DNA of 64,000 nt from positions 2,810,501-2,874,500 of the forward strand of contig NZ_CP012109.1 of NCBI RefSeq assembly GCF_000280925.3. Direction: 5' to 3'. Origin of the DNA: Myxococcus hansupus (lineage in GTDB: Bacteria; Myxococcota; Myxococcia; Myxococcales; Myxococcaceae). This document shows, piece after piece, positions 1 to 64,000 of this stretch; position 1 is the first letter of the stretch, and every line of letters starts with the position of its first letter. The notes below the pieces were generated by a model. That model ran no database searches. It was not told where the DNA came from and saw only the letters and a program-made list of their open reading frames with translations. The position numbers were made by a program, and so were the translations under genes.

Positions 1-3000
1 GTCTGGACGGCGGGACGGGGCCTGTCAGTGGGCAGCTCGAGAACGGGCGGAGCGCCCGTGAGCTGATTGCGCCAGAAGTCGAGCTGGGCCTGGAGGACCG
101 CGCCCTGGAGCCAGCCGCGCTGCCACGCCGCGAAGTCGGCGTACTGCACCGGCAGTGGGGCCAGTGACGAAGGCGTGCCCTGCGTCAGCGACAGGTAGAG
201 CGAGCCCAACTCACGAATGAGCACACCCATGGACCAACCGTCGGAGACGATGTGGTGGAGGGTGAGCACGAGCACGTGTCGCGCGGGGGCGAGGCGGAAC
301 AGTCGCGCGCGCAGGAGTGGGCCGTCCGCGAGGTTGAAGGGGCGCTGGGCCTCCTCGGAGACGAGGCGGCGGGTCTCCGCGTCCTGCTCGGCTTCCTGCA
401 TTCCGCTCAGGTCGACCCGCGGAAGCGGAACCTCCAGGCGCGCGAGAATGCGCTGGAAGGCGTCCTCACCTTGCGCGGCGAACGTCGTGCGGAGGGATTC
501 GTGCCGGAGGGTGAGTGCCTCCAACGCTTGCTGGAGCAGCTCGGGCTGGAGGTCGCCTTCCAGGAGGACAGCGGTGGGAATGTTGTAGGCAGCGCTGCCG
601 GGCTCCAACTGGTCGATGAACCAGAGACGCTGCTGGGCGAAGGAGAGCGGCAGGTGTCCCTCGCGTGAAGCGGGCACGAGCGGCGGCGCGGACGCGTTGG
701 GACGCGTGCCCCCGTCGATGCGTGAAGCCAACGCGGCGAGCGTCGGCGATTCGAAGAGGGCGCGCAGGGGCAGCTCGACGCCCAGCTCGCGACGGAGCCG
801 GGAGACGACTTGCGTGGCCAGCAGCGAGTGCCCACCCAGCGCGAAGAAATCATCGGCCGCGGTGATGGACTCGACGCCGAGCAGCTCGGTCCAGAGCGCG
901 GCGACCCGCTTCTCGGTCTCGGTCTCCGGTGCGCGCGCCGCGGCGCGGGCGAGGGACTCCGCGCCGGGAATGGGGAGCGCGCGGACGTCCAGCTTGCCGT
1001 GCGCGGTGAGCGGCAGCGCGGGCAGGGAGACGAACGCGGCGGGGACCATGTAATCGGGGAGCACCTCGGCGAGGCGCGCGCGCAACGACGCCGCATCCAG
1101 GGCCGCATCCCCCTGCGGCACCACGTAGGCCACCAACCGTGAGTCACCGGACGCGTCCTTCCGGACCATCGCCGCGGCCTGCCGGGCTCCTGCGTGAGCG
1201 ACGAGGGCGGACTCCACCTCGCCCAGCTCCACGCGGAAGCCTCGCAGCTTCACCTGCGCGTCCAGTCGGCCCAGGAACTCCAGCGAGCCGTCCGCGCTCC
1301 AACGCACGTTGTCGCCCGTGCGATACAGCCGCCCACCCGGCGTGCCGCCGAACGGGTCGGGAACGAACTTCTCCGCGGAGAGGTCCGCGCGGCCCAGGTA
1401 CCCACGCGCCAGACCCACGCCGCTGATGAACAGCTCGCCCGCGACGCCCGCGGGCACCAGCTCCATGGCGCCATTGAGCACGTACAGCCGCGTGTTGGGC
1501 CACGGCTTGCCCATGTCCGGCGCGCGCGTGCCGTTCGCCGCCAGCGGCTCACGGGTGATGGAGGCGCAGACGGTGACCTCGGTGGGGCCGTACGCATTGA
1601 GCAGACGGACGCGGCCAGCCCAGGCCTGGACCAGCTCCGGCGTCAGTGCCTCGCCCGCGCAGATGAGCGTCTCCAGCGACGACAGGCCCCGCGGCTCCAG
1701 CCGTGCGAGCACCGACGGCGTCAGGGTGACGGCGGTGATGCGATGCTCGTCCAGCAACGCACGCAGCGGTGCGTCGGGCAGCAGCCGCTCCCGCGGCGCC
1801 ATGACCAGCGTGGCTCCCGCGACGAGCGTGGCGAACACCTCGCACACGGCGGCGTCGAAGCCGGGGGACGCGAACTGAAGAACGCGGCCCTGGGGGTGGT
1901 AGCCGTGCGCGTGCGCGGCGGCCACGGCGGTGTTCACCAGACCGCGATGGCTCAGCAGCGTGCCCTTGGGACGGCCGGTGCTTCCCGACGTGTAGATGAT
2001 GTACGCGAGCTGCGCGGGCTCCACGGCCGTGACGGGCGGCGCGTCCGACGGGTTCGCGGCGATGCGTGCGCTCTCTGCATCCAAGAGCACGCGAACGGGG
2101 CCGGCGGGGAGCAGTGACTCCGGCAGGGTGCTCAGGGTCAGCACCACCTCGATGGCGGCGTCCCGCACCATGAACGCCAGTCGATCCGAGGGATACGTCG
2201 GGTCGAGGGTGACGAACGCACCCCCGGCCTTGTGGATGGCGAGCATGCCCACCACGAGGTCTTCCGAGCGCTCCACGCACAGGCCGACGCGAGACTCCGG
2301 TCCCACGCCCAGCGAGCGCAGGTGATGCGCGAGCGCGTTCGCCCTCGCGTCGAGCTGGCTCCGGGTGAGGCGCGTGTCCCCAGCGATGACGGCGAGCGCG
2401 TCCGGTGCGTTCCGGGCCTGCGCTTCGATGAGCTGGTGCGCGCCGCGGTCCTCGGGGAAGGGGGCGGCGGTGTCGTTCCAGCTCACGAGCAGCCGCTGGC
2501 GCTCCGTGGGCGTGAGCAGCGGGAGCTGTGCGATGGGCAGCGCCACGTCCGCGACGAGCGCCTCCAGCAGCACCCGGAAATGACCGACCATGTGCTCCAC
2601 GGTCGACACGTCGAACAGGTCGGTGCTGTAGGTGAGAATCCCGCTGAACCCGTTGGGCGACTCGGCCAGGGCCAGGGTGAGGTCGAACTTGGTGGCGGTG
2701 ATTTCCGGGCGCAGGACTTCCAGGCCCAGGCCCGGCAGGCGCTGCTCGGTGCCCGGCGTGTTCTGCAGCACGAACATCACCTGGAAGAGCGGTGAGTGGC
2801 TGAGGCTGCGCTCCGGGCGCAGCTCCTCCACCAGCCGCTCGAAGGGGACGTCCTGGTGCTCGTAGGCGGCCAGCGTCGTGCGCTTCACGTTCGCCAGCAG
2901 CTCGGGGAAGGTCTGCGCAGGAGACACCTGGGTGCGCAGGACCAGGGTGTTCACGAAGAAGCCGATGAGACCTTCCAGCTCGGTGCCACGGCGTCCCGCG

Positions 3001-3965
3001 ATGGGCGAGCCGACGCTGATGTCGTCCTGGCCGGAGTAGCGCGACAGCAAGAGTTGCCACGCGGCCAGCAGCACCATGAAGGGCGTGGCGCCATGCCGCT
3101 GCCCCAGCGCGATGATGGCTTGCGTGAGGGGGTTGCCCAGCTCCACGCGGACCGCGCTGCCCCGGAAGGTCTGCGCGGCGGGGCGGGGACGGTCGGTGGG
3201 CAGCGCCAGCGTGGGCGCCGCGCCCGACAAATGGCCGCGCCAGTAGTCGAGCTGCTTCTTCAGCACCGGCCCCTGCATCCAGTCCCGCTGCCAGACGGAA
3301 TAGTCGGCGTACTGCACGGGCAGGGGAGGCAGCACGGGCTCGCGCCGGGTGGCGTGGGCCGAATAGAGCACGGCCATCTCCTGGGCCAGCACGGCGGTGG
3401 ACCAGCCGTCGGAGATGATGTGGTGCATGGACAGGAGCAGCACGTGCCGCTCGGGCGACAGGCGCAGCACGGTCGTCCGGAACAGCGGCCCCTGCTCCAG
3501 GGAGAAGGGACGGCGCGCCTCTTCCGCGGCGACGCGCCGGGCCTCCGCTTCGCGCGTGGCCTCGGGCACGCCCGTGAGGTCGATGACGGGCAGCGCCACC
3601 GTGCCTTCGGGATGGACCACCTGGAAGGGCAGGTCGTCATCGCCTTGTTGGAACGTGGTGCGCAGCGCCTCGTGTCGGCGGACCAGGTCCGCCAGGCCCT
3701 GCTCCATCGCGCGCAGGTCCAGCGCGCCATCCAGCCGCACCGCCACCGGGATGTTGTAGGTGGACGAGCTGCCGCCCTCGAGCTGATTGAGGACCCACAG
3801 GCGTTGCTGGGAGAAGGACGCGGCCACCGGGCCGCTGCCTTGACGCCGCGGGATGCCCGGTGCCGCCTGGGCCTCCTGCTGCTTCTGCCGCTGTCGCAGC
3901 AGGGCTTCGAAGAGCTCCCGCTGCTTGGGGGACAGCTTGCCAAGTTCCTTCGAGATGTCGCGCAT
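1..3965 (-). CDS. NRPS, C-A-PCP-C..., 3' end outside window
   Basis: Non-ribosomal peptide synthetase, cytoplasmic; only the first ~1321 residues are visible. Translation from ATG at 3965 is uninterrupted to base 1. Order seen: N-terminal helix MRDISKELGKLSPKQRELF, typical of a docking segment; condensation domain with HHIISDG from residue ~181; adenylation domain with TSGSTGRPKG near 652 and NAYGPTE; carrier domain GGHSLL with the phosphopantetheine Ser at ~1047; second condensation domain with HHIVSDG near 1237, cut by the edge. By GrsA alignment I read the pocket residues as D-A-C-T-I-A-A-V-C-K, close to the Phe code DAWTIAAICK, so an aromatic or bulky hydrophobic amino acid is likely; this is prediction by eye. 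It lies 103 bases downstream of the minus-strand PKS and probably takes that module's chain. No strong ribosome site is seen before the ATG; a large hairpin lies 22 bases upstream. Confidence 0.95.
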   Translation of the reverse strand, partial: MRDISKELGKLSPKQRELFEALLRQRQKQQEAQAAPGIPRRQGSGPVAASFSQQRLWVLNQLEGGSSSTYNIPVAVRLDGALDLRAMEQGLADLVRRHEALRTTFQQGDDDLPFQVVHPEGTVALPVIDLTGVPEATREAEARRVAAEEARRPFSLEQGPLFRTTVLRLSPERHVLLLSMHHIISDGWSTAVLAQEMAVLYSAHATRREPVLPPLPVQYADYSVWQRDWMQGPVLKKQLDYWRGHLSGAAPTLALPTDRPRPAAQTFRGSAVRVELGNPLTQAIIALGQRHGATPFMVLLAAWQLLLSRYSGQDDISVGSPIAGRRGTELEGLIGFFVNTLVLRTQVSPAQTFPELLANVKRTTLAAYEHQDVPFERLVEELRPERSLSHSPLFQVMFVLQNTPGTEQRLPGLGLEVLRPEITATKFDLTLALAESPNGFSGILTYSTDLFDVSTVEHMVGHFRVLLEALVADVALPIAQLPLLTPTERQRLLVSWNDTAAPFPEDRGAHQLIEAQARNAPDALAVIAGDTRLTRSQLDARANALAHHLRSLGVGPESRVGLCVERSEDLVVGMLAIHKAGGAFVTLDPTYPSDRLAFMVRDAAIEVVLTLSTLPESLLPAGPVRVLLDAESARIAANPSDAPPVTAVEPAQLAYIIYTSGSTGRPKGTLLSHRGLVNTAVAAAHAHGYHPQGRVLQFASPGFDAAVCEVFATLVAGATLVMAPRERLLPDAPLRALLDEHRITAVTLTPSVLARLEPRGLSSLETLICAGEALTPELVQAWAGRVRLLNAYGPTEVTVCASITREPLAANGTRAPDMGKPWPNTRLYVLNGAMELVPAGVAGELFISGVGLARGYLGRADLSAEKFVPDPFGGTPGGRLYRTGDNVRWSADGSLEFLGRLDAQVKLRGFRVELGEVESALVAHAGARQAAAMVRKDASGDSRLVAYVVPQGDAALDAASLRARLAEVLPDYMVPAAFVSLPALPLTAHGKLDVRALPIPGAESLARAAARAPETETEKRVAALWTELLGVESITAADDFFALGGHSLLATQVVSRLRRELGVELPLRALFESPTLAALASRIDGGTRPNASAPPLVPASREGHLPLSFAQQRLWFIDQLEPGSAAYNIPTAVLLEGDLQPELLQQALEALTLRHESLRTTFAAQGEDAFQRILARLEVPLPRVDLSGMQEAEQDAETRRLVSEEAQRPFNLADGPLLRARLFRLAPARHVLVLTLHHIVSDGWSMGVLIRELGSLYLSLTQGTPSSLAPLPVQYADFAAWQRGWLQGAVLQAQLDFWRNQLTGAPPVLELPTDRPRPAVQ

Positions 3966-3987
3966 GGAGAGGCGTCCGGATGGAATG

Positions 3988-4026
3988 CGCGCCCACCGCC
4001 AGCGAGGCTGGCATCCGGTGGGCGCG
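3988..4026. other. Perfect two-tier hairpin in the PKS-NRPS gap
   Basis: In the 103-base gap between the minus-strand PKS stop and NRPS start, arms CGCGCCCACCG (3988-3998) and CGGTGGGCGCG (4016-4026) are perfect 11-bp complements. Inside them CCAGC (3999-4003) and GCTGG (4007-4011) form a second 5-bp stem around GAG. No T-tract follows on either strand, so it is not a classical Rho-independent terminator. On mRNA it would sit just before the NRPS start and could affect processing, stability or translation; function is inference. Confidence 0.6.
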
Positions 4027-4068
4027 GAAAAGGGTCCGGCGGAGCGGTGGCTCGCGCCGGCGTGTGGC

Positions 4069-7000
4069 TCAGTTTTCCTGGGCGGCCTTGGCCAGCAGGT
4101 CCTCGAGCTGGTCGTCGGGCGTGTTGGCCACCTGGTCGAGCAGCTCCTGGTAGAGCGCTGCTTCCTGGGCCTCCTTCGCCACGGTCACCGCCTGGGCGAG
4201 CCCCGACACGGTGGAGACCTCGAACAGCTTCGCCAGGGGCAGGTCCACGTTGAACGCGGAGCGCAGCCGGCCCACGATGCGCGTGGCCAGCAGCGAGTGT
4301 CCGCCCAGGTCGAAGAAGCTCTCGTGGCGGCCCACCTGCTCCACGCCGAGGACCTCCTGCCACATGGCCGCGATGGCCTGCTCCGTCTCGTTGGCGGGCG
4401 GCACGTAGGTGCCCTTGCGCGCCTGCCGCGAGGCGGACCCGGAGGGGCGGGTCGCGGGGGCGTCCCGGTGGATCCACACCGCCAGGCGGTGGGTCAGGTC
4501 ACCCGTGGCCACCACGACCGGACCGTCCAGGCCCTGCGTGGCGAGCCGGCGCACCGCCTCCGCGCCTTCCTCGCGCGTCATGGCGTACTGGTCCATGCTC
4601 GTCTTGAAGCCCGCGTAGTGCTTCGTCTCCTCGGGCCAGCCGTCCCAGGACGCGCTCACCCAACGCGTGCCGCCCACGCCCCGGGCCGCGCGGTTCGACG
4701 CGAAGGCGTCCATGAACACGTTGGCGGACGCGTAGGTGAGGTAGCCGAGACCACCGAGCACCGCCGCGTTGGAGGAGAACAGCAGCACGAAGTCGATGTC
4801 CCGGCCGCGCAGCGCCTCGTCCAGCGCGTAGGTGCCGTACACCTTGGGCTGGAACTGCGTCTCGGAGGCCTGCGTGCCCAGCTCCGTGAGCGAGCTGTAC
4901 AGCGAGTCACCGTGGGTGACACCGGCGCAGTGAAGCACGCCGTGCAGCACGCCGAAGCGCGACTCCACCTGCTCCACGACGGTCCGCATCCGCGCGGCGT
5001 CCGACACGTCCGCCGCCAGCACGAGCACCTCGGCCCCGTGGGCCTCCATGGCGCGCACGCGGTGGATGAGCTTGCTGATGCGGTCGTCCTCGCCCTTGTC
5101 GGTCAGCCAGCCGTCCCACGACTCGCGAGCGGGGAAGGCCGAGCGGCCGAGCAGCACCAGCCGGGCGCGCTGCGTCTCCGCCAGGTGCTCGGCGAGCAGC
5201 AGACCCACGCCGCCCAGACCACCGGTGATGAGGTACACGCCGCGCTCGCGCAGCGGGTGCACGGGCGCGTCTCCGCCCATCTTCACCGGGGTGAACTCCT
5301 GCACCCAACGGCGCGTGCCCCGGAAGGCCACCAGCATGTCGCGCGTGCGGGTGGACAGCTCGGCGAGCAGGCCGCGCGCGAGCGTGTCCGCGGCGCTGGC
5401 CTCCGGGAGCACCACGTCGATGCAGCGCGTGGCGACGTGCTGGTGCTCCTGCGGCAGCACCTTGCACACGCCCAGCATCGTCGCCTTCTCGGGCAGCGCC
5501 TCCGCGGCGCCGTCCGGGTCGTGCACGTGGTTGGAGATGACCTCCACGCGCACGGGCTCGCTGCCGCCCGCCTTCCCCAGGGCCTGGGCCAGGAAGAGGA
5601 GGCTGTAGTAGCCGCGCGACTGCGTGTCGCGGAAGCGCTCGGAGGACGACGCGACGTCCCCTTGCTTCGTGAGGCTCCAGAAGTGGACGAACACCTCGGG
5701 GCGGTGCGCGCGGCCCTTCAGGGCTTCGAGCAGCGACACGTAGTCGGCCGGCTGTCCCGGCGCCACGGTGAAGCGGTGGTCGTCCTCGCGGGCGAAGCTG
5801 GTGCCCGCCTGCACGGTGACGACGTCCTGGCCCGCCTCGGCCAGCAGCGCCAGCAGCCGCGAGGCCAGGGGGCCTCCGTCCGTGAACACCACCCAGCCTC
5901 GCGGGGAGGCCAGCGTCTCAGGCTTCGCGGCCAGCGGCGGCGTGCGCCGCCACGACGGCAGGTGGAACCAGTCCGCCACGTCGGGCAGCTTGCCCTGCTG
6001 CGTGGCACCGGCGCTCGCGGAGCGCTCGCCGGGCGGGACGAAGAAGCGCTCCCGCTCGAAGGGGTACGGGGGCAGGGACACGCGGCGGCGAGGACCGTGG
6101 GCATGCACGCCCAGCCAGTCCACCTCCACGCCGCCCAGCCACAGCCGACCCAGGGCGCCCTGGAGGAAGGCCTCGTCGGGCTGCGGGTCCTTGGGGTGCG
6201 GCAGGGAGGAGATGTACGGCCGCGTCCCCGGCGCCTCGCCCTGGAGCTTCGCCAGGGCCGTGAGCGACTGCGCGGGCCCCACCTCGAGCAGGACGCGCGC
6301 GGGCTCGGCCAGCAGCACGCGCAGACCCTCCATGAAGCGCACCGGCTGGCGCAGGTGGTCCACCCAGTACTTGGGCTGGGTGACCTCCTCGGCGGTGATC
6401 CAGGTGCCCGTGAGGCAGGACACGTAGCGCCGCGTGGGCGGGTTCAGCTTCAGGCTGGCGACCTTGGCGTGGAACTCCGCCAGGATGGGCTCCAGCATGC
6501 GTGAGTGAGCCGCCGCGTCCACATGCAGGCGCCGGTGCTCCACGCCACGCGCCGTCAGCGTGGCCGCCAGCGCCTCCACCGCGTCGGTGCGGCCCGAGGC
6601 CACGCACTGGTCGGGCGCGTTCACCGCGGCGAGGTCCAGGGCGTCGCCCAGCAGGGGCCGCAGCTCGGCCTCCGGCAGGCTGACGCTGAGCATGGCGCCC
6701 GCGGGCACCCCGTCGATGAGCTTGCCGCGCAGGGCCACCAGGGCCACCGCGTCTTCCAGGGACAGCACGTCCGCCAGGCAGGCCGCGGCGTACTCACCCA
6801 GGCTGTGGCCAATCATGGCCTCCGGCTCGATGCCCCAGGACATCCAGAGGCGGGCGAGCGCGTACTCCACGGCGAAGATGGCGGGCAGCGCCAGGGCATT
6901 GCGAGACAGGCCGTCCACGGTGTCGCCCGGCGCGGCTTGAATCACGGCGAGCAGGTTGGAGACGCCGTGCGGGCGGAGCAGGGCGGCGATGCGGTCCATC

Positions 7001-8682
7001 TCCGCACGGAAGACCGGCTCGGTGCGGTAGAGGCCGCCGGCCATGCCCGCGTGCTGGGTACCGCCGCCCGGCAGCAGGAACACCACGGGGCGGGTGCGGG
7101 ACTCCTGGTGCGTGGTGACGACGCGCTCGGGCTCCTCGCCGCGCAGCACGCGCACGGCTTGCGCGTGGTCGGACACCACCGCCATGCGGCGGTAGGAGAA
7201 GTGCTGGCGGCCCGTTTGGAGCGTGTAGGCCGCATCCGCCATGGACAGCTCCGGGTGCTGCTCCAGCCACGCGGCCAGCGCCGTGGTGGCGCTGTCGAGC
7301 GCGGAGTCCGTCCGGGTGGCCAACGGCAGCACGTTCCAGGGGCGGCTCGGCGCGGCGGTCTCCAGCGCGGGGGCCTCCTCCAGGATGACGTGGGCGTTGG
7401 TTCCGCCAATGCCGAACGCGCTCACGCCCGCGCGGCGCGGGTGGGCGCCCGCCTTCCACTCGCGCAGGGTGGCGTTGACGAAGAAGGGGCTGTTGGCGAA
7501 GTCGATCTGCGCGTTGGGCTGCTCGAAGTGCAGCGTGGGCGGCATCTCCCGGTGCTTCAGGCAGAGCACGGCCTTGATGAAGCTGGCGATACCGGCCGCC
7601 GCGTCGAGGTGGCCAATGTTCGTCTTCACCGAGCCCAGCGCGCAGAAGCCCGTGTCATCCGTGCTGGCGCGGAACGCCTTGGTGAGCGCGCGCACCTCGA
7701 TGGGGTCACCCAACTGGGTGCCGGTGCCGTGCGTCTCCACGTAGGTGATGCTCCGCGCGTCCACGTCCGCGGCGGCGAGCGCGTCGCGGATGACGCGGGC
7801 CTGGCCCTGGACGCTGGGCGCGCCGAAGCTGGCCTTCTGCGAACCGTCGTTGTTGATGGCCGAGCCGCGGATGACGGCGTGGATGGTGTCTCCATCCGCC
7901 AGCGCATCCTCCAGGCGCTTGAGCACCACCACACCCGCGCCGTTGCCGAACACCGTGCCCTGCGCCTTCGCGTCGAAGGCACGGCAGTGTCCGTCCGGCG
8001 AGGACACGCCGCCGAATTGGTACAGGTAGCCGCTGCGCTGGGGGGCCTGGATGGCGACGCCACCCGCCAGCGCCATGCGGCACTCACCAGCGAGCAGGGC
8101 CTGTCCGGCCAGATGCACGGCCACCAGCGCCGTGGAGCACGCGGTGTGCAGCGAGTACGCCGGTCCCCGCAGGTTCAGCAGGTGAGACACGCGCGTGCTG
8201 AGAAACGCGAGGTCGTTGCCCAGGCCCAGCTCGAACGCGCCCGCGCCACCCAGCGCCGCCGGGTTGGAGAAGAGGTTGAACACGTAGGTGTTCGTCCGCG
8301 CGCCCGCGTAGACGCCAATCCGGTCCTTGTACCGGCTGGCGTCGTAACCGGCGTCTTCCAGCGCCGACCACGCGCACTCCAGGAAGACGCGGTGCTGCGG
8401 GTCCATCAGCTCCGCTTCCTTGGGCGGGATGCCGAAGAAGGACGCGGCGAAGTCTTCGGCGCCGTCGACCATGGCCGCCGCGCGCACGTAGTTCGGGTCC
8501 TTGCGCAGGGAGGCATCCTCCATGAGCGAGGGCTCCAGCTCCGAGTCCTGGAGCGGCACGATGGACTCCACGCCGCCGCGGAGGTTCTTCCAATACGTTG
8601 CGACGTCGGGGGCTCCCGGGAGGCGGCACGCCATCCCGATGACCGCGATCTCAAGCCCGTTCCACGCGTTTTCATCAGCCAT
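4069..8682 (-). CDS. One-module type I PKS, KS-AT-KR-ACP
   Basis: Cytoplasmic polyketide extension module of 1537 residues. It has KS with active Cys ~182 (TACST), His ~318 (VETHGTGT) and KTNIGHL; AT with Ser ~627 (GHSLGEY) and the carboxylate-binding Arg in ALRGKL; KR with GGLGGVG, SSN and Tyr ~1317 (YASAN); carrier Ser ~1463 (LGGHSLL). There is no DH or ER, so the predicted beta-carbon is a hydroxyl. The AT selectivity motif reads AAAH instead of HAFH (malonyl) or VASH/YASH (methylmalonyl), so substrate is uncertain. The KR lacks both the LDD (B-type) and Trp (A-type) markers. The C-terminus PDDQLEDLLAKAAQEN looks like a docking helix for the NRPS encoded next. An AGAGGA ribosome site precedes ATG 8682; the gap to the glycosyltransferase is 27 bases, implying one operon. 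It resembles the PKS at 16935-21458 on the other strand. Confidence 0.95.
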   Translation of the reverse strand: MADENAWNGLEIAVIGMACRLPGAPDVATYWKNLRGGVESIVPLQDSELEPSLMEDASLRKDPNYVRAAAMVDGAEDFAASFFGIPPKEAELMDPQHRVFLECAWSALEDAGYDASRYKDRIGVYAGARTNTYVFNLFSNPAALGGAGAFELGLGNDLAFLSTRVSHLLNLRGPAYSLHTACSTALVAVHLAGQALLAGECRMALAGGVAIQAPQRSGYLYQFGGVSSPDGHCRAFDAKAQGTVFGNGAGVVVLKRLEDALADGDTIHAVIRGSAINNDGSQKASFGAPSVQGQARVIRDALAAADVDARSITYVETHGTGTQLGDPIEVRALTKAFRASTDDTGFCALGSVKTNIGHLDAAAGIASFIKAVLCLKHREMPPTLHFEQPNAQIDFANSPFFVNATLREWKAGAHPRRAGVSAFGIGGTNAHVILEEAPALETAAPSRPWNVLPLATRTDSALDSATTALAAWLEQHPELSMADAAYTLQTGRQHFSYRRMAVVSDHAQAVRVLRGEEPERVVTTHQESRTRPVVFLLPGGGTQHAGMAGGLYRTEPVFRAEMDRIAALLRPHGVSNLLAVIQAAPGDTVDGLSRNALALPAIFAVEYALARLWMSWGIEPEAMIGHSLGEYAAACLADVLSLEDAVALVALRGKLIDGVPAGAMLSVSLPEAELRPLLGDALDLAAVNAPDQCVASGRTDAVEALAATLTARGVEHRRLHVDAAAHSRMLEPILAEFHAKVASLKLNPPTRRYVSCLTGTWITAEEVTQPKYWVDHLRQPVRFMEGLRVLLAEPARVLLEVGPAQSLTALAKLQGEAPGTRPYISSLPHPKDPQPDEAFLQGALGRLWLGGVEVDWLGVHAHGPRRRVSLPPYPFERERFFVPPGERSASAGATQQGKLPDVADWFHLPSWRRTPPLAAKPETLASPRGWVVFTDGGPLASRLLALLAEAGQDVVTVQAGTSFAREDDHRFTVAPGQPADYVSLLEALKGRAHRPEVFVHFWSLTKQGDVASSSERFRDTQSRGYYSLLFLAQALGKAGGSEPVRVEVISNHVHDPDGAAEALPEKATMLGVCKVLPQEHQHVATRCIDVVLPEASAADTLARGLLAELSTRTRDMLVAFRGTRRWVQEFTPVKMGGDAPVHPLRERGVYLITGGLGGVGLLLAEHLAETQRARLVLLGRSAFPARESWDGWLTDKGEDDRISKLIHRVRAMEAHGAEVLVLAADVSDAARMRTVVEQVESRFGVLHGVLHCAGVTHGDSLYSSLTELGTQASETQFQPKVYGTYALDEALRGRDIDFVLLFSSNAAVLGGLGYLTYASANVFMDAFASNRAARGVGGTRWVSASWDGWPEETKHYAGFKTSMDQYAMTREEGAEAVRRLATQGLDGPVVVATGDLTHRLAVWIHRDAPATRPSGSASRQARKGTYVPPANETEQAIAAMWQEVLGVEQVGRHESFFDLGGHSLLATRIVGRLRSAFNVDLPLAKLFEVSTVSGLAQAVTVAKEAQEAALYQELLDQVANTPDDQLEDLLAKAAQEN

Positions 8683-8709
8683 GGGTCTCGAATCCTCTCG
8701 TTGAGAAAG

Positions 8710-10017
8710 TCAGTGGCTCCGCCTGCGGAGGCGCTGCTGCTCCAGTGCGGAGCGCCTGCGTGGGCCGGAGGAGGTGTCTTCGTCTTCGTCGGTCGCGCCC
8801 GTCTGGGCCGCCGCGGGCTGCGCGCCACCCAGCCGCGTCAGCAACTGTTCGATGTGTTGCCGCGCGACCATGAGGCCCTGCTCGCCCCGGACGCGCTCGC
8901 CCACCGCGGTGGACGCTTCGCGGATTCGCGGAGACGTCAATGCCTCGCGGATGGCGTCACCCAGGCGCGCGGCCGTCAGTTGTGAAGCGGGCAGGGGCGC
9001 CGGCGCGCAGCCGCGGTCGAAGCCCAGGTCCGCCCAGAGGAACTGATCGTAGGCATGCGGCACCAACACCTGCGGCGTACCCGCTCGGAAAGCCAGCGAG
9101 CAGGTTCCCGCGCCGCTGTGGTGCACGACACAGGCGGTGCGCGGGAAGAGCCACGAATACGGCAGCATGCCATCCACGGCGAGGAAGCCCGGCGGCAGCG
9201 CCTGCTTCGCCAGCCGGCTGGCGCCGCTCTGGATGATGGCCCGCCGGCCCGAGCGGAGCGCGGCGTCCACCAGCAATTGCGTGAAGGCTTCCGGGTCCTG
9301 GTGCAGCAGGCTTCCGAAGGTGAAGAACAGCGGGGGCTCGCCCTCGGCCAGGAAGTCCTTCAGCGCGTCGGGCGGGGTCCACGCCAGCGCATCGCCCTCC
9401 AGGTAGAAGTAGCCCACCATGTGGTGGTGCCCCGGCAAATCACGCGGCGGCGGGCGCACGTGCTGGCTCATCGCATACAGGACAAGCTGCGGTGATTCCC
9501 CGTCCACCAGCGGATTGTGAAACGGCGGCAGCCCGGCGTTTTGTCTCACGGGATTGATGAGACGCCGCACGGCCTCGAGAAACGCGGGGTGCCCTCCGCC
9601 GCTGCCGGAGTGCTCCACGTAGACGGACACCAGCGGGATGCGCGTGAGGTCGTGGACCATTCGCGCCGCGGGCTGCACGCGTCCGCTGATGAGGACGTCC
9701 GCTCCGGCGCAGGCGGCGCGCAGGTCCTCGAGCATGCGAGGCAACCCGGTGGCCAGCGGCGTGAAGAGCGACTGGAGATGATCGCCCTCACCGATGCGGT
9801 CCGGGCTCACCATCATCTGCCGGGTGATGTCGTCTTGCGCGTGGCTCAGATCCGGGCCCACCGGCGTGAACGGCACGCCCTGGGCGCGGGCGAGCGGCTC
9901 GAACGAGGGCGGCAGCGCGAGCACGGGATGATGCCCATGGCGTCGCAGCTCCTGGGCCAGGGCCACGAAGGGCAGGATGTCTCCCGTACTTCCGAAGTTT
10001 GTCAGCACCGCGCGCAT
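8710..10017 (-). CDS. GT1/MGT-type glycosyltransferase with PKS-like C-terminal tail
   Basis: A 435-residue glycosyltransferase of the UGT/MGT (GT family 1, GT-B fold) type used on macrolides and lipids. Visible are the N-terminal nucleotide-fold opening GSTGDILPFVALAQEL and the C-terminal donor-site stretch around residue 299, HHSGAGTCSLAFRAGTPQVL followed by PHAYDQFLWAD. It likely transfers a sugar from an NDP-sugar to the hybrid product; no sugar-biosynthesis genes are in the window, so the donor must come from elsewhere. AGGAG lies five bases before ATG 10017, and it is the first gene of the minus-strand operon. Odd: the last residues, RRRSALEQQRLRRRSH, follow an acidic linker and match the extreme C-terminus of the PKS at 21486-24635 (RRKQSLEQQRSRRR), a type of tail normally seen after megasynthase carrier domains. 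Confidence 0.92.
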   Translation of the reverse strand: MRAVLTNFGSTGDILPFVALAQELRRHGHHPVLALPPSFEPLARAQGVPFTPVGPDLSHAQDDITRQMMVSPDRIGEGDHLQSLFTPLATGLPRMLEDLRAACAGADVLISGRVQPAARMVHDLTRIPLVSVYVEHSGSGGGHPAFLEAVRRLINPVRQNAGLPPFHNPLVDGESPQLVLYAMSQHVRPPPRDLPGHHHMVGYFYLEGDALAWTPPDALKDFLAEGEPPLFFTFGSLLHQDPEAFTQLLVDAALRSGRRAIIQSGASRLAKQALPPGFLAVDGMLPYSWLFPRTACVVHHSGAGTCSLAFRAGTPQVLVPHAYDQFLWADLGFDRGCAPAPLPASQLTAARLGDAIREALTSPRIREASTAVGERVRGEQGLMVARQHIEQLLTRLGGAQPAAAQTGATDEDEDTSSGPRRRSALEQQRLRRRSH

Positions 10018-10152
10018 CGACGCTCCTACTCGCCGTTCGTACCGCGCGTGCCTCCATCTCCGGGGGCTGGCGTACGCACCCCACCGGGCGTCACGGCAGT
10101 TGCCGGTCCGAACCGCTGTTCAACTGGCATTCGTGTACGCGTATATGGCTGC

Positions 10153-10167
10153 TCAATTCCGAATTGA
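10153..10167. promoter_or_regulatory. Operator-like inverted repeat TCAATTC-C-GAATTGA
   Basis: Perfect 7-bp arms around one central C, in an AT-rich pocket of otherwise GC-rich DNA. It lies about 130 bases upstream of the sigma-54-like element and about 136 bases upstream of the leftward start. That is a usual distance for an enhancer-binding protein site on the rightward side, and it could serve both operons. The regulator is unknown; function is inferred from symmetry and position. Confidence 0.45.
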
Positions 10168-10176
10168 AAGTGAAAT

Positions 10177-10200
10177 GCGACAGCGCTTCAGGCGCGTCGC
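10177..10200. other. Bulged hairpin in the divergent region
   Basis: GCGAC (10177-10181) pairs with GTCGC (10196-10200), and GCGC (10183-10186) with GCGC (10192-10195), leaving a single-base A bulge and a TTCAG loop. A TTTTT run occurs about 12 bases downstream on the plus strand, too far for a classical terminator. Possible leader-RNA structure or protein site; no function is shown. Confidence 0.3.
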
Positions 10201-10283
10201 CGGTGGTGGAATATTTTTATCAGGAACCGCTATCACTGTAATTGTCGGTATCATCGTTTATCTGGACAAGCAGGCGGAGCCGG

Positions 10284-10299
10284 TGGCACAAGCGCTGCC
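10284..10299 (+). promoter_or_regulatory. Candidate sigma-54 promoter for the rightward operon
   Basis: TGGCACAAGCGCTGCC fits the sigma-54 (RpoN) consensus TGGCAC-R-N4-TTGC-W: the -24 GG (10285-10286) and -12 GC (10297-10298) are exactly ten bases apart, the -24 hexamer is perfect, and the -12 block differs at its first T and its last W. Transcription would begin near 10310, giving a leader of about 155 bases before ATG 10465. Sigma-54 control with enhancer-binding proteins is common in myxobacteria. Unproven; a match of this quality can occur by chance. Confidence 0.45.
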
Positions 10300-10464
10300 T
10301 ATAGAGGCGGTTCACTCGGGTAGCGTGCGAGCGGGCTGCCTCCTCCTGATGGAGCGGCGTGCGGGTTCGGGGGTTGTTGACCGGCGATGTTTTCCGGGTT
10401 CTCCGTACTCCGTTTGGTGTTTGGCCGCATGACATCCCTGGCCCTGTGCACTGCAGGAGAAGAC

Positions 10465-16922
<6,458 letters not shown>

Positions 16923-16934
16923 GGCAGGGACATC

Positions 16935-19900
16935 ATGAGCCAGAGCACCGAGTACCAGGGAGATGCGAGCCTCGCCGTGGCCATCGTGGGCATGGCCGTG
17001 CGCGTGCCGGGCGCGGAGGACGTGGAGGCCTTCTGGCGGAACCTGCGCGAAGGCATCGAGTCCATCCGCCACTTCACGGACGATGAGCTGCGGGCGCTCG
17101 GTGTGTCGCCGGAGGCGTTGGCCCATCCCCAGTTCGTCCGCTCGGCCCCGGTGCTGGAGCGGCCGGGCCGGTTCGATGCGTCCTTCTTCGGTTATTCGCC
17201 GAGGGAGGCCGAGGTGCTCGACCCCCAGCACCGCGTCTTCCTGGAGTGTGCCTGGACGGCGCTGGAGCACGCGGGTTACGCCCCGGGCCGCATCCCGGGC
17301 GCGACCGCCGTCTTCGCGGGCTCCAGCCTGAGCAGCTACCTGCTGTTCAACCTGCTGTCGCGCGCCGAGTTCCAGCAGGCCGAGGACACGTTCCCGGCCA
17401 TGGTGGCCAACGACAAGGACTTCCTGGCCACCCGGGTGGCCTATCACCTGGACTTGAAGGGCCCCGCGCTCACCGTGCAGACGGGGTGCTCCACGTCGCT
17501 GGTGGCCACCCATCTGGCCTGCCAGTCGCTGCTCGGCTACCAGAGTGACATCGCGCTCGCGGGCGGCGTGTCCGTGCACATGCCGCAGCGCACGGGCTAC
17601 GTGCACCAGGAGGGCGGCATCACCTCTCCGGACGGGCACTGCCGCGCCTTCGACGCGAAGGGGCAGGGCACGCTGTTCGGCAGCGGTGCCGGCGTCGTCG
17701 TCCTCAAGCGGTTGGAGGACGCGCTGGCGGATGGTGACACCATCCACGCCGTCATCCGCGGCTCGGCCATCAACAACGATGGCTCCGCGAAGGTGGGCTT
17801 CGTCGCCCCGAGCGTGGAAGGCCAGACGGAGGTCATCTCCCGCGCGCAGGCCATGGCCGAGGTGGCGCCGGAATCCATCGCCTACGTGGAGACCCATGGC
17901 ACCGCCACGCAGCTTGGCGACCCGGTGGAGGTCGAAGCGCTGACCCAGGCCTTCCGTGCGGGCACGGAGGCGAAGGGCTTCTGCGGCCTTGGTTCGGTGA
18001 AGACGAACGTGGGCCATCTGGACGCGGCCGCCGGTGTCACGGGGCTCATCAAGACCACGCTGGCGCTGGAGCACCGGGAGCTGCCGCCCAGCCTGTTCTT
18101 CGAGTCACCCAATCCACGCATCGACTTCGCGAACAGCCCCTTCTACGTCAACGCCGCGTTGAAGCCGTGGGCCGCCGGCGACGCACCTCGGCGCGCGGGC
18201 GTGAGCTCATTTGGCATTGGCGGCACCAACGCCCACGTCATCCTGGAGGAGGCTCCGGCCACCGCGCCGGGCGGCGAGGCGCGACCCTGGCAGGTGCTGG
18301 CGCTGTCCGCGAAGACGCCCACCGCGTTGGAGGCGAGGACGGCCTCGTTGCTGGCCCACCTCAAGGCCCATCCCGAGCAGGCACTGGCGGACGTGGCCTG
18401 GACGCTCCAGATGGGGCGCAAGCCGCTGGAGCACCGGCGCGTGGTGGTGTGCCAGGACCGCGATGACGCGCTCCAGGTGTTGGAGTCGCGCGACCCGCAG
18501 CGCACCTTCTCGTTGTCGCCAGGGGCCACGCGGCCCTCGGTCGTCTTCATGTTCCCCGGCGGCGGCGCGCAGTACGCGGACATGGGGCGTGGGCTGTACG
18601 CCTCCGAGCCCGTGTATCGCGAGGCGGTGGACCGCTGCTGCGAGCTGCTGCGCCCCAAGCTGGGCTTCGACCTGCGGACGATTCTCCACCCCGACGCGGC
18701 GAACCTGGCCGCGGTGCAGCAGCGCATCAAGAAGACGTCGGTGGCGCTGCCCTCGCTGTTCACGGTGGAGTACGCCACCGCGCGCCTCTGGGAGTCCTGG
18801 GGCGTGAAGCCCGAGGCGCTCATCGGCCACAGCCTGGGCGAGTACGCCGCGGCGTGCCTGGCGGGTGTCTTCTCGCTGGAGGACGCGCTGTCGCTGGTGG
18901 TGAAGCGGGGGCAGCTCTTCGAGGAGCTCCCCGGGGGCGGCATGTTGAGCGTCCCGCTGCCCGAGGCGGAGGTCCTTCCGTTGCTGGGTGACCAGCTCTC
19001 CGTCGCGGCGGTGAACGGCGCCGCGCAGTGCGCGGTGGCCGGGACGGTGGAGGCCATCGAGGCGCTCGCCGCGGAGCTCACGCGCCGCGAGGTGGAGTTC
19101 CGGCACATCCAGATTGACGTGGCGGCGCACTCGCACCTGGTGGAGCCGCTGTTGGGGCGCTTCCAGGCCTTCGTGGCGGGCCTCACGCGCAACGCCCCGT
19201 CGCTGCCCTTCGTCTCCAATGTCACCGGCACCTGGATTACGCCCGAGGAGGCGGTGGACCCGGTGTATTGGACCCGGCACCTTCGCCAGACGGTGCGCTT
19301 CAGCGAAGGCGTCGCCGTGCTGCGCGAGCAGCCCGGCCGCGTGTTCCTGGAAGTGGGCCCGGGCCGGACACTCAGCACGCTGGTTCGCCTGCGCACGGCG
19401 GGGGCCGCGGCGCCCGTGGTGTTGTCCTCGGTTCGCCACCCCCAGGACCCGATGGCGGACGATGCCTTCCTGGCCATGTCGCTGGGCCGGCTCTGGACCG
19501 CGGGCGTCGAGGTGGACTGGTCCGCGGTGCACCATTCCGCGCGGCGCCTTCGCGTGCCGCTGCCCACCTACGCCTTCGAGGGCCAGGACTACTGGCTCGC
19601 GCCCGAGGCCGCTTCCACGCGTCAGCGCGGTGTGGCCCGCAAGGGCGCGGACCTCGCGGGGTGGTTCTACCTGTCGGCCTGGCGGGCAGCGCCGTTGCCG
19701 CTGACGCGTGCGGCCCCCGCGACGCTCAAGGGCTGGCTGCTCTTCGTGGACAGCGGTGGCGTGGGACAGGCCCTGGCCGAGCGGCTGCGGCAGCAGGGGC
19801 ACGTGGTCACCACGGTGGAGGCGGGTGCGAGCTTCTCCCGGCTGGACACGCATCGCTATGTCGTGGACCCGCGCGTGCGGGAAGACCTCGGCGCCGTGTT

Positions 19901-21458
19901 GCGCGCGCTGAAGGAGTCTCCCCGCCCCGTGGAGCAGGTTGTTCACCTGTGGAGCCTGGATGCGGCGTCCAGCTTCGACGAAGCGCAGGAACTCGGCTTC
20001 TACAGCGTCCTGCGGTGCTTCCAGGCGCTCACCGAGGTGTCTCCGGACGCCGAGGTCGACCTGACCGTCGTGGGCCGTGAGGCGCTGGAGGTGGAGAGCG
20101 CCGACACCGTGGCCCCCGAGCGCGCCACGCTGCCGGCCTTGTGCAAGGTCATCCCGCAGGAGCAGCCGTCGTTGACGTGCCGCTACGTGGATGCTCGTGG
20201 TCCGGGCACCGTCGATGCGCTGCTGCGCGAGGTGACGTCGGGGTCCACGGACCCCGTGGTCGCGTGGCGCGGCCGGCATCGGCACGTGCAGCAGCACGAG
20301 TCCCTGCGGCTGGAGGCTGACTCCCTGACGGGGACGCCGCTGAAGCAGGGCGGTGCGTACCTCATCACGGGTGGTCTGGGCGGCGTGGGCTTGATGCTCG
20401 CGGACGCCCTGGCGCGGCGCTGCCAGGCGAAGCTGGTGCTGGTGGGGCGCGCGGGGCTGAAGGGCGACACGGGCGGTCGCCAGCGCGCGGTGCAGGCGCT
20501 GGAAGCGGCGGGGGCGCAGGTCCTGGTGCTGAGCGCCGACGTCGCGGACGAAGCGCGGATGCGCGAGGTGGTGGCGGAGGCGGAGCAGCGCTTCGGCCCC
20601 CTGTCGGGCGTCATTCATGCCGCGGGTCTCGCGGGCGACCGGGCCGTGGGCTTGCTCTCCGGGCTGGATGCGGCGTCCTGCGCGGCGCACTTCCGGGCGA
20701 AGGCGCATGGCACGCTGGTGCTGGAGCGGGTGCTCGCGGGCCGCACGCTGGACTTCGTGATGCTCCTGTCCTCCAACGCCGCGGTGCTGGGCGGCCTGGG
20801 CCTGGCGGCGTACGGCGCGGCCAACGCGTTCCTGGATGCCTTCGCGGCGTCTCGCTCGCGGGATGGGGCGCGCTGGCTGAGCACCAACTGGGACGGGTGG
20901 CCCGTGGCGGAGGAGGGCGCGGCGAAGGTGCGAACGAGCATCGACCAGTTCGCCATGTCCGCCGACGAAGCCGTGGAGGCCTTCCGCCGGGTGGTGGAGG
21001 CGCCGCTGAGTGGACAAGTGGTGGTGTCCACCGGTGGGCTGGACGCGCGGCTGGCGCAGTGGCTGCGGCGGGGCCGAGTGGTGGAGACGCCAGCGGCCGC
21101 GGGCGGCGCGCTGCATGCCCGGCCCGCGTTGGGCACGGACTATGTTCCGCCCGCCAACGACGCGGAGCGCACGCTCGCCCAGGTGTGGCAGGAGATGCTG
21201 GGCCTGGAGCAGCTCGGCGTGCACGACAACTTCTTCGACCTCGGGGGCAACTCGCTCTTGTGGCTGAAGATTGTCGGCCGGCTGAAGCGCGAGCTGGGCC
21301 GAGATGTACCGCTGACCTCCGTATTCGAGGCGCCCACCGTGGCCCTGTTGGCGAAGAAGCTGGCGCAGCCCGCGGGCGCGGCGGCCGAAGCCCCCGTCCT
21401 GGATGCGAGCCAAAGCCGCGGCGCTCAGCGCCGGGAGCGCCGCAGCCGGCGGGACTGA
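16935..21458 (+). CDS. One-module type I PKS, KS-AT-KR-ACP
   Basis: Extension module of 1507 residues, expected to act on the peptide from the loader/NRPS encoded 12 bases upstream. KS has Cys ~185 (TGCST), VETHGTAT and KTNVGHL, in the style of KS domains that follow NRPS modules. AT has Ser ~633 (GHSLGEY) and Arg in VKRGQL; its selectivity motif is VAAH, unlike either standard class. KR has GGLGGVG, SSN and Tyr ~1293 (YGAAN) and is followed by NWDGW rather than the usual NWGPW. Carrier Ser ~1440 sits in LGGNSLL. No DH or ER, so a beta-hydroxyl is predicted. The N-terminus is short and acidic; the C-terminus is Arg-rich (QRRERRSRRD). An AGGGA ribosome site precedes ATG 16935. It shares architecture and many motifs with the minus-strand PKS at 4069-8682. 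Confidence 0.95.
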   Translation: MSQSTEYQGDASLAVAIVGMAVRVPGAEDVEAFWRNLREGIESIRHFTDDELRALGVSPEALAHPQFVRSAPVLERPGRFDASFFGYSPREAEVLDPQHRVFLECAWTALEHAGYAPGRIPGATAVFAGSSLSSYLLFNLLSRAEFQQAEDTFPAMVANDKDFLATRVAYHLDLKGPALTVQTGCSTSLVATHLACQSLLGYQSDIALAGGVSVHMPQRTGYVHQEGGITSPDGHCRAFDAKGQGTLFGSGAGVVVLKRLEDALADGDTIHAVIRGSAINNDGSAKVGFVAPSVEGQTEVISRAQAMAEVAPESIAYVETHGTATQLGDPVEVEALTQAFRAGTEAKGFCGLGSVKTNVGHLDAAAGVTGLIKTTLALEHRELPPSLFFESPNPRIDFANSPFYVNAALKPWAAGDAPRRAGVSSFGIGGTNAHVILEEAPATAPGGEARPWQVLALSAKTPTALEARTASLLAHLKAHPEQALADVAWTLQMGRKPLEHRRVVVCQDRDDALQVLESRDPQRTFSLSPGATRPSVVFMFPGGGAQYADMGRGLYASEPVYREAVDRCCELLRPKLGFDLRTILHPDAANLAAVQQRIKKTSVALPSLFTVEYATARLWESWGVKPEALIGHSLGEYAAACLAGVFSLEDALSLVVKRGQLFEELPGGGMLSVPLPEAEVLPLLGDQLSVAAVNGAAQCAVAGTVEAIEALAAELTRREVEFRHIQIDVAAHSHLVEPLLGRFQAFVAGLTRNAPSLPFVSNVTGTWITPEEAVDPVYWTRHLRQTVRFSEGVAVLREQPGRVFLEVGPGRTLSTLVRLRTAGAAAPVVLSSVRHPQDPMADDAFLAMSLGRLWTAGVEVDWSAVHHSARRLRVPLPTYAFEGQDYWLAPEAASTRQRGVARKGADLAGWFYLSAWRAAPLPLTRAAPATLKGWLLFVDSGGVGQALAERLRQQGHVVTTVEAGASFSRLDTHRYVVDPRVREDLGAVLRALKESPRPVEQVVHLWSLDAASSFDEAQELGFYSVLRCFQALTEVSPDAEVDLTVVGREALEVESADTVAPERATLPALCKVIPQEQPSLTCRYVDARGPGTVDALLREVTSGSTDPVVAWRGRHRHVQQHESLRLEADSLTGTPLKQGGAYLITGGLGGVGLMLADALARRCQAKLVLVGRAGLKGDTGGRQRAVQALEAAGAQVLVLSADVADEARMREVVAEAEQRFGPLSGVIHAAGLAGDRAVGLLSGLDAASCAAHFRAKAHGTLVLERVLAGRTLDFVMLLSSNAAVLGGLGLAAYGAANAFLDAFAASRSRDGARWLSTNWDGWPVAEEGAAKVRTSIDQFAMSADEAVEAFRRVVEAPLSGQVVVSTGGLDARLAQWLRRGRVVETPAAAGGALHARPALGTDYVPPANDAERTLAQVWQEMLGLEQLGVHDNFFDLGGNSLLWLKIVGRLKRELGRDVPLTSVFEAPTVALLAKKLAQPAGAAAEAPVLDASQSRGAQRRERRSRRD

Positions 21459-21485
21459 GACGACACCCAGACGAGGAGTAGTGCC

Positions 21486-24400
21486 GTGGAGACGCAAACG
21501 CCGCTGGAGCTGGACGACGCCGACATCGCCATCATTGGAATGGCGGGGCGTTTTCCAGGCGCACCCGACGTGGAGCGCTTCTGGGAGAACGTACGGGATG
21601 GAGTGGAGTCCATCCGCTTCCTCTCCGAGGAGGAGTGCCGCGCCGCCGGCGTGCCCGAGGCCCGGCTGAAGGACCCCGCCTATGTCCGGGCAGCGGCCAT
21701 CCTGGAGGAGCCCGAGCAGTTCGACGCGGCCTTCTTCGACATCCCGCCGCGCGAGGCGGAGCTCACGGACCCCCAGCACCGCGTCTTCCTGGAGGTCTGC
21801 TGGGAAGCCCTGGAGCACGCGGGGTACGCGGCGCGCGAGTACCCGGGCGCGGTCTCCGTGTACGGCGGCGCCACGTTGAACACGTACCTGCTCATGAACC
21901 TGGCGCGCAATCCGCGCGTCATGGAGTCCGTCGAGCCGGTGCAGATCAACATCGGCAACGGCGGCGACTTCCTCACCACGCGCGTCTCGTACAAGCTCAA
22001 CCTCAAGGGCGCCAGCCACACCGTCCAGAGCGCGTGCTCCACCTCGCTGGTGGCGGTCCACCAGGCCTGCCAGAGCCTGCTCAACGGCGAGTGTGACGCG
22101 GCGCTCGCCGGAGGCGTCTCCGTCAACGTCGGGATGTTCCAGGGCTACCGGTACGTGGAGGGGGGAATGACCTCTCCCGACGGCCACTGCCGACCCTTCG
22201 ACGCGCGGGCCCAGGGCACGTTGTTCGGCAGCGGCGCGGGTGTGGTGGTCCTCAAGAAGCTCCGCAACGCGGTCCGGGATGGCGACACCGTCCACGCGGT
22301 CATCAAGGGCTCTGCCATCAACAACGATGGTGCGCTGAAGGCCGGCTACACCGCGCCCAGCGTCGAAGGCCAGTCGCAGGTCGTCGCGGAGGCCCTGGCC
22401 GCCGCCGGCCTGAACGCGGAGGACGTCTCGTACGTGGAGGCCCACGGCACCGCGACGCCGCTGGGAGACCCCATCGAGGTCCAGGCGCTGACGCAGGCGT
22501 TCCGCGCCACCACCGAGCGCCGCCGCTTCTGCGCGCTCGGTTCGGTGAAGGGGAACGTGGGCCACCTGGACGCGGCGGCGGGAATCACCGGCCTGCTCAA
22601 GACGGTGCAGGCGCTGCGCCACGGCCAGCTCCCGCCGACGCTCCACTTCGAGAGCCCCAACCCCGCCATCGACTTCGACAGCAGCCCCTTCTACGTCAAC
22701 GCCGCCCTGAAGCCCTGGCCGTCGGATGGCGAGCCTCGGCGCGCGGGGGTGAGTTCGTTCGGCGTGGGTGGCACCAACGCCCATGTCGTCCTGGAGGAAT
22801 CGCCCCGGCTGCCGTCCAGCGCGCAGCCTCGCAGGCCGTGGCAACTGCTGCCCCTGTCCGCCAAGACGCCTTCGGCGCTGGAGCAGGCCACGCGCGGACT
22901 CCTGGGGCACCTGGAGGCTTCGTCCACGGGGCAGCCGTTGGCCGACGTGGCGTGGACGCTTCAGGCGGGGCGGCAACGCTTCGCGCATCGCCGCGTCGTC
23001 CTGGCGCGTGACCTCGCCGAGGCAAAGGCCGCGTTGGCGCGAGCGGGTGATGCGCCCGGCGCCGAGGATGCCGTGAACCGGCCGGTGGCGTTCCTGTTCC
23101 CCGGCCAGGGCACGCAGCACGCCGACATGGCGCGTGAACTCTATGACGCGGAGCCGGTGTTTCGCGCGGAGGTGGACCGCTGCTGCGAGCTGCTGAAGCC
23201 CGCGCTGGGCATGGACCTGCGCTCGGTCCTGTACTCGCGGCCCGGCGAGGCGGAGAGCACGGCGCGGCAGCTCGCGCGGACCGAACTCACCCAGCCCGCC
23301 CTCTTCACCATCGAGTACTCGCTGGCGCGCCTGTGGATGTCGTGGGGCGTGAAGCCGGAGGCGATGCTGGGGCACAGCATTGGCGAGCTGGTGGCCGCGT
23401 GCCTCGCGGAGGTCTTCACGCTGGAGCACGCGCTCCAGGTGGTGGCGGCGCGCGGGAAGCTGATGCAGGGGCTGCCCACGGGCTCGATGCTCGCGGTGCC
23501 GCTGTCCGAGGACGAGGTGCAGCCCTACCTGGGGCCCGACGTGACGCTGGCCGCGCTCAACGCGCCCATGCAGTGCGTGCTCGCGGGAACGACCGAGGCC
23601 GTGGCGCGGGTCAAACAGTCGCTGGCGGACGCGGGCGTGAAGGGCACGCTGCTGGACACGTCGCATGCCTTCCATTCGCCGATGATGGACCCCATCCTCG
23701 ACGCCTTCGCCGCTCGGGTGGCCACCGCGCCCCTGCGCCCGCCGAAGTTGCCGTTCGTGTCCAACGTCACCGGGACGTGGATTACCGCCGAGCAGGCCAC
23801 GAGCCCTCGTTACTGGGCGGACCACCTGCGTGGCGCCGTTCGCTTCGCCGACGGCGTCCAGGCGCTGCTCGCGGACGACAAGCGCGTGTTGTTGGAGGTG
23901 GGCCCGGGGAAGGCGCTGGGCGGTCTGGCGAAGCGTCACCCGGCCTTCTCCCCGTCGCGGTATCTGCTGGCCTCGCTGCCGTCGGTCAAGGAGTCGCAGG
24001 CAGGTGAGGGGCAGGCGCCCCGTGCCTACGAGACGTTGGGGGCGTTGTGGCGCGCGGGTGTGCCGGTGGACTGGAAGGGTTTCCACGGCGAGGCCCGTCG
24101 CCGCGTTCCCTTGCCCACCCAGCCGTTCGAGCGCCGTCGCTTCTGGGTGGAGCCCGTGGACGTCGGGCAGCCCGCGGCGCCATCGGCGCAGCAGCCGGTG
24201 GGCGCACCCGCCGCGACGCCTGAGCGGGCCCCCGAGCCGGAGGCGCCGCGCACGTATCACCCGCGCCCGGAGCTGCGCACGCCGTATGTCGCGGCCAGCT
24301 CGGCACTGGAGCGTGCGCTCGTGACGCTCTGGCAGGACTCGCTGGGCGTGTCGCCCATTGGTGTCCAGGACAACTTCTTCGAGCTGGGCGGTGACTCGCT

Positions 24401-24635
24401 CGTCGCGGTGCAGATGAGCGACCGGCTCAAGACGCGTCTGGGCATGGAGGTGTCGGCCTCGAGTCTGTACGAAGGCGTGACGGTGCAGGCCCTCGCCGCG
24501 CTGCTTCAGCCGCCGGAGGCCGCTCCGAAGACCGCCGCCGCCGACAAGGACGCGGAATCGCTCCAGTCCCGCAGGAAGCAGTCGCTGGAGCAACAACGCT
24601 CGCGCCGCCGCGCGACGGACGATTCGGACCTGTAG
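21486..24635 (+). CDS. Minimal one-module type I PKS, KS-AT-ACP
   Basis: Extension module of 1049 residues with no reductive domain, so it should leave a beta-ketone. KS has Cys ~184 (SACST), VEAHGTAT and KGNVGHLDAAAG; the Thr-to-Gly change in KTN is also known in hybrid-type KS domains. AT has Ser ~631 (GHSIGEL), Arg in AARGKL, and the malonyl signature SHAFHS near 727. Carrier Ser ~971 is in LGGDSL. Start is GTG 21486 with AGGAG seven bases upstream (21474-21478), 27 bases after the previous stop. The acidic N-terminus (ELDDAD) and Arg-rich C-terminus (RRKQSLEQQRSRRR) may be docking elements. It ends the run of megasynthase genes in this operon; no thioesterase follows, so the chain probably passes to another protein, perhaps the minus-strand PKS. 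Confidence 0.95.
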   Translation: METQTPLELDDADIAIIGMAGRFPGAPDVERFWENVRDGVESIRFLSEEECRAAGVPEARLKDPAYVRAAAILEEPEQFDAAFFDIPPREAELTDPQHRVFLEVCWEALEHAGYAAREYPGAVSVYGGATLNTYLLMNLARNPRVMESVEPVQINIGNGGDFLTTRVSYKLNLKGASHTVQSACSTSLVAVHQACQSLLNGECDAALAGGVSVNVGMFQGYRYVEGGMTSPDGHCRPFDARAQGTLFGSGAGVVVLKKLRNAVRDGDTVHAVIKGSAINNDGALKAGYTAPSVEGQSQVVAEALAAAGLNAEDVSYVEAHGTATPLGDPIEVQALTQAFRATTERRRFCALGSVKGNVGHLDAAAGITGLLKTVQALRHGQLPPTLHFESPNPAIDFDSSPFYVNAALKPWPSDGEPRRAGVSSFGVGGTNAHVVLEESPRLPSSAQPRRPWQLLPLSAKTPSALEQATRGLLGHLEASSTGQPLADVAWTLQAGRQRFAHRRVVLARDLAEAKAALARAGDAPGAEDAVNRPVAFLFPGQGTQHADMARELYDAEPVFRAEVDRCCELLKPALGMDLRSVLYSRPGEAESTARQLARTELTQPALFTIEYSLARLWMSWGVKPEAMLGHSIGELVAACLAEVFTLEHALQVVAARGKLMQGLPTGSMLAVPLSEDEVQPYLGPDVTLAALNAPMQCVLAGTTEAVARVKQSLADAGVKGTLLDTSHAFHSPMMDPILDAFAARVATAPLRPPKLPFVSNVTGTWITAEQATSPRYWADHLRGAVRFADGVQALLADDKRVLLEVGPGKALGGLAKRHPAFSPSRYLLASLPSVKESQAGEGQAPRAYETLGALWRAGVPVDWKGFHGEARRRVPLPTQPFERRRFWVEPVDVGQPAAPSAQQPVGAPAATPERAPEPEAPRTYHPRPELRTPYVAASSALERALVTLWQDSLGVSPIGVQDNFFELGGDSLVAVQMSDRLKTRLGMEVSASSLYEGVTVQALAALLQPPEAAPKTAAADKDAESLQSRRKQSLEQQRSRRRATDDSDL

Positions 24636-24664
24636 GCCGCGTCAGCGCGAGAGGAACCCGGGAG

Positions 24665-26299
24665 ATGGACACAGACTTGGCAGCCACCCGGCGCAACGGG
24701 GCCGTGGCGCGTGATGGCTGGGACGTGGTGATTGTCGGCACGGGGATGGGCGGCTCGACGCTGGGCCACGCCCTGGCCCGGCAGGGCCGCTCCGTCCTCT
24801 TCCTGGAGCGAGGGCCCGCTCGGGACCAGGCCGGGAGCATCCCGACCGCGCCAACCGCCGAGACGGCCCTGATGTCCGTGGAGGATCGCCGGATGCACTG
24901 GGGGCAGTGGCCGAACCCCCTCCGGCAGTTCCTGGACGACCAGGCGCCCAAGGACTTCCTGCACCCCCTGGGCGTAGGCGGTGGTGGCTCATCTTCACGC
25001 TTCGGCATGGTGATGGACCGGTTCTTCCCGGAGGACTTCTCGCCGCGAAAGAGCCACCCGTCCGCCACCGACTCCAGCCTCCCCGAGTCGTGGCCCTTCT
25101 CCTACGAGGAGCTGGCTCCGTACTACGCGCGCGCCGAGGCCCAGTTCCGCGTCCGCGGTTCAGGGGACCCGACGCGCCCCCAGGTGAACTTCAGCTTGCT
25201 CGAACCGCCACCCGTCGCGGGCAAGGAACAGGCGCTCCTGGAGGGCTTCCAGGCGTTGGGGCTCAACCCGTACCGCATCCACTATGCCTGCGAGCAGGTC
25301 CCGGGCTGCGACACGTGCGTGGGCGCGCTCTGTCCCAAGGAGTGCCGGAACGACGCGGGCCGCATCTGCCTGCGCCCGGCGCTTCGTGACTTCCAGGCGC
25401 GCATCCTGGATCACTGCGAGGTGTTGTCGCTGGAAGAGGAGGGCGGCGTGGTGCGGGCCGCCGTGTGCAGGCAGGGCCCTGGTGGTGAGCCCTTCAAGGT
25501 TCGCGGTCGCATGTTCGTGATGGCCGCAGGCGCCTTCATGACGCCCGTCATCCTCCAGCGCTCCGTCTCTCCGCGGTACCCCATGGGGCTGGCGAACAAC
25601 CATGACCAGGTGGGGCGCCACCTGATGCTCCATTGTTCGGACCACTACCTGGTGAAGGCCCGCAAGGCGCCTGCCTCCATGGAGATGGCGCACGGGGTGT
25701 CGCTCAATGACTTCTACCAACGCGACGGCGAGAAGCTGGGCAACTTCCACGCGCACCCCTTTACCGTCGACAAGGAGAAGGTGCTGAGCTTCCTCAGCGG
25801 GAAGAAGCAGGCGCTGCCCTTCTGGTTGCGCATGCTGAGCCCGCTGTTCCCGCTGGTGGCGGACATCGGCTCGCGCATCTATCGCTCGCGCGTCGTCTTC
25901 GCCTCGGTGCTGGAAGACCTGCCGTATGCGGACAACCGCGTCACGGGCAGCAGCGCGGACGGCGTCGTCCAATATCACTACCGCGTCCGTGACGAGCTCC
26001 GGCGCCGTGTGGAGCGCTCCCGCAAGGCGTTCCTCTCCACCTTGAAGCCGAAGTTCCGGGTGAAGATCATCTCCAACCCGCGGGACGTCGTCCTCAACCT
26101 GGGCCACGTGTGCGGGACGTGCCGCGCGGGAAGCTCGCCGGAGAACAGCGTCGTCGACGCGAGCAACCGCGCCCACGACGTGGACAACCTCTACGTCGTG
26201 GACGCGTCCTTCTTCCCGTCGAGCGGTGGAATCAATCCGTCCCTCACCATCGCCGCCAACGCGCTGCGGGTGGCGGACATCATCCACGCCCGGTTGTAG
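24665..26299 (+). CDS. GMC-family FAD oxidoreductase with Cys cluster
   Basis: A 544-residue flavoprotein of the glucose-methanol-choline oxidoreductase family, likely oxidising an alcohol (or related carbon) of the product. Visible are the N-terminal FAD fold VVIVGTGMGGSTLGHALA (GxGxxG), the second family block GVGGGGSSSRFGMVMDRFF, and the C-terminal block HVCGTCRAGSSPENSVVD (~480) followed by NLYVVDASFFPSSGGINPSL. Residues ~210-236 hold six cysteines spaced CX5CX2CX4CX3CX7C, a pattern present in some bacterial GMC proteins, where it may bind metal or form disulfides. No signal peptide is evident, so it is probably cytoplasmic. A GAGAGGA ribosome site precedes ATG 24665; the gap after the PKS is 29 bases, so it is co-transcribed. 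Substrate cannot be read from sequence. Confidence 0.88.
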   Translation: MDTDLAATRRNGAVARDGWDVVIVGTGMGGSTLGHALARQGRSVLFLERGPARDQAGSIPTAPTAETALMSVEDRRMHWGQWPNPLRQFLDDQAPKDFLHPLGVGGGGSSSRFGMVMDRFFPEDFSPRKSHPSATDSSLPESWPFSYEELAPYYARAEAQFRVRGSGDPTRPQVNFSLLEPPPVAGKEQALLEGFQALGLNPYRIHYACEQVPGCDTCVGALCPKECRNDAGRICLRPALRDFQARILDHCEVLSLEEEGGVVRAAVCRQGPGGEPFKVRGRMFVMAAGAFMTPVILQRSVSPRYPMGLANNHDQVGRHLMLHCSDHYLVKARKAPASMEMAHGVSLNDFYQRDGEKLGNFHAHPFTVDKEKVLSFLSGKKQALPFWLRMLSPLFPLVADIGSRIYRSRVVFASVLEDLPYADNRVTGSSADGVVQYHYRVRDELRRRVERSRKAFLSTLKPKFRVKIISNPRDVVLNLGHVCGTCRAGSSPENSVVDASNRAHDVDNLYVVDASFFPSSGGINPSLTIAANALRVADIIHARL

Positions 26300-26316
26300 T
26301 CAGCCCGCCTGCCTCG

Positions 26317-27099
26317 TCACGCGGTCCGCTCCAGCGCCAGCCGGATGGAGCGTTCGAGCGGGGAGTCCAGGCCGTCCGTCCGGCGGACCTGGAAGGCGCT
26401 GGAGGAGAGCAGCGGCGGCTGTGCCATGAACTTGGGCCGGGTGCCGCGGTGGGGCTGCGCGGCGTGCACCAGGAACGGGTGGCACAGGTACACGGTGCCT
26501 GCCTCGCCCGTGGCGAACGCGACCTCACGGTGGGCGGACACGTCCACCTTCCCAGCGACGTCCATGAACGACAGGCCGGCGTCCCCCTGGGGCTCCAGCA
26601 GCCGTGCGATGTCCTGGTGTGAGCCCACGCGGAGGCGGGTGGGGGCGTCATCCTCTCCCACGTCGGAGAAGAGGAAGAGCATCAGCAAGGCGCGTCCCCG
26701 CGAGGCCACGTTCATCCGCCAGGAGAAGAAGGAGCTCGGGTCGTCGCCGGGGAAGCTGGCATCGACGTGCCAGCCGTCGTCTCCCGGCGCATCCGGGCTG
26801 GGAAAGCGCACGGGGAAGCTTCCCAGGCTGCCTCGGGGGAGCCAGCGTCCCGGGCCGACCAACCGGTCGTAGGCGGCGCGCAGCCGAGGAGCGTTCGCCG
26901 CGAGCCGGAAGGGCTCCTGCGCGTACTCACCGAGCCGGATGACGGGTTTTTTCCACGTCGAGGGGTCATCCGGCGCGCATCCGGTGTCACGCCAGAGCAG
27001 GTCACGCCCCGCGTCCGCCAGGTCGCGGGAAAACGCCTGGGTTACACGAACAAATCCCTCTTCGACGAACTGTTCGACTTCCTGAGCTGTGAGTTCCAG
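26317..27099 (-). CDS. Phytanoyl-CoA dioxygenase-like Fe(II)/2-oxoglutarate oxygenase, probable CTG start
   Basis: Non-haem iron, 2-oxoglutarate-dependent oxygenase of the PhyH family, a candidate hydroxylase of the product; 260 residues if started at CTG 27099. The facial-triad first half is H111-x-D113 in GWHVDASF; the distal His is ~212 in HPFLVHAAQPHRGTRP, with the 2-oxoglutarate-binding Arg ~221. The N-terminal third (from MELTAQEVEQFVEEGFVRV) is characteristic of the family and reads open upstream of the first conventional start, TTG at 26862, which would remove 79 residues. Between the upstream in-frame stop (27193-27195) and 26862 there is no ATG, GTG or TTG, but CTG 27097-27099 is preceded by AAGGAG six bases away. 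It converges on the GMC gene with a 17-base gap. A sequencing error hiding an ATG start is the alternative. Confidence 0.85.
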   Translation of the reverse strand: MELTAQEVEQFVEEGFVRVTQAFSRDLADAGRDLLWRDTGCAPDDPSTWKKPVIRLGEYAQEPFRLAANAPRLRAAYDRLVGPGRWLPRGSLGSFPVRFPSPDAPGDDGWHVDASFPGDDPSSFFSWRMNVASRGRALLMLFLFSDVGEDDAPTRLRVGSHQDIARLLEPQGDAGLSFMDVAGKVDVSAHREVAFATGEAGTVYLCHPFLVHAAQPHRGTRPKFMAQPPLLSSSAFQVRRTDGLDSPLERSIRLALERTA

Positions 27100-27588
27100 G
27101 GGCGGCTCCTTGTCGCGGTTCGGGGCCGCGGACGAAATGGCCGTCGTGGGCCTGACAAAAACCCCGGCGGGTGAGGCGGCGGGGTGCCTGCCTCACGGGG
27201 GCGAGCCCGCACAAGGTACCTGGCCTGACGTCGCGCATCTGCCCCCGGGGGAGAGGCGGATGGTGAGCTCCACACACCTCCTGTTCTTTGCGTTTGCTGG
27301 TGGAATCCCGAGGGGTTCGGCCCTGAGGGACTCTGGGAACAAGCCGGTTTTTTTGTGTATGGGTTGTGCGGATTCCTCGAAATGGAGGGCTGGGGGGAAT
27401 CCACGCGCATGTCTGTCTGGGTGTCACGGCAGCAGGGTCTTTCTTGCTTGATTGGGTTTGAAGACGTGTCCCAGGCCTTGCTTGGCTGGAATGTCTTTTG
27501 GCGTTGCGCAGAGAGAACCAGTGTCTGAGCAGATGATTCTCATGGAGCGGCACGGCTCCATGACGAACAGACTCCGTTCGAGGTCCGA
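27100..27588. other. 489-base gap between the left locus and the modular PKS
   Basis: No gene is supported here. The stretch carries the AAGGAG of the minus-strand dioxygenase (27106-27111), a run of seven T after GCCGG (27348-27354) with only a weak stem before it, AT-richer DNA around 27280-27300 and 27430-27500, and a 9-bp inverted repeat close to the starter PKS (separate entry). It must hold the promoter of the rightward PKS operon, but I see no convincing -35/-10 pair and no sigma-54 element with correct spacing. Confidence 0.6.
27540..27563. promoter_or_regulatory. Inverted repeat upstream of the starter PKS
   Basis: TCATGGAGC (27540-27548) and GCTCCATGA (27555-27563) are perfect 9-bp arms around GGCACG. 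The right arm ends 25 bases before the GTG start at 27589. It could be a repressor or activator operator, or an mRNA hairpin near the ribosome site GAGG (27580-27583). Function is inferred only from symmetry and location. Confidence 0.45.
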
Positions 27589-30500
27589 GTGTCATTACAG
27601 GATAGGTCGCAGGGAGCTGGGTTGGCCGAGGTGCGGGCACGTCTTGCCTCGGTGCTTGCTCAGCGATTGGGAATTGAGACACATCAACTGGATGTGCGTG
27701 AGCGCTTCAGTGTGTATGGCCTTGATTCGCTCAAGGCCACCGGCTTCATCGCGGATGTCGGCGCCGTGCTCGGACGTACGTTGTCGCCCACGCTTGCCTG
27801 GGAGTATCCCACGCTCGATGCCCTGGCCCGCCACCTCGTGGGCGCACGTGACGCGGGGGTGGCTTCATCACGCCCGCATGTCGCACGGGAGCAAGAGCCC
27901 ATCGCCATCGTCGGACTGGCGTGCCGTCTTCCCCAGGCGCCGAATCCCGAGGCGTTCTGGCGTCTGCTGGTGAATGGGACGCACGCGATTACCGAGGTGC
28001 CGCCGGACCGCTGGGACGTCAACCGGCTCTACGACGCGGACCCGTCCACACCGGGCAAGGTGATTTCCCGCTGGGGCGGCTACCTGGAGTCGGTGGATGG
28101 CTTTGACCCGCTCTTCTTTGGCATCTCCCCCAAGGAGGCGCTCCACATGGATCCGCAGCAGCGGCTCATGTTGGAGCTGACCTGGGAGGCGCTGGAGGAC
28201 GCCGGGATTCCCGCGGACCGGCTGCAAGGCTCAGCCACGGCTGTCTGCTTCGGCGCGGCGTGGATGGACTACGAGATGATGCTGCAGCGCTTGGGCTTGC
28301 GGCGCATCTCCTCGTACACGTCGACGGGCTACCACCACAGCGTCCTGTCCAACCGTGTCTCCTACGTCCTCGGGCTGCGCGGACCCAGCTTCTCCATCGA
28401 CTCCGCGTGCTCCTCCTCGCTCACGGCCGTTCACCTGGCATGTGAGAGCCTGCGCCGGGGCGAGTCGACGCTGGCCCTGGTGGGGGGCGTGAACCTGACC
28501 CTCGCCCCCGAGAGCACGGTGGCCCTGTCCAAGCTGGGCGCGCTCTCGCCCGATGGGCACTGCTACACCTTCGATGCGCGCGCCAATGGCTTCGTCCGGG
28601 GCGAAGGAGCGGGGGTGGCGGTGCTCAAGCCACTGTCCCTCGCGCTCGCGGACGGTGACGCCCTCTATTGCGTCATTCGTGGCGGTGCCATCAACAACAA
28701 CGGTGGCAGCAATGGCCTCACGGCGCCCAATCCCAAGGCGCAGGCGGAAGTCATCCGTCGGGCCTGTGAGCGCGCCGGCGTCGACCCGGCGGAGGTTCAG
28801 TACGTCGAGGCCCATGGCACAGGGACGCAGCTCGGGGACCCCCTGGAGGCCCAGGCCCTGGGCGAAGTGCTCGGCGCGGGACGCCCCTCGGGCAAGCCGC
28901 TGCGCATCGGCTCGTGCAAGACGAACATCGGTCACCTGGAAGCCGCCGCGGGCATCACGGGCCTCATCAAGACCGCGCTCTGCATCAAGCACCGGGCGCT
29001 TCCCGCCAGCCTCCACTTCGAGACGCCCAATCCGCTCATCACCTTCGAGTCCTTGGGCCTGACGGTTCAGCGGGCGGTGGGCGAGTGGCCGGAGCCGGAC
29101 CGGAAGCTCCTCGCGGGCGTCAGCTCGTTCGGCTTCGGTGGCGCGAACTGCCACATGGTGCTGGAGGAGGCGGACGTGCCGAGGGCGGAGCCCGTCCACC
29201 TGTCCGGCGAAACAGCCGAAGACCTCCGCGCCGCGGCCCTGCGGCTGCTCGAACGCACGTTGGCCCCGGAGCACCTGTCCCTGGCGGATTTGCTGCGGGC
29301 CGCCGAGGCGGATGGCCGCGAGCATCCCCATCGTCTGGCATTGACGGTCCGGACGCGGAAGGACCTGCGGGCGGGGCTCGAGGCCTTCCTGGCGGGGGCG
29401 CTGCGGCCCGGTGTCGCGACGGGCGTGGTGGAGCCGGCGTCATCTCGGAAGCCGGTGTTCGTGTTCTCGGGGCATGGTTGCCAGTGGCCGCGCATGGGGT
29501 TGGCGCTCCTGCCGGTGGAGCCCGCGTTCCGCGCGACGCTGCTGCGGTGTGACCGCCTCATCCAGCAGTCGGAGGGGTGGTCGCTGCTGGAGGTGCTGCG
29601 CGCCGAGGATGCCTCCCAGCGGCTGAATCACATCGACATCGCGCTCCCCGCCATTGTGTCCGTCGAGATGGCCCTGACGGAGCTGTGGCGCTCCTGGGGC
29701 ATCGAGCCCGCGGCGGTGGTGGGGCACAGCATTGGCGAGGTCTCGGCCGCCTACGCGGCGGGTGTCCTGGACCTCGAGGACGCCATCCGGGTCGTGTGCG
29801 CGGAGGCCCGTGTGATGGGCCAGCTTCGGGGGCAGGGCGGTCTGGTGGTCGTGGGGGTTCCCTGGGCGGAGGCCGCTGAACTGCTCGTCGGTTACGAGGG
29901 ACGGCTGTTCCGGGCCATCGACTCCGGCGCCGACGCCACGGTGTTGTCGGGCGACGTGGATGCGCTGAACGCCGTGCTCGCGACGTTGCAGGCGCGTGGC
30001 GTCTTCTGCCGTCAGGTGGAGATCGATGTTCCTGTGCACTGCCCGCGCATGGACGTGCTGGCGCCGGAGCTTCGCGAAGCCCTTCGAGACCTCCGCCCAC
30101 GCCCGGCGCGGGTGCCCTTGATTTCGTCCATCACCGGGGCGCCGCTCGACGGCATGAGCGCGGATGCCGCGCACTGGGTGAAGAACATCGCGTGGCCCAC
30201 GCTCTTCACCGGCGCGCTGTCACACGCCATCCAACAGGGGCACGACACCTTCCTGGAGATCAGCCCGCACGCGATTCTGCGGCACCCCATCGAGGTGACG
30301 CTGCGCCACCTGGGGTGCCAGGGCCGAGTGGTTGCGTCCATGCGGCGGCAAGAGGACGAGCGGGGCACGCTGCTGGACACGCTGGGCGTGCTCTACACGC
30401 GGGGCGCTCCTGTCCCTTGGGACGCGCTGGGGACTGGAAGACGGCCGCGTGACACGGTGCCCGGGCCGGTGCGGGTGTTGCCGCTGTCGGCGCGAAGCCC

Positions 30501-33500
30501 GGAGGCGCTGGAGGCACTGGCGGCGGATTGGTGGGGCGTCCTGGAGGCGTCGGGGCAAGGGGGGCCCGCGCTGGAGGACCTCACGTACACGGCGGGAGTA
30601 CGGCGCGGTCATCTCTCCCATCGGCTCTCGGTGGTGGGCAGCTCGCGGCAGGAGTTCGCGGAGGCGCTGGAGGCGTTCACGCGGGGGGAGCCCCACTCGT
30701 GCGTGCGCCAGGGACAGGTGAGCCCCGAGGGGCGGGCCAAGGTGGCGTTCGTCTTTCCAGGGCAGGGCTCGCAATGGCTGGGCATGGGGCGTCAGCTCCT
30801 TCGTGACGAGCCTGTGTTCCGGTCCGCCATCGAGGCCTGTGAGCGCGCGATGCGGCCGCATGTCGCCTGGTCGCTGGCCGAGGAGCTGCTCGCGGAGGAA
30901 TCCCGGTCGCGTCTTCAGGACATCGACGTGGTGCAGCCGGTGCTCTTCGCGGTGCAGGTGGCGTTGGCCGCGCTGTGGCGCTCGTGGGGCATCGCGCCCG
31001 ACGCGGTGGTGGGGCACAGCATGGGCGAAGTGGCCGCGGCGCATGTCGCGGGCGCGCTGAGTCTCAGCGATGCGGCCCGCATCATCTGCCTGCGCAGCCA
31101 ACTGCTGCGGTGCAAGAGCGGTCAGGGGGCCATGGCCGTGGTGGAGCTGGGGCTGGAGCAGGCCCGCGCGGCGCTGGAGGGATTCGAATCGCGGCTGTCG
31201 GTCGCGGTCAGCAACAGCGCGCGCTCGACGGTGCTCTCCGGTGACACCGAGGCCCTGGATGTGCTGCTGCCACGGCTCGAGGCGGAGGGCGTCTTTTGCC
31301 GCAGGGTGAAGGTGAACGTCGCTTCGCACAGCCCGCAGATGGATGGGCTGAAGGAGGACTTGCTGCGCGTCCTCGATGGCGTCGCGCCGGTCGCCGCGCC
31401 GGTGCCCATCTGCTCGACGGTGACGGGGCAGGTGAGCGATGGCGCCGGCTTCCATGCGGTGTATTGGGTCAGCAACCTGCGCGAGCCCGTGCTGTTCCAC
31501 GGGGCCGTCGAGCAGTTGTTGGCGGACGGCTTCAGTGTGTTCGTCGAGATGAGCCCGCACCCGGTGTTGCTCGCGCCCATCGATGAGACGCTCCGCGCGT
31601 CACGGAGGGACGCCCTCGTCGTCGCGTCATTGCGGCGGCAGTCGGACGAGCGGCGCAGCCTCCTGGAGTCCCTGGGGGCGCTTTACGCCTGGGGCTGCTC
31701 CGTGGACTGGACCGCGCTGCATCCGGCGGGGGGAAACGTCGTCGCGTTGCCCCGGTATCCGTGGCAGCGGGAGCGCTTCTGGTTGCCGGACGAGGCCGAG
31801 CGGGATGCGGTGCCCCTCGCGGATCGGCAGGGGCATCCGCTCATCGGACGTTCGCTCGACTCCTCCGTGCAGCCGGGCACCTGGTTCTGGGAGCAGACCG
31901 TCAGCGTGGCGGCCTTCCCATACCTCACCGACCACGTTGTCGGGGGCGACGTCGTCTTTCCAGGTGCTGGATACGTGGAGATGGCGTTGGGCGCGGGGGC
32001 GGAGGTGTTGGGTGAGGCGGGCCTGGTGCTGGAGGACGTGTCGCTCAGCGAGATGCTCGCGTTCGCCTCCGGAGAAGCGAGGCGTGTGCAGGTCGTGCTG
32101 AAGGAGGAGTCACCCGGCCACGCCACCTTCCAGATTTCCAGCCGACTGGAGGGGGAGAAGGTCTGGCGCAAGCACGCGGCGGGCTCCCTGCGCCGCGAGG
32201 CGCGCGCGGACGAGACGCACTCCGTCGAGACGCCAGACACCCTCTGGACCCGCCTCACGGTGCCGCTCTCCGCTGAGACGCACTACCACCGCCGTCGGGA
32301 GCAGGGGCTCCAGTACGGCCCCACGTTCCAGGGACTGCGCGGCATCTGGCGAACCGAGGACGAGGCCTTGGGGCGCCTGGAGGTCTCCGACGCGATTGCC
32401 GCCGAAAGTGAGGCGTATCGGCTCCATCCCGCGCTCCTGGATGCGGGGCTGCAAGTCGCGTTGGAGCTGCTGAACCCGCTGGCGGGTGGGGCCGTTTCCT
32501 CCACGTACGTTCCGGTGGGCTTGGGCCGCGTCCGGTACTTCCATCGGCCTGGGCGGTCGGCGTGGGCGCGCGTGAAGGCCCGGGGGGAGGGGGAGGCTGG
32601 GGCACGAGAGCGGAGCTTCGACTGCTGGCTCCTGGATGAGGAGGGCCGCGTCCTGATGTCGCTCGAAGGGCTGCGCCTCTACCGGCTCGATGCGGGGGCG
32701 TCGGCGCGCAAGGAACTCGGTGAATGGCTCTATCAGGTGGACTGGGAGGAGCGCTCGCTTCCCGCGGTCCTGACGTGGCCGGAGCGTACGCCGGGAAGCT
32801 GGCTGATTCTGGGCGACCGGGGGGGCGTGGGGCAGCGGCTTTCCACCGAGCTGCGGGCGCGAGGTGAGACGTGTGTGCTCGTCACGCCCGGGGAGGCGTA
32901 TCGGTTCCTGGGCGCGGGTGGGGCGGAGGTCGACCCCAACAACGCGGAGCATTGGCGCCGGCTGCTCGGGGATGGGGTGGGGGTCGGTGTTCCGCCGTGC
33001 CGCGGCGTGGTGCATCTCTGGAGTCTCGACATCGCGTCGAACGACACGCTCACGGGGGAGGCGTTGGGCGCCGCGCGGCGGCTTGGCACCACGAGCGTGC
33101 TGCACCTGGTCCAGGCGCTGACGGGGGCTGGGTGGAGAGATGCGCCCCGGCTCTGGCTGGCCACGCGAGGTGCGCGGTCCGTTGGAGTTCCGGCGGAGCA
33201 CGTCGCGGTGGCACAAGCTCCGCTCCTGGGGCTGGGACAGGTGCTCGCGGTGGAGCACCCGGAGCTGCGCTGCACGCGGGTGGACCTGGAAGGCGGCGTG
33301 GACGTCGCCGCCGACGCGCTCTTGCGAGAGGTGTCCTCCACCACCTTCGAGGACCAGACCGCCTGGCGCGGTGGCGCCCGGCGGGTGGCGAGGCTCTCTC
33401 GGGCGCCGGAGTGCTTGTCCCTCCGTGAGCCGTCGACCCTGTTTCGGCCGGATGGCACCTACCTCATCACGGGCGGCCTGGGCGGGCTGGGGCTCGAGCT

Positions 33501-34650
33501 CGCGCGCTGGCTCGTCGCTCACGGTGCCAGACATCTCCTATTGATGGGGCGCCGTGCGCCGGGCGTCGAGGCGGAGCAGGCGCTCACGGCGCTGCGCGAG
33601 GCGGGGGCGCGGGTGGAGTGCTTCCAGGCGGATGTCTCGCGCCCGGAGGACGTGGCACGGGCCCTGGCGCACGTGGCGACGGGGATGCGGCCGTTGAAGG
33701 GGGTGTTCCACGCGGCGGGCCTGCTCGATGACGGGTTGCTGCTGAACCTCACGGACGCGCGCTTCGCCTCGGTGTCGGCCCCCAAGGTCGAGGGGAGCTG
33801 GAACCTGCATTCGCAGACGCGCCATCTGCCATTGGAGCACTTCGTCCTCTTCTCCAGCGTGGCGGCGTCCCTGGGCACGCCGGGGCAGGCGAACTACGCG
33901 TCGGCGAATGCCTTCATGGATGCGCTGGCCCAGGCGCGCACGGCGGAGGGCCTGCCCGCGCTGAGCATCAACTGGGGCACCTGGACACGCGTGGGACTGG
34001 CGGCCGCGCAGGCCAATCGCGGGGAACGTCTGGAGGCGCGCGGACTGGGGGGCATGCCTCCGGACAAGGCGCTGACGGTGCTCGGCATGTTGATGGGCCA
34101 GGAGCGTCCCCACCTCAGTGTGATGGCCTTCGAGCCGAGACAATGGCTGGGTTTCTACCTGTCCGCCGCGCAGTCGCCGTACTTCACCCGGCTGGCCCAG
34201 GAAGCGGCGACTCGGGCACCGGCGATTTCGGGGCGCGGCAAGCTTCGCGAGCAGCTCGACACCGCGCGAGGCTCCGAGCGGCGGGGCCTGCTGGATGCGC
34301 ACCTGCGTGAGTTGATTGGCGCGGTGCTGCGCATGCCGCCAGCGCGCATCGACTCGAGAACGCCGTTGGTGACGTTCGGGCTCGACTCACTGATGAGCAT
34401 GGAGATTCGCAACCGCCTGGAAGCGGCGCTCGGGCTGAAGCTGAGCGCGACGGTGGTGTGGACATACCCGACGGTGGCCGCGCTGGCGCCGTTCCTGGCG
34501 GAGAAGCTGGGCCTCTCCCTGGAAGACACGCCGCCCGAAGCGGCACCGCCACCCGCGCCACGGGCGGGCGCGACGGCCAGTGCGATTGACGACCTGTCGG
34601 AAGACGAAGTCGAGCGGCTGTTCGCTCAGAGGATGGCGCGGGGCTCATGA
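27589..34650 (+). CDS. Starter PKS: ACP-KS-AT-AT-DH-KR-ACP
   Basis: Begins the right-hand polyketide (2353 residues). It has no N-terminal docking segment but starts with an ACP (Ser ~47, GLDSL). KS follows with Cys ~274 and EAHGTGT/KTNIGHL intact; then two tandem ATs with Ser ~714 (GHSIGEV) and ~1144 (GHSMGEV); DH with His ~1449, Asp ~1618 and YGPTF; KR with Tyr ~2103 (YASAN) and LDD (B-type); ACP Ser ~2267. AT1 has GHGCQW for GQGSQW, PVHC at the selectivity site and Glu ~739 where AT2 has the carboxylate-binding Arg ~1169, so AT1 probably loads a monocarboxylic starter. AT2 reads VASH, methylmalonyl type. This is the ACP-KS-AT-AT layout of the StiA/MtaB/AufC starters. Predicted: starter plus one alpha-methyl-alkene unit. 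GTG 27589 has GAGG five bases upstream. The C-terminus LSEDEVERLFAQRM is a docking helix. Confidence 0.94.
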   Translation: MSLQDRSQGAGLAEVRARLASVLAQRLGIETHQLDVRERFSVYGLDSLKATGFIADVGAVLGRTLSPTLAWEYPTLDALARHLVGARDAGVASSRPHVAREQEPIAIVGLACRLPQAPNPEAFWRLLVNGTHAITEVPPDRWDVNRLYDADPSTPGKVISRWGGYLESVDGFDPLFFGISPKEALHMDPQQRLMLELTWEALEDAGIPADRLQGSATAVCFGAAWMDYEMMLQRLGLRRISSYTSTGYHHSVLSNRVSYVLGLRGPSFSIDSACSSSLTAVHLACESLRRGESTLALVGGVNLTLAPESTVALSKLGALSPDGHCYTFDARANGFVRGEGAGVAVLKPLSLALADGDALYCVIRGGAINNNGGSNGLTAPNPKAQAEVIRRACERAGVDPAEVQYVEAHGTGTQLGDPLEAQALGEVLGAGRPSGKPLRIGSCKTNIGHLEAAAGITGLIKTALCIKHRALPASLHFETPNPLITFESLGLTVQRAVGEWPEPDRKLLAGVSSFGFGGANCHMVLEEADVPRAEPVHLSGETAEDLRAAALRLLERTLAPEHLSLADLLRAAEADGREHPHRLALTVRTRKDLRAGLEAFLAGALRPGVATGVVEPASSRKPVFVFSGHGCQWPRMGLALLPVEPAFRATLLRCDRLIQQSEGWSLLEVLRAEDASQRLNHIDIALPAIVSVEMALTELWRSWGIEPAAVVGHSIGEVSAAYAAGVLDLEDAIRVVCAEARVMGQLRGQGGLVVVGVPWAEAAELLVGYEGRLFRAIDSGADATVLSGDVDALNAVLATLQARGVFCRQVEIDVPVHCPRMDVLAPELREALRDLRPRPARVPLISSITGAPLDGMSADAAHWVKNIAWPTLFTGALSHAIQQGHDTFLEISPHAILRHPIEVTLRHLGCQGRVVASMRRQEDERGTLLDTLGVLYTRGAPVPWDALGTGRRPRDTVPGPVRVLPLSARSPEALEALAADWWGVLEASGQGGPALEDLTYTAGVRRGHLSHRLSVVGSSRQEFAEALEAFTRGEPHSCVRQGQVSPEGRAKVAFVFPGQGSQWLGMGRQLLRDEPVFRSAIEACERAMRPHVAWSLAEELLAEESRSRLQDIDVVQPVLFAVQVALAALWRSWGIAPDAVVGHSMGEVAAAHVAGALSLSDAARIICLRSQLLRCKSGQGAMAVVELGLEQARAALEGFESRLSVAVSNSARSTVLSGDTEALDVLLPRLEAEGVFCRRVKVNVASHSPQMDGLKEDLLRVLDGVAPVAAPVPICSTVTGQVSDGAGFHAVYWVSNLREPVLFHGAVEQLLADGFSVFVEMSPHPVLLAPIDETLRASRRDALVVASLRRQSDERRSLLESLGALYAWGCSVDWTALHPAGGNVVALPRYPWQRERFWLPDEAERDAVPLADRQGHPLIGRSLDSSVQPGTWFWEQTVSVAAFPYLTDHVVGGDVVFPGAGYVEMALGAGAEVLGEAGLVLEDVSLSEMLAFASGEARRVQVVLKEESPGHATFQISSRLEGEKVWRKHAAGSLRREARADETHSVETPDTLWTRLTVPLSAETHYHRRREQGLQYGPTFQGLRGIWRTEDEALGRLEVSDAIAAESEAYRLHPALLDAGLQVALELLNPLAGGAVSSTYVPVGLGRVRYFHRPGRSAWARVKARGEGEAGARERSFDCWLLDEEGRVLMSLEGLRLYRLDAGASARKELGEWLYQVDWEERSLPAVLTWPERTPGSWLILGDRGGVGQRLSTELRARGETCVLVTPGEAYRFLGAGGAEVDPNNAEHWRRLLGDGVGVGVPPCRGVVHLWSLDIASNDTLTGEALGAARRLGTTSVLHLVQALTGAGWRDAPRLWLATRGARSVGVPAEHVAVAQAPLLGLGQVLAVEHPELRCTRVDLEGGVDVAADALLREVSSTTFEDQTAWRGGARRVARLSRAPECLSLREPSTLFRPDGTYLITGGLGGLGLELARWLVAHGARHLLLMGRRAPGVEAEQALTALREAGARVECFQADVSRPEDVARALAHVATGMRPLKGVFHAAGLLDDGLLLNLTDARFASVSAPKVEGSWNLHSQTRHLPLEHFVLFSSVAASLGTPGQANYASANAFMDALAQARTAEGLPALSINWGTWTRVGLAAAQANRGERLEARGLGGMPPDKALTVLGMLMGQERPHLSVMAFEPRQWLGFYLSAAQSPYFTRLAQEAATRAPAISGRGKLREQLDTARGSERRGLLDAHLRELIGAVLRMPPARIDSRTPLVTFGLDSLMSMEIRNRLEAALGLKLSATVVWTYPTVAALAPFLAEKLGLSLEDTPPEAAPPPAPRAGATASAIDDLSEDEVERLFAQRMARGS

Positions 34651-37600
34651 CGACTTTCGCGGAAAAGGTTGCGCTGTACTCCCCCAAGCGGCTCGCGCTG
34701 CTGGCGATGGAACTCAAGTCGCGGCTCGATGCGGTGGAAGCCATTCAATCCGAGCCGGTGGCCATCATTGGCATGGGGTGCCGGTTCCCGGGGGGCGGGA
34801 ACAGCCCGGCGTCGTACTGGGACCTCCTGTGCAACGGCGTGGACGCCGTCACCGAGGTGCCGTCATCTCGGTGGACCCGTGAGGCCATGGCTCGCATGGA
34901 CCCCGAGGCCTTGGAGAAGCTGGGCGCGAAGTGGGGTGCGTTCATCGACAAGGTGGACCAGTTCGACGCGGACTTCTTCGGCATCTCGCCGCACGAGGCG
35001 CACCGGATGGATCCGCAGCAGCGCATCCTGCTGGAGGTGGCGTGGGAGGCACTGGAGCACGCCGGATTGGACGTGGCGGGCCTTGCCGGCAGTCGCACGG
35101 GCGTGTTTGTCGGCGTGTACAGCGACGACTACGCGCTGCTCCAGATGGGCAATCCGTCCGCGCGTGACTCCAGCAGCGTGACGGGGGCCATCAACTGCGT
35201 GGTGCCGGGGCGCCTGTCGTACCTCCTGGACTTCCAAGGGCCGAGCCTGTCGGTGGACACCGCGTGTTCGTCGTCCCTGGTGGCGTTGCACCTGGCGGTC
35301 CAGAGCCTGCGTCAGCAGGAGTGCTCGATGGCGCTGGCCTGCGGCGTCAACCTCATCCTGTCGCCGCTCTCCTCCAGCAGGGTGTCCCGGGCACAGGCGC
35401 TCGCGCCGGACGGGCGCTGCAAGACGTTCGATGCGCGCGCCAATGGCTTCGTGCGTGGCGAGGGCTGCGGCGTGGTGGTCCTCAAGCGCTTGTCGGATGC
35501 GATTGCGGCCGGTGACCACATCCTCGCGCTCGTCCGAGGCTCGGCCGTCAACCAAGACGGCAAGTCCGCGGGCCTGACGGCGCCGAACGTGCTCGCGCAG
35601 AAGGCGCTCATCCGTCAGGCGCTCCAGAACGCGAGCCTGGAGCCCGCGGACATCGACTGCATCGAGGCCCATGGCACGGGCACCTCGCTGGGCGACCCCA
35701 TCGAAATGGAGGCGCTCCATGAGGTCTACGCCCAGGGGCGCACCGCGGAGCAAGCGCTCGTCATTGGCGCGGCGAAGACGAACATCGGTCATCTGGAGTC
35801 GGCCGCGGGCATCGCGGGTGTCATCAAGATGGTCCTCTCGCTGCAACAAGAGGCCGTCCCGCCGCTCGCGCACTTCCAGCGTCTGAATCCGCGCATCGAC
35901 TTCGGGGGGGAGTCCATCACCCTGCCGACGACGCTGCGCCCGTGGCCCGTACGTGATGCCCGGAAGCGCCGGGGCGCGGTGAGCTCCTTCGGCATCAGCG
36001 GAACGAACGCGCACGTGATTCTGGAAGAGCCTCCCGAAGCGCCCGTGGCCTCCGCCGCGCGGGAGAAGGGCGCGTACCTGCTGCCGCTGTCGGCCCGTTC
36101 GGCCTCGGCGCTCCAGACGTTGGCGCGTCGGTACGCGGACCTACTCGCGTCGGCGCCGGAGGTGTCGCTCCGGGATGTCTGCTTCACGTCCGCGCTGCGG
36201 CGGACGCATCACGAATACCGCGTGGCTTTCGCGGGGGAGTCTCCCGCCTCGCTGGCGGCACAGCTTCGCGAGTTCGCCGAGGCCCGCCCCGCGCCCGTCG
36301 CGGCGAAGACGGACACGCGGCGCAAGGTGGCCTTCGTGTTCCCGGGGCAGGGCTCGCAGTGGCTCGGCATGGGGCGGCAGCTCTTCGACCAGGAGCTTGT
36401 CTTCCGGGAGGCCGTGGAGCGCATCGACGAGGCCATGCGGCCCCACGTGTCCTGGCGCCTGGTCGAGGTGCTGCGCGCGCCGCCCGAGGCGTCCCGGCTC
36501 CATGAAATCGACGTCGTCCAGCCGGTGCTGTTCGCGATGGCGGTGGGGTTGTCGGCCCTCTGGCGGTCGTGGGGCGTCGAGCCCGACGCGGTGGTGGGGC
36601 ACAGCATGGGCGAGGTGGCCGCGGCGCATGTGGCGGGCGCGCTGTCCCTGGAAGACGCGGCGGCCATCATCTGCCTGCGCAGCCGGCTGCTTCGGCGCAT
36701 CAGCGGTCAGGGCGCGATGCTGGCGACCGAGCTGCCGCTGGAGGACGCACGCAAGGCGCTGGGGGGCCGCGAAGCGCAGGTGGCCATCGCGGTGAGCAAC
36801 AGCCCCACGTCGACGGTGCTCTCCGGAGAGACCCGCGCGCTCGAAGCGATTCGCGGGGAACTCGAGGCGCGCAACGTGTTCTGCCGCTGGGTGAAGGTCG
36901 ACGTGGCCTCACACAGCCCGCAGGTGGACCCGCTGCGTGACGAGCTCCTGTCGGTCCTCGCTCACGTGCATCCCAGGGCTTCATCGGTCCCCATCATCTC
37001 CACGGTGAGCGGGACGCCTTGCGACGGCTCGGGCTTCGACGCCGCGTACTGGGTGCGCAACCTCCGTGAGCCGGTGCTGTTCTCGACGGCCATCGGGAAG
37101 CTCGCGGAGGAAGGGCACACGGTCTTCATGGAGATGAGCCCGCATCCCATCCTCCTGCCGGCGGTCGAGCGCTGCCTGCAACATGCGGGCAGGGAGGGGC
37201 TGACGCTCGCGTCCTTGCGCCGAGACGAGCGAGAGCGGACCGTCCTCCTGGAGTCCATGGGTGCGCTGTACCGCGCGGGAAACCCCGTGCAATGGCGGCG
37301 GCTCTTCCCTGCGGGAGGCAGGCTGACGACGCTGCCCGCCTATCCGTGGCAGCACCGAGGGTATTGGCTCGACGCGGCGGCCTCGGCGGCGCCTTCGGTC
37401 GTCGAGGCGGTGACGTCCCTCAAGGGAAGGCCCGTGCGAGTCGCGCACGGGGTCGACGGCCACGTCTTCGAATTGGAGCTGAGCAGCACCGCGTTGCCGT
37501 GGCTCGGCGCGCATCGGTTGGGCGGCGTCGCCGTCGTTCCCGCGTCAGCGCTCATCGAGCTGGTCCTGAGCGGCGCCGCGGAGACGTTGGGTGTGGGAGG

Positions 37601-40238
37601 CCGGGCGCTGTCGAACGTGGCGTTCGAGAGAGCCCTGGTGTTGAAGGGGGACGCCCGGCGAGTCGTTCAGGTCCACCTGTCTTCCGCCTCGGGAGGCACG
37701 CACGCGTTCCAGATTCACAGCCGGGGTGAGGGCGGTGCGTCTTCGGATTCGAGCTGGGTCCGGCACTGCCAGGGGCAGCTCCAGCCGCTGGGCTCGGCGT
37801 TGCCAACGCATGAGTCCCTCGACGGGGTTCGCGCTCGGTGTGCGCAGCATGTGCCGGGCACGGCGGTCTACGCTGAGCTGGAGCGATGCAACGTCCAGTA
37901 CGACGATGCGCTGCGGACGTTGGGCGAGGCGTGGCGATGGCCGGGCGAGGCGCTCGGGCGCGTGGTGCCTGCCTCGGAGCGGCTTCAGGAGGCGGCTCGT
38001 TATCAGCTCCATCCCGCGCTGCTGGACGCGGGGTTGCAGACGCTGGCGGTCGCGATGGCCGCCGAGCCGGATGAGGCCGCGCTCTTCATGCCGGTGGGCA
38101 TCGAGTCGTTCGAATGCGTCCCAGGCCGGGCGGACGTCCAGTGGGCCCACGTCGCTGTCTCACACGCGTCTCAACCGGATGAACGCAGGGCGGCCCTGAC
38201 CTTGTTGGATGGGGACGGCCGGGTGGTGGCGGTGGCCCGTGGTGTGCGGCTGCGGCGTGTGGCGGCGGAGCGGCTCCTCGAAGTGCTGGGGGAAGCCCGG
38301 GCGCAGGACTGGTTCCACGACGTGACGTGGGAAGAACGTCCGGTGGTTTCGACGCGGGCCGTGTCGGCGGAGTGGCTCATCTTCGCTGACCGGGGTGGTT
38401 GGGGTTCGACGTTCGCGGAGGCGTTGCGGCGTGAGGGGGTGCCCAGCGTCATCGTGACGGCGGGGGAGTCCTATCAGCGTCTGAATGCACACCGCTTCGT
38501 GGTGGACCCGAAGCGCCCCGAGGACCTGGCGCGCGTGCTGCGAGAGGCGCCCACCCCGACCCCGGAACACGAGGGGCGAGCGCTCTTTCTCTGGGGGCTC
38601 GACGAGGGGCTTGGCGCCATGTCGGAGACGGGGGCCCCTGAGTCCACGGTCGCCGCGTTGCACCTCATGAAGGCGCTCATCGCCGTGCCCGGGCGCGCGA
38701 AGCTCTGGGTGGTGACTCGGGGGGCTCAAGTCACGGGGACCGGCACGGAGCCGGTGTCGCTGGCACAGTCGCCGCTGTGGGGCATGGGCCGGAGCCTGTC
38801 CCTGGAACAGCCCGGGGTGTGGGGTGGCCTCATCGACCTGCCGCCGCTGGCCTCGGCCGATGAGACCTCCGCGGTCCTTCGGGAGATCGCCGCGTCGGGC
38901 CACGACGGCGAGGACCAGCTCGTCCTCCGTGAGGGCCGGGTGCTGGTGCCCCGGCTCTCGCGAGGGCGGGTGGAGGCGGGAGGCGAGTCCCCGCGGTTGC
39001 GCTCGGATGCGACGTACCTGGTGACGGGAGGGCTGGGCGGGCTGGGGCTGAAGGTCGCACGGTGGTTGGTGGAGCGGGGGGCTCGGCACCTGGTGTTGCT
39101 GGGCCGGAGCGGTGTGGCGGACGCCGGGGATGCCGTTTCAGCGCGGCGGCGTGAGGCGCTCGCGTCGCTCCGAGCCCAGGGGGCGACCGTCACCCCGGTG
39201 TCGGTGGACGTGGCGGACCGTGAGCGCATGGCGGCGCATCTCGTCTATCTGGCCGCGACGCTCCCGCCGTTGCGCGGGGTGATTCACGCCGCCGCGCTCA
39301 TCACCGAATGCCCGCTGGAGGACCTGGACGCCGCTGCGATGACGGCGATGTTGCGGCCCAAGGTGCTCGGGAGCTGGGTGCTGCATGAGCTGACGCGCGG
39401 AATCGAACTCGACTTCTTCGTGCTGTTCTCCTCCACGTCGACGCTGTGGGGCGCCTCCGGGCTTGCGCACTACGCGGCGGGGAACCAGTTCCTCGAGGCG
39501 CTCGCGCACCACCGGCGAATGGGCGGACTGCCCGCGACCACCCTCCACTGGGGAACGTGGGACGAGATTGGCGGCGAGCGTGGCGGCTCCGCTCGCAGCT
39601 ACACGCGGTTCGGGCTCAACCCCATGGACTCCGAGCGGGCGCTCGACGCGATGGGACAGGTGCTTCGCTCGGGGGCGAGCCACAAGACGGTCGCCTCGGT
39701 CGATTGGTCCGTGCTGAAGCCCATCTGGGAGGCCCGGCGTCGCAGGCCTTTCCTTCACCACATGGGCGAGTCCTCACCTGGCGTGGCCCGCGGCGCCACG
39801 TCGCGGGCGCGGCTGCTCCTGGAGCTCCAATCGCTCCCGGCGGACCGTCGCTTCGACACGTTGGTTCAACGCATCCAGGGTGAGGTGGGGCGCATCCTCG
39901 GATTCGCGCCCATGGAGCTTCCGCCCGCGGACCGTGGCTTCTTCCAGATGGGCATGACGTCCCAGATGTCCGTGGAGCTGCGCAATGTGTTGCAGCGCGG
40001 GCTCGAGAAGGAGTTGCCCGCGAGCCTCGCGTTCGACCACCCAACGGTGCTCGCGTTGGCGAAGCGGCTGGCCGCGACAGTCACCTCGGTCGAGGTCCCG
40101 TTGCCCGTGCCAACCGCCCCAGCACCGAAGTCCTCGGCGATGTCCGTGGACATCGATGACCTCTCGGCGCGCCTGTCTCAGGTCACCGAGCTGTCAGACG
40201 ACGAAGTCGAACGGTTGATTGCCCAGAAGCTGCGCTGA
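34647..40238 (+). CDS. One-module PKS, KS-AT-DH(degenerate)-KR-ACP
   Basis: Second extension module (1863 residues); its ATG overlaps the previous stop (ATGA). The N-terminal coiled helix ([20 protein letters not shown]) is a docking segment. KS Cys ~207; AT Ser ~653 with VASH, so methylmalonyl is predicted. DH keeps His ~956 ([10 protein letters not shown]) and LLDAGLQ, but PGAGY has become PASAL and the YGPxF block reads YDDAL, so activity is doubtful. KR has GGLGGLG, SST, Tyr ~1609 (YAAGN) and Trp eight residues before Tyr, an A-type KR giving an L-hydroxyl. Together these suggest the hydroxyl stays. The ACP active site is unusual: GMTSQM, Ser ~1772, instead of G(L/M)DSL. The C-terminus [16 protein letters not shown] is a docking helix. 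The next gene begins 14 bases downstream. Confidence 0.94.
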
Positions 40239-40252
40239 ATCGGACGGCCGCG

Positions 40253-43200
40253 ATGAGCAAGGAATTCTACGAGAAGATTTCGGGCCTCTCGCCCAAGAGG
40301 CTCGCGTTGCTGGCGCTCGACCTGCACGCGGAGCGCGAGGCACTCCAGCGTGCGCGTTCGGAGCCCATCGCCATCGTGGGCGTGTCCTGCCGGATTCCCG
40401 GCGGAGCGCGGACACCGGAGGCCTTCTGGCGATTGCTCCACGACGGCGTGGACGCCATCACCGAAGTGCCGCGCGAGCGCTGGGACGTGGATGCGCTGTT
40501 CGACCCGGACCCCACCCGGCGGGGCCGGACCTATGCGCGCTGGGGTGGGTTCATCGAAGGCGTGGATCAATTCGACGCCGCCTTCTTCGGTGTCTCCCCT
40601 CGGGAGGCGTCGCGCATGGACCCTCAGCAGCGGATGTTGCTGGAGGTCGCGTGGGAGGCACTCGAACGCGCGGGGCAGCCTCCGGACCAGCTCGCCGGAA
40701 GCCGATCCGGTGTCTTCCTGGGCATCATCGGCAGTGACTACGCGCAGCTTCAGGCCCGCCAGCTCGGGGATGCCCCGGACATCTACCACCTGACGGGCAC
40801 GTCGCTGAACGCCGCGGCCGGCCGTCTGGCGTACACGTTGGGGCTTCAGGGCCCGTGCATGGCCATCGACACCGCGTGCTCGTCATCGCTCGTGGGCCTG
40901 CACCTGGCCAGTCAGAGCCTGCGCAACCGCGAGTGCGACCTGGCGCTCGCGGCTGGCACCAACCTCATGCTGCTGCCGGACCCGACGATTGCCCTCTCCA
41001 GCAGCCGCGGGCTCGCACCGGATGGGCGGTGCAAGACCTTCGACGCGTCTGCCAATGGCTTCGTGCGCGCGGAGGGCTGCGTGGTCCTGGTGCTCAGGCG
41101 CCTCTCGGACGCACTGGCGCGAGGCGATGAGATTCTCTCGCTCATCGTGGGCTCGGCGGTGAACCAGGACGGCGCCAGCAGTGGACTCATGGTGCCCAAC
41201 GGTCCGGCGCAGGAACGCGTCATCGAACAGGCGCTGGCGAGCGCTGGGCTCGGGCCTGAACGGATTTCCTATGTCGAGGCCCACGGGACGGGGACCTCGT
41301 TGGGCGACCCCATCGAGCTTCAAGCGCTGGCGCGTGCGCTGGGAGTAGGACGCGGTCCAGATGCACCGCTCTTCGTCGGCTCGGTGAAGACGAACGTCGG
41401 ACACCTGGAGGCGAGCGCGGGCCTCACGGGCGTGCTGAAGACGGCGCTCGCGCTTCGTCACGAGGTGATTCCGCCGAACCTGCACTTCCGTCGCCTGAAC
41501 CCGGACATCGTCCTGGAGGGGGTGCCGGTGGTTGTTCCCACCGAGCCGCAGCCGTGGCCTCGGACCGGGCAGCCGCGTTTGGCAGGCGTGAGTGCCTTTG
41601 GCATCAGCGGAACCAATGCGCACGTCATCCTCCAGGAGCCGCCCGCGCCTATGACTCCGCCGGCGGTGCCTGTTCGGGATTCGGAGCTGCTCGTGCTGTC
41701 GGCGCGCGGTCCGGAGGCGCTCCGGGCCATGGCGGGCGCACACGCGCAATGGCTCTCCTCGCACGGTGAGGTGCCACTTCGGGAGGTCTGCGCCACGGCG
41801 GCCGTGTCTCGCGCCCACCACGAGCATCGACTGGCGCTCGCGGGCCGGACCCATGAGGCGCTCGCGGAGCAGCTTGAGGCTTTCTCTCGCGGTGAGTCCG
41901 TGCCGGGGGCGGCGACTGGTCGTGTGACGGGGACGGCCCGACACCGCGTGGTGTTCGTGTTTCCGGGACAGGGCTCCCAGTGGCTGGGGATGGGCCGGAG
42001 GTTGCTGGCGGAGGAACCGGCGTTCCGCGAGGCATTGGAGCACTGCGACGCGGTCATTCAGAAGTGGTCGGGCTTCAGCATCCTGGAAGAGCTCGCGGCG
42101 GAGGAGGGCCGTAGCCGTCTCCAGGAGATTGACGTCATCCAGCCCGTGCTCTTCGCGATGGAGGTCGCGCTGGCGGAGCTGTGGCGCGCGTGGGGCATCC
42201 AGCCGCACGCGGTGGTGGGGCACAGCATGGGGGAGGTCGCCGCCGCGCATGTCGCGGGGACGCTGAGTCTGGAGGACGCCGCGAGAATCATCTGCCGACG
42301 CAGTCGCTTGCTGCGGGGCGTGAGTGGCCAGGGCGCCATGCTCCTGGTGGACCTGACGTTGGAGGAGGCGAAGGAGGCCCTGCGCGGCTTCGAGGCGCAG
42401 GTCTCCGTCGCGGTGAGCAACAGCGTGCGCTCCACCGTGTTCTCCGGCGCACCGGGCGCCATCGAAGCCATCGCGGGTCAGCTCAAGCAGCGCGACGTCT
42501 TCTGCCGCTTCGTGAAAGTGGATGTGGCGTCGCACAGCCCGCAGATGGACCCGCTGCGGCCGGAGTTGCTCGCCGCCTTGGAGGGAATCCAGCCGCGCGC
42601 ATCACAGGTCCCCATCTGTTCGACAGTCTCAGGGAGGGTGACGGATGGTGCGGAGTTCGGCGCGGACTACTGGGCCGACAATCTCCGTGAGCCGGTGTTG
42701 TTCTCGAAGGCCATCGAGAAGCTCGCAGTGGATGGCCATGACCTCTTCATCGAGCTGAGTCCGCATCCCATCCTCCTGCCCGCGGTGGAGCAGCACCTGC
42801 GGCACCTCGGACGCGAAGGGACGGTGCTGCCGTCGCTCCGGCGGGACGAGGACGAGCGCGGTTCGATGCTGACCTCACTGGGCGCTCTGTACGTCGACGG
42901 GTACGAGGTCGACCTCGCGCGCCAGCACCCGGTGCGAGGCCGGCTCGCGGCGCTGCCCACCTATCCTTGGCAGCACGAGCGCTTCTGGATGGAGTCTTCG
43001 CCAAGGTCCCGGCGGGGCGGTGAGCTGGGGCTCCATCCGCTGCTGGGTCGGCATGTGCCGCTGGCCGGACAGGACGGTGCGCATCTCTGGCAGACCGAGC
43101 TGTTCGCTGACGCCCCGGCGTACCTGGCGGACCACGTCGTCCACGGGGAGGTCGTGCTGCCAGGCACTGGTTATCTGGAGATGGCGCTCGCGGGGGCCGC

Positions 43201-45826
43201 CGAGGTTTGGGGACAGGCGAGCCATGCGCTCGAGGACGTCATCTTCCAGGAGATGATGGTGCTGCCCCGGGACGAGGCGCGCTCGGTTCAGATGCGCCTC
43301 AGCCCCGAGGAGGATGGCGCGAAGCGCTTCCAGATTTTCAGCAGACCGGCGGACGCTCAGGGCACCTGGACGCTGCACGCCGAAGGGCGGCTGCGCGAGA
43401 GGGATTCGGCCGAGGCGTTCTCGCTCGATGAGGCGAGGGCGCGCTGCTCCGTACACCTGGAAGGGGAGACGCACTACCAGCTCATGCTGGAGCGCGGCGT
43501 GGCGTTCGGGCCGAGCTTTCGTCTGGTGAAGGAGCTGTGGAAGGGCGAAGGCGAGGCGGTGGCCCGCTTGGAGCTGTCGCCGTCCGTGGCGGCGGAGATG
43601 TCAGCGCACCAGCTCCATCCCGCGCTGCTGGATGCCTGCTTGCAAGCCATCAACGGTGCGGGTCTGGGGGACCGTCGGGGCGAGACGTTCGTCCCGGTGG
43701 CCGTGGACACGCTTCGCGTCCACGGGCGCCCTGGCCGAGAGCTCTGGGGGCACGCCCGTGTTCGTCCAGGCACCGCGAGCGGCCCGGGGGCGATTGAAGC
43801 GGACGTGACGCTGCTGAGCGCGGACGGCCAGGTCCTGATGGAGGCGAGGGGTCTGATGGCGCGTCGTCTGGACTCGGTGCGCCGGCGCTCCGCGGACGAA
43901 ATCGACGGGTGGATGTATCAGGTCGAGTGGCACGAGGCTCCGCGCGAGGAGTCCCCCTCACCCGCGGAGGCGCCAGCCGGAGCATGGCTGGTGCTCGCGG
44001 ACCGCCAGGGGTTCGGGCGGAAGCTGAAGGCCGCGCTGAACGAGCGCGGTGAACGCTGCGTCCTCGTATCGCACGGGCCGGAGTCGCGTCAGCTCGAACC
44101 CGGTCACCACGTGGTCGACCCGTCACGGCCGGAGGGCTTCGAGCGAATCCTGGCGGCGGAGTTCGGCGCGGGGCGGCCCGCGTGCCGAGGCGTCGTGCAC
44201 CTCTTCAGTCTGGACGTGCCGAAGCCGGACGTGGGCGTGGATGCGCTGACGAAGGCACGGGCGTTGAGCGTGGAGAGCGCCCTGCACCTCGCGCAGGCGT
44301 GGGTCGGCGCGGGATTCCGGGACATGCCCCGGATGTGGTTGGTGACGGAAGGCGCCCAGGCCGTCACGGTGGGCGCGCATGTCGAGCACGTCGCGCAGTC
44401 CTCGCTCTGGGGACTGGGGCGGGTGCTGTCGCTGGAGCACCCGGAGCTGCGGAGCTGCAACGTGGACCTGGGCGCCCGCGACGACGCCCAGGCGCATGCG
44501 CTGGTGGGCGAGCTGCTCGCGTCGAGCCTGGAAGATCAGGTCGCGCTCCGGGGGACGGCGCGGTTCGTGGCGCGGCTGACTCGGATGGCGCGGAGTCCAT
44601 CCGCGCCGGTGGAGTTCCGCGCGGATGGCACCTACCTGATAACGGGAGGTCTGGGAGGCTTGGGCCTGGAGCTCGCGAAGTGGCTGGTCGAGCGTGGCGC
44701 GCGGCACCTCGCGTTGCTGGGACGGAAGGGCGCTTCCTCGGAGGCGCACGGGGCGCTGGACGCCCTTCGCGCGATGGGGGCCGAGGTTCGCGTCTTCAAG
44801 GCCGATGTCGCCGCGCGTCCGGACCTCGAGCGTGTGTTGGGGGAGGTCGCGGCGGACATGCCTCCGCTCCGAGGCGTCTTCCACGCCTCGGCCGTGCTCG
44901 ACGACGGCGTCCTGGTGAACCTCAACGCGGAGCGGTTGCGCAAGGTGATGGAGCCCAAGGTCCAGGGCGCCTGGAACCTGCATGCGCTGACGGCGGGGGC
45001 TCCGCTCGAACACTTCGTGCTCTTCGCCGCGGCGGGCTCACTGCTGGGCTCACCGGGCCAGGGCAACTACGCGGCGGCCAATGCCTTCCTCGACGCGTTG
45101 GCGGCTTATCGGCGGGGGCTCGGCATGCCCGCGTTGAGCGTGGACTGGGGGGCCTGGGCGGCCGTGGGACTGGCGGCAGCGGCGGAGGCGCGCGGAGAGC
45201 GCATCACCCAACGCGGCGTGGACAGCATGCCGCCCGCGCAGGCCCTGGAGGCCCTGGGCCGCATCCTGGACAGCGCGTTGCCACGCGTGGTGGTGATGCG
45301 CTTCGACCTGCGGCAGTGGAGCGAGTTCTACCTCACGGCGGCGCGTTCACCGTTCCTGTCCCGGCTGGCGCGGGAACAGGCCGGTGGTGGCGCGGCCCAG
45401 GCGGTGAGGGGGGCCTTCGTGGAGACGCTTCGGGCCACGGAGATGCTCAAGCGAGCCCAACTGCTGGAAACACACCTGTGTGAGCAGGCGGGGCACGTGC
45501 TCCGTCTGGCGCCGACGCGAATCGACCCGCAGCAGCCGCTGGGCAGCATGGGGCTGGATTCGCTGATGGGTTTGGAGATTCGCAACCGGCTCGAGGCCAG
45601 CCTGGGGCTGCGGCTGCCCGCGACGCTGGTGTGGCGTCACCCGACGGTGGCGGCGCTGGTCGCGCATCTGGCGGAGCTTCTGCACCTGCCTCTGACAGCC
45701 CCGGTCGAAGCGCCGAGGGATGAAGCCGAGGCGCTCGAAGCCGCCATCGTCAACAACGTCAAGCTGCTCTCGGACAACGAAGCCGAGGCGCTCCTCGCGG
45801 AGAAGCTCGCCGCGCTCGCGGATTGA
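40253..45826 (+). CDS. One-module PKS, KS-AT-DH-KR(Ser lost)-ACP
   Basis: Third extension module (1857 residues). N-terminal docking helix [19 protein letters not shown] Cys ~209; AT Ser ~658 with VASH (methylmalonyl); DH with His ~961 (HVVHGEVVLP), LLDACLQ and FGPSF intact; KR with [10 protein letters not shown], Tyr ~1606 and Asn (YAAAN); ACP Ser ~1770 (GLDSL). In the KR the conserved FSS before the active Tyr reads FAAAGS (1591-1596): the catalytic Ser, 13 residues before Tyr, is Ala ~1593. The codons GCC GCG GCG are unambiguous. A Ser-less KR would be weak or inactive, leaving a beta-ketone and an idle DH. The C-terminus LLSDNEAEALLAEKLAAL is a docking helix. Twelve bases separate its stop from the next start. 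No ER is present. Confidence 0.94.
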   Translation: MSKEFYEKISGLSPKRLALLALDLHAEREALQRARSEPIAIVGVSCRIPGGARTPEAFWRLLHDGVDAITEVPRERWDVDALFDPDPTRRGRTYARWGGFIEGVDQFDAAFFGVSPREASRMDPQQRMLLEVAWEALERAGQPPDQLAGSRSGVFLGIIGSDYAQLQARQLGDAPDIYHLTGTSLNAAAGRLAYTLGLQGPCMAIDTACSSSLVGLHLASQSLRNRECDLALAAGTNLMLLPDPTIALSSSRGLAPDGRCKTFDASANGFVRAEGCVVLVLRRLSDALARGDEILSLIVGSAVNQDGASSGLMVPNGPAQERVIEQALASAGLGPERISYVEAHGTGTSLGDPIELQALARALGVGRGPDAPLFVGSVKTNVGHLEASAGLTGVLKTALALRHEVIPPNLHFRRLNPDIVLEGVPVVVPTEPQPWPRTGQPRLAGVSAFGISGTNAHVILQEPPAPMTPPAVPVRDSELLVLSARGPEALRAMAGAHAQWLSSHGEVPLREVCATAAVSRAHHEHRLALAGRTHEALAEQLEAFSRGESVPGAATGRVTGTARHRVVFVFPGQGSQWLGMGRRLLAEEPAFREALEHCDAVIQKWSGFSILEELAAEEGRSRLQEIDVIQPVLFAMEVALAELWRAWGIQPHAVVGHSMGEVAAAHVAGTLSLEDAARIICRRSRLLRGVSGQGAMLLVDLTLEEAKEALRGFEAQVSVAVSNSVRSTVFSGAPGAIEAIAGQLKQRDVFCRFVKVDVASHSPQMDPLRPELLAALEGIQPRASQVPICSTVSGRVTDGAEFGADYWADNLREPVLFSKAIEKLAVDGHDLFIELSPHPILLPAVEQHLRHLGREGTVLPSLRRDEDERGSMLTSLGALYVDGYEVDLARQHPVRGRLAALPTYPWQHERFWMESSPRSRRGGELGLHPLLGRHVPLAGQDGAHLWQTELFADAPAYLADHVVHGEVVLPGTGYLEMALAGAAEVWGQASHALEDVIFQEMMVLPRDEARSVQMRLSPEEDGAKRFQIFSRPADAQGTWTLHAEGRLRERDSAEAFSLDEARARCSVHLEGETHYQLMLERGVAFGPSFRLVKELWKGEGEAVARLELSPSVAAEMSAHQLHPALLDACLQAINGAGLGDRRGETFVPVAVDTLRVHGRPGRELWGHARVRPGTASGPGAIEADVTLLSADGQVLMEARGLMARRLDSVRRRSADEIDGWMYQVEWHEAPREESPSPAEAPAGAWLVLADRQGFGRKLKAALNERGERCVLVSHGPESRQLEPGHHVVDPSRPEGFERILAAEFGAGRPACRGVVHLFSLDVPKPDVGVDALTKARALSVESALHLAQAWVGAGFRDMPRMWLVTEGAQAVTVGAHVEHVAQSSLWGLGRVLSLEHPELRSCNVDLGARDDAQAHALVGELLASSLEDQVALRGTARFVARLTRMARSPSAPVEFRADGTYLITGGLGGLGLELAKWLVERGARHLALLGRKGASSEAHGALDALRAMGAEVRVFKADVAARPDLERVLGEVAADMPPLRGVFHASAVLDDGVLVNLNAERLRKVMEPKVQGAWNLHALTAGAPLEHFVLFAAAGSLLGSPGQGNYAAANAFLDALAAYRRGLGMPALSVDWGAWAAVGLAAAAEARGERITQRGVDSMPPAQALEALGRILDSALPRVVVMRFDLRQWSEFYLTAARSPFLSRLAREQAGGGAAQAVRGAFVETLRATEMLKRAQLLETHLCEQAGHVLRLAPTRIDPQQPLGSMGLDSLMGLEIRNRLEASLGLRLPATLVWRHPTVAALVAHLAELLHLPLTAPVEAPRDEAEALEAAIVNNVKLLSDNEAEALLAEKLAALAD

Positions 45827-45838
45827 AGAAAGTCCCCT

Positions 45839-61350
<15,512 letters not shown>

Positions 61351-61354
<4 letters not shown>

Positions 61355-64000
61355 GCCACCCACCTCCCTCCGCCGAACCCTCCGCGCTTCAGCGGGCCGC
61401 GTTGCTCGTGGAGAAGTTGCAGTCCCGTCTGGACATCCTGGAGCGGGCCCGGACCGAACCCATCGCCGTCATCGGCATGGGCTGCCGTTTTCCGGGGGGC
61501 GCCGTCGACGGACCGTCGTACTGGCGAATCCTGCGCGACGGCGTGGACGCGCTGCGCGAGGTGCCCGAGTCCCGCTGGGACGTGCCGCGCTACTTCGACG
61601 CCACGCGGGGCGCGCCAGGGAAGATGTACGGAACCCGGGGCGGCTTCCTGGACGACGTGGAGCACTTCGATGCCGAGTTCTTCGGCATCGCGCCCCGGGA
61701 GGCCGCGAGCCTGGACCCGCAGCAGCGGATTGCCCTCGAGGTCGCGTGGGAGGCGCTGGAGAACGCGGGGGTGGCCCCGGGGCAGCTCGCCGGCAGCAAG
61801 ACAGGCGTCTTCATGGGCGTGATGTCCAGCGACTACATGGCGCGCCTGCTCAAGGAGAACGACCCGGCCCGGTTCGACGGGTACATGGCGACGGGCAACG
61901 GCTACAGCTTCGTTCCCGGGCGCATCGCGTATGTGCTCGGGTTGCAAGGCCCCTGCATGCCGGTGGACACGGCGTGTTCGTCGTCCCTGGTGGCACTCCA
62001 TCTGGCGAGTGAGAGCCTGCGCAGAGGCGAGTCCAACCTCGCCCTGGCGGGTGGGGTGAACCTCATCCTGTCGCCCGAGACGACCATCTGTCTCTGCAGC
62101 ATGCAGGCGCTCGCCAGTGATGGCCGTTGCAAGACGTTCGACGCGGCCGCGGATGGTTACGTGCGAGGGGAAGGCTGTGGGGTGCTGGTCCTCAAGCGGC
62201 TCTCGGACGCGCAGCGGGACGGCGACTCCATCCTCGCGTTGATTCGCGGCTCGGCGGTGAACCACGACGGCGCGAGTGGCGGTCTGACGGTGCCGAACGG
62301 GCCGTCGCAGCAGGCCGTGGTGGCGAAGGCGCTGGAGAACGCGCGGGTGCCTCCGGCGCTCGTGGGCTACGTGGAGGCGCATGGAACGGGCACGCCGCTG
62401 GGGGACCCGATAGAGCTGCGCGCATTGGGCGCGGTGCTGGGCAAGGGGCGTCCGGAGGACCGGCCGTTCTTCATCGGCTCGGTGAAGACGAACATCGGTC
62501 ACCTGGAGCCGGCGGCGGGGATCGCGGGAGTCATCAAGACCATCCTCTCGTTGCAGCACCGGGAGATTCCTCCGCACCTGCACTTCCACACGCCGAATCC
62601 GCATGTGGCGTGGGACCGGATTCCCGCGCGAGTCCCCGTGGAGCGTGTGCCCTGGCCGGCGCACGAAGGGCGGCGCATCGCGGGAGTGAGCTCCTTTGGC
62701 CTGAGTGGCATCAACGCGCATGTGGTGCTGGAGGAGGCGCCGGTGTCCTCCGACGCCGTGACGCCCGCCGAGGAGCCGTCAGCGCAGCTCGTCGTCCTGT
62801 CCGCGAAGTCGGCGCCAGCGCTGGCCGACCTGGCGAAGACGTGGTGTTCGTTCCTCGGACGCGAGGACTCCGGGACGCTCGCGGACCTCAGCTACACCAC
62901 GGCCCTGTGTCGCACGCACCATGACCACCGGGTGGCGCTCGCGGCGAAGTCCAAGGAAGAGCTCCTCGCCCAGTTGACCGCCTTCACGGCGGGCGAGGCC
63001 CACGCGGGGCTGTCCTCGGGCCGCCGGAGCACCACGCAAAAAGTCGTCTTCGTGTTTCCGGGCCAGGGCTCGCAGTGGCTCGGCATGGGGCGTCAGTTGT
63101 ACGCACGCGACGCGACGTTCCGGGAAGCCATCGACCGATGTCATGGCGCGCTGGGACGCCACACGGACTGGTCTCTCCAGGAGGTGTTGAAGAACCCCGG
63201 ACAGCAGCCCCGTTGGAATGACATCGACGTCATTCAGCCCACGCTGTTCGCCTTGCAGGTGGCGCTCGCGGCGGTGTGGCGCGCGTTGGGCTTGGAGCCG
63301 CACGCGGTGGTGGGGCACAGCATGGGCGAGGTCGCCGCCGCGCATGTCGCGGGAGCGCTTTCGCTGGACGACGCGGCGCGCATCATCTGCGAGCGGAGCA
63401 AGCTCCTCCGGCGTGTGAGTGGCAAGGGCGCCATGGCGGTCGTGGACCTCTCCCGCGAGCAAGCGGAGGTGGAGCTCCTCGGCGTGGAGGACCGGATCGC
63501 CATCGCGGTCAGCAACGGCCCGAAGGCGACGGTGCTCTCGGGCGACCCCGAGGCCTTGAAGGGGGTGCTGGCGCGCCTGGAGCAGCGGGAGGTGTTCTGC
63601 CGTTGGGTGAAGGTGGATGTGGCGTCGCACAGCCCGCAGATGGACCCGCTGCGGCAGGACCTCCTGGAGCGGATGGCCGCCCTCCAGCCCACCCGTGGCA
63701 CGGTGCCCATCTACTCCACCGTGACGGGAGCGCCCATCGACGGTGAGGAGATGACCGCCGCCTACTGGGTGCGCAACCTGCGCCAGCCCGTGTTGTTCGC
63801 GGACGCGGTGCAGCGCCTCATCCAGGATGGAAACGTGCTCTTCATTGAGTTGAGCCCGCACCCCATCCTGGTTCCCTTCGTGGATGCGATGCTGCGGGAC
63901 GGTGACGCCTCCGGCCGTGGGCTCGTGGTGCCGAGCCTGCTCCGGGAGCAGGAGGAGTGGCCGTCCCTGCTGTCGTCCCTGGGCGCTCTGTCCACGCGCG
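61351..64000 (+). CDS. PKS, KS-AT..., 3' end outside window
   Basis: First ~883 residues of the next PKS. ATG 61351 overlaps the previous stop (ATGA) and has AAGGA just upstream. The N-terminal docking helix ALQRAALLVEKLQSRLDILE fits the preceding protein's tail. KS: Cys ~209 (DTACSSS), EAHGTGT and KTNIGHL. AT: GQGSQW, Ser ~657 (GHSMGEV), Arg in CERSKL, and VASHSPQM, predicting methylmalonyl. The sequence stops in the linker after the AT, so reductive domains, further modules and any release domain are not visible. It continues the run as at least the seventh extension module. Confidence 0.94.

Follow-up and report, generated by a model that had tools for sequence, protein, structure and literature searches.

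The GT1 glycosyltransferase (hereafter, GT) encoded in the window (i.e., the whole 64,000-nucleotide stretch of Myxococcus hansupus DNA analyzed here) ends in a short basic tail that resembles the C-terminal tails of neighboring polyketide synthases (PKSs). Based on sequence comparisons, we infer that this tail docks the GT at the ketosynthase (KS) of PKS4 and couples glycosylation to the assembly line, a reading of both the binding and the on-line action that we hold to have roughly an even chance of being right. The more specific version, in which the GT is built in like a module, with a carrier-type tail at the KS entry port between two extension modules, and glycosylates the carrier-bound chain, is tentative and somewhat doubtful. 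The tail class itself would be an uncharacterized means of reaching, by way of a basic helix, ketosynthases that have short acidic N-termini. The positions of all features are given in Table 1.

Table 1 Window features that bear on the proposed docking of the glycosyltransferase (numbering of the window).
Feature	Position	Strand	Remarks
GT1 (GT-B fold) glycosyltransferase, assigned	8710..10017	minus	435 aa; Pfam, AF2 core
Basic C-terminal tail of GT	8713..8760	minus	Residues 420-435 RRRSALEQQRLRRRSH; predicted helix 418-434, low confidence
Variable acidic linker of GT	8761..8826	minus	Residues 398-419; pLDDT <50 at 398-428
PKS1: FAAL-ACP-C-A(luciferase-like monooxygenase inserted)-PCP	10387..16922	+	Two overlapping ORFs in window; Pfam
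PKS1 basic tail DRAKRQLESLKRQRQRARK	16863..16919	+	
PKS2: KS-AT-KR-ACP	16935..21458	+	Domain scan
PKS2 basic tail SQSRGAQRRERRSRRD	21408..21455	+	
PKS3: KS-AT-ACP	21486..24635	+	Domain scan
PKS3 basic tail RRKQSLEQQRSRRR	24570..24611	+	Closest match to GT tail in window
GMC oxidoreductase, no basic tail	24665..26299	+	Pfam GMC_oxred_C and _N; tail score -1
PKS4: KS-AT-KR-ACP; proposed docking partner	4069..8682	minus	Next gene after GT, same direction
PKS4 short acidic N-terminus MADENAWNGLE; proposed docking port	8650..8682	minus	Directly before KS
NRPS after PKS4, runs off window	3..3965	minus	Condensation, adenylation, carrier domains (Pfam)

Pfam matches above the cut-off to EryCIII-like_C (PF06722, 53.1 bits) and Glyco_transf_28 (PF03033, 28.2 bits), together with the predicted fold, assign the GT, as a predicted glycosyltransferase, to the GT1 family with a GT-B fold. 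The AlphaFold2 (AF2) model, built from a 15-sequence orthologue alignment (A1), has a mean pLDDT of 74.8 and a pTM of 0.69, and its core resembles UGT51, GtfA, GtfB, and GtfD (best PDB matches, Foldseek), all of which are GT-B enzymes. UGT51 (5gl5) is a sterol glucosyltransferase whose likeness to the GT catalytic core is strong (Foldseek E-value 6.3e-26; profile match 3.6e-48), and GtfA, GtfB, and GtfD are GT1 glycopeptide glycosyltransferases that share the GT-B core with the window GT. The tail lies beyond these similarities: among 42 distinct PDB sequences, including those of UGT51 and GtfA/GtfB/GtfD, the best matched stretches stop by GT query residue 399 and leave it uncovered. Likewise, among the plasmid-set matches listed (30 of 117 records), the alignments (not the protein ends) stop by query residue 396. 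Model confidence drops over the same part of the protein (pLDDT <50 at residues 398-428 and 430-435). The C-terminus reads PRRRSALEQQRLRRRSH (in a longer reading, ...TDEDEDTSSGPRRRSALEQQRLRRRSH) behind a variable acidic linker, the acidic stretch ahead of the tail being DEDEDTSSG. Pfam identified no carrier domain in the GT, so the tail stands without the domain that precedes it in the PKSs, and it may act like a carrier-borne tail but is not one. Scans with Rfam and for promoters and terminators around the GT gene returned nothing useful.

Using a search of 96 family genomes (E-value 1e-70), we found GT orthologues at 18 loci in 17 genomes, and a single scan of the genome-contig set added an orthologue with 51% identity in an Acidobacteria metagenome-assembled genome (MAG; L055). 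All 19 ends that were read (18 family loci and L055) carry a basic C-terminal tail, i.e., RRRSALEQQRLRRR in the window, RRRSALKQQRARK and close variants in clade B, RRRSVMEQQRARRR in Archangium lansinium (L052), PRRKALLQRRRTLHEDE in a different genus (G099), and SRRKQHQQKQRARAKV in the Acidobacteria MAG. L051, which corresponds to genome G024 (placed in the window's genus), holds a GT 96% identical to that of the window. In alignment A1, residues R420, R421, A424, L425, Q428, R429, and R431 are invariant across 15 sequences, and the linker ahead of them varies in length and sequence; positions 424 and 425 vary in Archangium and L055. Within clades, pN/pS (simple proportions over few codons) is 0.24 for the catalytic core, 0.71-0.87 for the linker (residues 398-417), and 0.27-0.38 for the tail, and between clades the values are 0.54, 0.90, and 0.54, respectively. 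These comparisons indicate that the GT tail is constrained, whereas the linker drifts. By comparison, none of the 17 ends read from other, more distant GT1 proteins has a basic tail (a set that leaves out L016, L023, L024, L028, and L159, with L016 being the same gene as L158), and a tail as a general GT1 feature was rejected on these 17 ends. The first-pass annotation had named similar tails on many unrelated GT1 enzymes as the observation that would speak against a docking role; no such tail was seen among the 17 ends.

That annotation had also described one tail as shared by the GT and the PKS at 21486-24635 (PKS3). The likeness was confirmed, but the PKS3 tail lies near the end of the protein rather than at it: RRKQSLEQQRSRRR at 24570-24611 is followed by seven residues (ATDDSDL). 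In a six-frame search of the window, the pattern [ALIVM][ED][QE]Q[RK].{0,2}[RK]{2} matched just the GT and PKS3 tails. Using BLOSUM62, the GT tail scores 50 against the PKS3 14-mer (self-score 67), compared to 22 for the best of 256 control C-termini, which were sampled from 20 stretches of 20 kb spread over the same genome, and none of 100,000 shuffled versions of the GT C-terminus (last 45 or last 18 residues) reached 50. The likeness of the GT and PKS3 tails is thus greater than expected by chance. Over 16 residues, the score is 50 in both the window and G024 and 32-39 in the seven other genomes compared, suggesting that the closeness is partly local; the wider motif common to the GT and PKS3 tails is looser ([RQ]R[RK]..L..QR). 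At the DNA level, the two tails share 23-28 of 48 nucleotides (best 16-residue alignment, 9 of 18 loci; in G005 the best alignment fell on the acidic stretch and not on the tail). Recent copying of the PKS3 tail DNA into the GT gene, which had been offered earlier as an alternative origin by recombination, is not supported, given this low identity, and fits poorly with the presence of the tail on the 51%-identical Acidobacteria MAG GT, although the tail may have been copied in the distant past.

We then compared the tail class across all loci gathered, in a census that scored each ORF by its last 40 residues (tailed if at least seven R or K occur in a 16-residue stretch), dropped identical last-40-residue ends, and worked with a rough ORF caller and regular-expression matching. 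All 14 distinct GT ends in the census passed this rule. The GTs of G011 (L003), G099, and L055 were missed by it; counted by hand, the 16-residue tail has seven R/K in the L055 GT and six in the G099 GT, which fails the numeric rule because of this count (6/16). As had been proposed from the window, such tails normally follow carrier domains: 35 of 36 carrier-ended proteins that precede a KS-first protein, with a short N-terminus, are tailed, whereas none of the 14 that precede a condensation-first protein is. The single exception is the modular PKS at 40253-45826 of the window. Judged by eye, the 35 tailed junctions comprise about five families, of which two belong to this line (PKS1-PKS2 and PKS2-PKS3) and three to other clusters. 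The 14 condensation-first junctions all link PKS4 to the NRPS and form one orthologous family. Because about five junction families are set against one, and the counts are of sequences and not of independent cases, the association is suggestive but not strong, and the contrast with condensation-first neighbors is weak. Where neither neighbor type was found, 26 of 43 carrier-ended proteins in cluster loci and 0 of 2 in random stretches are tailed; the 26 are mostly PKS3 orthologues and locus-edge PKS1 or PKS2 proteins, and the 17 untailed ones mostly PKS4 orthologues, end modules, and window modular PKSs. The association in these few families suggests that the tail serves to dock onto ketosynthases whose N-termini are short and acidic. 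In agreement with the earlier claim, tails of the class seen on the PKSs are also present on the GT orthologues.

Basic composition alone is unspecific, given that 13 of 285 non-carrier ends from random stretches pass the R+K rule (4 of 247 in the fetched loci). Non-carrier entries directly before a KS passed in three of 11 cases (L089, L108, and L112), and all three are misclassified carriers that show carrier and adenylation motifs (confirmed by Pfam for L089). A luciferase-like monooxygenase encoded right before a KS (L099, Pfam) has no tail, and the ends in L101 and L117 are alike; a single-enzyme gene directly before a KS need not carry one. At the 51 tailed junctions (GT junctions included), the KS prefixes are net negative in 48 and have zero charge in three, and the tails, which were selected for basic residues, have charges of +3 to +9. 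Tail charge and KS-prefix charge are not correlated across the tailed junctions (Spearman 0.11, p 0.45), and the idea of specificity through charge-matched pairs of tail and KS prefix was rejected on this basis. The four modular PKS proteins that end inside the window (27589 to 61354) have no basic tail, and each is followed by a KS-first partner with a longer N-terminus. The region 27589-63999, with its adjacent modular PKSs, longer pre-KS N-termini, and untailed upstream partners, appears to represent another docking class.

The assembly line runs from PKS1 through PKS2, PKS3, and PKS4 to an NRPS, and the gene order around the GT makes PKS4 its candidate partner. The KS of PKS4 starts at residue 11 (Pfam), with about 10 residues ahead of it, and 27 nt separate the GT stop codon from the PKS4 ATG. 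At each of the 18 family loci, the next gene on the GT strand is PKS4, which encodes a KS-first protein whose N-terminus is short and acidic. At L055, one gene intervenes between the GT and the KS gene; this gene (L055 11573-12589) encodes a second glycosyltransferase (Pfam group 1) without a tail. At 12 of the 18 family loci, the GT is flanked by PKS3 and PKS4 with all three genes on one strand, namely in clade B (G003, G004, G005, G008, G009, G013, G014, G015, G020, G025, and G026:C9) and in G099 (11 by gene map and G008 by KS match positions). The genes downstream of PKS4 differ in G026:C9 and G020. The GT-PKS4-NRPS half and PKS1-3 are divergent in the window, G024, G011, and Archangium, whereas in G012:C54 and G026:C30 this half was found without PKS1-3 in the stretch covered. 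The genomes G026 (C30, C9) and G012 (C54, C140/C453) each hold a PKS1-PKS2-PKS3 locus and, apart from it, a GT-PKS4-NRPS set.

Six genomes of the genus (G001, G006, G007, G018, G021, and G023; loci L073-L078, L098, L100, and L102) have a PKS4 relative (at 77-78%), placed beside PKS2 in divergent orientation, and no GT orthologue, and the GT is therefore not needed for chain transfer. The PKS3 tail RRKQTLARQR[DN]LRR is kept in the three GT-less genomes that were mapped (G001, G006, and G021), showing that it is independent of the GT. Based on Pfam, window PKS3 has no KR domain and the PKS3 of G014 (the one clade B PKS3 scanned) has one, with the GT present in both; KR domains are also present in window PKS2 and in PKS4 of both the window and G014. 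Because the GT is kept with a window PKS3 that has no KR, and PKS2 and PKS4 have this domain, the acceptor hydroxyl is probably made by PKS2 or PKS4 rather than PKS3. Two further features of the synthases were recorded. G014 PKS4 (L043 48-4574) has a partial AT match of 30.3 bits, below the cut-off, compared to 180.9 bits for the AT of window PKS4, and this clade B PKS4 may be AT-poor within a line that is otherwise cis-AT. Window PKS1, the first AMP-binding domain of which we read as the FAAL, is split at 14532-15060 into two ORFs that overlap and lie in different frames. In G024, PKS1 is a single 2178-aa ORF, and the aligned region is one base different in length; the split reflects either a genuine frameshift or an error in sequencing.

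When the GT tail was compared to the PKS1, PKS2, and PKS3 tails of the same locus (9 of 18 loci), PKS3 was closest in seven and PKS1 in two (G014 and G005, each by one point). The margins are small to moderate outside the window and G024, and the clade B GT tails are nearly as close to the PKS1 tail as to the PKS3 tail. PKS4 is the first-choice partner, because the inferred acceptor of PKS3 is PKS4, the gene adjoining the GT. In the proposed mechanism, a normal GT-B enzyme would have been extended by an acidic, flexible linker followed by a short basic helix like those borne by carrier-terminated PKS/NRPS proteins. The helix would bind the short acidic N-terminus of the PKS4 KS, or a nearby surface, at the port that the PKS3 tail would use. 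Since a KS is a homodimer and would offer two ports, the GT and PKS3 could possibly share one dimer. The flexible linker would then let the GT reach the acyl chain on the assembly line, and the sugar would be added before release. An AlphaFold model of the window GT tail read through into the PKS4 KS predicts a helix over the tail (model residues 31-49), with block-mean pLDDT values of 61 and 49 for the tail and 28-31 for the linker; two of 16 alignment rows cover the tail, five misaligned tail-only rows having been removed between alignments A2 and A3, and the model, scored by pLDDT only, speaks neither for nor against docking.

Three other explanations of the tail were weighed against docking at PKS4. 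The tail could dock and yet just concentrate the GT near the synthases, at any KS port, with glycosylation after release. Most known natural-product GTs work after chain release, and in clade B the GT tail is about equally like the PKS1 and PKS3 tails, for which reason it is possibly not specific to PKS4. The gene order, in which PKS4 follows the GT at 18/18 family loci and the GT sits inside the assembly-line order at 12/18, argues against this explanation, and we regard it as unlikely, although still a serious contender. A different possibility is that the tail is a generic basic helix that binds membranes or polyanions or aids solubility, and that it resembles the PKS tails by convergence on an Arg-rich composition. 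The 13/285 equally basic C-termini of random non-carrier proteins are consistent with this idea, as is the fact that the contrast between KS-first and condensation-first junctions rests on few junction families. However, residue order matters beyond composition (0/100,000 shuffles reach the GT score), and the positions invariant among the 15 orthologues are spaced i, i+4, i+8 (420/424/428 and 421/425/429), as expected of one helix face, albeit with variation at 424/425 in Archangium and L055. Convergence of this kind is improbable.

The tail might instead be a relic of an insertion of the GT gene between PKS3 and PKS4, during which the gene would have acquired a copy of the PKS3 3' end that is functionless now. 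In clade B, the GT gene directly follows PKS3, and its tail resembles that of PKS3 at the protein level, as such an event would predict. The limited DNA identity of the GT and PKS3 tails (23-28/48 nt) argues against it, as does the constraint on the tail, which approaches the level seen in the catalytic core, whereas the linker drifts. Moreover, the tail persists in the window clade, whose GT has shifted away from PKS3, and in the Acidobacteria MAG. A functionless relic is thus quite improbable, and docking at the PKS4 KS remains our preferred reading.

Several known docking systems resemble the proposed one in part. The class 1 and class 2 cis-AT docking domains (helix bundles) are C-terminal elements behind an ACP that bind the N-terminus of the next KS protein, as the GT tail would. 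These pairs use N-terminal helices before the KS, for which PKS4, with its ~10 residues, has no room. Another parallel is the epothilone EpoB/EpoC-type NRPS-to-PKS junction, where a carrier-terminated protein feeds a KS-first protein whose N-terminus is very short; the EpoB C-terminus has reportedly been studied biochemically. In NRPS and PKS-NRPS lines, the SLiM/betaHD system likewise recruits the downstream partner through a short motif at the C-terminus. Unlike PKS4, which has its KS from residue 11, that partner has an N-terminal betaHD domain, and a review (PMC9113145) describes the SLiM as binding in the form of a short beta-strand, whereas the GT tail is predicted, with low confidence, to be a basic helix. 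Docking elements on tailoring enzymes have precedent, because the same review reports SLiMs at oxidase C-termini and betaHD domains on methyltransferases (MT), thioesterases (TE), thioester reductases, and halogenases (PMC9113145). A second paper (PMC13324335) concerns SLiM/betaHD and not the basic-tail class. In a term search of the whole text of PMC9113145, the words 'glycosyltransferase', 'arginine', and 'positively charged' were absent, and among open-access titles none on a glycosyltransferase docking tail was found. We class the docking of tailoring enzymes (SLiM/betaHD) as known; what would be new is the involvement of a GT and of a basic tail directed at a ketosynthase.

If the proposed docking is true, a portable tag of ~16 residues would aim a tailoring enzyme at a step inside the assembly line, and the finding would point to a docking class whose key words are absent from the review (PMC9113145). 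It would also reveal the timing of glycosylation in this pathway and provide a route to placing sugars at chosen steps.
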